A stretch of DNA of 64,000 nt, taken from NCBI GenBank assembly GCA_017634595.1, contig JAGBNC010000015.1, forward strand, positions 1 to 64,000, in the 5' to 3' direction. This document shows positions 1 through 64,000 of the stretch, piece after piece. The position numbers and the translations under genes were made by a program. Numbering within the stretch: position 1 is the stretch's first letter; every line of letters begins with the position of its first letter. Under the pieces are notes generated by a model that saw nothing but the letters and a program-made list of their open reading frames with translations, made no database searches and was not told where the DNA came from. This DNA is from Bacteroidales bacterium. Lineage in GTDB: Bacteria > Bacteroidota > Bacteroidia > Bacteroidales > UBA932.

Positions 1-1
1 A

Positions 2-166
2 GTGATGAATCTGATCTGGATTCTCTGCGGCTGGTGGGAGATTGCCGTCATTCATCTTGTCTGCGGCCTTATCTTTTGCATTACCATAGTGGGCATACCA
101 TGGGGCTTGCAGCATTTCAAGATGGCGGCAGGTTCTGTCTTTCCGTTTGGCAAGGAGATTCGTTAG
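2..166 (+). CDS. YccF-domain membrane protein, 3' end (partial)
   Basis: The frame is open to the left edge, so only the C-terminal ~54 residues are seen. They contain the YccF (DUF307) signature: a hydrophobic stretch with CGWWE, then CITIVGIPWG and FPFGKEIR at the C terminus. Family members are small inner-membrane proteins with two such segments and no established function. An ATG at 5 could be a start, but the family normally has a few more N-terminal residues, so truncation by the window edge is more likely. It ends one base before the next start codon, suggesting co-transcription with dtd. Confidence 0.7.
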   Translation: MMNLIWILCGWWEIAVIHLVCGLIFCITIVGIPWGLQHFKMAAGSVFPFGKEIR

Positions 167-167
167 T

Positions 168-617
168 ATGCGTGTTGTTATACAAAGAGTCAGTTCCGCT
201 TCAGTCACAATAGAAGGGGAGGTGAAATCGTCTATCGGCCAGGGACTTATGATTCTGCTCGGTATTGGGCACGATGATGGCGCGGAGGATATTGACTGGC
301 TGGTGAGAAAGATTGCCGGCCTGCGCATTTTCGATGACGAGGCCGGCGTGATGAACCGCAGCGTGATTGAAGTGGAAGGGGAGTGCCTGGTGGTGAGCCA
401 GTTCACGCTGATGGCCTCCACTAAGAAAGGGAATCGCCCTTCATACATCGGCGCTGCCGGGCATGAACAGGCTATTCAGCTTTATGAACAGTTCTGCGCG
501 GCGCTGTCCCTTGCTATCGGAAAAAGCGTCGGCACAGGTACTTTCGGCGCCGATATGCAGGTTTCTCTGGTGAACGACGGTCCTGTGACTATTATCATTG
601 ATACTAAAAACAAATAA
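168..617 (+). CDS. dtd: D-aminoacyl-tRNA deacylase
   Basis: Hydrolyses D-aminoacyl-tRNA (and glycyl-tRNA(Ala)) in the cytoplasm, recycling mischarged tRNA. The 149-residue product has the normal family length. Both active-site signatures are visible: SQFTL at residues 77-81 and NDGPVT at 136-141, the latter carrying the Gly-cisPro pair that reaches across the dimer. The ATG at 168 is chosen over an in-frame upstream codon at 147 because family members begin exactly with MRVVIQRV. It starts one base after the YccF stop and ends five bases before the lipoprotein gene, so the three are probably one transcript. Confidence 0.96.
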   Translation: MRVVIQRVSSASVTIEGEVKSSIGQGLMILLGIGHDDGAEDIDWLVRKIAGLRIFDDEAGVMNRSVIEVEGECLVVSQFTLMASTKKGNRPSYIGAAGHEQAIQLYEQFCAALSLAIGKSVGTGTFGADMQVSLVNDGPVTIIIDTKNK

Positions 618-622
618 CATCT

Positions 623-1468
623 ATGAAAAAAATCCTTTATTCTTTATCAGCATGCCTGATGCTCCTTTCCTGCGGACAGACCGGAGAACAGAAAGACAAA
701 GCCCTCGTGAATGACTTCTACGAGCATGTCCTTTCCATCAAACCAATGACCGACGAATACCTTAAAAGCACACTCTCTGAAGATATACTTAACTCCATCT
801 GGGGGGCTGATTACGAAGACAGCTACTCCTATTGGGTTTTCCGCACCGGCATGCAGGACGGTCCTTCCAGCGTGTCTGCTGTGGAATCTATCGAAGCTCT
901 GGGCGACGGGTGGTATCGCGTGAGCTACTCCGATCTGGGTAATCCCGGCGTTACCGACGTGCAGGTTGCAAATGGCAAAATAGTGGCTTACAAGCCGTTT
1001 GAAAAGGAAGATGGTTACGCTGCAGCCATACGTGACTACATGGTTAGCATCGGCGCTCATTATGCTCCGGCGGAGTACTGTATTCCTTACAGCCTGATTG
1101 TAGATGCCGATGAGTCCAATCCCGACGACATACGTGTCTGGGGCGATTTCTGGGTGGAGAATTATGACCAGGCCGGCGATACGCTCAAATTAGTGTCCGG
1201 CGGCAGCCATCCTGGCTGTATGCACGTCAAGAAGACAGATGAGGGCTTTGAGGTAACCCAGTTTGACGCCGTTGGCGACGGTTCGGATTTCACACCCACA
1301 GCCAAGGCCATTTTCGGTGACCGCTATGACGCTTTCATCGCCCTTAGTTCCAATGATGATTCCAAGAATGCCGCCCGTGAAAAGTCCATCCTGGACTATG
1401 CTAAGGCTCATGGTCTTAGCATTTCCTGTTATCAGGATTTCGGCTGGCCGGCCGTGACGATCCAGTAA
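623..1468 (+). CDS. putative lipoprotein, function unknown
   Basis: The 281-residue product starts with a short signal peptide and a lipobox LLSC with the acceptor Cys at residue 17, so it should be exported and lipid-anchored. The residues after the Cys (GQTGE) do not clearly match the SLPE-type surface export signal of Bacteroidota. The rest is acidic and shows no enzyme motif I recognise. It follows dtd by five bases. No function is assigned. Confidence 0.8.
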   Translation: MKKILYSLSACLMLLSCGQTGEQKDKALVNDFYEHVLSIKPMTDEYLKSTLSEDILNSIWGADYEDSYSYWVFRTGMQDGPSSVSAVESIEALGDGWYRVSYSDLGNPGVTDVQVANGKIVAYKPFEKEDGYAAAIRDYMVSIGAHYAPAEYCIPYSLIVDADESNPDDIRVWGDFWVENYDQAGDTLKLVSGGSHPGCMHVKKTDEGFEVTQFDAVGDGSDFTPTAKAIFGDRYDAFIALSSNDDSKNAAREKSILDYAKAHGLSISCYQDFGWPAVTIQ

Positions 1469-1674
1469 GGGCTGAGGACGGCTCTTGACGCTCCCGCTGT
1501 TTTTCCGTGCAAGTCCAAAAGCCCGTGTGCGCCGGACTACGAATTGCACTATCATAAGTGCGTTCCAGCCTTCCGGAGTCAGGAGGAATCCATCCTCAGT
1601 CAGGCAGATTGGGTATGCGGGCCTGGGTTTGCGGTCTCCGGGCCCGAATGGAGTAGGGCAGTGGGAGGTATACG
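1469..1674. other. 206-base gap without a recognised gene
   Basis: Between the lipoprotein stop and the terminator beside the tRNA I see no convincing coding frame; open frames here lack ATG starts or overlap the tRNA. No known structured RNA was recognised on either strand. Confidence 0.4.
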
Positions 1675-1710
1675 AAAAATCCCCCTCAGACTAATCTGAG
1701 AGGGATTTTT
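1675..1710. terminator. bidirectional intrinsic terminator
   Basis: A nearly perfect palindrome: CTCAGA/TCTGAG around a CTAA loop, extended through one mismatch by AAAAATCCC/GGGATTTTT. It ends in a T run on both strands, so it can stop the rightward dtd-lipoprotein transcript and the leftward tRNA-Ala transcript. Confidence 0.85.
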
Positions 1711-1711
1711 G

Positions 1712-1784
1712 TGGAGCATAGGAGAATCGAACTCCTGACCTTTTGAATGCCATTCAAACGCTCTACCAACTGAGCTAATACCCC
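1712..1784 (-). tRNA. tRNA-Ala (anticodon GGC)
   Basis: The minus strand folds as a 73-nt cloverleaf: acceptor GGGGTAT pairs with ATGCTCC (with G-U pairs), the D arm has GCTCAGTTGGTAGAGC, the anticodon stem TTTGA/TCAAA encloses loop ATGGCAT (anticodon GGC, reading GCC), and the T arm has GGAGTTCGATTCTCC. The discriminator is A and CCA is not encoded. A TAnnTTTG promoter lies 12 bases upstream and a terminator follows at once, so it is a single-gene unit. Confidence 0.95.
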
Positions 1785-1796
1785 GTTTGCGGACTG

Positions 1797-1825
1797 CAAA
1801 TATAGTAACTTTTTTTGAATTCAAA
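1797..1825 (-). promoter_or_regulatory. promoter of tRNA-Ala
   Basis: On the minus strand TATATTTG (1797-1804) matches the Bacteroidota -7 consensus TAnnTTTG, with a TTTG at 1822-1825 in about the right place for the -33 box. Confidence 0.7.
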
Positions 1826-2498
1826 ACATTTTTTCTTCATTAAAGCTATAAAAATGTTCGTCTGCGACTATCAGGTGGTCCAGCAGGGCCAGGCCGCATG
1901 AGGCGCAAGCATCTCGTAGAGAGGAAGTTTCGCGTATGTCGGCGCCGCTTGGACGTGGATCGCCGCTTGGGTGGTTGTGCACCAAGATCAGCCCGGCAGC
2001 ATGTTCTTCAAGAGCCATCTTTACTATGATCGGTATGTCAATAATAGTACCTTTGCCCCCTCCGATGGTTAATTGGCGAGTCTTCAGAATCCTGTTCCTC
2101 CTGTCGAGCAGAATGATCCAGCACTCCTCGCGCCTGAGCCCTTTAAGCCGTGGCAGCATAAGTTGATACACCTGATTGCATTCCATGACCGGATCCGAGG
2201 CATTGCCCTGCTCGAGCATGAACCTTCGCCCAAGCTCAAACGCAGCCAAAAGGGTCGCGGCTTTGGGCGTGCCAATCCCTTCCAGCGAGGACAGGTAACC
2301 GGCATCGCATTCAAACAAACCAGTGAGCCTGCCGTCCGTAAGCGACAGGATACGCTGCGCCAAGTCCAAAACGCTCTCCCCACGCCTGCCCGTGCGGAGC
2401 AGTATGGCCAGAAGTTCTCCGTCCGAAAGAGCCTGAGCTCCTCGGCTGAGCAATTTCTCCCTCGGCCTTTCCGCCTCATTCATCTCTTTGATCTTCAT
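1821..2498 (-). CDS. radC: RadC family JAB-domain protein
   Basis: A cytoplasmic RadC-family protein with a helix-hairpin-helix N-terminal part (SLEGIGTPKAATLLAAFELGRR) and a C-terminal JAB/MPN metalloprotease-like domain. The metal motif is intact: H174-N-H176 and D187 in HNHPSGDPRPSGAD. The 225-residue length is typical. The ATG at 2498 is chosen because MKIKEMNEAERPREKL is the usual family start; a longer frame back to 2624 would run across the promoter at 2579-2586. The molecular role of RadC is unsettled despite the historical repair name. Confidence 0.93.
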   Translation of the reverse strand: MKIKEMNEAERPREKLLSRGAQALSDGELLAILLRTGRRGESVLDLAQRILSLTDGRLTGLFECDAGYLSSLEGIGTPKAATLLAAFELGRRFMLEQGNASDPVMECNQVYQLMLPRLKGLRREECWIILLDRRNRILKTRQLTIGGGKGTIIDIPIIVKMALEEHAAGLILVHNHPSGDPRPSGADIRETSSLRDACASCGLALLDHLIVADEHFYSFNEEKMF

Positions 2499-2578
2499 AA
2501 ATACAATCCACCCGCCCGCCCTTACTCTAAACCTAAACTTAAAAAACGTATGAAAAACGCCGCCAGAAAACGGTATTG

Positions 2579-2586
2579 CAAAGATA
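2579..2586 (-). promoter_or_regulatory. promoter -7 box of radC
   Basis: TATCTTTG on the minus strand fits TAnnTTTG. A TTTTTG lies about 24 bases further upstream. The predicted leader is roughly 75 bases, which supports the ATG at 2498 over the longer frame. Confidence 0.6.
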
Positions 2587-2668
2587 GCGCATCCGTAAGC
2601 CCGAAATCCCCAAAAACGCTTCACGGCTGCACTTATTTACGATTTTTTAAGAATCCGCCAATTATTAT

Positions 2669-2676
2669 TATATTTG
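2669..2676 (+). promoter_or_regulatory. promoter -7 box of the PycB-like operon
   Basis: TATATTTG fits the Bacteroidota -7 consensus and lies 23 bases before the ATG at 2700. The -33 region is only a T run (around 2643-2648). It shares the radC intergenic region, transcribed divergently. Confidence 0.55.
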
Positions 2677-2699
2677 TAATTCGATATTTTAAAGACTAT

Positions 2700-4481
2700 A
2701 TGGGTAGAGAAATAAAATTTTCACTCGTTTACCGGGATATGTGGCAATCTTCCGGCAAATACCAGCCCCGCGCCGACCAACTTGTACGAGTAGCTCCCGC
2801 TATAATTGACATGGGATGCTTCGACCGCGTAGAAACCAATGGCGGAGCTTTCGAGCAAGTCAACCTCCTTTACGGAGAGAATCCGAACAAGTCGGTGCGT
2901 GTATGGACAGCCCCTTTTCATAAGGCCGGTATCCAGACCCACATGCTCGAGCGTGGACTCAACGCGCTGAGAATGAATCCGGTGCCTGCTGATGTGCGTG
3001 AGCTTATGTTCAAGGTGAAGAAGGCCCAGGGTACCGATATCGCCCGTTCTTTCTGCGGCCTCAATGACCACCGCAACCTTAAGCTCAGCGTTGAATACGC
3101 CAAGAAAGCCGGCATGATCTCCCAAGGAGCCCTGTCCATAACTCATTCGCCCGTGCATACAGTGGAGTATTACATGGGCGTAGTGGACCATCTGGTTGAA
3201 TACGGTACCGATGAGATCTGCCTTAAAGATATGGCGGGCGTGGGCCGTCCCAACGTGCTCGGACGCCTTGTCAAGGAGATAAAATCGAAATACCCGCATA
3301 TCAAGGTTCAGTATCACGGTCACACCGGTCCCGGTTTCTCTGTGGCCTCCATGCTGGAAGTCGCAAGGGCCGGCGCCGACTACCTCGACGTGGCCGTGGA
3401 GCCGCTTTCGTGGGGCAAAGTACATCCTGACGTGATAACAATACAGCAGATGCTCCGTGCCGACGGCTTCCTGGTCAAGGACATTAACATGGACGCTTAT
3501 ATGCAGGTCCGCGCCCTCACGCAGGAGTTCATCGACGATTTCCTGGGCTATTGGATCAATCCTTCCAACGCCAAGATGACATCGCTGCTGGTCGGTTGCG
3601 GCCTCCCGGGAGGCATGATGGGATCCATGATGGCCGACCTCAAGGGCTTCCAGTCAGCTATTAATGCTGCGGAAAAAGCGGCCGGCAAGCAGGAGAGCAG
3701 TCTCGACAGCCTTATGGTGCAGCTGTTCAGCGAGGTAGAGTATGTGTGGCCCCGCCTCGGATATCCTCCACTCGTGACTCCGTTCAGCCAGTACGTCAAG
3801 AATACAGCCCTCATGAACCTCTTTGCCATGGCTCAGGGCAAACCCCGCTTCAGCACCATCGACAAAGACACCTGGGGCATGATACTCGGCAAGATGGGAC
3901 GCCTCCCCGGGCCTCTCGCACCCGAAATCATTGACCTTGCCAAGCAGAAAGGCTTTGAATTCTACACCGGCAACCCTCAAGACGAATATCCCGACGAGCT
4001 GCCCAAGTTCCGCAAGATGATGCAGGAAGAGGGTTGGGACTGCGGCCCTGACGATGAAGAGCTCTTTGAGCTTGCCATGCACGAGCGCCAGTACCGCGAC
4101 TACCGCAGCGGCATAGCCAAACAGCGTTTCGAACACGATCTGGAGGAACTCAAGGCCAAGGCCGGAGCACCGATAAACGTCAAGCGTCCGGTGGTGGAAA
4201 TGCCTGAGTACAAGATAGAACAGTACACTGAGAAATATCCTCACGCTTTCCCTCTGCAGGCCCCTGCAGCCGGCAAACTGTTATGGGAAATTGATGTAGT
4301 GGATGCGTCAAAGGCCCCCGTGGCCGGCACAAAAGTTATCGCCGGTGAGCCATGCGGATACGTTCAGACGCGCTACGGCCTCGAGCCCATAGTACCGGCA
4401 GCCGACGGCCGCATAGTGGCAGTGCCCGGCTCCCAGGGCAAGGATGTAGTGAAAGGAGAAATAGTAGCATTTGCAGAATAA
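2700..4481 (+). CDS. PycB/OadA-like carboxyltransferase with a biotin-lysine-less C-terminal domain
   Basis: The 593-residue product belongs to the carboxyltransferase family of pyruvate carboxylase subunit B and oxaloacetate decarboxylase alpha. Residues ~1-300 form the HMGL-like TIM barrel, with the KDMAG motif (Lys176, the position carboxylated in relatives) and the metal ligands H206/H208 in YHGHTGPG; a conserved carboxylase domain follows to ~470. The last ~70 residues look like a biotinyl/lipoyl domain, but the site normally occupied by AMKM reads YVQTRYGLEP, with no acceptor lysine. I recall similar tails in other Bacteroidales, so this is probably a lineage feature rather than damage. 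A longer open frame upstream (from 2073) is antisense to radC and is not used. Its TAA overlaps the next ATG. Confidence 0.85.
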   Translation: MGREIKFSLVYRDMWQSSGKYQPRADQLVRVAPAIIDMGCFDRVETNGGAFEQVNLLYGENPNKSVRVWTAPFHKAGIQTHMLERGLNALRMNPVPADVRELMFKVKKAQGTDIARSFCGLNDHRNLKLSVEYAKKAGMISQGALSITHSPVHTVEYYMGVVDHLVEYGTDEICLKDMAGVGRPNVLGRLVKEIKSKYPHIKVQYHGHTGPGFSVASMLEVARAGADYLDVAVEPLSWGKVHPDVITIQQMLRADGFLVKDINMDAYMQVRALTQEFIDDFLGYWINPSNAKMTSLLVGCGLPGGMMGSMMADLKGFQSAINAAEKAAGKQESSLDSLMVQLFSEVEYVWPRLGYPPLVTPFSQYVKNTALMNLFAMAQGKPRFSTIDKDTWGMILGKMGRLPGPLAPEIIDLAKQKGFEFYTGNPQDEYPDELPKFRKMMQEEGWDCGPDDEELFELAMHERQYRDYRSGIAKQRFEHDLEELKAKAGAPINVKRPVVEMPEYKIEQYTEKYPHAFPLQAPAAGKLLWEIDVVDASKAPVAGTKVIAGEPCGYVQTRYGLEPIVPAADGRIVAVPGSQGKDVVKGEIVAFAE

Positions 4482-5377
4482 TGGAGAATTACAACAAAGT
4501 ACTTACCCCCGCCCAGCGGGACAAACTGTCCAAGGTGAAGCATGTGGCGCTCGATATGGACGGGACTATATATCTGGGAAACAATATCTTCCCCTATACG
4601 ATAGATTTCCTGGACAGGCTTGACAAGGCCGGAATCGGATACTCTTTCCTGACCAACAACCCCACTAAGTCCGTGGCCGACTACCTCAAGAAATTGGCCG
4701 GCATGGGCATTGAAGCGGGGGAGGACAACATGTACACCACATCGCTGGCCGCAATCGATTACATCAAGCGTACTTGGCCCGGCGCCAAGCGTCTGTTCAT
4801 GCTCGGCACGCCTTCGATGATAAGCCAGTTCGAGAAGGCCGGATTCGAATCCTGCGCCGACAGCGCCGACGACCGTCCCGATGTGCTCGTAGTGGCATTC
4901 GATCCCACGCTCGTGTACTCCCGTCTGTGCCGTGCATCGTGGTGGGCCTCTCAGGGCATACCCTACGTGGCGACCAATCCCGACCGCGTGTGTCCTACCG
5001 ACCAGCCTACGATACTCGTTGACTGCGGGTCGCTGCAGAAGTGCATCGAGCACGCCACTGGCCGCAGGCCGGACATAGTGCTGGGCAAGCCCGATCCCAC
5101 AATGCTTGACGGCATACGCCTGCGTCACGGCTTGAAGCCGGAGGAAATACTGATGGCCGGTGACCGTATCTATACCGACACTGCCATGGCCCACAATGCT
5201 TCAGCCGTCGGCTGTCTGGTACTGAGCGGTGAGACCACGCTTGAAACGGCACTTAAGGTGGCTGCGGACGAGAAGGCCTGCGAGGCAGCTGGAACCACCC
5301 CCGAATTCTATGCTCCGGATTTCATTGTCCGCGACATCGCCGAACTTGGCGACCTGCTCATAGAGAGTCACAGATAG
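4481..5377 (+). CDS. HAD-superfamily IIA phosphatase (NagD-like)
   Basis: A 298-residue HAD hydrolase. Motif I is DMDGT (25-29), motif II is in FLTNNPTKS, and motifs III/IV are GKPDP and MAGDRIYTDTAMA. The large cap after motif II and the NNPTKS loop place it in the NagD/phosphoglycolate-phosphatase-like class IIA. The substrate is not predictable; sugar phosphates or glycolate phosphate are usual. The start overlaps the preceding stop (TAATG), which indicates translational coupling. Confidence 0.88.
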   Translation: MENYNKVLTPAQRDKLSKVKHVALDMDGTIYLGNNIFPYTIDFLDRLDKAGIGYSFLTNNPTKSVADYLKKLAGMGIEAGEDNMYTTSLAAIDYIKRTWPGAKRLFMLGTPSMISQFEKAGFESCADSADDRPDVLVVAFDPTLVYSRLCRASWWASQGIPYVATNPDRVCPTDQPTILVDCGSLQKCIEHATGRRPDIVLGKPDPTMLDGIRLRHGLKPEEILMAGDRIYTDTAMAHNASAVGCLVLSGETTLETALKVAADEKACEAAGTTPEFYAPDFIVRDIAELGDLLIESHR

Positions 5378-5383
5378 AGCATT

Positions 5384-6490
5384 ATGCCTGGAGAAAACGA
5401 TTTTTCACGGCTTGAACTCAGCCTGCCCGCGGCGCGGAAGAACTACCGTTACTTCCGCTCCCTGTTACGTCCTTCCACCAAGCTTCTGGTGCTTGTGAAG
5501 GCTAATGCATACGGGCACGGGGCTGTTGAATTTGCATCAATGATGCAGGCGGAAGGGGCTGATTATCTTGCCGTTGCTCTCCCGGTCGAGGGCGTAGAAC
5601 TGCGCCGCTCCGGTATTTCGCTTCCGGTGCTGGTGCTTACTGCCGGTACCGACTTCTTCCCTGAGATTATAGACTACCGCCTTGAACCCGGAATACCCAA
5701 TCTCTACACTCTCGAAGCACTTTGTAAAGTGCTGAGGGAGCGTGGGATAAGTGACTTCCCTGTTCACATTAAGCTGGATACTGGCATGCATCGTCTGGGC
5801 TTCATGCCCCATGAGATCCCAGCTCTGCTGGATTTTCTTAAGGAGCATCAGGAGGTAAAGATACGCTCCATTTACTCTCATCTGGCGGTGGCGGAAGACC
5901 CTGCCGAAGATGAGTTTACGCTCGGTCAGATACGTCTTTTCGAGACCGGAGCCGCTGCCATTACTGATGCCGTTGGCTACAAGCCCATGTGGCACGTACT
6001 CAACTCTGCCGGCATCGAGCGTTTCCCTCAGTTCCAGCATGACATGGTCCGTCTCGGAATAGGCATCTACGGCATAAGCGCATTGCCCGGAGTCAAGCTC
6101 CAGCCGGTGGCGAGCCTCAAGGTCAAGATATTGCAAATCAAGACTTTGACTGAAGGCACAATAGGCTACGGCAGGCACGGGCATACTTCGCCCGACGGCA
6201 CCCGCATCGCCACCATTCCTGTGGGCTACGCCGACGGCATCAACCGTCACCTGGGCTGCGGTCACGCGAGCTTCAGCGTCGGCGGCAGGCGCGCACCCAC
6301 CATTGGCAACATATGCATGGACATGTGCATGATAGACGTGACCGGCATTGACTGCGCTCCGGGCGATACAGTGACAATATTCGGATCCGACCCCACAGTC
6401 AGCGAAATTGCCGGCATCCTCGGCACTATCCCTTACGAAATATTGACCTCGGTGCCACGCCGCATCGAAAGAATAATAGTACGCAAATGA
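5384..6490 (+). CDS. alr: alanine racemase
   Basis: Interconverts L- and D-alanine with PLP, supplying D-Ala for peptidoglycan. The PLP lysine is K39 in VKANAYGHG, and the second catalytic base, Tyr in IGYGRHG, is followed by IPVGYADG, as in the family. At 368 residues it is a stand-alone enzyme rather than the MurF-Alr fusion found in some Bacteroidota. It starts six bases after the HAD gene and its stop overlaps the next ATG by four bases. Confidence 0.96.
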   Translation: MPGENDFSRLELSLPAARKNYRYFRSLLRPSTKLLVLVKANAYGHGAVEFASMMQAEGADYLAVALPVEGVELRRSGISLPVLVLTAGTDFFPEIIDYRLEPGIPNLYTLEALCKVLRERGISDFPVHIKLDTGMHRLGFMPHEIPALLDFLKEHQEVKIRSIYSHLAVAEDPAEDEFTLGQIRLFETGAAAITDAVGYKPMWHVLNSAGIERFPQFQHDMVRLGIGIYGISALPGVKLQPVASLKVKILQIKTLTEGTIGYGRHGHTSPDGTRIATIPVGYADGINRHLGCGHASFSVGGRRAPTIGNICMDMCMIDVTGIDCAPGDTVTIFGSDPTVSEIAGILGTIPYEILTSVPRRIERIIVRK

Positions 6491-7884
6491 AAAGACTGAT
6501 TGCACTCCTCCTTGCGCTGGGCAGCATGACGGCAATGGCGCAGAACGGCGGAATTACCCCCGCCATGCTTGAGCAGATTTCAAAGGGCTGGAAGGGAGAC
6601 GCTTCCGACAAGGCGCTCCGCAACGCCATAGGGCAGACTCCGCTTAACACATTGGCTGTCAATGCAGAGAATGCAGCCATGATCGACACCCACTTCTCCG
6701 ACAGAATCAAGACCACCGGCATTACCGACCAGAAGTCGAGCGGACGCTGCTGGCTGTTTACCGGACTCAATGTGCTCAGGGCTGCAGCCATCGAAAAATG
6801 GGATCTGGGCGACTTCCAGTTCTCGCAGAACTACTGCTTCTTCTGGGACCAGCTTGAGAAGGCCAATCTTTTCCTGCAGGGCATAATCGATACCCGCAAT
6901 AAACCCATGGACGACCGTGAGGTGGACTGGTTGTTCTCCAACCCGATAGGTGACGGCGGTACCTTCACCGGAGTTGCCAATCTCGTGACCAAGTACGGGC
7001 TTGTGCCTGCGGACGTGATGCCCGAGACGGCAGTTGCCAACGGCACGGCACAGATGTCTTCGCATCTGCGGACGCTCCTGCGCCAGTATGGCTTGGAACT
7101 GCGCGACATGGCGTCAGCTTCGCCCCGTGCCAAGAGCAAGAAGGCCGCTGTGCTGACGGAAGAAAAGTTGCATGCGCGCCTTCAGGAGCGTAAGACACAG
7201 ATGCTTGCCGATGTCTATCACGTGCTTGCACTGTGCCTCGGCGTGCCTCCTGCGGAGTTCGAATGGAAGGGGGAGACCAAAACCCCTAAGCAGTTCTATC
7301 AGGATTTGCTTGGCTACGATCTGGAAGGCGGATACGTGATGTTGATGAACGACCCTTCCCGTGAATATGGCAAGGTGTACGAGATACAGTACGACCGTCA
7401 CCTCTACGACGGCCAGAACTGGCTCTATGTCAATCTGCCCGTTGAACGTATCAAGGAAATGGCCATCGCTTCCATCAAGGCCGGCGTGGCAATGTACTTC
7501 AGCTGCGACGTAGGTAAATTCCTCGACCGCAAGAGGGGAGTGGCCGACCTGGCCAATTATGATTACGAGTCGCTGCTGGGAGTGAATTTCACTATGGACA
7601 AGAAGCAGCGTATTCTCACGCATGCCAGCGGGTCCAGCCACGCCATGACGCTTATAGCCGTTGACCTTAAGGACGATAAACCGGCCAAGTGGATGGTAGA
7701 GAACAGCTGGGGCGCGGCTTCCGGCTACAAGGGTAACATCATCATGACCGACGAGTGGTTCAATGAGTATATGTTCCGTCTGGTGGTAGAGAGGCGTTTC
7801 GTGCCTGCAGATGTGCTGGAGATGCTGAAGCAGGAGCCGGTGCAGCTTCCTGCTTGGGACCCCATGTTTGCAGCGGAACTGTAA
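6487..7884 (+). CDS. C1B-family cysteine aminopeptidase (bleomycin hydrolase-like), exported
   Basis: A papain-fold peptidase of the bleomycin hydrolase/PepC type. The catalytic Cys is C88 in SSGRCWLF, the His lies in GSSHAMTLIAVDL and the Asn in VENSWG. Unlike cytosolic PepC it carries a signal peptide (MKRLIALLLALGSMTAMAQ, cleavage near residue 19), so it should act in the periplasm. The 465-residue length fits the family. It overlaps alr by ATGA and is probably the last gene of this operon; the next gene converges two bases away. Confidence 0.9.
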   Translation: MKRLIALLLALGSMTAMAQNGGITPAMLEQISKGWKGDASDKALRNAIGQTPLNTLAVNAENAAMIDTHFSDRIKTTGITDQKSSGRCWLFTGLNVLRAAAIEKWDLGDFQFSQNYCFFWDQLEKANLFLQGIIDTRNKPMDDREVDWLFSNPIGDGGTFTGVANLVTKYGLVPADVMPETAVANGTAQMSSHLRTLLRQYGLELRDMASASPRAKSKKAAVLTEEKLHARLQERKTQMLADVYHVLALCLGVPPAEFEWKGETKTPKQFYQDLLGYDLEGGYVMLMNDPSREYGKVYEIQYDRHLYDGQNWLYVNLPVERIKEMAIASIKAGVAMYFSCDVGKFLDRKRGVADLANYDYESLLGVNFTMDKKQRILTHASGSSHAMTLIAVDLKDDKPAKWMVENSWGAASGYKGNIIMTDEWFNEYMFRLVVERRFVPADVLEMLKQEPVQLPAWDPMFAAEL

Positions 7885-7885
7885 A

Positions 7886-8659
7886 CTAGCGGAACTGAAT
7901 ATTGAAGCCTTCGAGGAGCAGCGGCTCCACGAGGGCTTTCATTTGTTCTGTAGAGTACTTCTGAAGGCCGCTGGCCGGGGTTGGACGGTCGATACTGTAC
8001 ACCTGAATCAGCCGCGGGCGCAGCTCACGGACGATATCCATCCAGGGGCCGAGCACCTCTGGAGAGCCCGTATCGAAGCTGCACTCGGCATCCGGAAGGC
8101 CGCAGGCGCGGAGGAACATCGTCTGCAGTATGAAGTCGCCTTCGAACCTTTTGAGAGCCTCTACGGTACGCCGTACGCTGTAGCCGGGCGCCGGACGGTT
8201 TATCAGCGCCGCCAGCTCGTCTGTCGGGGCATCAATCTTCATTATCGGATTGTCCACCTTGCGAAGGGCCCTGAACACCTCGTCGATATGCACCCTGGTA
8301 GCGTTGGACAGCACCGACACCTTGGCTCCGGGGAAGTATGCGTCCCGCAGTAGCAGAGTGTCGTCGATTATGCGCGGGAACTCGGGGTTGAGCGTCGGCT
8401 CGCCATCCCCGCTGAAGGTTATCGAGTCGATGCGTGTGCCGTCGAGCATCAGCGCGGACAGCTTGTCTTCCAACGCTTTACGCACTTGTGCCGCCGTGGG
8501 CAGCACTGTGTCGGACCGGCCGTCGGCATTCCATCCACATTCGCAGTAGATACAGTCGAAGTTGCAGATTTTGCCCTTGGTCGGCAACAGATTGATACCC
8601 AGGGAGCTGCCAAGCCTCCTGCTATGTATGGGGCCGAAAACGGTTTCTTCTCGTAGCAT
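7886..8659 (-). CDS. radical SAM protein (COG0731-type)
   Basis: The 257-residue product has the [4Fe-4S]/SAM signature CNFDCIYC (CxxxCxxC) near residue 33 and a following GDGEPTLNPEF motif, typical of the small radical SAM group related to wyosine-type enzymes but lacking their extra domains. The N terminus VFGPIHSRRLGSSLGINLLP is characteristic of this family in bacteria. The substrate is unknown. It is convergent with the C1B peptidase and divergent from folP. Confidence 0.85.
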   Translation of the reverse strand: MLREETVFGPIHSRRLGSSLGINLLPTKGKICNFDCIYCECGWNADGRSDTVLPTAAQVRKALEDKLSALMLDGTRIDSITFSGDGEPTLNPEFPRIIDDTLLLRDAYFPGAKVSVLSNATRVHIDEVFRALRKVDNPIMKIDAPTDELAALINRPAPGYSVRRTVEALKRFEGDFILQTMFLRACGLPDAECSFDTGSPEVLGPWMDIVRELRPRLIQVYSIDRPTPASGLQKYSTEQMKALVEPLLLEGFNIQFR

Positions 8660-8720
8660 GGTGGGACAAAGTTGCGAAAATATTCTTTGGATTGAAAATT
8701 ATTTGTGATATTTGTGAAGT

Positions 8721-9500
8721 ATGGTGCAGTGGATGGGCATAATCAATCTTACGCCGGACTCGTTCTTCGAGCCCAGCAGGGCCGGGTCTGTGGGTGAGTT
8801 CATGGCTAAGGTTGAGGGTTTTGCTGCCGCCGGAGCCACGTACATTGATGTGGGTGCCGTATCTACCCGTCCGGGTGCTGCCGCAGTGTCCGTCGATGAG
8901 GAGTGGAGGCGGCTCGAGCCGGCGCTGCGCCAACTTGTTGCCTCGGGATTGTGCGCTCCTCGGGCGCTGCGGCTTTCGATAGATACTACAAGCAGCGAGA
9001 TTGTGCGGCGTACTTTTGACCTTGTGGGTCCCTTCATCGTCAATGACATATCCGCTGGCGAAGACGATGTGCTCATGCTGCCTGTGACAGCGCGTCTGGG
9101 CCTTAGCTATGTGGCTATGCATAAGCGTGGTACGCCATCTACTATGGATTCTTTCTGTACCTATCCCGGAGGCGTGGTGCCTGAGCTCCTGCGTTATTTT
9201 GGCGGCTTTGCGTCAAGGGCGCGGGCTCTTGGGCTGGATGACTGGATACTTGATCCGGGGCTGGGCTTTGCCAAGACGCCGCAGCAGTGCTGGGAGATTC
9301 TGGAGCAGCTTCCTGCCCTTAACGTGCTTGGGCGTCCCATTCTGATCGGGGCCGCAGACAAACGTTTCACAAGGGAAGTCCCTTCGCATCTGGCGGCTGC
9401 GTATCCCGGGCTCGACGGCAACTGTATTGCCGAGGCTCTGGCTGAGGCCGGCGGTGCATCCATACTTAGGGTTCATGAGATTAGGAAATGTCACGATTAG
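8721..9500 (+). CDS. folP: dihydropteroate synthase
   Basis: Condenses p-aminobenzoate with dihydropterin pyrophosphate in folate synthesis. Diagnostic motifs are NLTPDSF near the N terminus, the pABA loop STRPGA, and FIVNDISAG. At 259 residues it is slightly short but complete; the usual DIGGESTRPG reads DVGAVSTRPG. It overlaps thiL by 13 bases, so the two are translationally coupled. Confidence 0.93.
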   Translation: MVQWMGIINLTPDSFFEPSRAGSVGEFMAKVEGFAAAGATYIDVGAVSTRPGAAAVSVDEEWRRLEPALRQLVASGLCAPRALRLSIDTTSSEIVRRTFDLVGPFIVNDISAGEDDVLMLPVTARLGLSYVAMHKRGTPSTMDSFCTYPGGVVPELLRYFGGFASRARALGLDDWILDPGLGFAKTPQQCWEILEQLPALNVLGRPILIGAADKRFTREVPSHLAAAYPGLDGNCIAEALAEAGGASILRVHEIRKCHD

Positions 9501-10636
9501 GAGAATTTGAACTCATAGAGCGCATCAGCGCTGCTTTCAATGGCGGAGAGGGAGTGAAGGCAGGGCCCGGGGTTACCGGGATCGGGGACGATTGTGCCAT
9601 ATTGCCCCAGAGCTCCGGACTTGATACCCTCGTCACCACCGATCTGCTGGTGGAGGGCCGTCATTTCTTGCTTGATGATGTGAGTGCGGAGCAGCTCGGA
9701 TGGAAGTCTGCTGCGGTGAATATCAGCGACATAGCTGCTATGGGCGGACGCCCGGTGGCGTCGTTTCTGTCGCTGGCGCTGCCTGCTTCGCTGGGGCCGG
9801 AATGGGTGGAGCGCTTCATCGGAGGCTTCAAGGAATTGTCCGCCCGCTTCGGCGTGCCGCTGCTTGGAGGCGACACTTCTGCGTCGCCCGACAATCTGTT
9901 TATCAACGTCACTTTGCTAGGGGAATGCCGCCACGGTGCGGCTGTCAGGCGTGACGGTGCCCGTCCTGGTGACCTCGTGTGCGTTACGGGTACTTTGGGT
10001 GATTCGGCCGCCGGCCTCCGTCTGCTTCTGGAACGGAATTCCCGCCGGCCCGGTGACTCTCTCTGTGATTCGGCCGCCGGCATTGCCCTTATCGACCGTC
10101 ACTATTGTCCCATGCCGCGGGTGGCTGAGGGTCAGGCGCTAGCAGCAGTGCCGGGCCTCCACGCCATGATGGATATCTCCGACGGTATCGCATCCGATCT
10201 CCGTCACATCCTAAGGGCCTCTGCCGGGCCTGGAAATGGTGAATTTGGGCCAAAAACGGTGGTTAGAGGCTCCGCTGGGCCTGGAAACGGTGAATTCGGG
10301 CCGGAAACCTGCTGCGGGACGTCCCTCTGTGCTGAGGTCGACCTACGCCTGCTGCCGGAGTCGGACGAACTCCGGCAGATATGTGACAAGCGAGGTTGGG
10401 ACCCCGCAGAACTAGCTGTGAGCGGGGGAGAGGACTACGAACTTCTGTTTACCTTGTCTCCGGAAGCCTTCGAAGCCGCTGCTGCAGCGGTCAGGGCCGC
10501 TTCTGGCGGGAAAGTCGGAGTGACTGCTATCGGCAAGATTCTCACTGCCGGAGGCACCCAACTGGGACGCACCCAAGGCGACATCCGTTGGCTTGGCGGT
10601 GCCAAGGACGAATATCAAGGCTTCACTCACTTCTGA
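9488..10636 (+). CDS. thiL: thiamine-monophosphate kinase with a duplicated insert
   Basis: Phosphorylates thiamine monophosphate to thiamine diphosphate. AIR-synthase-like fold: GDDCAIL, TTDLLVEGRHF, SAAVNISDIAAMGG, TGTLGDSAAGL, MDISDGIASDLRHI and the C-terminal SGGEDYELLF are all present. The product is 382 residues, longer than the usual ~320-350. The excess is a ~34-residue insert after LRHILRA made of two copies of a 17-residue unit with core GPGNGEFGP. The frame is intact through it. A second short repeat (DSAAG, encoded by an identical 16-base string) occurs around 10008 and 10067. Confidence 0.92.
   Translation: MSRLGEFELIERISAAFNGGEGVKAGPGVTGIGDDCAILPQSSGLDTLVTTDLLVEGRHFLLDDVSAEQLGWKSAAVNISDIAAMGGRPVASFLSLALPASLGPEWVERFIGGFKELSARFGVPLLGGDTSASPDNLFINVTLLGECRHGAAVRRDGARPGDLVCVTGTLGDSAAGLRLLLERNSRRPGDSLCDSAAGIALIDRHYCPMPRVAEGQALAAVPGLHAMMDISDGIASDLRHILRASAGPGNGEFGPKTVVRGSAGPGNGEFGPETCCGTSLCAEVDLRLLPESDELRQICDKRGWDPAELAVSGGEDYELLFTLSPEAFEAAAAAVRAASGGKVGVTAIGKILTAGGTQLGRTQGDIRWLGGAKDEYQGFTHF
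10217..10318 (+). repeat. two tandem 51-base units inside thiL
   Basis: Copies 10217-10267 and 10268-10318 share a nearly identical 26-base core (from 10226 and 10277), differing by a few transitions. The period is 51 bases, so the frame is kept. The unit ends are GGCC-rich. Confidence 0.85.
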
Positions 10637-10660
10637 CGCACATGAGCGCCGAAGCCAAGG

Positions 10661-11200
10661 CTAGAAATTCTCTGCCGTAATCTCAAAGAAGGACTGGGGA
10701 TGCGCGCATACGGGACAGACCTGAGGTGCGGCGGTGCCCACCACGATATGTCCGCAGTTGCGGCACTCCCATACTTTCACTTCGCTCTTGGCGAACACTT
10801 CTTGGGCCTCGATATTCTTCAGCAGGGCCCTGTAGCGCTCTTCGTGGCGCTTCTCGATGGCTGCTACCATGCGGAACTTGGCGGCCAGAGCCTTGAAACC
10901 TTCCTCCTCGGCGGTCTTGGCAAAGCCCTCGTACATGTCGGTCCACTCATAATTCTCGCCAGCGGCTGCAGCGGCCAGATTCTCGGCAGTGTTGCCTATG
11001 CCTTCAAGCTCCTTGAACCAGAGTTTGGCATGCTCCTTCTCATTGTCGGCAGTCTTGAGGAAGATCTCGGCCATCTGCTCGAAGCCTTCTTTCTTGGCAA
11101 CGGATGCAAAGTAGGTGTATTTATTTCTCGCCTGTGATTCGCCGGCGAACGCAGCTTCCAGATTCTTTTCGGTCTGGGTTCCTGAATACTTGTTTGCCAT
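10661..11200 (-). CDS. rubrerythrin
   Basis: A peroxide-scavenging non-haem iron protein. The N-terminal ferritin-like domain has the diiron ligands in [14 protein letters not shown] and [10 protein letters not shown], repeated in the second half ([22 protein letters not shown]). The C-terminal rubredoxin knuckles are CRNCG and CPVCAHP. 179 residues is normal. The ATG at 11200 is used because the family starts [14 protein letters not shown]; the in-frame codon at 11221 would overlap the promoter. Confidence 0.95.
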
Positions 11201-11218
11201 ATAGTTAAAATTTCTAGC

Positions 11219-11226
11219 CAAATGTA
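11219..11226 (-). promoter_or_regulatory. promoter -7 box of rubrerythrin
   Basis: TACATTTG on the minus strand matches TAnnTTTG, 18 bases before the ATG. It is divergent from the promoter at 11238-11245. Confidence 0.6.
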
Positions 11227-11237
11227 GTCATTTTTGT

Positions 11238-11245
11238 TAAATTTG
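11238..11245 (+). promoter_or_regulatory. promoter -7 box of the phosphodiester-glycosidase gene
   Basis: TAAATTTG matches TAnnTTTG but ends only four bases before the first ATG (11250). Translation may therefore begin at the second in-frame ATG (11256) or from an almost leaderless transcript. Confidence 0.5.
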
Positions 11246-11249
11246 CGGT

Positions 11250-12056
11250 ATGAAAATGCGTTTTTTATTGAGTCTCTCTGCCGCATTGCTACTGAGCCCT
11301 ATGATGATGGCGCAGATACAGTGGCATGACCTTGGAAAAGGGGCGCAGGTAGCCAGCTTTCAGGCACAACTTTTCAACTCTACCCAGAGCATCTCGGTGC
11401 TTCGTTATCCCGCTAAGCGCCTCAGGATGAGGGTGGTGAACGACCCCGGCACCAATGCCGACAGCACAGGTGCCATGGCGGCGCGCCACAATGCTCTGGC
11501 TGCCGTGAACGGTAGTTATTTCAATATGCGCACGCTGGAGCCTGTAACCTACGTTAAAGAGAAGTGCAGGGTGGAGGGCGCGACTACCCCCGGCGAGACA
11601 TTCCGCACCGACGGACTGCTGGCGATACGCGGCCGCAAGGTAGATATAATACGCTGCGACACACTTACTTACTCCCTCGCAGCCAAGCAGTGCCCCGATG
11701 CTCTTGCATCCGGCCCGGTGCTGCTGCTCGACGGGTGGGAGGCTCGCGACGAGTGGCCTCAGAGTTCGTTCTACACCAAGCGTCACCCGCGCACCTTCGT
11801 GGGTACGACCAACGACGGGTGGGTGTATCTTGTAGTGATTGACGGGCGCGCGCCGGGCAAGGCAGACGGCGCCACCATTCATGAGACGGCGCTGATAGCC
11901 CGTCTGCTGGGCCTCGACAATGCTATCAACCTCGACGGCGGCGGGTCCAGTACTCTGTGGACCCGTGAACGCGGCGTAGTGTCCAATCCATGCGACAACC
12001 GCCGCTACGACCACGAAGGCCAGCGGCGGGTACCAAATATCGTCATTATCAAATAA
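11250..12056 (+). CDS. exported phosphodiester glycosidase family (NAGPA/DUF2233) protein
   Basis: The product (268 residues, or 266 from the ATG at 11256) begins with a signal peptide ending MMMAQ. The mature part has the NAGPA-type fold motifs: AAVNGSYFN, TFVGTTNDGWVYLVVIDGR and the signature NLDGGGSSTLW. Known relatives cleave GlcNAc-1-phosphodiester or act on envelope glycans; the substrate here is unknown. The promoter is divergent from rubrerythrin and the gene converges with the GH27 gene. Confidence 0.85.
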   Translation: MKMRFLLSLSAALLLSPMMMAQIQWHDLGKGAQVASFQAQLFNSTQSISVLRYPAKRLRMRVVNDPGTNADSTGAMAARHNALAAVNGSYFNMRTLEPVTYVKEKCRVEGATTPGETFRTDGLLAIRGRKVDIIRCDTLTYSLAAKQCPDALASGPVLLLDGWEARDEWPQSSFYTKRHPRTFVGTTNDGWVYLVVIDGRAPGKADGATIHETALIARLLGLDNAINLDGGGSSTLWTRERGVVSNPCDNRRYDHEGQRRVPNIVIIK

Positions 12057-13640
12057 TTATCTCCAGAAGCCGCGGAGCTTGGTCTCCGTGATGCCGGGGG
12101 AGAGACGGACAAACACCACGCCGTGCGGTGCAACTTCGGTCTCCCAGCGCTCCTTGCGGGCCACGGTGCCTATGTCCTTCTGCCTCCAGATATCGTGAAT
12201 CTTCTGATCTGCCACGAGCCCGAGGGAGTGGGGGACGAAACCTATCTTCTTGGGAGCGTCGCTCAGATTGAACATGGCCACTGCCACTGAGCCGTCTTCC
12301 AGCGGCTTGACGTAGGTAGCGTAAGTATCGTCGCCATATTGCTTTACGCCCTGTGCGCCCAGCGGATCCTGATTCACGTCAATCACCTCGCTGTTGCATA
12401 GCAGGCTCACGGTGAAGTCGTCCATCTCTGCCATATCGCAGCCGATCAGAAGCGGCGAAGCGAGTATGGACCAGAGGGTAATGTGGGTATACTGCTCGTC
12501 AGGCGTGAGCCCGGTCCAATGTGTCTTGGGGCCCCAGCCCACCTTGCCGACCACCAGCATGTCGGCGTCGGGCCAGTTGCCGGGGGCCTTGAATCCGGCC
12601 CAGCGGTCCTGCCCGCCGAATCCTATCTTGAAGATGCTGTCCCAGTTGTCACGGATGTCGCCGGTGGTGCGCCAGCACTCGGCGTAGTCGCGCAGGACGG
12701 GCCCCAGCACCACTTTTGAAGAGTTGGAGATGGAGTACACAATGTCACGCCCCGTGGCAAGCAGTGCTGCGCGCATGTCCTTGAGCCACCAGGGGTCGTT
12801 GTTGTTCCAGTCGTATTTGAGATAGTCCACGCCCCAGTCGGCCCACTGCTGTGCGTCTGCTTTGGCAAAGGAATAGTCGCCGAAGAACCATACGGAATCA
12901 CGTTTCATGCGACTGCGGTCAACTTTGTACACGCTGTCCACTATGCCTGCTTCCACCCAGGGATAACGTCCGTCTGGAGTGGGGGAGGAGCTGCCGATAT
13001 GACCGGCGTAGGTGCCGCACCAGGGCCCGGAGTAAATGCCGAGCTTGAGGCCCTTGGAGTGCAGCCAGTCGGCGAGTCCTTTCATGTCGGGGAACTTCTT
13101 GTTGGGCTGTATGCCGCCCCACTTGCCGCCGCGTACGCCCTGCCAGCCGTCATCGATGTTGATGTATGTCCAGCCGTAGTCGGCAAGCCCCTTGTCCAGC
13201 ATGGCCTGGGCCGAGCTCATGACCTTCTCCTGCGATACGCTGTTGCCCCAACAGTTCCATGAGTTCCACCCCATTGGCGGCGTGAGAGCTATGCGGTCGC
13301 CTATGACAATACGCAGCTCGCGTTCGCAGCTTCCGAGTGCATTGACTGCCTTGAGCGCCACGTGGTAAGTGCCTTTCTTGCGTGCGCGGCCCGAGATGAT
13401 GCCGCTGTCCGGGTCAAGCTTGAGGCCGCGCGGCAGCCCCTTGGCTTCGAAGTGCATGGGACGCACTCCGGTGGCGGGGATACGGAACAGGAACTCGGCC
13501 TTGGGCCTGGCTCCGTACACTTTAGGGCCGTTGATGCGCGGCGTGTCGGGAGCCTGTGGAGTGAGGATGGGAGATTGGGCGTTTGCAAAAAGGCAGAGCG
13601 CCGAGAACAGGATTAGCAAAGCTATCTTTTTCATAGACAT
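12057..13640 (-). CDS. GH27 alpha-galactosidase, exported
   Basis: Hydrolyses terminal alpha-galactosides. A signal peptide (KKIALLILFSALCLFANAQ) is followed by a putative Ig-like module (PRGLKLDPDSGIISGRARKKGTYHV) and the GH27 barrel starting at MGWNSWNCWG. The nucleophile Asp is in YLKYDWNNND and the acid/base Asp in TTGDIRDNWDS. 527 residues is normal for Bacteroidota GH27 enzymes. The ATG at 13640 or 13634 (MKKIA) may be used. No SusC/D pair is nearby, so this is not a full polysaccharide utilisation locus. Confidence 0.93.
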   Translation of the reverse strand: MSMKKIALLILFSALCLFANAQSPILTPQAPDTPRINGPKVYGARPKAEFLFRIPATGVRPMHFEAKGLPRGLKLDPDSGIISGRARKKGTYHVALKAVNALGSCERELRIVIGDRIALTPPMGWNSWNCWGNSVSQEKVMSSAQAMLDKGLADYGWTYINIDDGWQGVRGGKWGGIQPNKKFPDMKGLADWLHSKGLKLGIYSGPWCGTYAGHIGSSSPTPDGRYPWVEAGIVDSVYKVDRSRMKRDSVWFFGDYSFAKADAQQWADWGVDYLKYDWNNNDPWWLKDMRAALLATGRDIVYSISNSSKVVLGPVLRDYAECWRTTGDIRDNWDSIFKIGFGGQDRWAGFKAPGNWPDADMLVVGKVGWGPKTHWTGLTPDEQYTHITLWSILASPLLIGCDMAEMDDFTVSLLCNSEVIDVNQDPLGAQGVKQYGDDTYATYVKPLEDGSVAVAMFNLSDAPKKIGFVPHSLGLVADQKIHDIWRQKDIGTVARKERWETEVAPHGVVFVRLSPGITETKLRGFWR

Positions 13641-13654
13641 GAATGATTTATTCC

Positions 13655-13662
13655 CAAATATA
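13655..13662 (-). promoter_or_regulatory. promoter -7 box of the GH27 gene
   Basis: TATATTTG on the minus strand, 14 bases upstream of the ATG at 13640; no good -33 box was seen. Confidence 0.55.
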
Positions 13663-13674
13663 ATAAATAATTTG

Positions 13675-13682
13675 TATATTTG
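13675..13682 (+). promoter_or_regulatory. promoter -7 box of the uronate operon
   Basis: TATATTTG on the plus strand, back-to-back with the GH27 promoter. It implies a leader of about 145 bases before the ATG at 13835. Confidence 0.5.
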
Positions 13683-13702
13683 TCTGTTTTTGTATCACAA
13701 AA

Positions 13703-13808
13703 GCGGGGCTCACGGCACCGCCCTCGGATGGGGGTAGGACCGATTGGAAAAGCTACATTTCTCCTTGAGCCTGGCCTTGACCGGGTTCGGTTTTTCACAG
13801 AGCCCCGG
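13703..13808 (+). promoter_or_regulatory. structured leader of the uronate operon
   Basis: GGGGCTC (13705-13711) is complementary to GAGCCCC (13800-13806), closing a ~95-base region. Inside, ACCG-GGTT-CGGT (13780-13791) runs straight into TTTT, resembling a weak intrinsic terminator. This could be an attenuator or riboswitch-like leader. I do not recognise a known riboswitch class. Confidence 0.35.
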
Positions 13809-13834
13809 ACAGGGGAAGATATACCCAAAATCTA

Positions 13835-14875
13835 ATGAAAATACTTGTTACCGGTTCTGCCGGATTTATCGGAAGCAATCTAGTGTTGCGTCTGCTCGAC
13901 AGCGAGCAACCCTTGACCATCGTCGGTCTCGACAATCTCAACGATTACTATGATCCTTCGCTTAAGGAATACCGCCTTGGGCTTCTAGCGCAGAAGGCGC
14001 AGGAGCACCCGGAGCACGGCTACAGCTTCGTCCGGGGCGACCTTGCCGACAAGGCTCTTATCGACAGGCTCTTTGCCGATAATCATTTCGATATCGTGGT
14101 CAACCTTGCCGCACAGGCAGGCGTGCGCTACAGTATCGAGAATCCCGATGCGTATATCCAGAGCAACATGATAGGTTTCTACAATATCCTGGAGGCCTGC
14201 CGGCACAATCCGGTGCAGCATCTGGTGTACGCTTCATCCAGCAGCGTGTACGGCGGCAACAAGAAGGTGCCTTTCAGCACCGACGACCGCGTGGACAACC
14301 CCGTGAGCCTGTACGCCGCCACCAAGAAGAGCAACGAACTCTTCGCCCATTGCTATAGCAAACTATATGACATCCCTACCACGGGACTGCGTTTCTTTAC
14401 GGTGTACGGACCCGCAGGCCGTCCGGACATGGCCTACTTTGGATTCACGAACAAACTCATACAGGGCCGTACCATCCAGATTTACAACTACGGTAACTGC
14501 CGCCGCGATTTCACCTATGTGGACGATATCGTGGAGGGCATCGTGCGCGTTATGTGTAAGGCCCCCGCGCGCCGTAAAGGCGAGGACGGCCTCCCGGTGC
14601 CTCCCTACGCCATATACAACATCGGCGGCGGGCAGCCTGAGAATCTTCTGGACTTCGTGAACATACTGCAGGAGGAGCTGGTGCGCGCCGGAGTGCTGCC
14701 AGCCGACTTTGATTTCGACGCCCACAAGGAGCTCGTGCCCATGCAGCCCGGTGACGTGCCCACTACCTTCGCCGATGCTTCAGCGCTGGAGCGTGACTTC
14801 GGTTTCGTGCCTAAAATCACCCTCCGCGAGGGCCTGCGCAAGTTCGCCCAGTGGTACAAAGAATACTACGGATAA
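13835..14875 (+). CDS. NAD-dependent UDP-uronate 4-epimerase (CapI/LpsL-like)
   Basis: An extended SDR likely converting UDP-glucuronate to UDP-galacturonate. Gly-rich motif GSAGFIG (7-13), catalytic Y160xxxK164 in SLYAATK, and the stretch FFTVYGPAGRPDMAYF, which is typical of the UDP-GlcA 4-epimerase group rather than GalE. 346 residues is normal. It is first in a four-gene operon whose last gene makes UDP-GlcA, which supports the substrate. Its TAA overlaps the next ATG. Confidence 0.88.
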   Translation: MKILVTGSAGFIGSNLVLRLLDSEQPLTIVGLDNLNDYYDPSLKEYRLGLLAQKAQEHPEHGYSFVRGDLADKALIDRLFADNHFDIVVNLAAQAGVRYSIENPDAYIQSNMIGFYNILEACRHNPVQHLVYASSSSVYGGNKKVPFSTDDRVDNPVSLYAATKKSNELFAHCYSKLYDIPTTGLRFFTVYGPAGRPDMAYFGFTNKLIQGRTIQIYNYGNCRRDFTYVDDIVEGIVRVMCKAPARRKGEDGLPVPPYAIYNIGGGQPENLLDFVNILQEELVRAGVLPADFDFDAHKELVPMQPGDVPTTFADASALERDFGFVPKITLREGLRKFAQWYKEYYG

Positions 14876-16008
14876 TGCAATATCATATTTTTTCTCCCTA
14901 CCGCGTGTGCCCGCTGGGTGCACATGTTGACCACCAGAAGGGGCTGGTGACGGGATTTGCCATCGACAAGGGGGTGGACCTCTGGTTCGATGTGCGTGAC
15001 GACAGCAGGGTGGAGCTCCGGAGCGAGACTTTCACTGGCGACGTGGCGTTCGACATTGCCACTCCGGCCCTTGTGAAGCAGGGCGACTGGGGCGACTACG
15101 CCCGCGGTGCCAAATTCGCACTGCAGAAGCGTTTCAGACTGAGCTGCGGCATCAGCGGTGTCATCAAGGGGTCGCTCCCCGTGGGCGGCCTGAGCAGCAG
15201 CGCAGCGGTGCTCATAGCTTACGTGATGGCGTTCGCCAAGGCCAACAGCATCAGCCTGGAGCCGTTTGAGGTGATGAAGATAGCGTCGGAGGCGGAGCGG
15301 GAGTACATCGGGCTCAACAATGGTCTGCTGGATCAGGCATGTATTGCTCTGGGCAAGAAGGACCATCTGCTGATGCTGGACTGCGAGAGCAATGAGTATC
15401 GTCTGATCCCGAAGAACCCGCAGATGCCTGAGTTTGAGCTCGGTATCTTCTTCAGTGGGCTTACGCGGAGCCTGATGAGCAGCGACTACAATCTTCGTGT
15501 GACGGAGTGTAAGACGGCTGCCTGGATAGTTCAGGCTTACGAGAATGTGCCGCTGAAGACTCACGACCGGACCTTCCTGCGGGATGTGTCGGAGTCGATG
15601 TTCCGCCGTCACCGCGATGAGATGCCGCCGCGTTTTGCGCGGAGGGCGGAGCATTTTTTCGGTGAGCATAAGAGGGTGCGTGAGGGCATAACTGCTTGGG
15701 AGACCGGCAATTTGGAGTGGTTCGGGAGCCTGAGTAAGGCGAGTTGTGAGAGTTCGATTCATAATTACGAGTGCGGTAGTCCGGAGTTGATTGCTATCTA
15801 TGAGGCGATGCTGGATACTCCGGGTATCTACGGCGGGCGTTTCAGCGGGGCCGGTTTCAAGGGGGCGTGTATTGCTCTGGTGGATCCGTCTATGAGGGAT
15901 AGTGTGGCGGAGGCTGTGACGTCTAAGTATTTGAGTCGTTTTCCTCAGTACAAGAATACGTTTCGTGTGGATTTCTGTAAGTCTGATGACGGTGCTCGTT
16001 TTGTATGA
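14875..16008 (+). CDS. GHMP sugar kinase (galactokinase/uronokinase-like)
   Basis: The 377-residue product has the galactokinase-like N-terminal substrate motif PLGAHVDHQKG (13-23), the ATP loop GGLSSSAA (104-111) and the C-terminal GRFSGAGFKG. It should phosphorylate a hexose or hexuronic acid at C1. A galactokinase would normally have GE/HxDY; the HVDHQ variant plus the neighbours (epimerase, nucleotidyltransferase, UDP-glucose dehydrogenase) suggest an uronic acid substrate, but this is inference. The ATG at 14875 overlaps the upstream stop; its own stop overlaps the next start by ATGA. Confidence 0.82.
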   Translation: MQYHIFSPYRVCPLGAHVDHQKGLVTGFAIDKGVDLWFDVRDDSRVELRSETFTGDVAFDIATPALVKQGDWGDYARGAKFALQKRFRLSCGISGVIKGSLPVGGLSSSAAVLIAYVMAFAKANSISLEPFEVMKIASEAEREYIGLNNGLLDQACIALGKKDHLLMLDCESNEYRLIPKNPQMPEFELGIFFSGLTRSLMSSDYNLRVTECKTAAWIVQAYENVPLKTHDRTFLRDVSESMFRRHRDEMPPRFARRAEHFFGEHKRVREGITAWETGNLEWFGSLSKASCESSIHNYECGSPELIAIYEAMLDTPGIYGGRFSGAGFKGACIALVDPSMRDSVAEAVTSKYLSRFPQYKNTFRVDFCKSDDGARFV

Positions 16009-16766
16009 AGACGATTGTTTTAGCTGCGGGATACGCTACGCGTTTGTATCCGCTTACTGAGAATTTTCCTAAGCCTCTGCTGGAGATTGGGCATAATACT
16101 ATTCTGGGGCGTTTGCTGGACGATGTGGATGGTATTCCGGAGGTCGATGGGCATGTGATTGTGACCAACGGCAAGTTTGCACCGATGTTTGAGAAGTGGT
16201 CCGAGGAGAGGGAGGCCACGGTTTCAGGAGCCACTCTCTCCTCGGACCGCAAGCCTATCACGGTGCTATCGGACGGGACTTTTACTAACGTGACGCGTCT
16301 GGGGGCGGTCTGCGACCTTCTCTTGGCAATGGATAAGTTGAAGATCGACGATGATCTTCTGGTGCTGGCGGCGGACAATATCCTGGACTTCAGCCTCCGG
16401 GGTTTTGTGGAGGAATTCCACCGCAAGGGCACGTCCATGATTATGTGCCATCACGAGCCGGAGGTTTACAAGCTGCAGCGGACAGGAGTTATAGAGGTGG
16501 ACGATGATTTCCGCGTGCTGCAGATGCAGGAGAAGCCGCAGGAGCCGGTGTCACATTGGGCCGTGCCGCCGTTCTACATCTACAGGCGTGAGGATCTGGA
16601 CTTGGTGCGTGGCGCCATTGCCGGTGGCTGCGGCACAGACGCCCCCGGAAGCCTGGCCCGTTACATGGCTGGCAAGACCGTGCTGCACGCCTGGCCCATG
16701 CCCGCCGGCCGCTTCGACATAGGCAGCCTTGATACATACGAACAAGCAAAACTTAAATACAAATGA
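16005..16766 (+). CDS. sugar-1-phosphate nucleotidyltransferase
   Basis: A 253-residue GT-A-like nucleotidyltransferase: [24 protein letters not shown] at the N terminus gives the NTP-binding loop and the Lys of the KPLL motif, with [10 protein letters not shown] as the metal-binding segment. It probably turns the sugar-1-phosphate made by the adjacent kinase into an NDP-sugar. It overlaps both neighbours by ATGA. Confidence 0.85.
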
Positions 16767-18055
16767 AAATAGCAGTAGCAGGAACAGGATACGTGGGAAT
16801 GAGTATCGCCACGCTCCTGTCGCAGCACAACGAGGTTGTGGCTGTTGATGTCATCCCTGAGAAAGTAGAGAAGATCAACAAGCGCATAAGCCCCATACAA
16901 GACGATTATATCGAGAAATATCTGGCTGAGAAGCAGCTGAACCTGGTGGCAACGCTCGATGGCCGTGCCGCCTACGCAGGCGCCGACTTCGTGGTCATTG
17001 CCGCTCCGACCAACTACGACCCCAAGAAGAACTTTTTCGATACTTCGCACGTCGAGGAGGTCATAGAGCTGGTGCTGGAAGTCAATCCCGACGCGGTGAT
17101 GGTGGTCAAGTCCACTGTGCCCGTGGGATTTACCGCTCACGCCCGCCAGAAGTTCAGTTACCGTGAGCGTCAGGCGGACGGTACGTTCAAGGTGGTGGTG
17201 CCGCGTATTATCTTCGCCCCTGAGTTCCTCCGTGAGAGCAAGGCTTTGTACGACAATCTGTATCCTTCTCGCATCATAGTTGGATATGATAGCGAAGGGA
17301 CTGATGCCGCAGCATCCCTCCCTTCGCTCGAACAAGCAGCCCATACTTTTGCGGCCTTGATCAAACAGGGGGCGCTTAAGGAAGATGTGCCTGTTCTATT
17401 CATGGGCAGTACGGAGGCTGAAGCAGTCAAGCTCTTTGCCAACACTTACCTTGCCCTGCGCGTATCGTACTTCAACGAACTTGACACCTACGCCGAGATG
17501 AAGGGGCTTGACACACAGGCTATTATCGAGGGCGTGTGCCTCGACCCCCGCATCGGCACGCATTACAACAACCCCAGCTTCGGCTACGGCGGCTACTGCC
17601 TCCCCAAGGACACCAAGCAGCTGCTGGCCAACTTCAACGACGTGCCCGAGAACCTTATCAAGGCCATTGTGGACAGCAACCGCACCCGTAAGGATTACAT
17701 TGCCGACCGTGTGCTTGAGCGTGCCGGATACTATAGCTCCAACTCCGCCTTCGACTCCGCCAAGGAGAGGGAAGTGACGGTGGGAGTGTACCGCCTGACC
17801 ATGAAGACCGGCTCCGATAACTTCCGCCAGAGCGCCATCCAGGGCATCATGAAGCGCATCAAGGCCAAGGGCGCCAAGGTGATAGTGTACGAGCCTGCGC
17901 TGGAGGACGGCATCACCTTCTTCGGCTCCCGTGTGGTCAACGATCTCGCTGCTTTCAAAGCCCAGTCCGACGCCATCATCGCCAACCGCTACGATAGTGT
18001 GTTGGACGATGTGGCGGGGAAGGTGTATACGAGGGATATTTTCAAAAGGGATTAG
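16763..18055 (+). CDS. ugd: UDP-glucose 6-dehydrogenase
   Basis: Oxidises UDP-glucose to UDP-glucuronate using two NAD. Rossmann motif GTGYVGMS at residues 7-14, [21 protein letters not shown], and the catalytic Cys279 in [15 protein letters not shown]. It is 430 residues long. It is the last gene of the uronate operon, supplying substrate for the 4-epimerase at its head and for capsule synthesis downstream. Confidence 0.95.
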
Positions 18056-18075
18056 GCGTGTTTTTTGTTAAATTA

Positions 18076-18127
18076 TCAACTTTATCGTTGAATATTTTGG
18101 GAATGTAGATATTTTTCGGTACTTTTG
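18076..18127 (+). promoter_or_regulatory. promoter and possible operator of the toxin-antitoxin pair
   Basis: TTTG (18096-18099), a 20-base spacer and TACTTTTG (18120-18127) form a full Bacteroidota promoter, 11 bases before the ATG. Just upstream, TCAAC-TTTATC-GTTGA (18076-18091) is an inverted repeat that could be the antitoxin's operator. Confidence 0.6.
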
Positions 18128-18138
18128 CTGGTGTAAAT

Positions 18139-18513
18139 ATGGAGGGTTTGGAGATGGTAGATGCTATAGCAGTAAAAGAGTTCCTGAACCAGTTTAATAT
18201 TAAAGCTGAGGTGTTCGGAATCCGTTTCAGGAATGACCGCGAAAAGAATAAAGAGGCGCTGTTGCTGTTGGATATTACCCCTTTGCAACGTGAATTGATT
18301 GTAAAAAATCTTCAAGTGCAAGATTACGTGGAAGGCCCTGTCATCGACGTATTGAACAAAGAAGGGGAAATGTGGGTGTTCGGCAAGGATGTAAAAGGAA
18401 GGGAAGTCTATATCAAGATAACTCTTGGATATGATAATGGACAGACAATTTGTATTTCATTCCATATTGCAGAGTATCCTTTGATGTATCCTTTCAAACA
18501 TGTAGAGCAATGA
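18139..18513 (+). CDS. putative type II toxin, MqsR-like mRNA interferase
   Basis: The 124-residue product ends with a VYIKITLG...CISFH.AEYP arrangement that resembles the terminal strands of MqsR/RelE-fold toxins, and the middle has MWVFGKDVKGREVY. Toxin identity is inferred mainly from the pairing: its stop overlaps the start of an MqsA-type/Panacea antitoxin by ATGA, and both sit behind one promoter. If it is an MqsR-like RNase it would cleave mRNA. The AT-rich composition contrasts with the GC-rich genes to the left, suggesting transfer. Confidence 0.65.
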   Translation: MEGLEMVDAIAVKEFLNQFNIKAEVFGIRFRNDREKNKEALLLLDITPLQRELIVKNLQVQDYVEGPVIDVLNKEGEMWVFGKDVKGREVYIKITLGYDNGQTICISFHIAEYPLMYPFKHVEQ

Positions 18514-19505
18514 ATACACTGATGAATTCTGCTGGTAAGCCGATGCGGTTGGTATATACTCCAGATGTGGTAACATATCGAGGAGAGAAGTTCAATTGCA
18601 TACATCTGACTTATCATGACGATGATAGTGGAGAGGAGTTTACTACGACAGAAAGCGATACGGTGTGGTTTAATCAAGTGACCAATCAGTACCGTGAACG
18701 TCATGGTATTCCTTTTACGGACGAGATCGTAGCTTTGCGTGAGAAATATGGTGTCAGTGCTGCAAAAATGTCGTTGATTCTTGGGTTTGGAGCCAATCAG
18801 TATCGTCTATATGAAGATGGAGAGGTCCCGAGCGAGAGCAATGGAAAGATGATCAGGGGGGCAATGAATCCGCGAGTTTTCCTTGATTTGGTCAGGAGTA
18901 CCCGTAACCAATTGTCTGAACGTGATTACGAAAAGATTACCGCCAACGTCGAGAGAGTAATCTCCGATTCTTTGGACTGGAAGAATGATCTTTGGACTGC
19001 CAGTCTGCTGTTTCGCAGCGGCCGTGGATTGCAAAACGGCTTTGCGCCTCAGTCCACTGTTCGTTTGAAGAACTTGCTGTTGTATGTTTTGGACAAAATG
19101 GGCGAAGTGTTTCAGACGAAAATGAATAAGGTGCTGTTCTACATCGACTTCCTCTCTTATCGCGAGCGTGGTATGGCAATCTCCGGCTTGGCATATAACG
19201 CCATTGATTTTGGACCTGTACCTCAGCGATGGGATAGGGTTTACAGTGCATTCGATGAGGTGATTCCTCAACCAAGAATGGTGTTTGGCCAAGAAAGCAT
19301 AGTGCTTACTACTGCCTGTAAGGCTGATATGTCCAGCTTTACTGAGAAGGAGCTTGAATTGATAGATTTTGTTTGTGCGAAGATGAAAAATCTGTCTGCA
19401 CACGATATCTCCGAGTTGAGCCATAATGAGCCTGCATGGAAGAATCACCTGCACCAAAGTGAAACGATTCCATACTCTGAGGCTTTTGGTTTGTTGGGGG
19501 TGTGA
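18510..19505 (+). CDS. Panacea-domain (DUF4065/SocA-like) antitoxin with MqsA-type HTH
   Basis: The 331-residue product has three parts: an N-terminal segment like the MqsA/YgiT N terminus but without its CxxC zinc ligands (GEEFTTTESD), an HTH at ~72-110 (VALREKYGVSAAKMSLILGFGANQYRLYEDGEVP), and a C-terminal Panacea/SocA domain from ~190 (NKVLFYIDFLSYRERGMAISGLAYNAIDFGPVP). Panacea domains neutralise diverse toxins by direct binding, and the HTH should autoregulate the operon. The start at 18510 overlaps the toxin stop. Confidence 0.85.
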   Translation: MNTLMNSAGKPMRLVYTPDVVTYRGEKFNCIHLTYHDDDSGEEFTTTESDTVWFNQVTNQYRERHGIPFTDEIVALREKYGVSAAKMSLILGFGANQYRLYEDGEVPSESNGKMIRGAMNPRVFLDLVRSTRNQLSERDYEKITANVERVISDSLDWKNDLWTASLLFRSGRGLQNGFAPQSTVRLKNLLLYVLDKMGEVFQTKMNKVLFYIDFLSYRERGMAISGLAYNAIDFGPVPQRWDRVYSAFDEVIPQPRMVFGQESIVLTTACKADMSSFTEKELELIDFVCAKMKNLSAHDISELSHNEPAWKNHLHQSETIPYSEAFGLLGV

Positions 19506-19527
19506 GTTTTATGTTTTGGATGATGAA

Positions 19528-19920
19528 ATGATGACCTATCAACAAAAATATATAGCCAATTGGCACGATAGCTTTGTGAGTTACGTCGGTAGTTTGCTCG
19601 GAGTGATTGCCGGGCTGGAGGTCAGACCAGAGGCGACTCACGATGATAAGGCAGCGCTGGAGGATATCAAGATGATGCTGGCAGGCGGGGATGCTGAAGA
19701 TGTGGAACGGGATTTGGCTGCTGGTATTGTAAAGAAGAGTACGCTGGATAAAATAGAGAAGATAAATGGGGATATGGTCAATGCATGCCTGACGCATATC
19801 CCGATTAATCCTTTTGTGCGGGAGTTTTGGAAACAGATGGCACATATTCATAATGCCAAGAATAAGCGTGCGGAGGAGATGAGGTTGCAAGCTTTGCAGA
19901 TTCCGATAGTAGAGAATTAG
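19528..19920 (+). CDS. uncharacterised 130-residue protein beside the TA pair
   Basis: Starts with MMTYQQKYIANWHDSFVSYVGSLLGV and is mostly predicted helix, with acidic stretches (GGDAEDVERDLA) and a basic end. I recognise no domain. The ATG at 19528 (or 19531) is 22 bases after the antitoxin stop; an in-frame codon further left would overlap the antitoxin and is not favoured. It may be a third member of the TA operon or a short defence-type gene. Confidence 0.6.
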   Translation: MMTYQQKYIANWHDSFVSYVGSLLGVIAGLEVRPEATHDDKAALEDIKMMLAGGDAEDVERDLAAGIVKKSTLDKIEKINGDMVNACLTHIPINPFVREFWKQMAHIHNAKNKRAEEMRLQALQIPIVEN

Positions 19921-19954
19921 GAATAGGATCGAACACGAACACAAGTTTAACATC

Positions 19955-20719
19955 ATGAACGCATCTTTGGACAATCGATGGTTCACTTTGGATTCGAATA
20001 ATATCAAGGTGACAAAGGTAGGGGAAGATAAAGCATTATTCCGGATAGTCCCCTTTGATATCCTTCTCCAAATGCTTAGTGAAAAGACAATTACGCTTGT
20101 TAATACCTACAGATGGGATGATGTTTATGAAAACTTCATCATGAAATATGATTTCGTTGAACATGGGAAGAGAATACCAGTGCATTTGATGGAGGAGAAG
20201 TTTTATGGGCTATGTTGGTCAAGTAAAATGAACTCGGATGCGTTGTGGCGTATTTATTCTTCGGATAAGAAGAGTGTTCGTATCAAAACAACTGTTGGGA
20301 AGATATTTCGCTCAATTCCAAAAGAATCAGGAGACGGAGTGTATCTGTTTGGTAAAGTCGATTATTATTCTCAGACGAAGATTGAAAATGATTTGAAAAG
20401 CGTAAAGACATTGACTAGAGATCAATTAGCGAGCTTGTTGTTGCAATCTTTTTTCGTCAAAAGGAAAAGTTTTAGTCATGAGTCTGAGTACCGGCTTATA
20501 TATATGTCGGACAATCTTCATGGTGAGATTAATGGTATTAAGCAACTTCCCATAGATCCACTATCTTTCATTGAGAATATCTACTTTGATCCAAGAGTGG
20601 ATGATTCTTATGTCAGAAGATGTACAAAAGTGATAGTAGATTGCTTTGGCTATCCTAAGAAGAAGGTACATAAATCGTCGCTTTATTCTTTCAGGCCGCA
20701 GATATTCGAACTGGAGTAA
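19955..20719 (+). CDS. DUF2971-domain protein
   Basis: The 254-residue product matches the DUF2971 pattern: LFRIVPFDILLQML near the start, then W-R-WDDVYENF, YGLCWSS..DALWRIYS..KSVRIKTT, and FVKRKSFSHESEYRLIY. The family has no fixed biochemical role but is common in accessory and defence islands. It is AT-rich like the TA genes before it and 34 bases downstream of the previous stop. Confidence 0.75.
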   Translation: MNASLDNRWFTLDSNNIKVTKVGEDKALFRIVPFDILLQMLSEKTITLVNTYRWDDVYENFIMKYDFVEHGKRIPVHLMEEKFYGLCWSSKMNSDALWRIYSSDKKSVRIKTTVGKIFRSIPKESGDGVYLFGKVDYYSQTKIENDLKSVKTLTRDQLASLLLQSFFVKRKSFSHESEYRLIYMSDNLHGEINGIKQLPIDPLSFIENIYFDPRVDDSYVRRCTKVIVDCFGYPKKKVHKSSLYSFRPQIFELE

Positions 20720-20904
20720 CTATTGGTGTGCATTACCCCTCGATTGTTCGAAATGACGGAGCAAGGAGTGTTCTCCGCTATATGATTGAAAGGGCAACTG
20801 GCTGATAAATGTCGGAACTCGTCTTGCGACAATCAAGAAGTGCCAACTTGTGAAAAAAAACAGTGATCACCCTGCCGATGTTATTCCACTATAGAACAAC
20901 GGAA

Positions 20905-21073
20905 GGGGTTGCTTCGACCAAGTCATCCTGGAGAACGTCCCCGGCAACCAGCTCCTGCCTCATTGGATCCACGTCAGCTGGAAGCGCCTCGGGCCAACCG
21001 CCGGGAGATACGCAAGAAGGTCATCGGTAGCAACAGCTACCCTATGCTGACGCGAAAGGAGGTGGGACTATGA
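20905..21073 (+). pseudogene. C-terminal remnant of a phage-type endolysin (M15-like peptidase)
   Basis: One frame reads FDQVILENVPGNQLLPHW then IHVSWKRLG. After a frameshift near 21000 the next frame gives NRREIRKKVIGSNSYPMLTR up to a stop that overlaps the following ATG. This matches the end of Peptidase_M15-type endolysins. The N-terminal two thirds are absent: a stop lies just upstream and 20720-20904 holds no recognisable gene. The position immediately before spanin-like genes supports a decayed lysis cassette. Confidence 0.6.
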
Positions 21074-21390
21074 CACTAGACTGGAAAAGTATCATCCTCG
21101 CTGTGCTGACGCTCCTTGGCGGATGCGGATGGTTGATAGACCGGAAGAAGCACCGGCAGGAGGTGGAGAGCCTGAAGGCGGACAATCGCCAGAAGGAGAT
21201 GAACCTGAGTAAGGATTATGTGACCGAGTGGCGCACCTACATCGCTGATCCCTTGCAGCGGGAGGTGAACGAACTGCGGCAGGAAGTGGCCGGGCTGCGG
21301 TATGCGATACAGCGCATCAGCGACTGTCCTCATCGCTCTGACTGTCCTGTGCTTGACCAGCTGCAGCGTCAGCCGCAGGGCGAGCAGTAG
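21070..21390 (+). CDS. inner-membrane spanin-like (Rz-like) protein
   Basis: The 106-residue product has one N-terminal membrane segment (~6-23, WKSIILAVLTLLGGCGWLI), then basic residues and a heptad-rich coiled coil (~28-85), ending in DCPHRSDCPVL. This is the layout of a phage i-spanin, which spans the periplasm to meet an outer-membrane spanin during lysis. The start overlaps the endolysin remnant by ATGA, and the next gene begins inside this one in another frame, as in Rz/Rz1 pairs. Confidence 0.65.
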   Translation: MTLDWKSIILAVLTLLGGCGWLIDRKKHRQEVESLKADNRQKEMNLSKDYVTEWRTYIADPLQREVNELRQEVAGLRYAIQRISDCPHRSDCPVLDQLQRQPQGEQ

Positions 21391-21709
21391 CGAGCGGCTG
21401 CTCCGCACGGAGACAACGACAAGGGATACGGTCTGGCAGCAAGTGGTGGTGGCCGTCCACGACACCCTTCGCGAAGTGACCACTATCACCCTCCAGCAGA
21501 TCGACCAGGGCGACACCCTCAAACTGCTGCAGGTCACAGACCGCACACGCGCCTCCTGCAGCGAAGGCCTGAAAGAGAAAAAGGAACGAACGGAAGTAAG
21601 GGTTGATACCGTGTATGTGGAGAAACAGTCCGAGAACACCGTGGCCGTTGCAGGCCCGGGAGTGGCGATAGACAAAGACGGAACATTAACCGTGAACCGT
21701 TATCCTTAA
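21302..21709 (+). CDS. outer-membrane spanin-like (Rz1-like) lipoprotein
   Basis: The 135-residue product starts 89 bases before the i-spanin-like gene ends. It has a signal peptide and lipobox LTSC (Cys21), then a charged stretch with periodic hydrophobics (DTLREVTTITLQQIDQ) and a second heptad-like part. A lipoprotein nested out of frame in a coiled-coil membrane gene is the hallmark of phage o-spanins. No other phage genes are nearby, so it is likely a relic or a domesticated cassette. Confidence 0.65.
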   Translation: MRYSASATVLIALTVLCLTSCSVSRRASSSERLLRTETTTRDTVWQQVVVAVHDTLREVTTITLQQIDQGDTLKLLQVTDRTRASCSEGLKEKKERTEVRVDTVYVEKQSENTVAVAGPGVAIDKDGTLTVNRYP

Positions 21710-21773
21710 CCTTTTTTGCCATACTATGTGCAGTAATTGTATTAACTTTAACAATTAAACTCATTCCGCGGAG

Positions 21774-21794
21774 AGCCTCTTCTTAGGAGAGGCT
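21774..21794 (+). terminator. hairpin before the polysaccharide locus
   Basis: AGCCTCT/AGAGGCT, a perfect 7-base-pair stem with a 7-base loop, between the spanin gene and the first capsule gene. There is no T tail, so it may be a terminator aided by other factors or a leader structure. Confidence 0.35.
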
Positions 21795-21837
21795 TCCCGC
21801 TTTGGGGTATAAAAGAAGAAATAAACAAAACCAAGAT

Positions 21838-23055
21838 ATGTTCAACTTAGATAAATTCATCTCCGAGAGCGTGACGTTTCGTCCCGTGAGTATGTTCGCG
21901 GCCGATATAGAGGCAAACAAAGAGCAGCTCACAAAGGAGATCAAAGGGAAGAAAGTCTGTGTCATCGGCGGTGCTGGCAGTATCGGTTCCAGCTTCATCA
22001 AGGCGGTGCTCCGCTTTGAACCGAAATCCGTTGTGGTCGTTGACCTCAACGAGAACGGACTGGCGGAACTGGTGCGCGACGTGCGCTCCACCGAAGGCCC
22101 CTACGTGCCCGACGAGTTCCGCTGCTATACGCTCAACTTTGCCGACCCCATCTTCGAGCGCATCTTCCGCGAGGAGAAAGGCTTCGACATCGTGGCCAAC
22201 TTCTCTGCCCACAAGCACGTGCGCAGCGAGAAAGACCGCTACAGCGTGCAGGCACTCATCGAGAACAACGACATCAAGGCCAAGAAGTTGATGGACCTGC
22301 TGACTGTTTATCCTCCCAAGCACTTTTTCTGCGTCTCCACAGACAAGGCCGCCAACCCCGTGAACATCATGGGCGCCAGCAAGCGCATCATGGAAGACCT
22401 GGTGATGGCCTACAACCAGCATTTCAAGGTAACCACGGCCCGCTTTGCCAATGTGGCCTTCAGCAACGGCTCGTTGCCCGACGGCTGGATCCACCGTTTA
22501 CAGAAGCGCCAGCCCCTCGCAGCACCCAGCGACGTCAAACGCTACTTCGTCAGCCCCGAAGAAAGCGGCCAGATCTGTATGCTCGCCTGCATTCTCGGCC
22601 GTCCCGGCGAAGTGTTCTTCCCCAAACTGGGCGAAGACCAGATGCTCACCTTCAGCAGCATATGCGACCGTTTCATCGATGCCAATGGCCTGCAGAAAGA
22701 CCCTTGTGCCACCGACGCCGAAGCACGCCACAAGGCCTCACAACTCACTGATAGCGAAAACGGCAAACAGAAGTACCCTACGGTGTATTTCACCTCTGAC
22801 ACCACCGGCGAGAAAGCTTACGAAGAATTCTACGTCCCCGGTGAGAAAGTCGATATGCAACGCTTCCAGGCTCTCGGCGTCGTTGAACAGACCACCCGCC
22901 ACAAGATGAGCGAGGTCAATGCCTTCTTCGATCGTCTCGAAGCCATCTTCCACCGTGATGACTTCACCAAGGCCCAGGTCGTGGAAGCTATCAAGGAGTT
23001 CATCCCGAACTTTGAGCACGAGGAGAAGGGCAAGAACTTGGATCAGAAAATGTAA
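21838..23055 (+). CDS. NDP-sugar 4,6-dehydratase (CapD/PglF-type SDR)
   Basis: The 405-residue product is an extended SDR of the UDP-GlcNAc 4,6-dehydratase type. NAD motif GGAGSIG (44-50), SAHKHVRSEKD, and CVSTDKAANPVNIMGASK with catalytic D169/K170. Met178 replaces the usual SDR Tyr, as in WbpM and PglF. It should make a 4-keto-6-deoxy sugar for amination by the next gene. The ATG at 21838 is preferred to the in-frame codon at 21802 because MFNLDKFI starts the recognisable fold. First gene of the polysaccharide locus. Confidence 0.86.
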   Translation: MFNLDKFISESVTFRPVSMFAADIEANKEQLTKEIKGKKVCVIGGAGSIGSSFIKAVLRFEPKSVVVVDLNENGLAELVRDVRSTEGPYVPDEFRCYTLNFADPIFERIFREEKGFDIVANFSAHKHVRSEKDRYSVQALIENNDIKAKKLMDLLTVYPPKHFFCVSTDKAANPVNIMGASKRIMEDLVMAYNQHFKVTTARFANVAFSNGSLPDGWIHRLQKRQPLAAPSDVKRYFVSPEESGQICMLACILGRPGEVFFPKLGEDQMLTFSSICDRFIDANGLQKDPCATDAEARHKASQLTDSENGKQKYPTVYFTSDTTGEKAYEEFYVPGEKVDMQRFQALGVVEQTTRHKMSEVNAFFDRLEAIFHRDDFTKAQVVEAIKEFIPNFEHEEKGKNLDQKM

Positions 23056-23068
23056 AATAATAACATAT

Positions 23069-24208
23069 ATGGCTTACAAAATTCCTCTTTTTAATCTGAA
23101 CTTCGACGAGCGCGAGGCTCAGGCAGCGTATGATACCATCAAGTCGGGCTGGATTAGCACCGGTCCGAAGAATGCGGAGCTGGAGCAGATGTTTATTGAT
23201 ATGTGGGGCGTGAAGTATGCAGTGAGTATGGCGAACTGCACCGACTCACTTCACGTTGCGTGTATTGTGTGTGGCTTCGGTCCAGGCGATGAAGTAATCT
23301 GTCCCTCGCTGACCTTTGCAGCTTCATGTAATTGCATCCGCTATGTTGGTGCTACGCCCGTCTTTGCAGACATTATTGGCCCCGACCATATCAATATTGA
23401 TCCGGCTGACATTGAACGAAAAATTACGCCAAAAACCAAGGGAATCGTTGTGGTACACATGGCTGGTTTCCCTGCCAAAATGGACGAGATTATGGCGATT
23501 GCTCGAAAGCATGACCTCAAGGTGATTGAGGATGCTTGCCACGGCCCGTTGTCGGAGTACAAGGGCAAGAAGCTCGGAACCATCGGCGACTGCGCCTCGT
23601 TCAGTTTCTTCTCCAACAAGAATATCTCCACCGGCGAAGGCGGTATGTTCATCACCGATAACGAGGAGATGGCTGCCAAGGCCCGTCTCATCCGCAGCCA
23701 CGGTATGAGCACGATGAGCTACCAGCGTGCCAGCGGTCACGCCACCGAGTACGACATCACCTGCCTGGGTTACAACTTCCGAATGGACGACATCCGTGCG
23801 GCCATCGCTATTGAGCAGCTAAAGAAACTCCCCGGCGACCTGGAGACCCGCATCAAGGTGCGCAAGCAGTATGTGGACCGCCTGAGCAAGATTGAAGGCG
23901 TGGTGGTTCCCTTTGCCGTCAACACCGAGTTCGTGAGCAACTACATCCTGCCCACCGTCCTGCTGAACAGCACAAAGGAGCGTCGCAACAAGATCCGTGA
24001 GTACATACACGCTGCCGGCATCCAGACCAGCGTCCACTATCCCGCAGCCCACAAGTTCTCAACCTTCGCAGAACTCGGAGCCGTGCTGCCCCAGACCGAA
24101 TATGTGACCGACAACGAGATTACCCTCCCGATGTACGCAGCCCTCACCGAAGAACAGGTTAACTTCATCTGCGATACCTACGAAAAAGCCATCAAGGAGA
24201 TTAAGTAA
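23069..24208 (+). CDS. DegT/DnrJ/EryC1-family aminotransferase
   Basis: A PLP enzyme that aminates keto-sugars or related carbonyl compounds. 379 residues; GWISTGP, CTDSLHVA, VIEDACHGP and the PLP lysine K184 in FFSNKNISTGEGG are all in place. The obvious substrate is the 4-keto sugar from the upstream dehydratase (as in LegC/PseC/PglE). However, the enzymes that follow are not sugar enzymes, so it may instead aminate a product of that module. The start is 13 bases after the dehydratase stop. Confidence 0.9.
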   Translation: MAYKIPLFNLNFDEREAQAAYDTIKSGWISTGPKNAELEQMFIDMWGVKYAVSMANCTDSLHVACIVCGFGPGDEVICPSLTFAASCNCIRYVGATPVFADIIGPDHINIDPADIERKITPKTKGIVVVHMAGFPAKMDEIMAIARKHDLKVIEDACHGPLSEYKGKKLGTIGDCASFSFFSNKNISTGEGGMFITDNEEMAAKARLIRSHGMSTMSYQRASGHATEYDITCLGYNFRMDDIRAAIAIEQLKKLPGDLETRIKVRKQYVDRLSKIEGVVVPFAVNTEFVSNYILPTVLLNSTKERRNKIREYIHAAGIQTSVHYPAAHKFSTFAELGAVLPQTEYVTDNEITLPMYAALTEEQVNFICDTYEKAIKEIK

Positions 24209-25402
24209 ATGTATCAGGACAAGAAAGTTGTTCTCATCTTTGGCGTTGGTCCGCTCCAGCAGTCGATTATCAAACGTGCCAAGAAGATGGGGCTATATAC
24301 CGTGGGCATTGACCCTTGTGAGAATGCCACTTGCAGGGGCGATGTCGATGCCTTTGAAGTGGTTGGTGGCCAGGATTACGAGGACACTTGTGTCGTGGTG
24401 GAGAAGTATGGCATTGATGCCATCGTCACAGCCGCTACCGACAAGCCCCTTGTGATGATGGCCCGTATTGCAAAGAAATACGGCTTCCCGTTCTACTCTG
24501 TAGAGACCGCCCAGTGGAGTACCGACAAGTTCCAGATGAAACAGCGGTTCGAACTCGGTGATGTCCCGCACGCCAGAGGCCGTTTGGTTAAAAGTGTGGA
24601 GGAGACCGCAGATATGGTGTATCCCGTCATCGTGAAGCCTCGCGACAACTCAGGCAGCCGTGGTGTGAAACTTTGCCGCACCAAGGAGGAGCTGGAGCAG
24701 TCAATGGCTGAGGCCCTGGAGTATTCTAAGCTGGATTCTGTGCTGGTTGAGGAGTTTATCGAAGGTCCGGAATACAGCATCGAAGGACTGCACTACGATG
24801 GCAAGAGCGAGGTGATTCAGTTCACCGAGAAGAAGACCACCGAGTTCCCTTACAATGTGGAGTTAGGTCATATACAGCCGGCCCATATCAGTGAGGAGAA
24901 TAAACAGAAGATTCGTGAGATTGTAACGAAGATTGGCAAGGCATTGAAGTTCGAGAATTGTCCTTCTCATACTGAGTTGAAGATTAATGAACGGGGAATC
25001 TTTGTGATTGAGACTAGCCCGAGGCTGGGTGGAGACTATATTACCAGTACGCTCACTCCGCTTTCTACAGGCATCAATATGGAGGACCAGTTGCTGCATA
25101 TCGCTCTCGGTGAGGACGTTGATACACAAACCGGACGAGAAGAAAAAGCCTCTGGCGTATGCTTCATGAATCTTCCTTGCGGTACGGTGACTGCTATTGA
25201 TTCTGCTATTAATGAAGTTAGTTCTTGGCCAAATGTCTATAGCTTTGCTACTTCGCTGAAGGTTGGTGATGAGATACATCCGATTACGAGTAGTTTGAAT
25301 CGCTATGGGCAGTTTATTGTGAAGGGGACCGATAGAAAGGAAGTTGACAAGATGATAACTGAATACGAAAATAGAATCAATACATTTATTCGCGTAGGTT
25401 AA
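24209..25402 (+). CDS. ATP-grasp ligase 1
   Basis: A 397-residue ATP-grasp enzyme of the carbamoyl-phosphate-synthase/PurK-like type: Rossmann-like start VVLIFGVGPLQQSIIKRAKKMG, then the ATP-binding PVIVKPRDNSGSRGVKL, VLVEEFIEGPEYSIEG, and the metal site FVIETSPRLGGDYI. Such enzymes join a carboxylate to an amine or other nucleophile through an acyl phosphate. It begins directly after the aminotransferase stop, so it may ligate the amine made there. Substrates unknown. Confidence 0.85.
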   Translation: MYQDKKVVLIFGVGPLQQSIIKRAKKMGLYTVGIDPCENATCRGDVDAFEVVGGQDYEDTCVVVEKYGIDAIVTAATDKPLVMMARIAKKYGFPFYSVETAQWSTDKFQMKQRFELGDVPHARGRLVKSVEETADMVYPVIVKPRDNSGSRGVKLCRTKEELEQSMAEALEYSKLDSVLVEEFIEGPEYSIEGLHYDGKSEVIQFTEKKTTEFPYNVELGHIQPAHISEENKQKIREIVTKIGKALKFENCPSHTELKINERGIFVIETSPRLGGDYITSTLTPLSTGINMEDQLLHIALGEDVDTQTGREEKASGVCFMNLPCGTVTAIDSAINEVSSWPNVYSFATSLKVGDEIHPITSSLNRYGQFIVKGTDRKEVDKMITEYENRINTFIRVG

Positions 25403-25422
25403 AGAATTTAAAATCAATAGAT

Positions 25423-26319
25423 ATGAACTTCTACACAATGAAAGAAACCCGTGCTTTCCTGGAGAGCATTGGTATGCCGGGCGGTGACCTCTACGACCTG
25501 CCCACTTCTGAAAAGCGTTTTGAGGATGGCGGTCAGTACCGCTTCGAAGTGCCTGGCATTCAGGGACCCGCTCCGATGAAAGCCCTCTTGGAGGCATTGA
25601 ATGAGTTTGGCATTCAGATCCACCGTGTGACCCAGACCAAGGGCATTATGTTCCTCACGGACGACGAGATCAAGAAGATGGTGGAGTATGCCGAAAAATG
25701 GAAGGTGCAGCTGGTCCTGGCCTGCGGCCCCCGAGCTACCACCGACACCTCCGCATCGGTAAAGACCGAGGAAGGTCAGCGTATGGGCTACCGCCTTCGC
25801 GGTCAGGAGCAGATTGTCCGGGGTATCGAGGAAATCAAACGTGCCGCTGCCTTTGGAGTTCGTGGATTCCTGATTTATGACGAGGGTCTTCTCTGGGCAT
25901 TGAATGAAGCCCGTAAGGCCGGTTACATTCCTGCTGACTGCCACTTCAAGGTGAGTGCCCACAGCGGTCATGGCAATCCTTGCTCAGCTCACGTCCTCGA
26001 GGCATTAGGTGCGAACAGTATCAACCCTGTCCGTGATATCCAGATTCAGATGCTGGCTGCGATGCGTGCGGCCATCGATGTGCCCATCGACTTGCACACC
26101 GAGAATCCGAAGTCTTCCGGTGGCTTCATCCGTCACTACGAGGTGCCTGACTTTATCCGTGTGGCCGCCCCTGTGTATCTGAAGACCGGAGGCAGCGTAG
26201 CCGCCAACCACAGCTACGACACCACCGAGAAGGAAGCCCGCCAGAGGGCAAAGCAAGTTTGCCTTGTTAAGAGAGTGATTGATACCTATTATCCCGAAGC
26301 TATTGTTTCACCGAAGTAA
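25423..26319 (+). CDS. U32-peptidase-like TIM-barrel protein
   Basis: The 298-residue product looks like the U32 peptidase/collagenase-like family: GIQIHRVTQTKGIMFLTDDEI, VRGFLIYDEGLLW, HFKVSAHSGHGNPCSAHVLEALGANSINP, DVPIDLHTENP. U32-fold proteins include hydroxylases acting on aromatic or tRNA substrates as well as peptidases. The SAHSGHGNPCS segment could hold catalytic His and Cys. The function here is unknown; embedded in a biosynthetic module, a small-molecule role is more likely than proteolysis. Confidence 0.7.
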   Translation: MNFYTMKETRAFLESIGMPGGDLYDLPTSEKRFEDGGQYRFEVPGIQGPAPMKALLEALNEFGIQIHRVTQTKGIMFLTDDEIKKMVEYAEKWKVQLVLACGPRATTDTSASVKTEEGQRMGYRLRGQEQIVRGIEEIKRAAAFGVRGFLIYDEGLLWALNEARKAGYIPADCHFKVSAHSGHGNPCSAHVLEALGANSINPVRDIQIQMLAAMRAAIDVPIDLHTENPKSSGGFIRHYEVPDFIRVAAPVYLKTGGSVAANHSYDTTEKEARQRAKQVCLVKRVIDTYYPEAIVSPK

Positions 26320-27465
26320 ATGAGACACCATAATTACAACCCGGACTTTGCTTTTGTCAAAGCTCCCGTAGAGTTTAACAAGTACACCGATCGCGATACG
26401 CTTCAGTATTGCTTGGGTGCTACACTGTATATGCCTGGCACGAAGGACATCCGTGCCAAAGTAGTTAACCGCGAACTGCCCGTCACATCGTTCGTGATGT
26501 GCTGCGAGGATGCCATCAAGGAGGAAGACCTGCCCGTTGCAGAGCAGAACATCCTCGACACGATGGACTACTTCGCCGACCAGATTGAGGCCGGGAAGAT
26601 CACCATCAACGATATCCCGCTCATCTTCGTGCGTGTCCGAAACCCGGAACAGTTCAAGAGCTTTGCCGCAAGGATTACCAAGAAGCAGGCTTCTGTGCTC
26701 ACCGGTTTCAACTTTCCGAAGTTCAACAGTACAAACGCCTTGAATGTGCTGCGCACCTTGGTTGAGGTGAACAGCCGGCTGGGGGTGGTGCTGTACGGAA
26801 TGCCCATCCTGGAAGGTCCGGAGGTGGCTTTCCGCGAGCTTCGCACAAAGGAGTTACTGCTTCTGCGGAACATTCTGGAACCCTATAAGGATCTGATTCT
26901 GAACATCCGAGTAGGCGGTACGGATATGTCATCGCTCTTCGGCGTGCGTCGTGGCATCAACTCCACGGTGTACGACATTATGCCCGTGCGGGATGCCCTG
27001 TCGGACGTGGTGAACTTCTTCAACCGCTATTGCGACTACTGTGTGTCGGCTGCCGTATGGGAGTACTTCCGTGCATATAACGATGACGACATAGACGAAC
27101 TGATCAAGCGCAACTTCCACAATGCCCTCATCAAGGGACAGGACATCGTGAATCCAGCCATTGACGGTCTGCTGAAGGAAGTGATGATAGACCGAGCCAA
27201 CGGTTTTGTGGGCAAGACCATCATCCATCCTACACACGCCAAGTTCGTGAACGGCATGTTCACCGTGGTGGAGGAAGAGTATAAGGATGCCATCCAGATT
27301 CTGAACACCTCCGGCGGTGTGATCAAGAGCGAGGAAGGGGGCAAGATGAACGAGATTGGTCCTCACCACCGCTGGGCAGAGAAGATTGTGAAGCGAGCCG
27401 AGGTGTATGGTGTGGTGAAAACCGAGGATTCCGTACTGGGCCTTATCCTTGGACACAAAGAATAA
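26320..27465 (+). CDS. HpcH/HpaI-citrate lyase-like C-C bond lyase
   Basis: The 381-residue product resembles the citrate lyase beta/HpcH TIM-barrel superfamily, most like the C-C_Bond_Lyase subgroup: FVRVRNPEQF, GFNFPKFNS, LYGMPILEGPEVAF, NIRVGGTDMSSLFGVRRG, and GFVGKTIIHPTHAKFVNGMF near the end (compare GKqaIHP in citrate lyase). These enzymes cleave or form C-C bonds next to a carboxylate, often yielding pyruvate, oxaloacetate or glyoxylate. It abuts the U32-like gene with no gap. Confidence 0.78.
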   Translation: MRHHNYNPDFAFVKAPVEFNKYTDRDTLQYCLGATLYMPGTKDIRAKVVNRELPVTSFVMCCEDAIKEEDLPVAEQNILDTMDYFADQIEAGKITINDIPLIFVRVRNPEQFKSFAARITKKQASVLTGFNFPKFNSTNALNVLRTLVEVNSRLGVVLYGMPILEGPEVAFRELRTKELLLLRNILEPYKDLILNIRVGGTDMSSLFGVRRGINSTVYDIMPVRDALSDVVNFFNRYCDYCVSAAVWEYFRAYNDDDIDELIKRNFHNALIKGQDIVNPAIDGLLKEVMIDRANGFVGKTIIHPTHAKFVNGMFTVVEEEYKDAIQILNTSGGVIKSEEGGKMNEIGPHHRWAEKIVKRAEVYGVVKTEDSVLGLILGHKE

Positions 27466-27471
27466 AATGGT

Positions 27472-28410
27472 ATGATGAAAATAGTTCTTGGCACAATGAA
27501 TTTCGGTCCCCAGCTTAACCTGGAGGCCAGCCGCACGATGACCGAGTCGTTCCTGAAGACCGGCAATAACGAACTGGACACAGCCTACGTCTATAACGGA
27601 GGGGATACGGAGAAGTACCTGGGTGAGATTCTGCCCAATCTGGATGGATACTATCTGGCCACCAAAGTGCATCCCCGCATCACGGGCAAGCTGGATAGGG
27701 AGTGCATCCTGATGGAGTTTAACGAATCGCTCAAGCGGATGAACCGCGACAAGGTGGATTTGCTGTATTTCCATTTCCCGGACGGCAAGACTCCGATAGG
27801 GGAAGCACTAGAGACCGTTGCGGAACTCTATGAGCAAGGCAAGGTGAAAGAACTGGGACTGAGCAACTATCCCGCTTGGCAGGTGGTGGACATCTGGCAC
27901 AAGTGTGAGAAGTACGGCTGCCCGAAGCCGACGGTGTATCAGGGTATGTACAATGCCCTGTGCCGCAATGTGGAGCCTGAGCTGTTTCCGGCGATCCGAG
28001 CCTTGGGGATGCGCTTCTATGCCTTCAATCCGTTGGCGGGCGGTATGCTCACGGGCAAGCATCATCACTTTGAGGATGCTCCCGAACCAGGACGCTTTGC
28101 CCGCTTGAAGAGCTATCGTGACCGCTATTGGAAGCAGAGCTACTTCGATGCCGTGGATGAGATCCGCAAGGCCTGTGAGGCGGAAGGCATTCCGATGGTA
28201 GAGGCAGCATACCGCTGGCTCTGCAACCATTCGATGCTGGATGCAACGAATGGCGATGGCATTCTGCTGGGAGCCTCCAAGATTACGCAGATGGAACAGA
28301 ATATGGAAGCAGCCAAGAAAGGCGAGCTGCCGCAGTCGATTCTCGAAGCGATGGATGATGCCTGGGAGATAGCAAAGCCTGACAGTCCTGCTTACTTCAA
28401 GTTTATCTAA
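27472..28410 (+). CDS. aldo/keto reductase
   Basis: A 312-residue NADPH-dependent reductase of the AKR7-like type. Tetrad residues appear in ELDTAYVYNGGDTEKYLG (Asp36, Tyr near 41), LATKVHP (Lys65) and LLYFHFPDG. The substrate-binding barrel continues through VKELGLSNYPAW and FYAFNPLAGGMLTG. It probably reduces an aldehyde made by the TPP-dependent decarboxylase two genes downstream. ATGATG gives two possible starts (27472 or 27475). Confidence 0.9.
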   Translation: MMKIVLGTMNFGPQLNLEASRTMTESFLKTGNNELDTAYVYNGGDTEKYLGEILPNLDGYYLATKVHPRITGKLDRECILMEFNESLKRMNRDKVDLLYFHFPDGKTPIGEALETVAELYEQGKVKELGLSNYPAWQVVDIWHKCEKYGCPKPTVYQGMYNALCRNVEPELFPAIRALGMRFYAFNPLAGGMLTGKHHHFEDAPEPGRFARLKSYRDRYWKQSYFDAVDEIRKACEAEGIPMVEAAYRWLCNHSMLDATNGDGILLGASKITQMEQNMEAAKKGELPQSILEAMDDAWEIAKPDSPAYFKFI

Positions 28411-28415
28411 GACTT

Positions 28416-29759
28416 ATGAATATATCACGAGCATATTTTGACGCGATTGACAAAGTGGCCAAGCAGCCCATCCCTGCCAAAGTGATGGAACGGGCAAGGC
28501 AGTCGCTGCTGGATTATCTGGCCGTGACCTGTGCCGGTGCCCACTTCCAAAGTGGCAAGATGGAGCGGTATTTTTCTTTTGCGGAGCCTGAGGCAGGAGC
28601 CTTCAAAGCCATCGGGACAGGAAAGAGCCTTGCCCTGAAAGAGGCGGTGTTCCTGAACGGGCTGAATGCACATGCTTTGGATTATGACGACGGCACCAAC
28701 TCGGGCATTATCCATTTGGGTTCGCCTATTTTCTCCTTGCTGATTCCGCTGTCGCAGAGGTATAGCAAGAGTGTGGAGCAGATACTACAGGCGGCTGTGA
28801 TTGGCTATGAAGCGTCGTACACGATGGCCGTATCCATCCAGCCCAAACACAAGGCGTTGGGATTTCACGCGACAGGCACCTGCGGAATGTTGGGGGCAAC
28901 ATTGGCGGCTGCCTATATGCTTGGCCTTACGGATGAAGAACGGTTTCAGGCATTTGCAGCGGCCTGCGTGTCAGCTTCGGGAATGTTGAAAGTGCTGGAC
29001 GACGGGTCGGAACTGAAGCCCTACAATGTGGCGAAGACCGCACTGCTCTCGCTCACTAGCCTGCAACTGGCCAAGGCCGGATTCAATGGACACGAGGACC
29101 CGCTTGGCGGGTATCGCGGATTCCTGAAGATGATGGCAGGTGACGAGAATGTGGCCATCAAGCCCACCTTGCTGAATGGCACATACGCTATTATGAAGAG
29201 CTACACCAAGCCGTATGCCTCCTGCCGCTATACCCACCCGCCGGTGGAGGCTGCTATCCATTTGCGTAATCAGTATAGTATCACGCCGGAGCAGGTGCTT
29301 GGTATTAAGGTTGAGACCTACGATTTGGCTGTGTCCGGCCACGACCATCAGGAGGTGAAGGGGGCGTATTCTGCCAAGATGAGCACGCCTTACAGTACTG
29401 CGGTGGCTCTGGCTTACGGGAAAGCCGGCTTGCAGGAGTTTGAAGACGATGTGCTGGAGAGTGAATCCATTAAGGAACTGTCCAAGAAAGTGCAGGTCGT
29501 ATCCGACGAGGAATTGAGCAGGATATTCCCGGAAAAGCAGAGTGCCATCCTGACGGTCACCACTTCATCCGGGTCTTATTCGGAGCGGGTGGACTTTCCA
29601 AAGGGCGAGCCGGAGAATCCGTTTACGGAAGCAGAGTTCCTAGAGCGATATGAATCATTGATGTCCTACGGGGGCGTGAAGGAAGAGGTGTTCAAATGTA
29701 TTTATGAATTGACCGGGAATGCGGACACGAAGGTCGCAGACTTGGTGAGCAAATTATAA
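28416..29759 (+). CDS. MmgE/PrpD-family dehydratase/decarboxylase
   Basis: The 447-residue product shows the MmgE/PrpD pattern: QSLLDYLAVTCAGA, NGLNAHALDYDDGTNSGIIHLGSP, GYEASYTMAVSIQPKHKALGFHATGTCGMLGA, and YASCRYTHPPVEAA. Family members dehydrate 2-methylcitrate or decarboxylate cis-aconitate, so a tri- or dicarboxylic substrate is expected. Together with the fumarase-type genes downstream it suggests dehydration and hydration of a hydroxy acid. Confidence 0.88.
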   Translation: MNISRAYFDAIDKVAKQPIPAKVMERARQSLLDYLAVTCAGAHFQSGKMERYFSFAEPEAGAFKAIGTGKSLALKEAVFLNGLNAHALDYDDGTNSGIIHLGSPIFSLLIPLSQRYSKSVEQILQAAVIGYEASYTMAVSIQPKHKALGFHATGTCGMLGATLAAAYMLGLTDEERFQAFAAACVSASGMLKVLDDGSELKPYNVAKTALLSLTSLQLAKAGFNGHEDPLGGYRGFLKMMAGDENVAIKPTLLNGTYAIMKSYTKPYASCRYTHPPVEAAIHLRNQYSITPEQVLGIKVETYDLAVSGHDHQEVKGAYSAKMSTPYSTAVALAYGKAGLQEFEDDVLESESIKELSKKVQVVSDEELSRIFPEKQSAILTVTTSSGSYSERVDFPKGEPENPFTEAEFLERYESLMSYGGVKEEVFKCIYELTGNADTKVADLVSKL

Positions 29760-29763
29760 CGAA

Positions 29764-30897
29764 ATGGTAGATCAAAAGCAATTATTTGATGCTTTGGGCA
29801 AGATGGGCGTTGACTTCTTTACAGGCGTTCCCGACTCGCTGCTCAACGACTTTTGCCTCTATATGGTGAAAAATATCCCCGACGGACAGCACGTGATGGC
29901 TGCCAACGAGGGGAATGCCATCGGCATTGCCGCAGGCCATTATATGGCGACGGGTCATATCCCGGTAGTGTATATGCAGAACTCCGGCATCGGCAACGCC
30001 ACCAATCCGCTGTTGTCGCTGACGCACGACTGTGTGTATGGTATTCCGATGGTGCTGGTTATCGGCTGGCGTGGGGATCCTGCCATCAGCGACCACGCCC
30101 AGCATAAGAAGCAAGGTGAGCTGACCCCGGTGCTGATGAAGGATATGGACATCCCGTATGAGATCTTGGATGCGGAAGATACCGTGGTGGAGAAGTTCGC
30201 CTGGGCAGTGAACAAGGCCAAAGAGATTTCTTCGCCGGTGGCACTGATTGCCAAGAAGGCCATCCTGACGGAGAAGATCAAGAAGCAGGTATATCCCGAG
30301 AGTCCGCTGATGAACCGCGAGGAAGCGGTTTCAGCTGTGGTTGAGGTGCTGGGCAGCGATGCCGTGTATCTTGGTACCACGGGTCGGGCTACCCGTGAGG
30401 TTCACGAGCAGTTGAAGGCTCACGGCGTAGGTGAAGGTCACGAGTTTCAGAATGTGGGTTCTATGGGGCACGTCTCGTCTGTGGGACTCGGCATTGCGCT
30501 GGCAAAGCCGGAGCAGAAGGTCGTTGTCTTTGACGGTGATGCCGCTGCGGTGATGCATCTGGGCGCCTTGGCTACTAACTGTCGCTACAAAGCCGGAAAT
30601 ATGGTGCATATCGTGCTGAACAACGGGGTGAATGAATCCGTTGGCGGTCAGCCGTCTGCCGGATATGTGGTGAACCTCACTGCCATTGCTGAAGCTTGCG
30701 GCTATCGCACGCCCGGGCATCCGGTAGAAAACAAAGAGGAGTTGCAGCAGATTGTGCGCGAGCAGGGAAGTGGCGAGATGCCTCTTTTCATTGACGTCCA
30801 CGTGCGTCAGGGCATCCGCAGCGATATGCCTAAGTTGAACATTGACCATAAAGCACAGAAAGTGGCTTTGATGGAAAACTTAATGGGTAAGAAATGA
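29764..30897 (+). CDS. phosphonopyruvate decarboxylase-like TPP enzyme
   Basis: The 377-residue product matches phosphonopyruvate/sulfopyruvate decarboxylases: FFTGVPDSLLNDFC, the TPP-activating Glu in VMAANEGNAIGIAAGHY, NSGIGNATNPLLSL, and the TPP/Mg motif GDAAAVMH..NNGVNESVGGQPSAGY. It removes CO2 from a 2-oxo acid to give an aldehyde. No phosphoenolpyruvate mutase lies in the window, so phosphonopyruvate may not be the substrate. It overlaps the next gene by ATGA. Confidence 0.86.
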   Translation: MVDQKQLFDALGKMGVDFFTGVPDSLLNDFCLYMVKNIPDGQHVMAANEGNAIGIAAGHYMATGHIPVVYMQNSGIGNATNPLLSLTHDCVYGIPMVLVIGWRGDPAISDHAQHKKQGELTPVLMKDMDIPYEILDAEDTVVEKFAWAVNKAKEISSPVALIAKKAILTEKIKKQVYPESPLMNREEAVSAVVEVLGSDAVYLGTTGRATREVHEQLKAHGVGEGHEFQNVGSMGHVSSVGLGIALAKPEQKVVVFDGDAAAVMHLGALATNCRYKAGNMVHIVLNNGVNESVGGQPSAGYVVNLTAIAEACGYRTPGHPVENKEELQQIVREQGSGEMPLFIDVHVRQGIRSDMPKLNIDHKAQKVALMENLMGKK

Positions 30898-31400
30898 TAG
30901 AACTGACAACACCTTTCAGTGAGGAAGCCATCAGAGAGCTGAATGTGGGCGATGTAGTAAGCATCAGCGGGTATATCTATACCGGCCGTGACGCTGTGCT
31001 TCCGAAGATCATCAAGGCTGGAGAAGACGGTCGGTTGGCCGAGATGGGCATCGACCTGCAAGGGGCGGTGATATTCCATACGGCAGTCAGCCCTGCCGGG
31101 GTTGGCCCCACTTCCAGCAATAAAGTGGAGATAGAGAGCTCTTTCGAGCCGCTGTCCAAACTGGGCGTGAAGATGCACCTGGGCAAGGGAGCAATCTCTA
31201 AAGAGACAGTGAAGAAACTGGCAGAGAACAATGCCGTGTTTGCGGTGATTCCGCCTGTGACGGCCTTGCTGGAAAGCCAGACCGTGGAACGTGAAGTCGT
31301 GGCCTATCCCGAACTGGGGATGGAGGCGATGAACCGGCTGAAAGTGGTGAAATATCAGGCCATTATTGGCGCAGCGAAAGGGAGGAGCATTTATGATTAG
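30894..31400 (+). CDS. class I fumarase/tartrate dehydratase-type hydro-lyase, beta subunit
   Basis: The 168-residue product is the C-terminal (Fumerase_C) half of class I fumarases: VSISGYIYTGRDAVLPKI, GAVIFHTAVSPAGVGPTSS, HLGKGAISKE. It forms a heterodimer with the alpha subunit encoded immediately downstream. It should hydrate a dicarboxylic alkene, or dehydrate a hydroxy acid, at an Fe-S site. It overlaps the decarboxylase gene and the alpha gene, so the three are coupled. Confidence 0.9.
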   Translation: MIELTTPFSEEAIRELNVGDVVSISGYIYTGRDAVLPKIIKAGEDGRLAEMGIDLQGAVIFHTAVSPAGVGPTSSNKVEIESSFEPLSKLGVKMHLGKGAISKETVKKLAENNAVFAVIPPVTALLESQTVEREVVAYPELGMEAMNRLKVVKYQAIIGAAKGRSIYD

Positions 31401-32238
31401 CATACAAGAAAAAGTGGCGGACTGCCTGGTAAGGGCTGGCTCCACATTCCGCGAGGATCAGAAAGAGGCTTATCGCAAAGCGATTGCCAGTGAAGAGATA
31501 GAAAGCTCCTGCTGGGTGATGCGTCAGGTGCTGGACAATGCACTGGTGGCTGAAGAGAGGCGTAGTCCGCTGTGTGATGACACAGGTATTCCGCACCTGT
31601 TCCTTGAAGTTGGACCGAGCCACAATGTGAGCGGTGAACTGCTGCAACAGATTCAGGAAGGTGTAGCGATGGGCTTGCGCCAGCTGCCGGGCCGTCCGAT
31701 GGCCATCAAGGGTGATGACTATGCCCGCATTGACCAGAGCGAGGGATTGGATGAGGACAGCGGAGCTTTGGCTCCTTCTCCGATATTGATTAAGCCGGTG
31801 GATGAAGAGGTACTTAGACTGACCATTATGATGCTTGGCGGTGGCCCAGCCATTCGGGGTATCACCCAACGGGTGTTCCACAAGCATAGTGTGGAGGTGA
31901 TGATTGACGAGATTGTGAATCGCGCCATTCCTGCCGTTTCGCAGCTGGGATGCTCGCCTTGTACTTTGGCTATCGGCATCGGGCGTTCGCAGTTCGAGGC
32001 CACGAGCCTGATGATGGAAGCGATGGCAAAGGGCAACTATGGCGTGCAGAGTGATTTCGAGAAGCGGATTACCGACAAAGTGAACGAGAGTAAGACTGGT
32101 CCCCTTGGGCTTGGTGGCAAGCACAGCGTGCTGGCAACCTTTGCGAAGATTGGCCCTCAGCGTGCAAGTGGTGTACGTATCGTGGCCTTGCGGCCTTGCT
32201 GTTGCTTTGAGCCTAGAAGGGCGAGTGTGGAATTGTGA
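31393..32238 (+). CDS. class I fumarase/tartrate dehydratase-type hydro-lyase, alpha subunit
   Basis: Carries the [4Fe-4S] cluster of the hydro-lyase. Cys ligands are expected in SPLCDDTGIPHLF and SQLGCSPCTLAIGIGRSQ; a late GGKHSVLATFAKIGPQRASG matches the alpha-subunit end. The product is 281 residues from the ATG at 31393, which overlaps the beta gene by eight bases. The C terminus has an unusual RPCCCFEPRR. The beta-before-alpha order is noteworthy. Last gene of the 21.8-32.2 kb run. Confidence 0.9.
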   Translation: MISIQEKVADCLVRAGSTFREDQKEAYRKAIASEEIESSCWVMRQVLDNALVAEERRSPLCDDTGIPHLFLEVGPSHNVSGELLQQIQEGVAMGLRQLPGRPMAIKGDDYARIDQSEGLDEDSGALAPSPILIKPVDEEVLRLTIMMLGGGPAIRGITQRVFHKHSVEVMIDEIVNRAIPAVSQLGCSPCTLAIGIGRSQFEATSLMMEAMAKGNYGVQSDFEKRITDKVNESKTGPLGLGGKHSVLATFAKIGPQRASGVRIVALRPCCCFEPRRASVEL

Positions 32239-32241
32239 CAA

Positions 32242-32275
32242 AAGCGCAGGATAGACTGTTGTTTATCCTGCGCTT
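32242..32275. terminator. strong hairpin between converging units
   Basis: AAGCGCAGGATA pairs perfectly with TATCCTGCGCTT (12 base pairs, 10-base loop), four bases after the hydro-lyase alpha stop. On the minus strand it ends in TTTT, so it can also end the small leftward gene at 32299-32418. Confidence 0.7.
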
Positions 32276-32298
32276 AGAGATTGCTGTGAGAAAAATGA

Positions 32299-32418
32299 CT
32301 ATGGAATCCATGTTCCTGCGTCGGGATCATTCCATTCTCCCAAGGATTCTTGCAAGAGAGCTCCTTCCATCTTAATAAGATAGACTTGCGTTGACGGTTG
32401 TTCGTATTCTGCTTTCAT
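32299..32418 (-). CDS. small 39-residue protein with its own promoter
   Basis: The minus strand encodes MKAEYEQPSTQVYLIKMEGA then LLQESLGEWNDPDAGTWIP. A TAnnTTTG promoter lies 27 bases upstream and a 12-base-pair hairpin lies downstream, so it forms a complete unit. It has no signal peptide, and the acidic W/G/P-rich end resembles small Bacteroidales peptides of unknown role. It runs against all surrounding genes. Coding is likely but unproven. Confidence 0.55.
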   Translation of the reverse strand: MKAEYEQPSTQVYLIKMEGALLQESLGEWNDPDAGTWIP

Positions 32419-32444
32419 AGATGGATAATTGATATTTCTGGTTG

Positions 32445-32452
32445 CAAAGATA
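32445..32452 (-). promoter_or_regulatory. promoter -7 box of the 39-residue gene
   Basis: TATCTTTG on the minus strand matches TAnnTTTG exactly; no clear -33 box. Confidence 0.6.
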
Positions 32453-32587
32453 GCTTTTTTTTGAATAAAGGTATCCGTTATTGTCTTAAATATGGGGTTG
32501 GATTGTTATTGACGAGAAATGGATTATCGGATGCAAGGAAACGCATCATTCATTATGGAATATGGCATAGCAGAGATTAAAAATGTA

Positions 32588-32645
32588 CTGAAGCCTTTTT
32601 TCGTCCCGGTCCGTGCCAGCCTATGGTAGAAGGAGGGCGATTGTT
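32588..32645 (+). pseudogene. 5' scrap of an NTP_transf_5-type nucleotidyltransferase gene
   Basis: This stretch is clearly related by eye to the start of the gene at 54024 (from about 54050): the same AGCCTTTTTT, GTCCGTGCC and AGAAGGAGG strings in the same order, with a one-base indel and an in-frame stop (Trp-stop where the intact gene has Trp-Glu). No further homology follows. The rest of the 32461-32665 gap holds no gene I can see. Confidence 0.6.
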
Positions 32646-32665
32646 GAATTATAAACATTTAAAAT

Positions 32666-33988
32666 ATGAAGAGTCTTAAAGGAAAGAAATTGTTAGTTCT
32701 TGGAGGGTCAGCCTCGAATGTGCAATTGGTTCATTTTGCACAGCAGATGGGAGCATTCGTGGTGGTGGCTGACAATCGGGAAAACAGACCAGGTAAGGAT
32801 GCTGCAGACGACTCTGTCTTGATAAGTACAGACGATTATGAAGGACTATGTCAGTATATTAAAGCGCATCATATTGATGGTGTCGCAACTGGTGCTGGAG
32901 AATGGAATGTCGTGAACGCGATGAAACTGTGTAAAATTGCAGGATTACCGTATTACGCTGACGAACATCTGTGGAATATCTGCCAAGATAAACGCAACTT
33001 CAAAGACTGCTGCAAAAAATACGGAGTACCGACAGTACCGGAGTTTTCTATTGACAAAAAACCGCAGGATAAGGACTACCCGGTTATTGTTAAACCAGTT
33101 GATGGTTGCTCTTCACGGGGGATTTCTATCTGCCATAATGAAGAAGAACTCAACAAAGCAATTGATTTTGCATTGTCCCTTTCTCAGTCGACGAATGTGA
33201 TAATTGAAAAGTATGTTGATAATGGTGGTGTCACGATTGATGCAAAATATGTGGTCGTCGACGGGCAATGTTATCTTGAAGCACTTGGTGAAAGATATGT
33301 TCTTGAAGGAGGGTTAATTACTGCTATTAGTTTCTACCCTTCGACTCTAATTAGCCGTTTTATGGACAAAGTGAATCCTAATGTTCAGAAGATGTTCTCT
33401 TTCTTAGGATATAAAAACGGAGTATTCTTTTTCCAGGCCATTCCAGACGGAGAGGAAATATACGTATATGAAATGGGACTTCGCGTAAGTGGAGGTATGA
33501 TTTACAATATGACCGAAGCTTCCGGTTGTAATAATGTAATGAAGATGCTAATCTATCATTCTTTGACCGGGAAAATGTGTGAGAAGGATGATATAAAAAC
33601 TATTGACCCGTATTTTGGTGGCAAACAAGCCAGCACGGTGGCTCTTCCTTTGCGATTAGGGACAATTGCCCATATAGAGGGTCTTGAAAAGGTTAAACGG
33701 CTTCCTGGAGTAGTTGATGTTACCGTGTATTACGGAGAAGGGCATGAATGCATCCCAAAACACATCAATACTCTCGATCAGCTTTTTGCACGAGTCATTG
33801 TTGTTTCAGATAATGAGAAATCGCTATTTGATACCCTTAAAAAGATAAGAGAGTCTGTTATTGTAAATGACAATGATGGAAACTCTCTGATTAATTGGAC
33901 GACATTCGACAAACTCTATACATACTGCATCGCCGGAGGAGGGAAGAATCGTTTAGAGCAGTGTCTCAGTCAATATAAAGATAGTTGA
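32666..33988 (+). CDS. ATP-grasp ligase 2
   Basis: The 440-residue product has a PurK/CarB-like arrangement: LLVLGGSASNVQLVHFAQQMG, the ATP-grasp segments YPVIVKPVDGCSSRGISI and NVIIEKYVDNGGVTIDAKY, and a late YVYEMGLRVSGGMIYN metal region. It differs enough from the enzyme at 24209 to have its own substrate. It is AT-rich, unlike the module upstream, and begins a new block together with the lipoprotein that follows. Confidence 0.82.
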   Translation: MKSLKGKKLLVLGGSASNVQLVHFAQQMGAFVVVADNRENRPGKDAADDSVLISTDDYEGLCQYIKAHHIDGVATGAGEWNVVNAMKLCKIAGLPYYADEHLWNICQDKRNFKDCCKKYGVPTVPEFSIDKKPQDKDYPVIVKPVDGCSSRGISICHNEEELNKAIDFALSLSQSTNVIIEKYVDNGGVTIDAKYVVVDGQCYLEALGERYVLEGGLITAISFYPSTLISRFMDKVNPNVQKMFSFLGYKNGVFFFQAIPDGEEIYVYEMGLRVSGGMIYNMTEASGCNNVMKMLIYHSLTGKMCEKDDIKTIDPYFGGKQASTVALPLRLGTIAHIEGLEKVKRLPGVVDVTVYYGEGHECIPKHINTLDQLFARVIVVSDNEKSLFDTLKKIRESVIVNDNDGNSLINWTTFDKLYTYCIAGGGKNRLEQCLSQYKDS

Positions 33989-33999
33989 GAATATTATAG

Positions 34000-35334
34000 T
34001 TGCACGTGAAATATAGTTTCAAGGTCAATCATTTGTTTGTAACGCTATTGTACGTAACAGCGTTATTCTCATCGTGTACATCTATAGAATTGGACGTTTA
34101 TAATGATGGAGGTAACGACTCATATCGACGCTCATCTGGTGAGCAAAGTGGCACTAACGATTTTCTATGGGCGAAATCAGAAGGTGTCAGGAATGTCTTG
34201 CGGAGAGCTTCACAACTTGCCAACATCACTTGGACACCGATTCTTGATATCCCGGGAAATGCGGGCGTTTATCCTGCGGGGATCGAAGTCTTAGGAATAC
34301 CGTACTCTTCCACTAAGCAGATTAATAAATATGTTGGGTTAGATGTCACCTTTCATACTTTTATGACGGCTCTGCATAATCCCAGAAGTGTTCTATATAC
34401 AGAAAACCTTAGAGAGGCTCCATACTTCGGCTCTAATTGTGCAAGTTATTACGGTACGGTTTGCAGTAGTGCTGTTGCCTATGCATTGGATTTGGATGCT
34501 CCATTCTCGTCATCTTCTTTCCCGTCTCTGTCATGCTTTTACAGAGTGCCAGGCCACAATCTGGAATCGTTGGAACCTGGAGATGTTTTGCAAAGGCCGG
34601 GTCATGTGTTCATGGTATATAAAGTTGATAAGAATAACCGAGGTGCAGTGATAAGTGTATCAATCTTTGAGGCTGCCAGTCGTTATGCTCGTATATCAAC
34701 TACTTCAGCGAATTCTTTCCAGGAACGGCTCGAAAGAGAGGATTATGTTGCTTATCGTTACGATGCGATTGATGACGTGGATCAATATGAGTCTTCACCT
34801 TATGTGGCAGTAGGTTCTGAGTCGGTATCGGTGGTAAAGTATAATGATTCTTTATGTCCCAATAGAGGAGACAGAAGTGTATATCGTGTAGGGGAGCCTG
34901 TGGTGATAAATATCTTGGAAGACTCGTATAAGAGTCTGATTGTTAAAGGATCTGAAGGATATTATAATACGTTCGAAAGTGAAGGTGATATAAAGCTAGA
35001 CAATCTCCCTCCCAGTGTATACGAAGCGTATCTTGCAGATGGCGTAAGGGTGTCGGAGCCTGTTTCGTTCTTGGTTGCGGCACCACAAGTAACTGTTAGG
35101 AATGATGCCCAACTTCATGTGTCTTTTTCATGCAGGCAAGGAAAGCCTTCGTACTGCGTATTATGTGACAGAGTGGGCAGTTTTAAGTCCATTCATGTGA
35201 TTACAGCAGAAGAAGCTGATCAAGGTTATATTGATATAGAACCACTGGATGTGAGTTCATACTTTTGTAAGGTAGTATTTGACACTACATATGGTACTGT
35301 TGTTAACGAACCAATTAAAGTTACTCATCTCTAG
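34000..35334 (+). CDS. lipoprotein with an NlpC/P60-like region
   Basis: Begins at TTG (34000) or more plausibly GTG (34006); a stop codon immediately upstream excludes an ATG. A signal peptide ends in a lipobox LFSSC. The ~140-220 region has a possible catalytic Cys in SNCASYYGTVCSSAVAYAL and a His in LEPGDVLQRPGHVFMVYKV, the order of NlpC/P60 or CHAP peptidases. The C-terminal half looks like beta-sandwich repeats. It could hydrolyse peptide or amide bonds at the envelope. It follows the ATP-grasp gene by 11 bases, and both are AT-rich. Confidence 0.7.
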   Translation: MHVKYSFKVNHLFVTLLYVTALFSSCTSIELDVYNDGGNDSYRRSSGEQSGTNDFLWAKSEGVRNVLRRASQLANITWTPILDIPGNAGVYPAGIEVLGIPYSSTKQINKYVGLDVTFHTFMTALHNPRSVLYTENLREAPYFGSNCASYYGTVCSSAVAYALDLDAPFSSSSFPSLSCFYRVPGHNLESLEPGDVLQRPGHVFMVYKVDKNNRGAVISVSIFEAASRYARISTTSANSFQERLEREDYVAYRYDAIDDVDQYESSPYVAVGSESVSVVKYNDSLCPNRGDRSVYRVGEPVVINILEDSYKSLIVKGSEGYYNTFESEGDIKLDNLPPSVYEAYLADGVRVSEPVSFLVAAPQVTVRNDAQLHVSFSCRQGKPSYCVLCDRVGSFKSIHVITAEEADQGYIDIEPLDVSSYFCKVVFDTTYGTVVNEPIKVTHL

Positions 35335-35357
35335 GTCGAAACAATAGAAAATGCAAT

Positions 35358-36416
35358 ATGTATTTATTAAAGATTAAAGACAGAATCATCTCCCCCTCCG
35401 CCTCCCTCCTCGATGCGATGAAGCAGATGGACGAGGTGAAGGTGAAGATACTGCTCGTGTTCAGCGGTGAACACTTCGAAGGTCTTATCACCATCGGTGA
35501 CATCCAGCGGGCTATTATCAAGAACATCGCCCTGAAGGAACCGGTGAGCCGTATCCTGAACAAGAACAAAGTTTACGGCTACCAGTCGGAAGGAGAGGAT
35601 AGCATCCGCGAGAAGATGCGTAGGATGCGAGCAGAGGTGATGCCCATCCTCGATGAACAAGGCGAGCTGGTGGACGTGTGGTTCTGGGGCGACCTCTTCA
35701 AGAAGGCCGAACTCACTGAACGGGAGAAGATCGACCTGCCCGTGGTCATTATGGCCGGAGGCAAGGGCACTCGCCTGAAGCCCATCACCAACGTCATCCC
35801 CAAACCCTTGGTGCCCATCGGTGACAAGACTATCCTGGAGACCATCCTCGACCAGTTCGAGGAGATTGGCTGCACGAAGTTCTATATGTCGGTCAACTAC
35901 AAGGCAGACATCATGAAGTACTACCTCAGCCAGCTCGACCACAAGTATGACATCGAGTTCTTCCAGGAAGAGAAACCGCTTGGAACCATCGGCAGCGTGT
36001 CGCTGCTGAAAGGCAAGATCACCACCCCGTTCTTCGTCTCAAACTGCGACAGCATCAACGAGCAGGACTACCGCGATGTGTATGACTACCACGTGAGCAA
36101 CCACAACGACTTGACCATCGTCACGATGGTGAAGAGTTTCAAGATTCCCTACGGTGTGATAGAGACCGGTGAGGACGGTCTGATGACCGCCCTCAGCGAG
36201 AAGCCCGAGCTCACCTTTCAGGTGAATACCGGTGTGTATATTCTCAACCCCAGCTGCATCGACGAGATCCCCGAAGGCGAGTTCTTCCACATCACCCACC
36301 TGATGGAGAAGATCAAAGCGCGTGGTGGCCGTGTCGGCTGCTTCCCAGTGAGCGAACACGCCTGGAAGGATATGGGTGAGTGGCCTGAGTATTTGAAGAT
36401 GATTAATGTGTTGTAA
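35358..36416 (+). CDS. CBS-domain sugar nucleotidyltransferase (PtmE-like)
   Basis: The 352-residue product has two CBS motifs (~1-115; LLDAMKQMDEVKVKILLV, VMPILDEQGELVDVWFWGDL) followed by a GT-A nucleotidyltransferase: VIMAGGKGTRLKPITNVIPKPLVPIGDK at ~130. This architecture is seen in PtmE-type enzymes of legionaminic acid routes and in other NDP-sugar pathways. No NeuB-type synthase is present, so the sugar is not assigned. Confidence 0.88.
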   Translation: MYLLKIKDRIISPSASLLDAMKQMDEVKVKILLVFSGEHFEGLITIGDIQRAIIKNIALKEPVSRILNKNKVYGYQSEGEDSIREKMRRMRAEVMPILDEQGELVDVWFWGDLFKKAELTEREKIDLPVVIMAGGKGTRLKPITNVIPKPLVPIGDKTILETILDQFEEIGCTKFYMSVNYKADIMKYYLSQLDHKYDIEFFQEEKPLGTIGSVSLLKGKITTPFFVSNCDSINEQDYRDVYDYHVSNHNDLTIVTMVKSFKIPYGVIETGEDGLMTALSEKPELTFQVNTGVYILNPSCIDEIPEGEFFHITHLMEKIKARGGRVGCFPVSEHAWKDMGEWPEYLKMINVL

Positions 36417-36419
36417 GAT

Positions 36420-37184
36420 ATGACCAACAGAGAAAAATATCATTTTGACGATTTTACACTGGAGAACTATAGGCGTTTGATTCGTCTTGCGAAAGAAAAA
36501 GGATTTCAGTTCATTCTCAATAAGGATGAGTTTGTGCCGGAGCGTAAGGATATTATCTGGCGTCACGATGTGGAGTTTGAACCGGATATTGCACTGAAGA
36601 TGGCTCAGATAGAGCATGACGAAGGCGCTGTTGCAACCTATTTCTTCCAACTGCATAGCCCCTACTATAACTTGTTCGACCAACATTATTCCAACGTGTT
36701 TCATCAGATTCACGACCTGGGGCACCATTGCGGTCTGCATTTCGACTGCCGCTATTGGGGCATCAATGATGAGGCGCAATTGGACAAGTTCATCACGTTG
36801 GACTGCAACTATCTGGAAGCCAACCTTGGCGTGAAGATGGAGACTTTCTCATTCCATAACACCACACCCTTCACACAGAGTTGCTTGGAATACACGTATG
36901 GTGGACTCATCAATGTGTATTCCTCCTACTTCAAGAAGCATTACAACTATTGTGGTGACAGCCTTGGCTATTGGCGTTTCGACCGCTTGGAAGATGTGCT
37001 GAAGGACGGAAGGGTGCAGCACCTCCAGGCTTTGACCCACGATGCCAACTGGGCGGATGAGGTTCTGTCGCCAAGGAAACGCTTTGCGAAGGCCATGCAC
37101 GACCATGCTGAGCGGCTGATAGAGGGTCAGGTGAACGGATTGCACAAAAAGGGCATGTTGTGCCCGGATGATAACGAAGACTGA
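36420..37184 (+). CDS. polysaccharide deacetylase-like (NodB-fold) protein
   Basis: The 254-residue product has a NodB-like pattern: IIWRHDVEFEPDIALKMAQIE (metal-type Asp/His segment), ATYFFQLHSPYYN, and GHHCGLHFDCRYWG as the second His motif. It probably removes an acetyl group from a sugar or lipid-linked precursor; as it lies next to a nucleotidyltransferase, the substrate may be an NDP-sugar precursor. Confidence 0.75.
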   Translation: MTNREKYHFDDFTLENYRRLIRLAKEKGFQFILNKDEFVPERKDIIWRHDVEFEPDIALKMAQIEHDEGAVATYFFQLHSPYYNLFDQHYSNVFHQIHDLGHHCGLHFDCRYWGINDEAQLDKFITLDCNYLEANLGVKMETFSFHNTTPFTQSCLEYTYGGLINVYSSYFKKHYNYCGDSLGYWRFDRLEDVLKDGRVQHLQALTHDANWADEVLSPRKRFAKAMHDHAERLIEGQVNGLHKKGMLCPDDNED

Positions 37185-37189
37185 TAACG

Positions 37190-38716
37190 ATGCCTGTTGA
37201 TAATCGTCGCATAGCGAAGAACACTTTGCTGCTGTATATAAGGATGCTGCTACTTTTGGCGGTATCCCTCTATACCTCCCGTGTCATCCTTGCTGCACTG
37301 GGGGTGGACGACTATGGCATCTATAACCTCATCGGCGGTTTTGTGACGCTGTTCTCCTTCATTTCACATGCTCTTGTGGGAGCGATGCAGCGTTATTTCA
37401 ATGTGGCCCTTGGTCACGGTGACAAGGAAGAGTATCAGCGCATCTATACGATGGGTATCAACATCTTCATACTCTTCTCGCTGTTTCTGCTTTTGGTGGG
37501 GGAGACAGTCGGCTTATGGTTCGTCAAGACACAGCTCAATATACCTGCAGGACGCGAAACGGCAGCCTTGTGGGTTTATCAGGTTTCAATCATTACGCTT
37601 ATTGTAAATCTGTTCAGAACTCCCGACAATGCCTCAATCATTGCCCATGAGAAGATGGAGTTCTATGCATATATCAGTATCTTCGAGGCGCTCATCAAAC
37701 TGGCTATCGTATTCCTGCTGGGAAGGATTGCGGCAGATAAACTTATACTATATGTGCTGCTTTATCTCGGGGCGACACTGGTCATTAATGTGTTCTATAC
37801 AGTCTATTGCCGACGCAAGATCAGTGAGTGTCGCTATACCTTGATGTGGGATTCAAAGTTGTTCAAGAGCCTGCTCTCGTTCTCCGGCTGGAATATGCTG
37901 AGCGGAGGTTCTCGCGTACTGAAGAGTCAGGGCGATGCCTTTTTCCTGAACCACTATTATTCCGTGGCCGTCAATGCTGCCTTCGGTGTGGCAGCGCAGG
38001 TCTATAATGCCGTCAATCTTTTCCTGACTAACTTCCAGACCGCCTTCAAACCGCAATTGGTGCAGTCTTATGCGGCGGGGGAAATGGATGAGCATTACAA
38101 ACTCATATCCCGTTCAGCGAAGATGTCATACTATCTGTTGCTGCTGATTGTGGTGCCAGTGGTGTTCAATCTTGACGGATTGCTTGGCCTCTGGCTGAAA
38201 GAGGTACCTCTCTACACGAAAGAGTTCTGTCTCTTTGTGCTGCTAGCTTATCTCGTGGATGCCCTGGGAGCTCCTCTTGGCGTTTCGGTGACAGCTAACG
38301 GAAAAATCAGGGGTATTCAGGTGGTTTCATCCATCCTTTTGGTTGCAGGTCTCGTTGCCGGCTACCTGTTCCTCAGGGCCGGAGCTTTGCCCTATATCAT
38401 TGCTATTATTACCTTTGCTGTCCACTTTGGATTTTGGCTTTGCTATATGTATTACGCCCGGAAATACTGCCAAGTGAGGCTGCGCACCTATTTCCATGAA
38501 GTCGTGGTGCCCGTTGTGCTGGTCACGGTTGCCTGTGTGCTTTTGCCGCTTGGTCTGTCTTTCGTAAATGTTGGGAAGTGGATAGTGTTGTTGATATGTC
38601 TGGCTGACTTTATTTGGGTAGGTGCGGCAGTGTATGTGTGTGGGCTGACAAAAGGCGAAAAAGAATATGTATTTTTTTCTTTGAATAAGATTATACAGAT
38701 ACCACATGGAAAATAA
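37190..38716 (+). CDS. wzx: lipid-linked oligosaccharide flippase (Wzx-type)
   Basis: A 508-residue membrane protein with 12 or more hydrophobic segments and the start of MOP-superfamily polysaccharide flippases (IAKNTLLLYIRMLLLLAVSLYTSRVILAALGVDDYGIYNLIGG). It should flip undecaprenyl-linked repeat units across the inner membrane. It pairs with the Wzy-type polymerase at 40936. Confidence 0.9.
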   Translation: MPVDNRRIAKNTLLLYIRMLLLLAVSLYTSRVILAALGVDDYGIYNLIGGFVTLFSFISHALVGAMQRYFNVALGHGDKEEYQRIYTMGINIFILFSLFLLLVGETVGLWFVKTQLNIPAGRETAALWVYQVSIITLIVNLFRTPDNASIIAHEKMEFYAYISIFEALIKLAIVFLLGRIAADKLILYVLLYLGATLVINVFYTVYCRRKISECRYTLMWDSKLFKSLLSFSGWNMLSGGSRVLKSQGDAFFLNHYYSVAVNAAFGVAAQVYNAVNLFLTNFQTAFKPQLVQSYAAGEMDEHYKLISRSAKMSYYLLLLIVVPVVFNLDGLLGLWLKEVPLYTKEFCLFVLLAYLVDALGAPLGVSVTANGKIRGIQVVSSILLVAGLVAGYLFLRAGALPYIIAIITFAVHFGFWLCYMYYARKYCQVRLRTYFHEVVVPVVLVTVACVLLPLGLSFVNVGKWIVLLICLADFIWVGAAVYVCGLTKGEKEYVFFSLNKIIQIPHGK

Positions 38717-38719
38717 CGT

Positions 38720-40024
38720 ATGAATAAACTGAAAGTAGCACTGGTATGTTCCTTCTCCAATGCCAAGGTACGAGAGCATTTACCGCTGAGTGACCGTAAA
38801 CTGTACCGGTTGGTGCGGCGAGTTTTTGGCCTGTCGACCAAGAACGGTGGCTATGGTAACGTGGCCGGATGGGACACCTATATGATTGAATTGCTCCGAA
38901 AACGTGACGATATTGACCTTACGGTGATTTCAGCGCATACGGGGCTGACCAAAAGGCATGTTGCATTTGACCTGGAGGGAGTGCATTATCACTTCGTCAG
39001 GGTTGAGGGAGCAACGCTCCTGAAGCACTTAATCTCAAGTCCTTCGCTTTGGCATCGTCTGAACCCTATGCGTCCCGTCGTAAGGAACATTGTGAAAAAG
39101 ACACAGCCCGATGTGTTGGCACTGATTGGAGCGGAGAATGCCCATATCTCCGGGACGGTGCTGGGAATAGAAGGAATCCCGCTCATCGTGAAGTGCCAGA
39201 CCATCTACAACAATCCCGACCGGGGCAAATCCGGTCCGGTAGATGCAAAAAACGCATACGTAGAGCGGCTCATCTTCAAGGATTTGAAGTATGTTGCCGT
39301 GGGAACCGGGATGCACTGTCGACTATTCCGTCAGTTCAACCGGACGGCATACAACTTCAAGTGGGCATTGGGCAATCTTTTGCCGGAAGTAAAGCCCTTA
39401 GACAAAGAGTACGACTTCGTGAACTATGCAATGGGTATGAGTGACAAGAAGGGCTATCCAGATGCAATAAAAGCGTTAGCTATCGTACAGGAGAAGTATC
39501 CCAATGTCAAGCTCAACCTCGTCGGTGGCAACTCAAAGGAAGAAAAGGAAGCGTTAGAGAAGTTGGTCGCAAATCTGCATTTGGAATCGAATGTGATGTT
39601 TACTCCATTCTTTGAGAAGCAGGAAGACCTATTCCAGCATCTTCAGAAGTCAAGATTTGCGCTTTTGCCTTGCAAGATAGACTCTGTGGCCAGCACCATT
39701 CGTCAGGCCATGCACTATGAACTTCCCGTTGTGTGTTACAAGACAGATGGCACGCCTAAACTCAATGAGGATCAAGAGTGTGTGCTGATTGCCGAAAACG
39801 GAAATGTAGAAGATCTGGCTACCAAGATGCTTATGCTGCTTGATGATGATGTGAAGGCAAACCAATTGAGGAATAATGCCAAGGAGTTCTCCCGTCGCTG
39901 GAGCGATGATCAGCGTAATTCGCAGCAGATGTCAGACAATTTCCATGCTGTGGTTGAGCATTATCACAACGGCACACCTATTCCTGCCGATCTTTTATGT
40001 AACGAAAATATAGTGGCTAAATGA
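38720..40024 (+). CDS. glycosyltransferase (GT-B, GT4-like)
   Basis: The 434-residue product has a GT-B C-terminal domain: YAMGMSDKKGYPDAIKALAIV, NVKLNLVGGNSKEEKEAL, a FEKQEDLFQHLQKSRFALLPCKIDS donor-site region and MHYELPVVCYKTDGTPKL. It adds a sugar to the lipid-linked repeat on the cytoplasmic face. The specific sugar is not predictable. It overlaps the next gene by ATGA. Confidence 0.85.
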   Translation: MNKLKVALVCSFSNAKVREHLPLSDRKLYRLVRRVFGLSTKNGGYGNVAGWDTYMIELLRKRDDIDLTVISAHTGLTKRHVAFDLEGVHYHFVRVEGATLLKHLISSPSLWHRLNPMRPVVRNIVKKTQPDVLALIGAENAHISGTVLGIEGIPLIVKCQTIYNNPDRGKSGPVDAKNAYVERLIFKDLKYVAVGTGMHCRLFRQFNRTAYNFKWALGNLLPEVKPLDKEYDFVNYAMGMSDKKGYPDAIKALAIVQEKYPNVKLNLVGGNSKEEKEALEKLVANLHLESNVMFTPFFEKQEDLFQHLQKSRFALLPCKIDSVASTIRQAMHYELPVVCYKTDGTPKLNEDQECVLIAENGNVEDLATKMLMLLDDDVKANQLRNNAKEFSRRWSDDQRNSQQMSDNFHAVVEHYHNGTPIPADLLCNENIVAK

Positions 40025-40926
40025 AGAATGCAAAGGTAAAATTGAGCGAGTTGTTGTCTTTCCTTGGAGATGAAGTGATGCGTGTCTATGGGGAGACTTC
40101 CGGAGCTTATATTGATAATCTGGCTGATGTGGCACACGTCAATGAGACGACACTCGATTGGGTGAAGCCCAAGAACCCTGACCGTCAGCAGATATTAGAG
40201 AATAGCAAAGCCAACGTCGTGTTGGTGGATGAGGGTGTGCTGCCCGTAGCGGGTAAAGTCCTCATTGTGGTAAAGAACCCCAAACGTGCCTTGGCAAAGG
40301 TTGGAAATGCCTTCTTTGTGGAGCGTCCGCAACCGGGTATCCATCCTACTGCCATTATTGATGCACAGGCGGAGGTGGGTGAGGATGTATATATCGGACC
40401 ATTTAGCGTCATTGGCAAGGCAAGCATCGGCGCTGGTTGCGTAATAGACAGCAATGTGCGTATCTATGATGGTGTAATCCTTGGCAAAGGATGCGACATC
40501 AAGGCTGGTGCAGTGCTTGGCGGTGCCGGGTTCGGTTTTGAGAAGGACGAGGATGGAAATCGGTTCCGTTTCCCTCAGGTAGGCAGGCTGATAATTGGAG
40601 ATGATGTGGAAGTGGGAGCCAATACCTGCATAGACCGAGGGGCTTTGTCCGATACGGTCATTGGTGATCATACAAAAATCAATAACTTGTGCCACATTGC
40701 TCATAACAATAAGATAGGTAGCAATGTAGTGATAACCGGCTGCGTGAACGTGTCCGGTTCCAATGTGATAGACGATAATGTCTGGATTGCACCCAATGCC
40801 AGCATCCGTGGATTCATCCATCTGGGAGAAGGATGTACGGTCGGAATGGGAGCTGTAGCGACAAAAGATATACCCGCAGGAGAGACCTGGGTTGGAAATC
40901 CGGCAAAGAAAATGGAAAAGAAATAA
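40021..40926 (+). CDS. LpxD-like hexapeptide-repeat acyltransferase
   Basis: The 301-residue product has an N-terminal LpxD-like uridine-binding region, then a left-handed beta helix of hexapeptide repeats (IGPFSVIGKASIGAGCVIDSNVRI) and the motif ICHIAHNNKIG-like CHIAHNNKIGSNVVI with the catalytic His. LpxD proper makes lipid A; here, inside a capsule locus, it is more likely to acylate an amino sugar of the polysaccharide. Confidence 0.82.
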   Translation: MKNAKVKLSELLSFLGDEVMRVYGETSGAYIDNLADVAHVNETTLDWVKPKNPDRQQILENSKANVVLVDEGVLPVAGKVLIVVKNPKRALAKVGNAFFVERPQPGIHPTAIIDAQAEVGEDVYIGPFSVIGKASIGAGCVIDSNVRIYDGVILGKGCDIKAGAVLGGAGFGFEKDEDGNRFRFPQVGRLIIGDDVEVGANTCIDRGALSDTVIGDHTKINNLCHIAHNNKIGSNVVITGCVNVSGSNVIDDNVWIAPNASIRGFIHLGEGCTVGMGAVATKDIPAGETWVGNPAKKMEKK

Positions 40927-40935
40927 AGAACGGCT

Positions 40936-42045
40936 ATGCATATAAATCTGATTACAATACCATTTGTTATAGTCCTGGGGCTAGTTTTCAGTCAACGGGA
41001 TACGAGCAAGAATCGTCGATGGTATATTATTCTAAGTAGTTTTGTACTACTTCTCGTGGCAGCTTTGAGAAGTCCGGAGTATATGACGAATACTTATAAT
41101 ATCGATACGCTTAATTATAGGGGTTATTTTGAACGGGTCTTCGATATGGATTGGAACGAGTTCCAGAGGCTGTTCTATTTGCGTTATTTCGCCGGTGTTG
41201 ATGACTATGACGTTGGATTTGTGGCACTGAATAAGCTAATAAGCTTGTTTACTCACGAATTCTGGCTTTACTCCTTGATAGCCGACTTAATTTTCTTTGT
41301 GCCATTTGGTATTATTCTGTACCGCTATTGCACAAGAACGAGCCAGATTATGTTTGCTTTCATATTCTATATTTCGCTGGTACAGATCTTTTTCCTTGGA
41401 GGTGCCCGTCAGATGTTCTCTCTTGGCTTCGACTTAATGGCTTTTTTGGCAGTAATCGACAAGAAGCGGATAATGGCAATCATCTTTTTCCTTATCGGAA
41501 TGACCATTCACTTCTCGTCGTTGCTGTTTGCTCTTCCACTTCTGGCTATTTGGTTTGATTTGAAACCGAGCCTGTTGAAGATATTGCACGCCATCTGTTT
41601 TATTGTGTTCCCTTTGGTTCTTGCTTTCCCAAACCAGATGATTCAGTTCATGGGGAACACCGTAGGTATGGAGAAATATGCAGAATATGGAGCTAATGCT
41701 GTTCAGGGTGGCTCCGAAACCTTTATTTTTTTGATAGAGGCCTTGTCGCTATTCACACTACTAGCGATCAAGAACAAGGACTTGTTAGCCAACCGCAATA
41801 TCCGCACCTTCTATGTTATGGCTCCGTTACTTACCTTCTTTGCACCTCTGATTATCAGTAACGGTTCGATGATACGAATCTCGCTTTATTATCACCTATT
41901 TCTTGCTTTGTTGGTACCATTCGCCATCGATTGTGCCTTTAGTAAATCAATTAGAGGTATCGCATATACTGCCGCTGTTGGTGCTTTGTCGCTGCTATCA
42001 TTGTCTGGCGGCGGATTGACATATTATTTTTTCTGGCAAGTGTAG
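40936..42045 (+). CDS. wzy: polysaccharide polymerase (EpsG/Wzy-type)
   Basis: A 369-residue polytopic membrane protein with ~10 hydrophobic segments and an EpsG-like pattern (RSPEYMTNTYNIDTLNYRGYF, FFLGGARQMFSLGFDLMAFL, FFLIGMTIHFSSLLFALPL). It should join repeat units in the periplasm. Together with wzx it defines a Wzx/Wzy-dependent locus. Confidence 0.85.
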   Translation: MHINLITIPFVIVLGLVFSQRDTSKNRRWYIILSSFVLLLVAALRSPEYMTNTYNIDTLNYRGYFERVFDMDWNEFQRLFYLRYFAGVDDYDVGFVALNKLISLFTHEFWLYSLIADLIFFVPFGIILYRYCTRTSQIMFAFIFYISLVQIFFLGGARQMFSLGFDLMAFLAVIDKKRIMAIIFFLIGMTIHFSSLLFALPLLAIWFDLKPSLLKILHAICFIVFPLVLAFPNQMIQFMGNTVGMEKYAEYGANAVQGGSETFIFLIEALSLFTLLAIKNKDLLANRNIRTFYVMAPLLTFFAPLIISNGSMIRISLYYHLFLALLVPFAIDCAFSKSIRGIAYTAAVGALSLLSLSGGGLTYYFFWQV

Positions 42046-42054
42046 AATAGTATT

Positions 42055-43395
42055 ATGACAAAAGTAATAACCTACGGAACCTACGACCTGCTACACCAAG
42101 GGCACCTCAACCTCCTCCGGCGGGCAAAGGAACTGGGCGACTACCTGATAGTAGGGGTCACCAGCGATAGCTTCGACCGTGGCCGGGGCAAGCTCAATGT
42201 GCGAAACAATGTGTTGGAACGCGTTGAGGCAGTGAAGGCGACTGGGTTTGCAGACGAGGTAATCATCGAGGACTACCTCGGACAGAAAATCGACGACATC
42301 CAAAAATACGATGTGGATATCTTTGCTATCGGAAGCGATTGGGAAGGGAAGTTCGACTATCTGAACGAATACTGCAAGGTAGTCTATCTGCCCAGGACAG
42401 AAGGCATATCCTCCACAATGCTGCGGGCGGAAAGTCAGGATGTGTTCCGCATCGGTGTCATAGGCAGCGGACGTATCGCCCATCGTTTTGTGCCTGAAAC
42501 CAAGATGGTGAACGGAGCTGAGGTGGTGGCTGTGTTGAATCCAGAAAAGGAGAAAGCGGACGCGTTTGCGAAGATGCACGGGTTAGAAGCCTTTACAGAG
42601 TTTGAAGAGTTCATCCAGAAGGTGGATGCAGTCTATATTGCTTCACCACATTTGTCTCACTATGATTATGCCAAGCGGTCATTACAGGCTGGGAAACACG
42701 TGCTTTGCGAGATCCCTTTTGTGATGTCCAAGGAGCAGGCGTTGGAACTTTATCGTTTAGCTGAGGAGAAGAACCTCGTGCTGATGGAAGCCAGCAAGAC
42801 GGCCTACTGTCCTGCCTTTGGCCATATCGTGACGTTGGTGAAGAGCGGAATCATAGGTGATGTCGTAGATGTGAAGGCTTCGCTCAGTAAGATGGTGCCG
42901 CCACCTACGCGCGAGCTGGATGCTGCTCAGGCTGGAGGAGCAATGACAGAACACGCACCACTGACACTGATGGCCATCATCAAGCTGCTTGGTATTGACT
43001 GGAAGGATGTGAACTTCCATAGCCGGATGGAAAACGGTGTGGATATATATACCAAAGGAGTGCTGAACTATCCACACGCAACTTCATCATTCACGTTAGG
43101 CATTGGCGTGAAGACAGAAGGCAATTTGGTCATCTCAGGAACCAAGGGTTACATCTATGTCCCTGCCCCTTGGTGGCTAACCAGTTTCTTTGAGGTGCGT
43201 TATGAGGATCAGACCAAGAACAAGAAATACTTCTATAGCTACGATGGCGAAGGCTTGCGCTATGAGATTCAGGAATGGCTGTCGATGATAGTGAACGACA
43301 GACGCAGCTGCTATAAACTGCGCAGGCGTGAGAGTGTGGCAATCGCTGAGATAATAGAGAAATACCGTAACAAAGAAAACGTGACAGAAATATGA
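42055..43395 (+). CDS. fusion: TagD-like cytidylyltransferase + Gfo/Idh/MocA oxidoreductase
   Basis: Residues 1-~130 are a glycerol-3-phosphate cytidylyltransferase-like domain: TYGTYDLLHQGHLNLLRRAK (HxGH site) and LPRTEGISSTMLR (ISST motif). From ~133 a Rossmann oxidoreductase follows (IGVIGSGRIAHRF, VYIASPHLSHYDYAKRSLQAGKHVLCEIPF). The two should act in sequence to form a CDP-polyol (CDP-glycerol, CDP-ribitol or similar). The next gene is an SDR and the one after a TagF-like transferase, which supports a polyol-phosphate product. Confidence 0.9.
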   Translation: MTKVITYGTYDLLHQGHLNLLRRAKELGDYLIVGVTSDSFDRGRGKLNVRNNVLERVEAVKATGFADEVIIEDYLGQKIDDIQKYDVDIFAIGSDWEGKFDYLNEYCKVVYLPRTEGISSTMLRAESQDVFRIGVIGSGRIAHRFVPETKMVNGAEVVAVLNPEKEKADAFAKMHGLEAFTEFEEFIQKVDAVYIASPHLSHYDYAKRSLQAGKHVLCEIPFVMSKEQALELYRLAEEKNLVLMEASKTAYCPAFGHIVTLVKSGIIGDVVDVKASLSKMVPPPTRELDAAQAGGAMTEHAPLTLMAIIKLLGIDWKDVNFHSRMENGVDIYTKGVLNYPHATSSFTLGIGVKTEGNLVISGTKGYIYVPAPWWLTSFFEVRYEDQTKNKKYFYSYDGEGLRYEIQEWLSMIVNDRRSCYKLRRRESVAIAEIIEKYRNKENVTEI

Positions 43396-44138
43396 TCCAC
43401 AGAATCCTTGTAGTAGGAGGTGCTAACGGAATTGGTTTATCCATCGCCCACGAATTAGCAAATCGAGAAAGTACAGAGAAGGTGTATGTGGTGGACAAAG
43501 CACCATTAATGGAAGAGTATGCCCACCCAAAGATCCAGTCCTTCCAGTTTGACTTGACAAGCGAAGACTACTCCTTTTTCGACCGCTTTGATGATATTGA
43601 TGCGTTGATGATTACGGCAGGCTTTGGAAAGCTTGCACTATTTAAGGATGTGCCGGAGAACTACATTATGAATTCGTTTAACGTCAACACTATTCCGGTG
43701 TTGAGGTTGGTGCATAAGTTTTACGGAAAGTTGGAAGCGAAAGAGAACTTCTACTGTGGGGTGATGGTGAGTATTGCAGGGTTTATGTCTTCACCGTTCT
43801 TTGCCGTGTATGGAGCAACCAAGGCTGCGCTGAAGATTTTTATCGAAAGTGTGAACGTGGAGTTAAAGAAAGGAGGTTCTTATAATTGCATATTGAATGT
43901 GAGTCCTGGATCTATGAAAGGAACGTCATTTGCGAACACGAAAACCGACTTGTCTATTATATCCCCTTTGGCAAAAGAGATTCTCATTCATTTAGAGTCA
44001 CAAGATGACTTGTTTATTCCTCAATATGAAGATGTGTTTCGAGACGTATTGAAACGCTATTCGAGTGATTTCAGAAAGGAAGGAGAGCATTCGTATGACT
44101 ATAAGATTCACAGTGGAAGAGTCTCTAATCCTAAATAA
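43392..44138 (+). CDS. short-chain dehydrogenase/reductase
   Basis: The 248-residue product is a classical SDR: VVGGANGIGLSIAHEL (cofactor), MITAGFGKLA, and catalytic Ser/YxxxK in SIAGFMSSPFFAVYGATKAALK. It overlaps the fusion gene by ATGA and precedes the TagF-like gene, so it probably reduces or epimerises the sugar phosphate turned into a CDP-polyol. Confidence 0.88.
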   Translation: MIHRILVVGGANGIGLSIAHELANRESTEKVYVVDKAPLMEEYAHPKIQSFQFDLTSEDYSFFDRFDDIDALMITAGFGKLALFKDVPENYIMNSFNVNTIPVLRLVHKFYGKLEAKENFYCGVMVSIAGFMSSPFFAVYGATKAALKIFIESVNVELKKGGSYNCILNVSPGSMKGTSFANTKTDLSIISPLAKEILIHLESQDDLFIPQYEDVFRDVLKRYSSDFRKEGEHSYDYKIHSGRVSNPK

Positions 44139-44147
44139 ATAAAGGCA

Positions 44148-45320
44148 ATGGCTTTAACAATTATCAATGTTGTAAAGCAGAATAAGCTGCTGTATAACGC
44201 CTATTATTATGTCGGCAATGCCTTAGTAAGGTTACTCAAGTTTTTTCTACATGCAGATCCAAAGCTTATTGTCTTCAATAGTTTTGGTGGTAGAAGATAT
44301 GATGATAGTCCAAAGGCAATATATCTTTCAATGCTTGACGACCAACGATTCGCAGACTATAGGTTTGTTTGGGCTTTTGTTGAGCCGGATAAGTATTCAA
44401 TCCCCAGGGGAGAAACAATAAAAGTAGATACATTTTCGTACTATAAAACAGTTCTTAAGGCAAGAGTCTGGATTACTAACACCACAATGACGAGAGCTCT
44501 TAGTTTTAAGGGGACAAAGACATTTTATCTTAATACATGGCATGGTTCGGCAATAAAAAGAATAGGGTGTGATGCTATAGGAGATAAGACTTTTGTGTCA
44601 AAAGGCAGTAATAATACAGATCTGTATTTGGCTCAAGGCGAGTATGACAGACGGATTTTTTCCCATGCTTTTGGGATATCGCCTGAACTCGTTAAAGTTA
44701 CAGGACTCCCTAGAAATGATGAGTTAGCATCGCCTGATGTACAATCCAAAGCATATGACATAAAGCAAAGGCTATCTATTCCTAGTGAGAAGCAGGTGAT
44801 TTTATATGCTCCTACGTTTCGAGAATATGTTAAAGACGGAACTAATTACGCACTTGATCTGCCAATTAATCTTTCAAAATGGAAGGATGAACTTGGAGAT
44901 AAATATGTGTTGCTTATGCGGGCACATCCGGCAGTTGCCGCGTTGATGAATATTAAAGATAATGGTTTTGTAAAAGATGTCTCAACATATCCTCAACTTA
45001 ACGATTTGATGATTGTATCAGATGTTTTGATCTCGGACTACTCAAGTATTTTCTTTGATTATTCCATTCTTGCAAGACCTATGTTCTGCTTCGCTTATGA
45101 TTACAACATATATCAAAAAGAGCGGGGGATGTATTTTGATATAAGAAAAGATTTAGGTGACGAAATGATCGATTCGGAAGACAAACTTCTGTTTGCAATA
45201 ATAAACATGAACGAGACAAAACGAGTGGAGGCTTCAAGGAGATTTAGAGATAAATACGTTGAAAAGTATGGGACCGCAACGCGAGAAATCGTTGAACTAA
45301 TTGTAAAAGAGATTCAGTAA
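44148..45320 (+). CDS. CDP-polyol glycerophosphotransferase (TagB/TagF-like)
   Basis: The 390-residue product has the family's signature stretches: FNSFGGRRYDDSPKAIYLSM, TKTFYLNTWHGSAIKRIG, VILYAPTFREYV, LLMRAHPAV, and VLISDYSSIFFDYSILARP. It transfers polyol phosphate from a CDP-polyol to the growing glycan. The gene is AT-rich compared with the genes before it. Confidence 0.92.
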   Translation: MALTIINVVKQNKLLYNAYYYVGNALVRLLKFFLHADPKLIVFNSFGGRRYDDSPKAIYLSMLDDQRFADYRFVWAFVEPDKYSIPRGETIKVDTFSYYKTVLKARVWITNTTMTRALSFKGTKTFYLNTWHGSAIKRIGCDAIGDKTFVSKGSNNTDLYLAQGEYDRRIFSHAFGISPELVKVTGLPRNDELASPDVQSKAYDIKQRLSIPSEKQVILYAPTFREYVKDGTNYALDLPINLSKWKDELGDKYVLLMRAHPAVAALMNIKDNGFVKDVSTYPQLNDLMIVSDVLISDYSSIFFDYSILARPMFCFAYDYNIYQKERGMYFDIRKDLGDEMIDSEDKLLFAIINMNETKRVEASRRFRDKYVEKYGTATREIVELIVKEIQ

Positions 45321-45328
45321 GTTTTTCT

Positions 45329-46669
45329 ATGAGAGTTTTAATATTGTCAGTTGACCCTTGGTGTCAAAACAATAGTTTTGGAAATACATACTCTAACATT
45401 TTCGGAAAGATTGATAATGTTGAGATAGGTCATATCTATCTACTTGATGGGTTGCCGGATGGAGATAAGAACGTGTCTCGTTATTATCAGATTTCAGAGA
45501 GTAGAATTATTAAAAGCGCTTTGCGCCCATTCGTGAAAGACAAGGGTGTAGGTTGTGAGGTGCATGCTTCTGACGGCTCGACAAATGACAATACTACTTC
45601 GAATGTTTCAAAGAATAAAAAAGGTGTTTATGATAAGCTCCTTAGCTTTGGAAAGAAACATCATTGGCGGTCGATGTTCATAGCGAGAGAAATAGCATGG
45701 AAGTTAGGTAGAGTTAATTATGAAAGTTTATTTGCTTTCATTGAAGATTTTAAGCCTGATATCTTTTTGCTAGCCTACTATTATGTCTATAATAGCAATC
45801 GCATAGCTTATCGTATAAAGCAGCGTTTTGATATTCCGATGGTAATGATTATGATGATGGACCATTATTCATTAAATCGGGTGTCTTGGAACCCTGTTTT
45901 CTGGTTTGATCGCTTCGCCAAAAGAGCTCGGATACGAACGTTAGTCAAAGAGTCTGAAATGATGTATGTTATTTCAAAGAGATTGAAAGATGAATTGGAA
46001 AGAGACTTACGTATTCCTTGTCAAGTCCTCTATAAGATTCCTGATGAAAACAGAGCATTTTATCCATATCTGTCGACTGCGGGAACAGTGAAATACCTTT
46101 TTACCGGAAATATTTATGCTAATAGGTGGAAATCTCTCGCAATGCTTTCATTTGAATTGAAAAGACAGGGTGGAGGTAAGTTGGATATATATACTTCAAC
46201 TCCTATTTCCAAAGAGATGGACGCTGCTTTAAATATTCCTGGTGTTTCAGAAGTTCATAAACCCGTGCCTCAAGGTGAAGTAATCAGATTACAAAATTAT
46301 GCAGATGTCTTAGTTCACGTTGAAGCATTTGATAAAAAAAACAAATCATTAGTTAGGTGTGCTATTTCAACGAAAATAATGGATTATTTGAGTGTTGGAA
46401 GGTGTATTTTGGCAATTGGTCCTTCTGATATATCCTCTATGGAATATTTAATTGACAATGATTTAGCTTTATATGCCTATGACGAATGTAAACTGGGAGA
46501 AATCGTGAGAAAGATCAATTCTGACCATACCGTGCTCGATAGTTATGCTGCTAAAGTAAATGAATATGCAAAAAAACAACTTGATGCCAAGCAATTGCGA
46601 AAAGCAGTATATGATAGTTTGCAACAGGTCATTGACCATTATAAGCATAATTTAGGAGAAGTCTCCTGA
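45329..46669 (+). CDS. glycosyltransferase (GT-B fold)
   Basis: The 446-residue product has no transmembrane segment and a C-terminal GT-B-like region (KYLFTGNIYANRWKSLAML, LDIYTSTPISKEMDAAL, VPQGEVIRLQNYADVLVHVEAFD, TKIMDYLSVGRCILAIGPSD). A low-complexity insert (SDGSTNDNTTSNVSKNKK) lies near residue 80. AT-rich. Acceptor and donor unknown. Confidence 0.75.
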   Translation: MRVLILSVDPWCQNNSFGNTYSNIFGKIDNVEIGHIYLLDGLPDGDKNVSRYYQISESRIIKSALRPFVKDKGVGCEVHASDGSTNDNTTSNVSKNKKGVYDKLLSFGKKHHWRSMFIAREIAWKLGRVNYESLFAFIEDFKPDIFLLAYYYVYNSNRIAYRIKQRFDIPMVMIMMMDHYSLNRVSWNPVFWFDRFAKRARIRTLVKESEMMYVISKRLKDELERDLRIPCQVLYKIPDENRAFYPYLSTAGTVKYLFTGNIYANRWKSLAMLSFELKRQGGGKLDIYTSTPISKEMDAALNIPGVSEVHKPVPQGEVIRLQNYADVLVHVEAFDKKNKSLVRCAISTKIMDYLSVGRCILAIGPSDISSMEYLIDNDLALYAYDECKLGEIVRKINSDHTVLDSYAAKVNEYAKKQLDAKQLRKAVYDSLQQVIDHYKHNLGEVS

Positions 46670-46690
46670 GATAATAAAGAACCTGTCACT

Positions 46691-48409
46691 TTGAAATCAT
46701 TTGTATTAGCACTCCTACTTACTATCCAGTGCTCATTACTGGCACAGCCAGTGTTCAATGTTAAAGATTACGGAGCGGTGGGGAATGGAAAAACCAATGA
46801 TATTGCCGCTTTTAGAAAAGCGGCTTTGCAGGTTTGCCAGAACGGAGGTGGAACGATCGTGTTCGAGTCTGGAAAGACGTATCTTGTGAAAATTGACGAT
46901 GTTACTGATGAGCGCCCTGTAAACGGAGCGCAGTCCAACGCGACCATCATGGCCTTCAAAGACTGCAAAAACGTAAAGGTCGAAATGAACGGGGCGACTA
47001 TCAAACTTGTTCCCAATCACAGAATGGAATATGTTTTCTTCCACTTCCTTAATTGCGATAATTTCACTTTAACTGGTGGAACACTCGTAGGAGATGCTGA
47101 TGCACATAATTATTCGGATATTGTCCGTTACGGTAAAAAACAGAAGTCATCCCATGAATGGGGCTTTGGGGTGTTGGTAAATGGCTCGAGGGGTACTATC
47201 CGCAATATGATTATCACCAATATGACTGGAGACGGCATCAAATCCGGAAGCATCAACCTCAAGAACAAGGGGATATTCCATACAACATTGGATCTTTACG
47301 ATACTGAAATTTCATATTGTCGTAGGAATGGGATTGCAGTCCTGTCTTCATTGGGGACCAACATTGTAAATACCAATATCCATCATATCGGGACGTATGG
47401 GGCATTAAAAGGGACGGCTCCTCAAGCGGGAATCGATTTAGAATATGAGGATGGTGTAGGCGATAAGGGCTCTGTCACTATAAGAAATTGCAGAATAACT
47501 GACTGTACGCAAAAAGTTATTTCCGCTTCCAACTCCACCCCTCCCGTCCCAGATAGTTTCCTTATTGAGGACTGCTATCTCGAAGGATCGAGCTTCCAGG
47601 TTTACCACGTGAAAAAAGCCAAGTCGAAAGTCATACGCAATTGTACGGTGGTCTGTTGTCCTATCCACCTGGGAGATGCCGATGTGGAGAATACGAAGTT
47701 TGACCTGGGACTCGGAGTTCATTACGTGTCAGGTGGTCATTACAAGAATTGCGAGTTTATCGGAACATTGGAGAAATCGGAATCAAATTACGGCTGTACG
47801 TTAGCCGGAACGAATCTGAATGAGACCGTGTTTGAGAACTGCTCTTTTTCGGATATCAGAGCCGCTAACAACAATTCTCCGTCGTATCAAGGATTTGCCG
47901 GATATCATTTTCCGCTGCGGGCTGTCTTTAAGAATTGCACAATTAGCAACTGCTCCTTTGTAAGAGGGAATGAGAAGAATGCGTCATCGTTCGCTTTCTA
48001 CGATTCGAAGTTAACAGACGGCTGTATGATCTATAACTTAAGTGAAAACATCCCTATAACATTCGAGCAGTGTGAACTGACGGATGTGTCGGCTTATCAG
48101 ACCCAGACGGGACGATTCATTTTCAAGAATTCGAAACTCGTCCAGAAAGACAAGTCAATGTCACAGCCGCTTCTTCTTTTTGGTAATAATAGCTTTGAAA
48201 GATGTACTATTGTGGATGAGGTCGGTTTCCCGGCAGCCTCTGCAAAGAGGCACGGAGTCAAGGCTTATAAAGTTGAAGCTGTTCGCACAGATTTCACATT
48301 TGATTCCGACAATGTGAAAACGGAGGGAATGACTCTGAAAAGGGGGAAAGTACACGGTGTGTCGAAATCCTCGTTCAAAGGGACTCAACGTTCTGTAAAA
48401 TTCAAATAA
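46691..48409 (+). CDS. exported pectate-lyase-fold (right-handed beta-helix) protein
   Basis: The gene starts with TTG at 46691 (no in-frame ATG before the upstream stop). A signal peptide ending SLLAQ precedes the Pectate_lyase_3 N-terminal motif VFNVKDYGAVGNGKTNDIAAFRKAA; the rest is beta-helix repeats with many NC/G turns. It is 572 residues. It may be a polysaccharide lyase, hydrolase or epimerase acting on the capsule outside the cell; catalytic residues were not identified. Confidence 0.82.
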   Translation: MKSFVLALLLTIQCSLLAQPVFNVKDYGAVGNGKTNDIAAFRKAALQVCQNGGGTIVFESGKTYLVKIDDVTDERPVNGAQSNATIMAFKDCKNVKVEMNGATIKLVPNHRMEYVFFHFLNCDNFTLTGGTLVGDADAHNYSDIVRYGKKQKSSHEWGFGVLVNGSRGTIRNMIITNMTGDGIKSGSINLKNKGIFHTTLDLYDTEISYCRRNGIAVLSSLGTNIVNTNIHHIGTYGALKGTAPQAGIDLEYEDGVGDKGSVTIRNCRITDCTQKVISASNSTPPVPDSFLIEDCYLEGSSFQVYHVKKAKSKVIRNCTVVCCPIHLGDADVENTKFDLGLGVHYVSGGHYKNCEFIGTLEKSESNYGCTLAGTNLNETVFENCSFSDIRAANNNSPSYQGFAGYHFPLRAVFKNCTISNCSFVRGNEKNASSFAFYDSKLTDGCMIYNLSENIPITFEQCELTDVSAYQTQTGRFIFKNSKLVQKDKSMSQPLLLFGNNSFERCTIVDEVGFPAASAKRHGVKAYKVEAVRTDFTFDSDNVKTEGMTLKRGKVHGVSKSSFKGTQRSVKFK

Positions 48410-48415
48410 AATAGA

Positions 48416-49564
48416 ATGGATAAGAAAAAGATTATCAGAGCCTCGACAGTTCCCCAGTCATTGGATGTGTTCTGCAAGGGAATGCTCAAGGAACTGTCAG
48501 AAAAATACGAGGTTGTTGCGTTGTCCTCGCCAGGAGAGCCGCTGGACAGGGTGAGAGAACGTGAGAGGGTACGTACCATTGCAGTGCCTATGGAACGGCA
48601 TATCTCCTTGATGAAAGACCTGAAAGCCTTGCTGGCAATGATTAAGACGCTTCGCAAGGAGCGCCCGTATATGATCCATAGTATGACCCCCAAGGCAGGA
48701 CTGCTTTGTATGGTGGCGGGAAAGATGACAGGCGTGCCGGTACGCATCCATACCTTCACAGGTTTGGTGTGGCCTACATCTACAGGACTGAAACGCAAGA
48801 TACTGATGCTGACGGACAAGCTGACTTGTGCCTGTGCTACCAACATTATTCCCGAAGGCCAGGGCGTGAAGAACGACCTGATTGCTGGCAAGATTACCAA
48901 GAAACCGCTGAAGGTGCTGGGGTATGGCAATGTGATGGGCGTGGATATGGAGCATTTCTCCCGGAGACCCGAGGTGTTGAAACTTGCGGAAGAACTGAAA
49001 CTGCGGGACGAATCAAAGTTCACGTTCCTGTTTGTAGGACGTATCGTGAAGGACAAAGGGATTAATGAACTTGTGGGTGCGTTCAAAAAGCTCTATAGCG
49101 AGTATCCTTACATTCGGTTAATACTGGTGGGGCCTTATGAGGATAACCTCGACCCGATCAGTCAGGAATCCCGCGATGCGATAAGCGCATACGATGACAT
49201 CGTTGCTGTAGGCAAGAAGATGGGAGAAGAGTTGTTGGCTTATTATGCGGCTGCTGACTGCTTTGTGATGCCCAGCTATCGTGAAGGGTTCCCCAACACG
49301 GTGCTTGAAGCCGGTGCAATGGGGCTGGCCTCAATCGTGACTGATATCAATGGTTCACGGGAGATCATCGTGGATGGCGAGAACGGAATGATTGTACCGC
49401 CTCAGAATGAAGAACGGCTCTATCAGGCGATGAAGGTTATGCTGACCTCACCGGCTGACAGGGAGAAACTGGCAGGCAAAGCCCGCAAGATGATAGCGGA
49501 CAGGTTTGATCAGGGCTTTGTCAGGAAGTGCTTGTATGAGTACTATGATGAGGTGATTAAGTAG
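48416..49564 (+). CDS. glycosyltransferase family 4
   Basis: The 382-residue GT-B enzyme has the GT4 C-terminal motif EX7E in MPSYREGFPNTVLEAGAMGLASI, FLFVGRIVKDKGINELVGAF and MHSMTPKAGLLCMVAGKMTGVPVRIHTFTGLVW-like sequence near residue 85. It probably adds the second sugar onto the product of the phosphoglycosyl transferase just downstream. Confidence 0.92.
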   Translation: MDKKKIIRASTVPQSLDVFCKGMLKELSEKYEVVALSSPGEPLDRVRERERVRTIAVPMERHISLMKDLKALLAMIKTLRKERPYMIHSMTPKAGLLCMVAGKMTGVPVRIHTFTGLVWPTSTGLKRKILMLTDKLTCACATNIIPEGQGVKNDLIAGKITKKPLKVLGYGNVMGVDMEHFSRRPEVLKLAEELKLRDESKFTFLFVGRIVKDKGINELVGAFKKLYSEYPYIRLILVGPYEDNLDPISQESRDAISAYDDIVAVGKKMGEELLAYYAAADCFVMPSYREGFPNTVLEAGAMGLASIVTDINGSREIIVDGENGMIVPPQNEERLYQAMKVMLTSPADREKLAGKARKMIADRFDQGFVRKCLYEYYDEVIK

Positions 49565-49582
49565 CAAATAAAAAAACACTTT

Positions 49583-50239
49583 ATGTATAAACACTTTTTC
49601 AAAAGATTCTTTGATTTCTGCATCTCGTTGGTGGCACTGATCATCGTGTCGCCCATCATCATCGTGGTGGCCATCTGGCTCCATTTTGCCAACAAAGGCG
49701 CAGGGGCTTGGTTCCTGCAAGAGCGTCCCGGAAAGGACGGGAAGATTTTCAAGGTGATCAAGTTCAAGACGATGACGGACGAGCGTGGGCCGGACGGTGA
49801 GCTGCTTTCGAATGCAGAGCGACTGACGAAGGTGGGGCGCTTTGTAAGGGCAGCCTCGTTGGACGAGCTGCCACAGCTGATCAACGTGGTGAAGGGCGAT
49901 ATGGCGCTGATAGGACCTCGTCCGCTGCTGACGTGGTTCCTTCCGCTCTATGACGAGACGCAGATGCGTCGGCACGAGGTGCGTCCGGGCATTACGGGAT
50001 GGGCTCAGGTGAACGGAAGGAATACGGTGACGTATGGTGAGAAGTTCAAATACGACGTGTGGTATGTGGACCACCTGACTATGGGACTCGACATCAAGAT
50101 ATTGTGGATGACGGTGATGAACGTTATCAAGCGCAAGGACATAGGAAACGGACTCCAGAACGAAGTGGATGATTTGGGCTGGGGAGAAAGAAAGAAAGAG
50201 GCCGAGAAGTTATTTGAAGATAATTATCGTAACAAATAA
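49583..50239 (+). CDS. initiating phosphoglycosyl transferase 1 (PglC/WcaJ type)
   Basis: The 218-residue small-type bacterial sugar transferase has one N-terminal membrane helix (FDFCISLVALIIVSPIIIVVAIW), the catalytic Asp-Glu in SLDELPQLINVVKGDMALIGPRPLL and RPGITGWAQVNGRNTVTYG. It transfers a sugar-1-phosphate to undecaprenyl phosphate, starting repeat-unit synthesis. It is grouped with an epimerase and aminotransferase, suggesting an amino-deoxy sugar start. Confidence 0.94.
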   Translation: MYKHFFKRFFDFCISLVALIIVSPIIIVVAIWLHFANKGAGAWFLQERPGKDGKIFKVIKFKTMTDERGPDGELLSNAERLTKVGRFVRAASLDELPQLINVVKGDMALIGPRPLLTWFLPLYDETQMRRHEVRPGITGWAQVNGRNTVTYGEKFKYDVWYVDHLTMGLDIKILWMTVMNVIKRKDIGNGLQNEVDDLGWGERKKEAEKLFEDNYRNK

Positions 50240-50250
50240 CAACACTAATT

Positions 50251-51252
50251 ATGGAAAGAAAGAAAATAATTATCTTTGGTGCAACAGGCAACGTGGGGTC
50301 GTACCTTACACTGTATGCTTTGAATTTCTTCAACAAGGACGATTATGAGGTGATTGCCTCGGGACGTCGCAAAACGGATTTCTGGACCAAGCAGGGTGTG
50401 CCTTACTACTCTGTGGACCTGACAAAGGCAGAGGACTTTGATGTGCTGCCGAAGGAGAATGTCTATGCCGTGATTCATCTGGCAGCGGAGATACCGTCGT
50501 ATATGAACGAATACCATCCCCGCAAGTACATAGACAGCATTGTGGTGGGAACGACCAATGTGCTGGAGTACTGCCGCAAGGTGAAGGCCGACCGAATAAT
50601 GTTCAGCCAGACGGTGTTCGACGTGTCGCTCTATCCCAGCGACCACGTGCTTGACCCGTATGACAAGCCCAACTTTTCCTACACGGGCGACCATGCCGTG
50701 TATGTGATTGCGAAGAACTGTGCCATCGAGATGATGGAACACTACTACCAGGAGTTTGGTGTCAAGAAGTTTGTGTTCCGCTTTCCGACCATCTATGAAT
50801 ACAGCCCATACCAGTACTACTTCCCGAATGGCGTGAAGACGATGCGTCCGCTGTATCAGCAAATCAACAAAGCCATCAAGGGCGAGCCGCTGACCATCTG
50901 GGGTGACAGGAACTATGCCAAAGATATGGTGCACGTGTATGACTGTGCACAGATGATTTGCAAGGCTGTGCTGGCTGATCGAGAAGGTGGCTTCTACAAT
51001 GTGGGAACAGGTATTCCTGTGACGCTGCAGCAGCAGTGCGAAGCCATCATCGACGTGTTCTCGCCCAAGGACCATCCTTCGACGATTGAGTATGTGGACC
51101 CCGACCGCAAGAGCGGTGGCGGGTTCCTGATGGACATCACCAATGCCAAGGAGGAACTGGGCTATGAGCCGGTGTACGATGTGCACAAATTGTTTGAAAA
51201 CTATAAAGAGGAAATGGCTATTGATCGTTTCCTGGAACTGAGAGGAAAATAA
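50251..51252 (+). CDS. NAD-dependent epimerase/reductase
   Basis: The 333-residue extended SDR starts with IIIFGATGNVGSYLTLYAL and has HLAAEIPSYMNEYHPRKYIDS, with a YTGDHAVYVIAKNCAIEMME region in the YxxxK position. The VFRFPTIYEYSPYQYY segment is unlike GalE; it may be a 4-reductase or epimerase on a deoxy sugar. It is followed immediately by the aminotransferase-like gene. Confidence 0.85.
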   Translation: MERKKIIIFGATGNVGSYLTLYALNFFNKDDYEVIASGRRKTDFWTKQGVPYYSVDLTKAEDFDVLPKENVYAVIHLAAEIPSYMNEYHPRKYIDSIVVGTTNVLEYCRKVKADRIMFSQTVFDVSLYPSDHVLDPYDKPNFSYTGDHAVYVIAKNCAIEMMEHYYQEFGVKKFVFRFPTIYEYSPYQYYFPNGVKTMRPLYQQINKAIKGEPLTIWGDRNYAKDMVHVYDCAQMICKAVLADREGGFYNVGTGIPVTLQQQCEAIIDVFSPKDHPSTIEYVDPDRKSGGGFLMDITNAKEELGYEPVYDVHKLFENYKEEMAIDRFLELRGK

Positions 51253-52287
51253 GTGAAAGAATTCGGATCTGACTTCCACTACATCGCACCGACAGGTGTA
51301 AGCAATACCCTACAAGACTTCTTCCCGTCCGCTAACTACTATGCGGACGGGAGGCAAGCCTTGATTGACCTATACAGGTCGCAGGGCTGGCAGCGGTTTT
51401 GGGTGCCGGAGTATTTCTGTTATGACGTGATAGAGTCGCTGAAAGAAGCAGGACTGGAGCTGGTGTTCTATACGGATTATCCTGACTACCACGATGACAG
51501 CAAGACTATAGAGGCTATTCAGCGGAAGGGACATTTTCGCCCGACGGATGCTATTTTGCGTGTGAACTACTTCGGGATGCGTTCGTATTGCAGTACGGAT
51601 AAGCTGATGGTGCCCGTAGTGGAAGACCATACCCACGACCTGATTAGCGGATGGGCTATCAATAGTCACGCGGATTGGTGTATTGCCTCGTTGAGAAAGT
51701 CGCTTCCAATACCGGAAGGGGGAATGTTGTGGTCGCCTGTGGGACTGGAATTGCCTATGGCGCCAGCGGTCTCCGAGGAGAATGAGAAGATTGCTGCTAC
51801 TCGTTGGGAGGCGATGAGGTTGAAAGCTCGTTATCTGGCAGGGGAGGAAGTAGAGAAGGTGGCTTTCAGGGCCGGATTCGTAGATACAGAAGAGTATTTC
51901 GACAGGGCTGATGTCTGTGCCTTGGATGTTGAAAGCCAGAAGTTTTTGCAGTTGTTTGATATTCGTGACTGGTACAAACGGAAATGGGAGAACTGGGAAC
52001 TGCTACGGGACATCAAGAAAGACGGTGTCCGTGTGCTGCGGCCCGAGAATAGAGGATGCTGTCCCTTCTCGCTGATACTGGTCTTTACGACAGGAGAGGA
52101 GAGAGACAGGGTGCGCAAGGCACTGATTGAGAAACAAATCTATCCGGCTATCCTGTGGAATGTGCCGGAAGTGACAGAAGGTGAAGTGTTCAAAATGTCA
52201 AGAGGGATTCTGTCCATCCATTGCGACGCGAGATATACGAAGGAAGATATCCTTCAAATGAAAAGTATTATTGAATCAACTCTATAA
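51253..52287 (+). CDS. DegT-like PLP-dependent aminotransferase, divergent
   Basis: The 344-residue product starts at GTG directly after the epimerase stop. Fold-type I features: ANYYADGRQALIDLYRSQG, VPVVEDHTHDLISGW, and a likely PLP lysine in CIASLRKSLPIPEGGML. Such variants occur in capsule loci and aminate keto-sugars. A perfect 9-base-pair hairpin lies in its early coding region (51324-51351). Confidence 0.78.
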   Translation: MKEFGSDFHYIAPTGVSNTLQDFFPSANYYADGRQALIDLYRSQGWQRFWVPEYFCYDVIESLKEAGLELVFYTDYPDYHDDSKTIEAIQRKGHFRPTDAILRVNYFGMRSYCSTDKLMVPVVEDHTHDLISGWAINSHADWCIASLRKSLPIPEGGMLWSPVGLELPMAPAVSEENEKIAATRWEAMRLKARYLAGEEVEKVAFRAGFVDTEEYFDRADVCALDVESQKFLQLFDIRDWYKRKWENWELLRDIKKDGVRVLRPENRGCCPFSLILVFTTGEERDRVRKALIEKQIYPAILWNVPEVTEGEVFKMSRGILSIHCDARYTKEDILQMKSIIESTL

Positions 52288-52290
52288 GCA

Positions 52291-53322
52291 TTGATACGTT
52301 TATTTGACTTGTCCCAGTCTGCGGAGTGGGACGCTACGGTTCGCTCCTTTGCGGAGCACGATGTGTATTACCTAAGCGGGTATGTGAAAGCTTTCCATAT
52401 ACACGGGGACGGAGATCCGTATCTTCTGTACTACGAAGACAACGGACTGCGGGCCATCTATGTGTATATGTGCAGAAAGACGGCCTTGGAGGGCATATTT
52501 GACTCCGTAACACCTTACGGATACGGGGGCGTGCTGTTTGAGGGAGACACCTCGGAAGGCAACCTCCAGTCGTTCTGGACTGCCTATCTGAAAAAGATGG
52601 CAGAGGAGCATATCGTGGATAATTTCGTGCGCTATCATCCCGTGCTGAAGAATGCCGTTCCGATGAAAGTGGTCTCGAACGTGATAGACCTCGGGAAGAC
52701 GGTGGCATTTGATCTGGCCTCGCCTGAGGTGATCTGGAACAACATCATAAGCAAGAACCGCAATATGATTCGCAAGGCGGAGAAGAACGGCATCGAGATA
52801 CGGCACGGCAAAGGAATGGAGCTGTTTGCGGACTTCAAGCGCATCTATAACGCCACGATGGACAAGGATCACGCCGAGGAGTATTACTACTTCGGTGATG
52901 AGTTCTATGAGAGTATCCACAACGACCTGCACGACAACTATGAGATGTTCTATGCCATGCTGGACGGGCAGATTATCGCAATGAGCATTATGCTGTTCTG
53001 CAACAAGCAGATGCATTATCACCTGTCGGGCTCGATGATGGAGTATAGGAATCTGGCACCGTCGAACCTGCTGCTGTATAAGGCAGCGCTATGGGGCTGT
53101 GAGCAGGGGTACAAGACCTTCCACCTGGGCGGTGGCGTAGGCAGCGGCGAGGATAACCTGTATAAGTTCAAGGCCGCATTCAACAAGAACTCGGATTACC
53201 AGTTCTCGATAGGCAAGCAAATCTTTGAACAAGATTATTATGATATGCTTGTGGCCATTAGAGCACAGAATGATCCATATTTCAATCCAGAGAGCAAGTT
53301 CTTCCCGCTATATAGAAGCTGA
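52291..53322 (+). CDS. GNAT/FemAB-like acyl- or aminoacyltransferase
   Basis: The gene starts with TTG at 52291, three bases after the previous stop. The 343-residue product has the two-lobed FemAB/GNAT pattern: ISKNRNMIRKAEKNGIEI, FKRIYNATMDKDHAEEYYYFG, YHLSGSMMEYRNLAPSNLLLYKAALWGCEQGYKTFHLGGG. Capsule-locus members add acyl or aminoacyl groups to amino sugars, so it may use the amine introduced by the preceding gene. Confidence 0.82.
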   Translation: MIRLFDLSQSAEWDATVRSFAEHDVYYLSGYVKAFHIHGDGDPYLLYYEDNGLRAIYVYMCRKTALEGIFDSVTPYGYGGVLFEGDTSEGNLQSFWTAYLKKMAEEHIVDNFVRYHPVLKNAVPMKVVSNVIDLGKTVAFDLASPEVIWNNIISKNRNMIRKAEKNGIEIRHGKGMELFADFKRIYNATMDKDHAEEYYYFGDEFYESIHNDLHDNYEMFYAMLDGQIIAMSIMLFCNKQMHYHLSGSMMEYRNLAPSNLLLYKAALWGCEQGYKTFHLGGGVGSGEDNLYKFKAAFNKNSDYQFSIGKQIFEQDYYDMLVAIRAQNDPYFNPESKFFPLYRS

Positions 53323-53323
53323 A

Positions 53324-54043
53324 ATGCTGAAGTGGTTTTTTGACAGACTGTTTTCCTTGTTGGGGCTGATACTTTTATTGCCACTATTTTTAACTATAGC
53401 GATTTTGATAAAGATGAAGATGCCAGGAGGTCCGATATTCTTTATTCAAAAACGTGTAGGAAAGGACGGTATTTATTTTGATTATCACAAGTTCCGTACA
53501 ATGATTCCCGTAAAAAATAACGAAGGAAGTACGGGTAAAAAGGGAGATAAGGTTTGGAGCACGGTGTCAGTAGCAGGAGATAACCGCATCACTCCTTTAG
53601 GTTCTAAGCTGCGCCATTACAAGCTGGATGAGCTGCCGGGGCTGTGGGATGTGTTCATCGGCAAAATGAGTTTTGTAGGGCCTCGGCCTGACGTGCCGGG
53701 GTATGCAGACAAACTTGCTGGCGACGACTGCGACGTGCTGAAGCTACGGCCTGGGATCACGGGGCCAGCGACTTTGAAGTATCGACTGGAGGATGAATAT
53801 CTGGCGAAGGCGCGAGAGTTGGCTTATGACTTACCACTTACGACCTATGGCATTACTAAGGAGGATTTGGAGAAGATGAGCGACCAGGAGGTGGCGGTGT
53901 GGTATAACGATAACGTGATTTACCCGGACAAGGTGCGACTTAACTGCTATTACTATAGGCACTATTCCTTTTTGAAGGATATTCAGATGATCTTGTGCAC
54001 CGTGCTGGGTAAGAAAATGCAATATGCTGGAGAAGAAATCTAA
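53324..54043 (+). CDS. initiating phosphoglycosyl transferase 2
   Basis: A second small sugar transferase (239 residues): N-terminal helix FSLLGLILLLPLFLTIAILI, KLDELPGLWDVFIGKMSFVGPRPDVPGYA, and LRPGITGPATLKYRLEDEYL. The ATG at 53324 is chosen over in-frame codons from 53225, which lie inside the previous gene. It differs from the enzyme at 49583, so the locus has two distinct initiating enzymes. Confidence 0.92.
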   Translation: MLKWFFDRLFSLLGLILLLPLFLTIAILIKMKMPGGPIFFIQKRVGKDGIYFDYHKFRTMIPVKNNEGSTGKKGDKVWSTVSVAGDNRITPLGSKLRHYKLDELPGLWDVFIGKMSFVGPRPDVPGYADKLAGDDCDVLKLRPGITGPATLKYRLEDEYLAKARELAYDLPLTTYGITKEDLEKMSDQEVAVWYNDNVIYPDKVRLNCYYYRHYSFLKDIQMILCTVLGKKMQYAGEEI

Positions 54044-55214
54044 TACAGAAATAGCCTTTTTTGCCCTTGTCCGTGCCGGCCTTTGGGAGAAGGAGGTGCG
54101 GCTTGTGCCATCTGGGGGCATTGACTTCGCCGAAGTGTTTAGGCTTGCCGAAGAGCAATCGGTGGTTGGATTGGTGGCTGCCGGAATTGAACATATCGTA
54201 GATGCGAAGCCGCAGGAGAAGGATTTGTTGCAATTTGTAAATGTCACTGAGTCTTTGATGATTCAGAATCAGGCTATGAACTACTTCATCGGCATTATGG
54301 TGGAGAAGATGCGCGAAGCGGGAATCTTCACTGTGCTGGTGAAAGGGCAGGGCGTTGGCCAGTGCTACGAGCGGCCGCTGTGGCGGTCGTGTGGCGATGT
54401 GGACCTGTTTTTCGATGCTGAGAATTATGAGAAGGCGAAGGGGTTCCTGACGCCTCTGGCCAGTGAAGTGGAGCCAGAAGATAAGTGCAAGAAGCACCTG
54501 GCGATGACCATCGACCCATGGCTAGTGGAACTGCACGGGCTGATGCCAACGGAGATTTCGGAGCGCATTAATGCTGGCGTCAAGCAAGTGCAGAACGACA
54601 TCTTCGCTGGCTGCGGCGTTCGGGTTTGGAAAAATGACGGGGCGGATGTGCCGCTTCCTTCGCCGGACAACGATGTAATCATCGTGTTCACGCACTATCT
54701 CCAGCATTTCTTCGTAGGAGGCGTGGGACTGCGGCAGATTTGCGACTGGTGCAGGCTGCTGTGGACGTACCGGGAGCGTATTGACCGTGATTTGCTTCTG
54801 CGTCGGCTGCAGGAGATGGGGATTGTGAGCGAGTGGAAGGCCTTCGGTGCGTTTGCGGTGGAGTATCTGGGTTTACCGTTGAGTGTTTATCGTTTACTGT
54901 TGTTGGACGATGACGTTAACCTTAACCTTAACGATAACGAAAACGTTAACATGAAACCTGAAACCTGGAACCTGAAACCTTCCTTGCGGCGGAAGGCCCG
55001 TCGGATCTCCCGTGTTGTGATGGAGGCAGGGAACTTCGGCCACAACAAGGACAACTCTTACCGCTCAAAATACCCGAAGTTTGTGGAGAAGAGCATCACC
55101 TTCTTTCGCAGGTTGGGCGAATATGCCCGCTTGTTTGCCATCTTCCCGGCAGATACCCCGAGGTTCTTTGTGACGTATGTGGGACGGAGGACGAAGGCGG
55201 CGATTTTAAGATGA
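54024..55214 (+). CDS. nucleotidyltransferase family protein (NTP_transf_5 type)
   Basis: The 396-residue product has the NTP_transf_5 pattern: FFALVRAGLWEKE, VLVKGQGVGQCYERPLWRSCGDVDLFFDAENYEKA with the metal-type D-x-D, and LELHGLMPTEI-like VELHGLMPTE. A repetitive stretch (NLNLNDNENVN, then Pro/Glu/Trp repeats) interrupts it near residue 296. It overlaps the sugar transferase by 20 bases. Such proteins sit at the right end of many Bacteroidales capsule loci. Function unknown. Confidence 0.85.
   Translation: MLEKKSNTEIAFFALVRAGLWEKEVRLVPSGGIDFAEVFRLAEEQSVVGLVAAGIEHIVDAKPQEKDLLQFVNVTESLMIQNQAMNYFIGIMVEKMREAGIFTVLVKGQGVGQCYERPLWRSCGDVDLFFDAENYEKAKGFLTPLASEVEPEDKCKKHLAMTIDPWLVELHGLMPTEISERINAGVKQVQNDIFAGCGVRVWKNDGADVPLPSPDNDVIIVFTHYLQHFFVGGVGLRQICDWCRLLWTYRERIDRDLLLRRLQEMGIVSEWKAFGAFAVEYLGLPLSVYRLLLLDDDVNLNLNDNENVNMKPETWNLKPSLRRKARRISRVVMEAGNFGHNKDNSYRSKYPKFVEKSITFFRRLGEYARLFAIFPADTPRFFVTYVGRRTKAAILR
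54905..54984 (+). repeat. short tandem repeats within the nucleotidyltransferase gene
   Basis: Imperfect GTTAACCTT/AACGATAAC-like units, then ACCTGAAACC units repeated with one variant. The reading frame stays open, giving a low-complexity insert. Confidence 0.75.
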
Positions 55215-55654
55215 TTATCGACCAGAAGATATTGGACTCCCTGACCGCAGCGGCGAAGGCTTCGCCCCGGCTGCGGATGAACTACGACCTGCGGAACTCA
55301 GCAGAAGACGGTTCGCAGCGGATGCTGAATGCCATCGAGCCGGGAACGGTGATGCCTATCCACCGGCACAGGTCATCGTCGGAGACAGTGGTGTGCGTGC
55401 ATGGGCATTTCGAGGAGTATCTGTATGATGACTCGGGTGCTCTGGTGGAGACGGTGGATATGGTACCTGGAGGCAATGTGCTGAACGTACCCGCGATGCA
55501 GTGGCACTCGCTTCGTTCGCTGGAGAGCGACACGGTGCTGCTGGAGTGCAAGGACGGACGGTGGGGGCCGCTGGGGGAGGGGGATGTGATGGCGGTAGGT
55601 GTAAGGAAGATGAAGCAGACTGTGTCGGAGTACAAGAGCAACAATTATAGATAA
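55211..55654 (+). CDS. wbuC: WbuC-like cupin
   Basis: The 147-residue cupin has the metal-binding segment PIHRHRSSSETVVCVHGHFEEYLYDD and an MQWHSLRSLE downstream His. WbuC proteins occur in O-antigen and capsule loci, and their exact role is unknown. It overlaps the nucleotidyltransferase by ATGA and ends the polysaccharide locus proper. Confidence 0.88.
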   Translation: MIIDQKILDSLTAAAKASPRLRMNYDLRNSAEDGSQRMLNAIEPGTVMPIHRHRSSSETVVCVHGHFEEYLYDDSGALVETVDMVPGGNVLNVPAMQWHSLRSLESDTVLLECKDGRWGPLGEGDVMAVGVRKMKQTVSEYKSNNYR

Positions 55655-55669
55655 TCAAACTTCTAAGGA

Positions 55670-55942
55670 ATGAGAACGATAGACAAAGTAAACATAGCAC
55701 AGGCATATATTGAAGGCATGCTATGGGCTGCATTCGGCGTGAGAATCTTCAGTGAGAACGTGGCTGAATGGCAGATAGAGGCTGTGAAGAAGTATGCCAA
55801 GAAACTGAAGGAGGAAGAGATAGAGCATTCTGCACTGACTCCTGCAGAGAAAGATGAGCAGAAGAGGTTGTGGAAGCAATGGATAGACGAAACGACCAAG
55901 GGCTTCAAAGAGGTGTTGAAGAAAGAGGGGAGGATGGGGTGA
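55670..55942 (+). CDS. small helical protein, unknown
   Basis: The 90-residue product is probably mostly alpha-helical and highly charged (KKYAKKLKEEEIEHSAL, AEKDEQKRLWKQWIDE). No domain recognised. It begins 15 bases after wbuC. The following 117 bases before the SIR2-like gene hold only a possible 19-codon frame that I do not count as a gene. Confidence 0.6.
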   Translation: MRTIDKVNIAQAYIEGMLWAAFGVRIFSENVAEWQIEAVKKYAKKLKEEEIEHSALTPAEKDEQKRLWKQWIDETTKGFKEVLKKEGRMG

Positions 55943-56059
55943 AGAAGTTGTTGAATGGCGTTCGGGAGTTTTGCCGCTTCCTGTTTGTGCCGCGGTGAGG
56001 GAAGGGGAAGCACAGTATTTGAATGTGTATGAAACGAGTGCGTTAGGGTAGTTAAAAGG

Positions 56060-57316
56060 ATGGGTAAGCGAGTTACATCAGTATTAGGGGCAGGAGCAGT
56101 GTTGGACTTCGATTTCCGGAACATTGAGGCTCCAACGACTTCGAGTATCACTCGACAGATAATCGAGCAGAAGATTCGAGGGCTGGATGAAGAGGAATCG
56201 GGCTTGATAAAGCATATCTATGGAATGTTGGCAGAGGGCTCGCGTGCTGAGTATTTAAGGACGCATCCTGCTGTAAGGAACTATGATCCTCAGATATCGT
56301 TTGAAGACTTGTTTGACGTCATAGAAACCCTGCACTCTTTCAGCGGCACGAGGAAGCATGAGCACTATCCTTTTCCCTTGATATCGACTTTGGTGCGGTC
56401 TGACCTCGACTATCATTCGGTGGACTATTACAATGCGATGGTTGCTATTGTGGAAAAGGTAATTGAGATAGTCAGCACATACGATAGGAGATTTAGAGAG
56501 CAGGACCGTGAGCAATGGTACAAAGAGTTCTGGAAGAGTTTTGGTGGAGAACTGGATGTGTTCAACCTAAACTATGATACGTCAATAGAGTATAGTTTAC
56601 AACAATTTATAGACGGGTTTGTTCCATTTACGCAAGGATATGAACGTTTTGAGCCTGAGGTTCTGTGGAATGCAAGGGAGAAAGAACCAACGGTGAGTCA
56701 TCTGCACGGATGTTATCTATATGGTGATTTCAATACTAAACCCGTAGAAAACTATTATAGTCATCGGGATTTGTATAAACTTTACCCCGATCAAGAACCT
56801 TTTATTAGTCGGCAATGGCTACCTATGAATCAAGCCAAGGAAGGACTGTTCTATTCACCCATCATAACGGGGTTGAAAAAGACAGACAAGATTTGCTATT
56901 TGCCTCATAGCTTTTATCATGCTTTTCTGGCGAAAAGAATCATTGACAATCCTTCTTTGTTGATATGCGGGTACTCGTTCGGTGATTTGTATGTGAACCA
57001 GTTGCTGCAAAGGCATAAACTGATTCATGACAGGGAGGAGCGTGTAATTATAGTCGATTGCTGGCCGGATTATGCGAATGAAGATAATGTGAGTCTTTAC
57101 AGATATTTCATGGATAAGACTACCGGAGGTTTAAGAGAGTTTGTGATGCGTCTGATTGAAGGCGGCGTCGCCCCACTGGATGCCTTTAAGATGTTCAAGA
57201 AAGTGGCTGACGGGTGTTGGGAGTCATCGAACGGTATGCTCCGGCTGTATGTCAAAGGTATGAGGCATGCGGTGGAGAACTATCATGGTGAAATAATGGG
57301 ATTTCTGTGTCGGTAG
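56060..57316 (+). CDS. SIR2-like protein (putative defence effector)
   Basis: The 418-residue product shows the SIR2-like pattern: VTSVLGAGAVLDFDF at the N terminus (NAD site), FNLNYDTSIEYS (171-173 NYD), SHLHGCYL (HLHG 214-217) with the likely catalytic His, and LLICGYSFGD (304-309). SIR2-like proteins in defence islands deplete NAD on phage sensing. The C terminus is long and may sense infection. It stands ~100 bases before the TcmP operon promoter, so it could act alone or with it. Confidence 0.78.
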   Translation: MGKRVTSVLGAGAVLDFDFRNIEAPTTSSITRQIIEQKIRGLDEEESGLIKHIYGMLAEGSRAEYLRTHPAVRNYDPQISFEDLFDVIETLHSFSGTRKHEHYPFPLISTLVRSDLDYHSVDYYNAMVAIVEKVIEIVSTYDRRFREQDREQWYKEFWKSFGGELDVFNLNYDTSIEYSLQQFIDGFVPFTQGYERFEPEVLWNAREKEPTVSHLHGCYLYGDFNTKPVENYYSHRDLYKLYPDQEPFISRQWLPMNQAKEGLFYSPIITGLKKTDKICYLPHSFYHAFLAKRIIDNPSLLICGYSFGDLYVNQLLQRHKLIHDREERVIIVDCWPDYANEDNVSLYRYFMDKTTGGLREFVMRLIEGGVAPLDAFKMFKKVADGCWESSNGMLRLYVKGMRHAVENYHGEIMGFLCR

Positions 57317-57387
57317 TAAAAGGTGAATGAACCGTTAAGAAAGGAGAAAGTTTGTGTAGGGATACAATAAAGTTGGAGAAGTTTCGT

Positions 57388-57395
57388 TAATTTTG
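57388..57395 (+). promoter_or_regulatory. promoter -7 box of the TcmP operon
   Basis: TAATTTTG matches TAnnTTTG, 22 bases before the ATG at 57417; no clear -33 box. It separates the operon from the SIR2-like gene. Confidence 0.5.
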
Positions 57396-57416
57396 TAGAA
57401 AAAAAAGACGGAAACT

Positions 57417-58334
57417 ATGGTAAGCAAGAAAAGTTGGGGCGGCAAATGGACCGAAGAAAAACTGGATGCCTTTGAAAAATACGTGAAGGCATATCTCACG
57501 ATTATGAACAGTTATCGAGATGTGTATGGCTGGAAACTGTTGTATTTTGACGGCTTTGCTGGAAGTGGCACACGAACCCAGGAGGACTACAAAGTGGAGG
57601 TGGAGGAAGCTTTGGATATCTTCGGACAGGAAGTGACCGTTGAGGACTTGAATGTTTACCAAGGCGCTGCAGAGCGAGTGGTGAAGATTGAGAGTGACGG
57701 TATGCGCTCTTTCGACTACTATTACTTCGTGGATAAGAGTGAAGAAAACTGCAAGCTGCTTGAGGAAAGGTTAGCGCAATATGAGATTAGCGGAAGGAAA
57801 CACCACCTGCCATTAGATGCTAACAACGCGGTGAAGCGACTGGCAAGTACATTGCATAACAACAGCAATTGCAAAGCTTTGGCATTTCTGGATCCGTTCG
57901 GGATGCAGATTGACTGGGACTCGATAGAGGCTCTGAAGGGACTGCCGGTGGATTTGTGGATACTGGTTCCGACTGGTGTTATTATTAACCGACTGCTGGA
58001 GCGAAAGATAGACAAAGAGAAAGGACTGGCTCACGCTGAGAAACTAAAGAGTTTCTTTGGTATGACGGAAAAAGAAATCAGGGATTTCTTCTATACAGAA
58101 AAGAAAGTGCAGACACTGTTTGGAGATGATGACATTGTGATAACCAAAGCAGAGAACTCTATCAGAAGGATAGCACAACTGTATGTGGAAAGATTAAAGC
58201 ACGTGATGCCCTACGTGACGGAGGAACCTTTGGTGTTGTACAATACGCACAATGTGCCAATATATCACTTAGTGTTTGCCGCCAAGAACAAGACGGCAAT
58301 GAAAATTGCCCAGGAAATAATAAGGAAACAATGA
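57417..58334 (+). CDS. tcmP: three-Cys-motif partner protein TcmP
   Basis: The 305-residue product has the TcmP features: KWTEEKLDAFEKYVKAYLTIM, YFDGFAGSGTRTQ (43-51), and a LAFLDPFGMQIDWDS segment, i.e. a methyltransferase-like Rossmann fold. TcmP genes sit next to a gene for a three-Cys-motif protein, exactly as here (the next gene overlaps by ATGA). The biochemical function is not established. Confidence 0.9.
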   Translation: MVSKKSWGGKWTEEKLDAFEKYVKAYLTIMNSYRDVYGWKLLYFDGFAGSGTRTQEDYKVEVEEALDIFGQEVTVEDLNVYQGAAERVVKIESDGMRSFDYYYFVDKSEENCKLLEERLAQYEISGRKHHLPLDANNAVKRLASTLHNNSNCKALAFLDPFGMQIDWDSIEALKGLPVDLWILVPTGVIINRLLERKIDKEKGLAHAEKLKSFFGMTEKEIRDFFYTEKKVQTLFGDDDIVITKAENSIRRIAQLYVERLKHVMPYVTEEPLVLYNTHNVPIYHLVFAAKNKTAMKIAQEIIRKQ

Positions 58335-59062
58335 GTACTTCTAAAATAGAATGGACAGATGCTTCTTGGAATCCGATAACGGGGTGCACCAAGATTTCTT
58401 CGGGCTGTCAGCACTGCTACGCAGAGGTGATGGCCCGCAGGCTTTGTGCTATGAGGGTCGAGAAATATAAGAACGGCTTCCAAGTTACTCTGCATGAGGA
58501 TTGTCTGGAAGAGCCCGTGAAGTGGCGGAAACCGAAGACCATCTTCGTATGCTCGATGAGTGATTTGTTTCACAAGGATGTGCCATTTGGGTACATTGAT
58601 AAAGTCCTGGCTGTCATTGAGCGAACTCCACAGCATAGGTATCAGATATTGACTAAACGAGCAGACCGGATGGCGGAGTATTTTTCAGGCAGGACTGTGC
58701 CAAGAAATGTGTGGCTTGGAGTGACGGTAGATGTGAAGACCTCAAAATCACGAATCGATGCTTTGCGTAGTATCAAGGATGCTCCTATCCGTTTCTTATC
58801 GTGTGAACCCTTGTTGGAAGACTTAGGGCAGCTTGAATTGACGGGTATTGACTGGATAATAGTAGGAGGCGAAAGCGGACGACAGGCACGTCGAATGAAG
58901 GAAGAATGGGCACTGAACATTAAACATCAGGTGGATGTTGCGGGCAAGGCTTTCTTCTTCAAGCAGTGGGGTACCTGGGGTAGTGACGGCGTGAAGCGAG
59001 ATAAACATAAGAACGGCAAGAAGCTTGACGGAAAGATTTGTCAGGCGATGCCGAAACTGTAG
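58331..59062 (+). CDS. three-Cys-motif protein (phage Gp37/Gp68 family, radical SAM-like)
   Basis: The 243-residue product starts with KIEWTDASWNPITGCTKISS then GCQHCYAEVMARR; C19, C26 and C29 form a C-x6-C-x2-C set. Relatives occur in phages and plasmids and are thought to be Fe-S or radical SAM-like, though the spacing differs from CxxxCxxC. It is the partner of TcmP. Its stop is followed by a 29-base gap to the DUF262 gene. Confidence 0.88.
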   Translation: MSTSKIEWTDASWNPITGCTKISSGCQHCYAEVMARRLCAMRVEKYKNGFQVTLHEDCLEEPVKWRKPKTIFVCSMSDLFHKDVPFGYIDKVLAVIERTPQHRYQILTKRADRMAEYFSGRTVPRNVWLGVTVDVKTSKSRIDALRSIKDAPIRFLSCEPLLEDLGQLELTGIDWIIVGGESGRQARRMKEEWALNIKHQVDVAGKAFFFKQWGTWGSDGVKRDKHKNGKKLDGKICQAMPKL

Positions 59063-59091
59063 AAAACAGAGTAGATGAAGAAATTTGTTAT

Positions 59092-60783
59092 ATGATATCA
59101 CTCACTGCTGAACAGAAAACGATAGAGGGCATATTCTGTACCACTACGGAAATGTATGTAATTCCCGCCTATCAGCGACCTTATTCTTGGGGCTTTGACC
59201 AGTTTTATGAGCTGTATAAAGACCTGATGGGGGCATACAAGGAAAACGAATCGTACTTCCTGGGAAATATCATTATGGCCAGAAGCAAGAGCTACGACAA
59301 CGACGGAAAGAACTTCGTGGTTGACGGTCAACAGCGTATCATCACTCTTTGGACGCTGTTGAAAATGCTCGCATTGCACTTGCCTGACATTAACCCCCTG
59401 CAAAGAGCCCTTACCGTCGAGCAATGGACAGGTGACAAGAATATGCCCAAAATAGATTCCCAAATATTTGAGACTAATGACAATGAAGCTATAAAGTCGG
59501 TATTGGCTTTTGATAAGGCATCCTTAGAGGCGCGCTATAAAGAAGTGCTGACTAACGATGTTATCAATGAAAATAAATGCAATTCGCGTGTGGAAGAAGC
59601 CTTGCTTTACTTCTACCAGCAATTTGTAGTGCAGCAAAAAGACCTTGACTACCTTGGCGATTTCGCACAATTCCTGATGAAAAAGGTGACGATGTTGCCT
59701 ATTGTTCAAAGTGCAGACGAACAGCGAGATGCCGAGAACAAGGCGCTCACCATTTTTGAGACCATCAATAATCGAGGTATGGATTTGGAGGATGCCGATA
59801 TTTTCAAGGCCCGACTGTATGACAGCGCTTATGAAGATGAGCAACGACAGGAATTCATCAATATGTGGGTGGATTTCAAGTCTGAATGCAACGCTCTGCG
59901 CTTATCGGTGGATGATGTATTCCGGTACTACTCCCACGTAATACGTGGCCGTGAACGTATTACGACCAATGAAAAGAAACTGAGAGAGTTCTTCTCAAAC
60001 GAATCATTCTCGCCACTGAAGACCCAGTCGTACAAGTCGGTTATGGAAGATCTGAACAAGATACTGAGTATCCTGAAGTACTTAAATAATGAACGCGGAG
60101 CCAGTGACGAGGTGGGAAATTGGTTGCAAATAATGAGTGCCTACACGAATCAGTACCCGACTTATTCCATCATTGTTTACCTGTACTATCACGATGTCGA
60201 GAAGGAAGATGAAAAGCAGGATTTTGTTGTTTTCCTTCAGTCGCTTGTAAGATACTGTTTTTATATGGGTTCTACGACTACGGTGAAGTTTAAGATATAT
60301 GACTTTATCAAGGTGATTGCCAATAACGGCAAAATTGACCCGAACTATGTAAACAATTTAACGCCAGATTCTTTTAATCGACTTGGGCGTTTGTTAGGAG
60401 CATACGCCCTGCTGGCTTTTTATCTGGATTCAGGACAGCCAATCCCCGTTAAATACACAATCGATAAGATTGTAAACGTGAGAGATGAGGATACGTTGAA
60501 TGATAATTGGGAGTATGAAACGATTGATGATATTTGCAAGAGTATAGGCAATATGGTGGTGATGGATTTGCCTAAACGGTATAACTCACTCCAAGAGAAG
60601 TATGCCTATTACGCCACTTCGGAGATGGAATATGTGCGTTCTATTTTCAAATCGCCTGATTTTTCCTTTACAGATTGGAAGAATCGGAACGATCACCTGA
60701 AGGGTGTGCTGCTGAAATACTTTGCAAAACCAGAAGAGAATGATAAACAAGCTGAAACTGAAAAACTTCAAGGCCTTTCGTGA
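59092..60783 (+). CDS. DUF262-domain protein (GmrS/DndB-like ParB fold)
   Basis: The 563-residue product has the DUF262 signatures IPAYQRPYSWG (24-34) and VVDGQQRIITLW (DGQQR 78-82). DUF262 is the NTP-dependent ParB-like domain of GmrSD-type modification-dependent nucleases and related anti-phage proteins. The C-terminal DWKNRNDHLKGVLLKYFAK looks like the end of a DUF1524 region, but I cannot see an HNH motif, so nuclease activity is uncertain. It overlaps the ATPase gene by 44 bases. The ATG at 59092 is used because codons before it lie inside the upstream gene. Confidence 0.82.
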   Translation: MISLTAEQKTIEGIFCTTTEMYVIPAYQRPYSWGFDQFYELYKDLMGAYKENESYFLGNIIMARSKSYDNDGKNFVVDGQQRIITLWTLLKMLALHLPDINPLQRALTVEQWTGDKNMPKIDSQIFETNDNEAIKSVLAFDKASLEARYKEVLTNDVINENKCNSRVEEALLYFYQQFVVQQKDLDYLGDFAQFLMKKVTMLPIVQSADEQRDAENKALTIFETINNRGMDLEDADIFKARLYDSAYEDEQRQEFINMWVDFKSECNALRLSVDDVFRYYSHVIRGRERITTNEKKLREFFSNESFSPLKTQSYKSVMEDLNKILSILKYLNNERGASDEVGNWLQIMSAYTNQYPTYSIIVYLYYHDVEKEDEKQDFVVFLQSLVRYCFYMGSTTTVKFKIYDFIKVIANNGKIDPNYVNNLTPDSFNRLGRLLGAYALLAFYLDSGQPIPVKYTIDKIVNVRDEDTLNDNWEYETIDDICKSIGNMVVMDLPKRYNSLQEKYAYYATSEMEYVRSIFKSPDFSFTDWKNRNDHLKGVLLKYFAKPEENDKQAETEKLQGLS

Positions 60784-62167
60784 CGAGGCCGAGCTGGTCT
60801 TTGACGGCAAGAATGCACTGATTTATGGTGAGAACGGTACCGGCAAGAGTTCGCTGTATCAGGCGTTGAAGGTTGTTTTCCACAGAAAGAGGATCTTCGA
60901 CACGGAGATTCCGTCCACTGTGACAGACCCGCTGGATAGGCAAAATGCGGAGAAGGATGTGCTGGCGCAGTATAACTATCAGAAAACGCCGCTGACCGAT
61001 TTCACCCTGGAGATAGACGGGCAGGATTACAAGACTTTTACGCCTGCGGGGATAGATGTCAGTATGATTTCGCGTGACGATATTTTGGCTGAAGAAGTGA
61101 TTGATGTTGTGAAACTGCTGAAGAGGGCGATAGTGGGTATAGATGATCCTGTGGCATTTGTTGTGGACAAGAAGACTACGATAGAGGAGTTCGTGAATCT
61201 GTTTTTGAAAGATTATTTCTGCGAAGAGAATCTTACTATTGAACTGACGTACAGAAGTCCCGACTGGCTGTTGACGATTAAAGATGCCAGCAGGGATAAC
61301 AGGGGAAGAAACGAAAATCTTACAGAGTATTTCAACGAGGCAAAGCTGCATATTATCAAAGCTTTGCTACTGTTGACCGCTGTGCTTTACAACGGATCTG
61401 CTGCACGTGGCGATGAGCGAGTGCTGGTGTTGGATGATGTGATTAGCAGTTTGGATGCTGCCAACAGGACTTTCTTTGTGGAATTGTTGAAAGAGTATTT
61501 CGACGAGTATCAACTAATTATCCTTACACACAGCGTTTCGTTCTTTAATATGGCAGAGTATGCTTTTTCTATAGCCTATGGGCAGAAGGATAGCTGGTGC
61601 CAGTATCAGGTGGTAGAACACGTAGGAAACTCGGAAATAGTGGAGAGAAGTTCGCAGGACTACGCCTCAATTATTAACCGCGAGAAGAATAGATATCCTA
61701 TAGGTGATATTGGCAACAGGATACGCAAGCGTTTCGAGTTTCTTGTCTGCGAGGTGTCGAAATTACTCCACACGGGCGGTGTGGCTGAATGTGGCAAACT
61801 GATAGAGGCCATCAATACCCCAAAAAAGTTGTACTATGAATATGATGCGGCGACCAAGAAGACAAATACAGTTTATGATTTGATTGAGGAGTTGACCGGA
61901 ATTATTGATGCGGATTCGGGTTCGCCGTTGAAAACGCAATTGCAGGCTGTGATTGATCGCTACGTGTCGAATACTGAAATAACCAAGCTGAGAGACACTA
62001 TTTGTGATTTGGTTCTTTATCAGAAAGTGTCGATGCATCCGCTATCGCACGCCACCGGAGCTATGCCGCTATCCACGCAGAAGGAAGTTGACCGCTCTAT
62101 AACCCTGCTGATGATGTTGGAGAAGCAGATGGGAACGCTGATTGGAAGAGATTTGTACTCAATATAA
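60740..62167 (+). CDS. RecF/SMC-like ATPase
   Basis: The 475-residue product has an SMC/RecF N terminus INKLKLKNFKAFRDEAELV, Walker A GENGTGKSS (30-38), a degenerate signature FNEAKLH, Walker B LVLDD (229-233), D-loop SSLD and switch His in ILTHS. There is no long coiled coil between the ATPase halves. Such ATPases pair with nucleases in several defence systems. It overlaps the DUF262 gene and abuts the next gene by two bases. An in-frame ATG at 60722 lies deeper in the upstream gene and is less likely. Confidence 0.86.
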   Translation: MINKLKLKNFKAFRDEAELVFDGKNALIYGENGTGKSSLYQALKVVFHRKRIFDTEIPSTVTDPLDRQNAEKDVLAQYNYQKTPLTDFTLEIDGQDYKTFTPAGIDVSMISRDDILAEEVIDVVKLLKRAIVGIDDPVAFVVDKKTTIEEFVNLFLKDYFCEENLTIELTYRSPDWLLTIKDASRDNRGRNENLTEYFNEAKLHIIKALLLLTAVLYNGSAARGDERVLVLDDVISSLDAANRTFFVELLKEYFDEYQLIILTHSVSFFNMAEYAFSIAYGQKDSWCQYQVVEHVGNSEIVERSSQDYASIINREKNRYPIGDIGNRIRKRFEFLVCEVSKLLHTGGVAECGKLIEAINTPKKLYYEYDAATKKTNTVYDLIEELTGIIDADSGSPLKTQLQAVIDRYVSNTEITKLRDTICDLVLYQKVSMHPLSHATGAMPLSTQKEVDRSITLLMMLEKQMGTLIGRDLYSI

Positions 62168-62169
62168 AG

Positions 62170-63195
62170 ATGACCAAAGAAGAGTTGCTGAACATACCCG
62201 TGTCGTGGATTCCCGGTACTACCTCGAAGCAAGTAGTACATCAGAGCCTGCGTAACGCGTTGTTGGCTATATGGCGCGGTGAGCAAAAGGATAAGATGTT
62301 GCGGATGAGGGAATTGGTGGATACCAATCACGATGCGTATGACGCGATTAAAAGAACACTGCCCGCCAACATCTTTTCTGGAAAGTTTACGGGCGGTCAC
62401 GCAGCTACGGATATTACTGAATACAATCGGCTACTGACACTCGATATTGACAAGTTGGACGCAGAACGACTTGAGCAGGTGAGGCAGTATTTAGCAGACG
62501 ACGAGTATGTGTTTGCCTTTTGGTTGTCGCCGTCGGGAAAAGGTTTCAAGGGGCTTGTGCTATTGGACTATGGGGAAATAGATTTGGTTGACAAGGTGTA
62601 CTGGCATAGAGAAGCCTTTAATCAACTCTTCAAGTATTTCCACGACAAATATGGTTTTGAACTGGACATAAAATGCAAAGACGTTCCTCGTCTTTGTTTT
62701 GTTTCATACGATCCCAATATCAGGGTTAAGAACACGGTGAAGGCCTTCATAGTGGAACCTATCGAGGAAGTGCTGAAGGCGAAGACGGAAGCAGTGAAGC
62801 ATCGGAAAGCCTTTGCCAACTACAAAGAAAACGGGACCTATCGCCGCAACCAGCCAGGGCGTAACCAGCAGAAAGACCGTGGCACAGTGAGTTCGATAGT
62901 GAAGTATTTGGAGAGGAACAGGCTGTCTATAACCTCCAATTACAATGACTGGTTTTGTGTGGCGATGGCTATTGTGACGGCATTTAACTATGATGTTGGG
63001 GAGCGTTACTACGTGCGCTTATGCAGGTTGGACGGTGCAAAACACGACGAGCAGGCCAGCATTGCTATGCTGCGCTACTGTTACGAGCACAGTAATTATG
63101 AAATTACGCTGGGAACGCTCGTTTACTTTGCCCAGCGGAAGGGATATAAATTCAGTTATAAGGCAGTACCTAAGAGGGACACCGAATCTGATTGA
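62170..63195 (+). CDS. BT4734-like N-terminal/VirE-type protein (primase-like)
   Basis: The 341-residue product has the BT4734/VirE N-terminal pattern: RLLTLDIDKLD (acidic pair 92-94), FAFWLSPSGKGFKGLVLL (120-128), and CKDVPRLCFVSYDP, an arrangement seen in primase-like folds, followed by a helical C-terminal part (SSIVKYLERNRLSITSNYNDWFCVAMAI). It is usually found beside helicase-like proteins in mobile elements; here it completes the TcmP operon. Its activity is unknown. Confidence 0.78.
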   Translation: MTKEELLNIPVSWIPGTTSKQVVHQSLRNALLAIWRGEQKDKMLRMRELVDTNHDAYDAIKRTLPANIFSGKFTGGHAATDITEYNRLLTLDIDKLDAERLEQVRQYLADDEYVFAFWLSPSGKGFKGLVLLDYGEIDLVDKVYWHREAFNQLFKYFHDKYGFELDIKCKDVPRLCFVSYDPNIRVKNTVKAFIVEPIEEVLKAKTEAVKHRKAFANYKENGTYRRNQPGRNQQKDRGTVSSIVKYLERNRLSITSNYNDWFCVAMAIVTAFNYDVGERYYVRLCRLDGAKHDEQASIAMLRYCYEHSNYEITLGTLVYFAQRKGYKFSYKAVPKRDTESD

Positions 63196-63204
63196 CGTTT
63201 CATT

Positions 63205-63350
63205 CGGATGAGGCCCGCGTACGGGTGAGCAAAGCATATTAGGGACCTACTGCGCCCGCAAGGGAGCAGACCTCTCACCAACAGGAAGGTTTATAATCAT
63301 AATCGAATTGTGATTGTAGTTTGTTCGGAGTTTTAGTTAACGGGGACTGC
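63205..63350 (+). ncRNA. candidate structured RNA upstream of the reverse transcriptase
   Basis: No ORF is seen here, but the sequence is strongly self-complementary: CTGC-CCC...GGG-GCAG with a GCAA tetraloop (63250-63269), enclosed by GGTGAG (63224-63229)/CTCACC (63274-63279), and an alternative CCCG-CGTA-CGGG hairpin (63214-63225). An AT-rich symmetric stretch follows (63295-63317). Defence-associated reverse transcriptases often have such an RNA as template or primer. Confidence 0.4.
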
Positions 63351-63363
63351 CTTTTTTTATACG

Positions 63364-64000
63364 ATGAAACCGTTTGGGGAATATATTTCGTTTTGGTCGG
63401 TGGCTGACGTGCTTATCAGTAAGCGCGTACAGCTCTGCGACAAGCGGCACAAGAAGCATCAGTTGCATTTGTTGTCGCCCTCGATGAGTTTAGGGCAGAT
63501 GACGGAAACAGAACAGTTGTTGCTATCGCTGATGCCGCCCCGGAAGCGTTGGGTGAGTCTGTCGACAAAAACCCGTTACCGCGAACTTGACGATGGTCAC
63601 CGCCAACGCAATGCCGCGGCGAGATGCAATTGGAAGGCTATAAAATGGACAATTAAGAGAGATCTGGCTGATGGCGGAGTTATTCCATATCTTACAGCCT
63701 TGAAGGAGTTTGTGAATAAGATTCAGAAGCGGGTACGTGAAGAACATTTTGCTTTTGAGGTACCCCTTTTGTTTCCTGACGTAAAAGACGAGACGAGTTG
63801 TCGTCCACTATGCAAATTTGAAAGTCTGGAGGATTCGGTGATACTGATCTTGGCGAATAAGTATCTGACGGAGTTGTTCGACAGCCTGTTTTATGAGGAA
63901 AGTCTGGCTTTCAGGTGCAAACGCGATTATCACGGAGAGAACGATTGTGTTACTGCACATCATCACGCCATTGTACGGATGAAGGAATACCGAGAACGAT
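63364..64000 (+). CDS. reverse transcriptase, 5' part (runs off the right edge)
   Basis: The frame is open from the ATG at 63364 to the window end (212 codons). The last ~70 residues look like the start of a reverse transcriptase domain (RT0/RT1): CRPLCKFESLEDSVILILAN, FDSLFYEESLAFRCKR, then a long helix. The ~140-residue N-terminal part (with AARCNWKAIKWTIKRDLADGG) is not recognised, and the catalytic YADD box would lie beyond the edge. The position in a defence island suggests a defence RT rather than a group II intron or DGR. Confidence 0.65.
   Translation, partial: MKPFGEYISFWSVADVLISKRVQLCDKRHKKHQLHLLSPSMSLGQMTETEQLLLSLMPPRKRWVSLSTKTRYRELDDGHRQRNAAARCNWKAIKWTIKRDLADGGVIPYLTALKEFVNKIQKRVREEHFAFEVPLLFPDVKDETSCRPLCKFESLEDSVILILANKYLTELFDSLFYEESLAFRCKRDYHGENDCVTAHHHAIVRMKEYRER

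Follow-up and report, generated by a model that had tools for sequence, protein, structure and literature searches.

We describe a conserved gene module, present in a 64,000-nt stretch of Bacteroidales DNA (hereafter the window) and recurring in several phyla, that carries one of two nearly mutually exclusive sets of terminal enzymes and is inherited by arms; the near-exclusive terminal types and the arm-wise inheritance are what is new here. Our preferred reading, held tentatively and at a little below even confidence, is that the module encodes one dedicated two-arm pathway supplying a small acid for a capsule acyl group, whose substrates, direction, junction and ligation step we infer. More tentatively again, it may represent an undescribed branching pathway around a new family of organic-acid enzymes, U32-type barrels without the classic cysteines, in which exchangeable cassettes of lyase, PrpD and terminal enzymes on one shared supply arm alter the capsule acyl groups of gut and rumen bacteria from several phyla. 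Our literature search found no description of such a pathway.

A seven-gene core recurs with variable partner genes

Gene families in the window were assigned with Pfam and NCBIfam profiles. Nine plus-strand genes occupy positions 23069 to 32238 in the order originally predicted (Table 1), and the predicted run with little or no gap was confirmed, the spacing from DegT through FumA being 0, 20, 0, 6, 5, 4, -4 and -8 bases (range -8 to +20), with 427 bases between FumA and the next gene. The DegT reading frame opens at 22919, its homologous part beginning at about 23069, and its best NCBIfam model is PseC (292.8 bits, under the cut-off of 423.5). The U32-like protein is the sole one of the nine that lacks a Pfam or NCBIfam match at E 1e-3.

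Table 1. Coordinates and profile matches of the module and adjoining genes in the window
Feature	Coordinates	Strand	Profile match
Nucleotide-sugar 4,6-dehydratase-like (Polysacc_synt_2)	21802..23055	+	PF02719 128.6 bits, scanned from 21850
DegT/DnrJ/EryC1 aminotransferase	23069..24208	+	PF01041 362.5 bits
ATP-grasp ligase, L-amino-acid-ligase C-terminal domain	24209..25402	+	PF13535 95 bits, PF18603 LAL_C2 35 bits
U32-like barrel enzyme, shared arm	25423..26319	+	none in Pfam/NCBIfam
CitE-like C-C bond lyase, swappable arm	26320..27465	+	PF15617 354.1 bits
Aldo/keto reductase (AKR), type A terminal enzyme	27472..28410	+	PF00248 191 bits
MmgE/PrpD-family enzyme, swappable arm	28416..29759	+	PF03972 151.7, PF19305 125.7 bits
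Ppd-family TPP-dependent 2-oxo-acid decarboxylase, type A terminal enzyme	29764..30897	+	TIGR03297 387.8 bits, cut-off 312.5
FumB, class I fumarase-type hydro-lyase beta part, shared arm	30894..31400	+	PF05683 72.9 bits
FumA, class I fumarase-type hydro-lyase alpha part, shared arm	31393..32238	+	PF05681 160.5 bits
Second ATP-grasp protein, possible second ligase	32666..33988	+	PF13535 32.8 bits

A fixed module of nine genes, as first proposed, was not borne out: DegT and ATP-grasp are variable partners that differ between loci, and the conserved unit is therefore seven genes, namely those for the U32-like enzyme, CitE-like lyase, AKR, MmgE/PrpD, Ppd, FumB and FumA. All seven occur together at 73-92% identity in a genome from another family of the order (G101), where they adjoin a different ATP-grasp (27% identical) and aminotransferase (29%). 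Loci carrying the module come from Bacteroidota, Bacillota and further phyla. Across 81 loci gathered with the U32-like protein as query, which is thus present in all of them, we counted the lyase in 74, FumB in 71, PrpD in 68, FumA in 68, AKR in 47 and Ppd in 47. Because the core recurs in G101 and most of its genes in most of these loci, in several phyla, the set exceeds chance. That the genes are chance neighbours or decayed is an extremely remote prospect, given recurrence across phyla and the kept active-site residues described below.

The original prediction had named as its refutation that the families would be found separately everywhere else; in the neighbourhood search they co-occur across the 81 loci, and the view that they belong together and read as a small-molecule pathway is supported. 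Its description of the module as uncommon holds within the order, where two of 393 genomes carry it; across bacteria, the module occurs in several phyla. The same two of 393 genomes combine the U32-like gene with a strong PF15617 lyase, the best lyase match in any other genome of the order scoring 71.6 bits. In a scan of viral contigs, none of the 14 stretches that fitted the pattern encoded relatives.

Core enzymes keep their predicted active sites

Predicted catalytic residues are invariant in both type A terminal enzymes, with E49, D257, D259, N286 and N287 of Ppd and D36, Y41, K65 and H101 of AKR each found in 47/47 rows. FumA has cysteine positions C61, C187/C190 and C270/C271 in 67/67 rows, which we take to hold a 4Fe-4S cluster. 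It falls short of the fumarase equivalog NF004885 (102.6 bits, cut-off 276) and just reaches the broader TIGR00722 (105.8 versus 100.65); by comparison, the FumA of locus L139, whose gene lies close to one for malic enzyme, reaches a score of 420.3. PrpD combines the MmgE/PrpD domains PF03972 and PF19305 with H86, H100, H151, K201 and K265, each kept in no fewer than 63 of 64 rows, and D or E at position 89, corresponding to the IDS epimerase catalytic residues, which PMC12290011 gives as H85, D88, H99, H150, K198 and K266. Diacids of the kind proposed below are substrates of known MmgE/PrpD enzymes and of class I fumarases (PMC12290011, PMC4682846).

For the lyase, PDB sequence searches returned no template better than E 0.11. 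Where it is absent, citrate-lyase genes occupy its place in L044 and L082 and an HMGL-like protein in L066, L076 and L081, and these replacements argue for a role as a C-C lyase; L043 lacks the lyase and shows no replacement. Only these few replacements were seen, and some of them are nearly copies of one another (L044/L082 and L066/L076).

The U32-like enzyme appears to be at most distant kin of PF01136: the window protein is unmatched at 1e-3 and that of L087 scores 13.0 bits against a cut-off of 22.4, which three of four relatives scanned reach (L005, 23.0; L146, 26.2; L139, 22.5 bits). Classic U32 proteins have a cysteine set with an Fe-S role, which the U32-type proteins of L127 and L128 carry by eye. 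This set is not kept in the U32-like rows, in which only C187 is near-constant (79/82), C173 occurring in 70/82, and because the classic cysteines are absent we rate an Fe-S hydroxylase role low. Relatives occur in several other acid-metabolic contexts, among them gene groups of the form Ldh_2 - U32 - FumAB - malic enzyme, and the reaction is for this reason not pinned down. One neighbourhood sample of relatives comprised 20 regions, of which the ten with a visible U32-like gene were read. A generic pyruvate aldolase (from sugar-acid contexts), a cis-trans isomerase and a C-X lyase could each fit, and we favour none of them. Searches for this protein among PDB sequences produced no template that could be used.

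Lyase and PrpD inheritance tracks the terminal enzymes

Type A loci, such as the window, have AKR and Ppd as terminal enzymes, and type B loci a 2-hydroxyacid dehydrogenase. The two are nearly mutually exclusive: among 81 loci, 46 have Ppd only, 29 the dehydrogenase only, one both and five neither (Fisher p 9e-16). The commoner type B enzyme is 2HADH (26/81 loci), for which the one protein scanned had phosphoglycerate dehydrogenase as its best model, under the cut-off; the type B Ldh_2 proteins of L070 and L044 match sulfolactate dehydrogenase best, also under its cut-off.

We counted changes of terminal type on quick trees of low support with many open forks, leaving out the both-type and neither-type loci (6/81). 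Terminal type changed twice on the tree of the lyase (69 rows; mean of 19.7 in shuffles) and twice on that of PrpD (62 rows; 17), versus 15 on the FumA tree (63 rows; 16.5), 16 on the FumB tree (67 rows; 18.4) and 20 on the U32-like tree (76 rows; 23.4), the last retaining a weak trend, with 33 of 500 shuffles equally low. One comparison of arm inheritance was made on the 52 rows with all five core genes, the window included. The lyase and PrpD trees thus track terminal type and those of FumA, FumB and the U32-like protein do not clearly do so; we therefore divide the module into two arms, a shared one (U32-like and FumAB) and one that is swappable (lyase, PrpD and terminal enzymes). PrpD residue 89 is Glu in 20/20 type B and Asp in 30/42 type A rows. 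Locus L013 is type B, yet has a window-like block (dehydratase 82%, DegT 79%, ATP-grasp 73% and U32-like protein 91% identical).

Inheritance by arms is also what two independent mini-pathways in one operon would produce, U32-like plus FumAB and lyase plus PrpD plus terminal enzymes each having its own product and ligase, and the window module is indeed flanked by two ATP-grasp genes. The arms nevertheless co-occur nearly always, the lyase being present in 74/81 U32-like loci, and L079 has both arms with no other pathway genes seen; we regard separate pathways as distinctly improbable.

The module usually adjoins capsule-type genes

An ATP-grasp, DegT or sugar-transferase match, by lenient BLAST criteria, lies on the locus in 60 of 82 rows. 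On the stretch fetched for the other 22, no such marker appears, in some cases only because the stretch was short or genes were missed. By eye, the marker-negative L073 has polysaccharide-type genes. ATP-grasp matches occur in 51/81 loci, and in nine of them (L012, L020, L026, L027, L034, L036, L038, L040 and L047) only ATP-grasp genes lie between the U32-like gene and the lyase. Homologues of the second window ATP-grasp (56% and 59%) follow FumA in L014 and L015 as well. The predicted capsule setting of the module is thus usual without being exclusive: in L079 the operon stands beside genes for a DctM-type permease and a LysR-like protein, no capsule gene being recognised by eye on 21 kb, and two near-identical Clostridia loci (L044, L082) hold a version with citrate lyase in what looks like a catabolic cluster of CitE, CitF, CitX, 2HADH, two U32-like, PrpD, FumBA and Ldh_2 genes, with oligopeptide-type ABC and creatininase genes by eye.

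These loci bear on a catabolic alternative, in which PrpD and the U32-like enzyme would isomerise an imported organic acid, FumAB would hydrate it and the lyase would split it into acetate and pyruvate, Ppd plus AKR (to ethanol) or a lactate-type dehydrogenase would serve as electron sink, and the capsule neighbourhood would be secondary. Besides L079 and the Clostridia loci, it draws on DctM-type permeases in 9/81 loci (one confirmed by PF06808), accompanied in L035, L045, L055, L061 and L086 by a LysR-type gene (cluster c27; one confirmed), on the malic enzyme gene groups that hold a U32-like subfamily, and on clostridial citramalate routes, which pair a FumAB-type mesaconase with CitDEF (PMC4682846). 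As nine loci carry the permease, part of the family may be catabolic. Against this as a general account, capsule-type or ATP-grasp genes occur in those 60 of 82 rows, several with ATP-grasp inside the module; seven of the DctM loci themselves bear ATP-grasp, DegT or BacTr matches (L035, L055, L061, L086) or polysaccharide-type genes by eye (L028, L045, L068); a plain pyruvate sink requires no dedicated capsule-locus gene set; and lyase and PrpD inheritance tracks the terminal enzymes. We consider a catabolic module unlikely, though a serious contender.

A proposed route to a capsule acyl group

In the two-arm pathway that we prefer, the U32-like enzyme and FumAB of the shared arm would act on a (substituted) fumarate/malate-type diacid, the CitE-like lyase would form or break a citramalate/citrate-type C-C bond, and PrpD would move protons or water on an acid with a succinate core. 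The arms would converge at a 2-oxo acid with a C3 acid group, either oxaloacetate itself or a C-substituted form of it. Ppd would decarboxylate it in type A loci to an aldehyde that AKR reduces to a 3-hydroxypropionate-like acid; in type B loci, the 2-hydroxyacid dehydrogenase would reduce it to a malate-like acid. An adjacent ATP-grasp ligase, for which the protein at 24209-25402 is the candidate in the window, would then link the remaining carboxylate through an amide to the amino group of a 4-amino-4,6-dideoxy sugar. The dehydratase-like protein, as the probable partner making the 4-keto sugar, and DegT would together supply that sugar, and the outcome would be a non-sugar acyl group on the capsule. 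Attachment by ATP-grasp is suggested by its presence in most loci and by its position between U32-like gene and lyase in nine. The oxaloacetate-like junction is proposed because Ppd passes the phosphonopyruvate decarboxylase model TIGR03297 and the L070 and L044 Ldh_2 proteins match sulfolactate dehydrogenase best, the substrates of both enzymes carrying a C3 acid group; against it, 2HADH, the commoner type B enzyme, offers no hint of a C3 acid.

The same matches, with three Ldh_2 proteins tested having sulfolactate dehydrogenase as best model, all under cut-off, could indicate that the 2-oxo acid is phosphonopyruvate or sulfopyruvate, giving hydroxyethyl-phosphonate/sulfonate or phosphono-/sulfolactate. 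No PEP mutase reaches cut-off in the window's own genome (PF13714 best 19.3 bits, cut-off 31.5; TIGR02320 unmatched), which makes phosphonate synthesis unlikely and disfavours a match to the known aminoethylphosphonate route, the outcome that the original prediction had set against itself; TIGR02320 exceeds its cut-off in 2/23 module genomes (G395, G1249), and in G395 the PEP mutase and the module lie on different contigs. A phosphonate or sulfonate route would moreover leave FumAB, PrpD and the citrate-lyase replacement unexplained, and its decarboxylated product would offer no carboxylate to ATP-grasp. We judge it very unlikely.

Discussion

Immune recognition and phage resistance of gut commensals depend in part on their capsules, and to our knowledge many non-sugar substituents of these are unmapped. 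A widespread cassette with coherently swapped terminal enzymes would make capsule substituents predictable from genes and would place the U32-like family in a catalytic context; it also points to specific enzymes that could be reconstituted in vitro.

Several known systems share parts of the module. The clostridial methylaspartate/citramalate branch (MesAB plus CitDEF) likewise couples a FumAB-type hydro-lyase to a CitE-type lyase, and L044 and L082 have CitE/CitF/CitX genes with FumBA; unlike that branch, L044 shows by eye no recognised glutamate mutase or methylaspartate ammonia-lyase, and the module adds PrpD, a 2-oxo-acid step that can be swapped and the U32-like enzyme, in a mostly capsule context. 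In the itaconate/methylsuccinate degradation cluster (PMC12290011), MmgE/PrpD also adjoins a CitE-family lyase, there acting on C5 branched diacids; by comparison, the module has a PF15617 lyase in place of citramalyl-CoA lyase and FumAB and the U32-like enzyme as extras, and the scanned window proteins include neither a CoA transferase nor an acyl-CoA dehydrogenase. The aminoethylphosphonate pathway (PepM, Ppd, aminotransferase) resembles it in having a Ppd-family decarboxylase and an aminotransferase in a capsule locus, but the partners of Ppd in the module are AKR, lyase, PrpD and FumAB. Tellurium-resistance (Ter) operons share the PF15617 lyase family, and lyases near TerC/TerD-like genes (L200, L201, L207 and L208, by eye) are 36-39% identical to the window lyase; their partners differ, however, and no Ter family was found among 30 window proteins scanned with Pfam. 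The tetronate acylation genes of Vibrio cholerae O1 form a dedicated pathway that acylates an amino sugar with a hydroxy acid, likewise a non-sugar group; the product we propose would be of this kind, but the enzyme families differ from those of the module.

Gene run and its setting

The original prediction of nine same-strand genes lying within a capsule locus held in both parts. The genes are at the predicted places, with gaps of 0, 20, 0, 6, 5, 4, -4 and -8 bases, and Pfam and NCBIfam assign eight of them to families: a DegT aminotransferase, an ATP-grasp protein bearing an L-amino-acid-ligase domain (Pfam), a PF15617 C-C lyase, an AKR, an MmgE/PrpD protein, a TPP enzyme (Ppd) that exceeds the cut-off of the NCBIfam phosphonopyruvate decarboxylase model (387.8 vs 312.5 bits), FumB and FumA. 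The remaining 298-aa U32-like protein has no match in Pfam or NCBIfam. A nucleotide-sugar dehydratase gene lies directly upstream of the run and a second ATP-grasp gene 427 bases downstream of FumA; farther downstream, a weak MatE (flippase-type) match and glycosyltransferase, EpsG and sugar-transferase genes mark the setting as a capsule locus. The genes at 42055-45320, which may form a CDP-polyol branch of this capsule, all fall under the NCBIfam equivalog cut-offs. Homologues of the lipoprotein-like protein occur on six other module loci (a cluster of seven including the window), adjoining the U32-like gene in three of them (L022, L027 and L036).

Features in the window and in locus L008
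Location	Feature	Content
23069-32238	Nine-gene run	
34000-35334	Protein without Pfam match	Lipoprotein-like by eye
42055-45320	Possible CDP-polyol branch	Glycerol-3-phosphate cytidylyltransferase-like domain fused to Gfo/Idh/MocA oxidoreductase, then SDR, then TarF-like glycerophosphotransferase
56060-63195	Defence-like cluster, right end of capsule locus	SIR2-like (weak Aga_SIR2); TcmP/PDC-M41A; PDC-M41B (also PDC-M30B); Orf5/HEC-06-like; weak AAA-ATPase-type matches; PrimPol-like protein matching DRT model RTasVirE-PriCT2
L008:12228-26135	Apparently unrelated biosynthetic cluster with distant U32-like gene (33%), Enterobacter chuandaensis plasmid	Enolase paralogue, APH-type kinase, 2-hydroxyacid dehydrogenase, aminotransferase, two haem-oxygenase-like iron enzymes, DUF2817, MFS, NTP_transf_5

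A core of seven genes recurs with variable partners

With an alignment of six U32-like proteins as query against 84,980 species, each represented by one genome, we confirmed at least 573 relatives. From these we retained the best 79 loci, ranked by similarity to the U32-like protein of the window, and added L009 and L129. Because of this choice, counts over the resulting 81 loci describe the window's U32-like subfamily, and gene absences are uncertain in those loci cut by contig ends. The predicted co-occurrence was borne out: beside the U32-like gene (81 loci) stand the lyase in 74, FumB in 71, PrpD and FumA in 68 each, and AKR and Ppd in 47 each. Other genes counted are ATP-grasp (51), DegT (45), 2HADH (26), BacTr (24), ATPgST (15) and Ldh_2 (9), with DctM (9), HMGL (3), CitF (3) and CitE (2) also present; one or more of the ATP-grasp, ATPgST, DegT and BacTr genes lie on the fetched stretch in 60 of 82 rows. 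Going by the titles of their records, these 82 rows, which make up the U32-like tree, divide into 52 from Bacillota, 22 from Bacteroidota, one from each of four other phyla and four without assignment.

Within the order Bacteroidales, the U32-like gene is found in 2 of 393 genomes. A strong PF15617 lyase (354 bits) is confined to this pair, the best score elsewhere in the order being 71.6. Besides the window's genome the pair includes G101, whose seven core genes are 73-92% identical to those of the window and are flanked by ATP-grasp and aminotransferase genes that differ from the window's, so that the predicted nine-gene unit stands for its core and not for these two members. In a Bacillota-type phylum, a strong PF15617 lyase is present in 14 of 299 genomes, of which only one (G497) has a module-type U32-like gene, indicating that this lyase family has uses beyond the module; Ter-type operons are among its other settings.

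Two terminal enzyme types and a swappable arm

AKR and Ppd occur jointly in 46 of the 81 loci and each alone in one (type A, as in the window), whereas 30 loci carry a hydroxyacid dehydrogenase, 2HADH or Ldh_2 (type B), accompanied by Ppd only in L023. Both are thus present in 1 locus, Ppd only in 46, the dehydrogenase only in 29 and neither in 5 (Fisher p 9e-16), and restricting the count to loci no shorter than 15 kb (65 in all) gives 1, 36, 24 and 4 (p 1e-12). These p values assume an independence that the loci lack; the repeated switching of type on trees is the better argument. Since both act on 2-oxo acids by family, Ppd and the dehydrogenase would occupy the same point in the pathway.

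We counted changes of terminal type on quick trees of the separate proteins, whose many weak forks make the exact counts soft although the contrast between arms is large. The lyase tree (69 rows) and the PrpD tree (62 rows) each require two changes, against shuffled means of 19.7 and 17 and with 0 of 500 shuffles as low in either case. By contrast, FumA requires 15 (63 rows; mean 16.5), a count that about 100 of 500 shuffles match or undercut, FumB 16 (67 rows; mean 18.4; 56 of 500) and the U32-like protein 20 (76 rows; mean 23.4; 33 of 500). On the 52 rows common to all five proteins the counts are 2, 2, 11, 11 and 9, respectively, with means of about 11. The same division, between an arm of lyase and PrpD and one of U32-like protein and FumAB, appears in L011, a type B locus unlike the window, which shares 96% identity with it in the U32-like protein and 88% in FumA but 53% in the lyase and 36% in PrpD. 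At PrpD position 89, which aligns with a catalytic Asp/Glu, all 20 type B rows have Glu, and the 42 type A rows have Asp in 30, Glu in 11 and a gap in 1.

A proposed pathway and its rivals

The best-supported reading, which we hold tentatively, is a pathway whose two arms would converge on a C3-acidic, oxaloacetate-like 2-oxo acid and yield a hydroxy acid keeping a carboxylate for the ATP-grasp ligase. The nature of this junction is suggested by the family of Ppd and, among the dehydrogenases, by Ldh_2; 2HADH, the commoner of the two, offers no hint of a C3-acidic substrate. Locus L013 resembles the window in its sugar and ligase genes (dehydratase 82%, DegT 79% and ATP-grasp 73% identity) and in its U32-like protein (91%), yet carries Ldh_2, and Ppd was not found on its 14 kb, which suggests that the two loci may make the same amino sugar with a differing acyl group. 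On this model, capsules of window-like loci would bear 3-hydroxypropionate-like substituents and those of L013-like loci malate-like ones.

The same chemistry could instead be used catabolically, a serious rival that we nonetheless consider less probable. A DctM-type permease is encoded on nine of the 81 loci, one of which (L079) has no capsule gene recognised by eye, and the near-copies L044 and L082 look catabolic. Other DctM loci count against a catabolic role, with polysaccharide-type genes by eye in L028, L045 and L068 and ATP-grasp, DegT or BacTr matches in L035, L055, L061 and L086. Phosphonate synthesis by the module, as a reading of its phosphonopyruvate decarboxylase-type enzyme, is disfavoured and seems very improbable.

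What the module enzymes may do

Key residues are widely kept: the H and K of IDS epimerase in PrpD (at least 63 of 64 rows), the TPP residues in Ppd (47 of 47), D/Y/K/H in AKR (47 of 47) and the cysteines in FumA (67 of 67). L035 has a second Ppd-like ORF (42%), and its genome (G1249) two PEP mutase genes over cut-off. Characterised MmgE/PrpD enzymes described in PMC12290011 include 2-methylcitrate dehydratase, cis-aconitate decarboxylase, IDS epimerase and methylsuccinate isomerase, and mesaconate is among the compounds that class I fumarases hydrate (PMC4682846). The module FumA is distant from true fumarase (102.6 bits vs a cut-off of 276); the FumA of L139, encoded close to a malic enzyme and to a relative of the U32-like protein, scores 420.3 bits.

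The lyase is missing from 7 of the 81 loci. CitE/CitF/CitX are found in its stead in L044 and L082, CitF in L057 (fetched stretch 3 kb only) and an HMGL-like protein in L081 and the near-copies L066 and L076; no replacement was seen on L043. These few cases point to citrate/citramalate-type C-C chemistry for the module lyase. FumAB-type genes adjoin CitDEF in the clostridial glutamate clusters described in PMC4682846.

Relatives of the U32-like enzyme and comparison with known systems

Distant members of the U32-like family pass the U32 threshold of Pfam. The set of cysteines typical of classic U32 proteins is missing from the U32-like rows and present, by eye, in L127 and L128. Groups of Ldh_2, U32-like, FumAB and malic enzyme genes are conserved in five loci (L130, L132, L133, L134 and L139) and look like an acid-degradation route. 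By eye, three of these groups have transporter genes (L130, L132, L133), three have AFOR-type genes (L130, L134 and L139, the last confirmed) and four have creatininase-like matches (L132-L134, L139). Further relatives lie with or near PanB-like genes (L144, confirmed by Pfam; L145-L148, L185 and L187 by eye). In 4 of 10 regions read, the U32-like gene stands beside mandelate-racemase-type sugar-acid dehydratases (L170, under the NCBIfam cut-off; L174, L178 and L181 by eye), making it a candidate sugar-acid catabolic step; these four regions, from Actinomycetota-type genomes, also carry dehydrogenases and sugar ABC genes. Judged by gene neighbourhood, these contexts look like acid metabolism of several kinds, with no single reaction singled out.

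Our literature search, with subscription journals mostly outside its reach, found no published description of the gene set. The module enzymes come from families already described, and polysaccharide loci are known to harbour dedicated pathways for acyl precursors.
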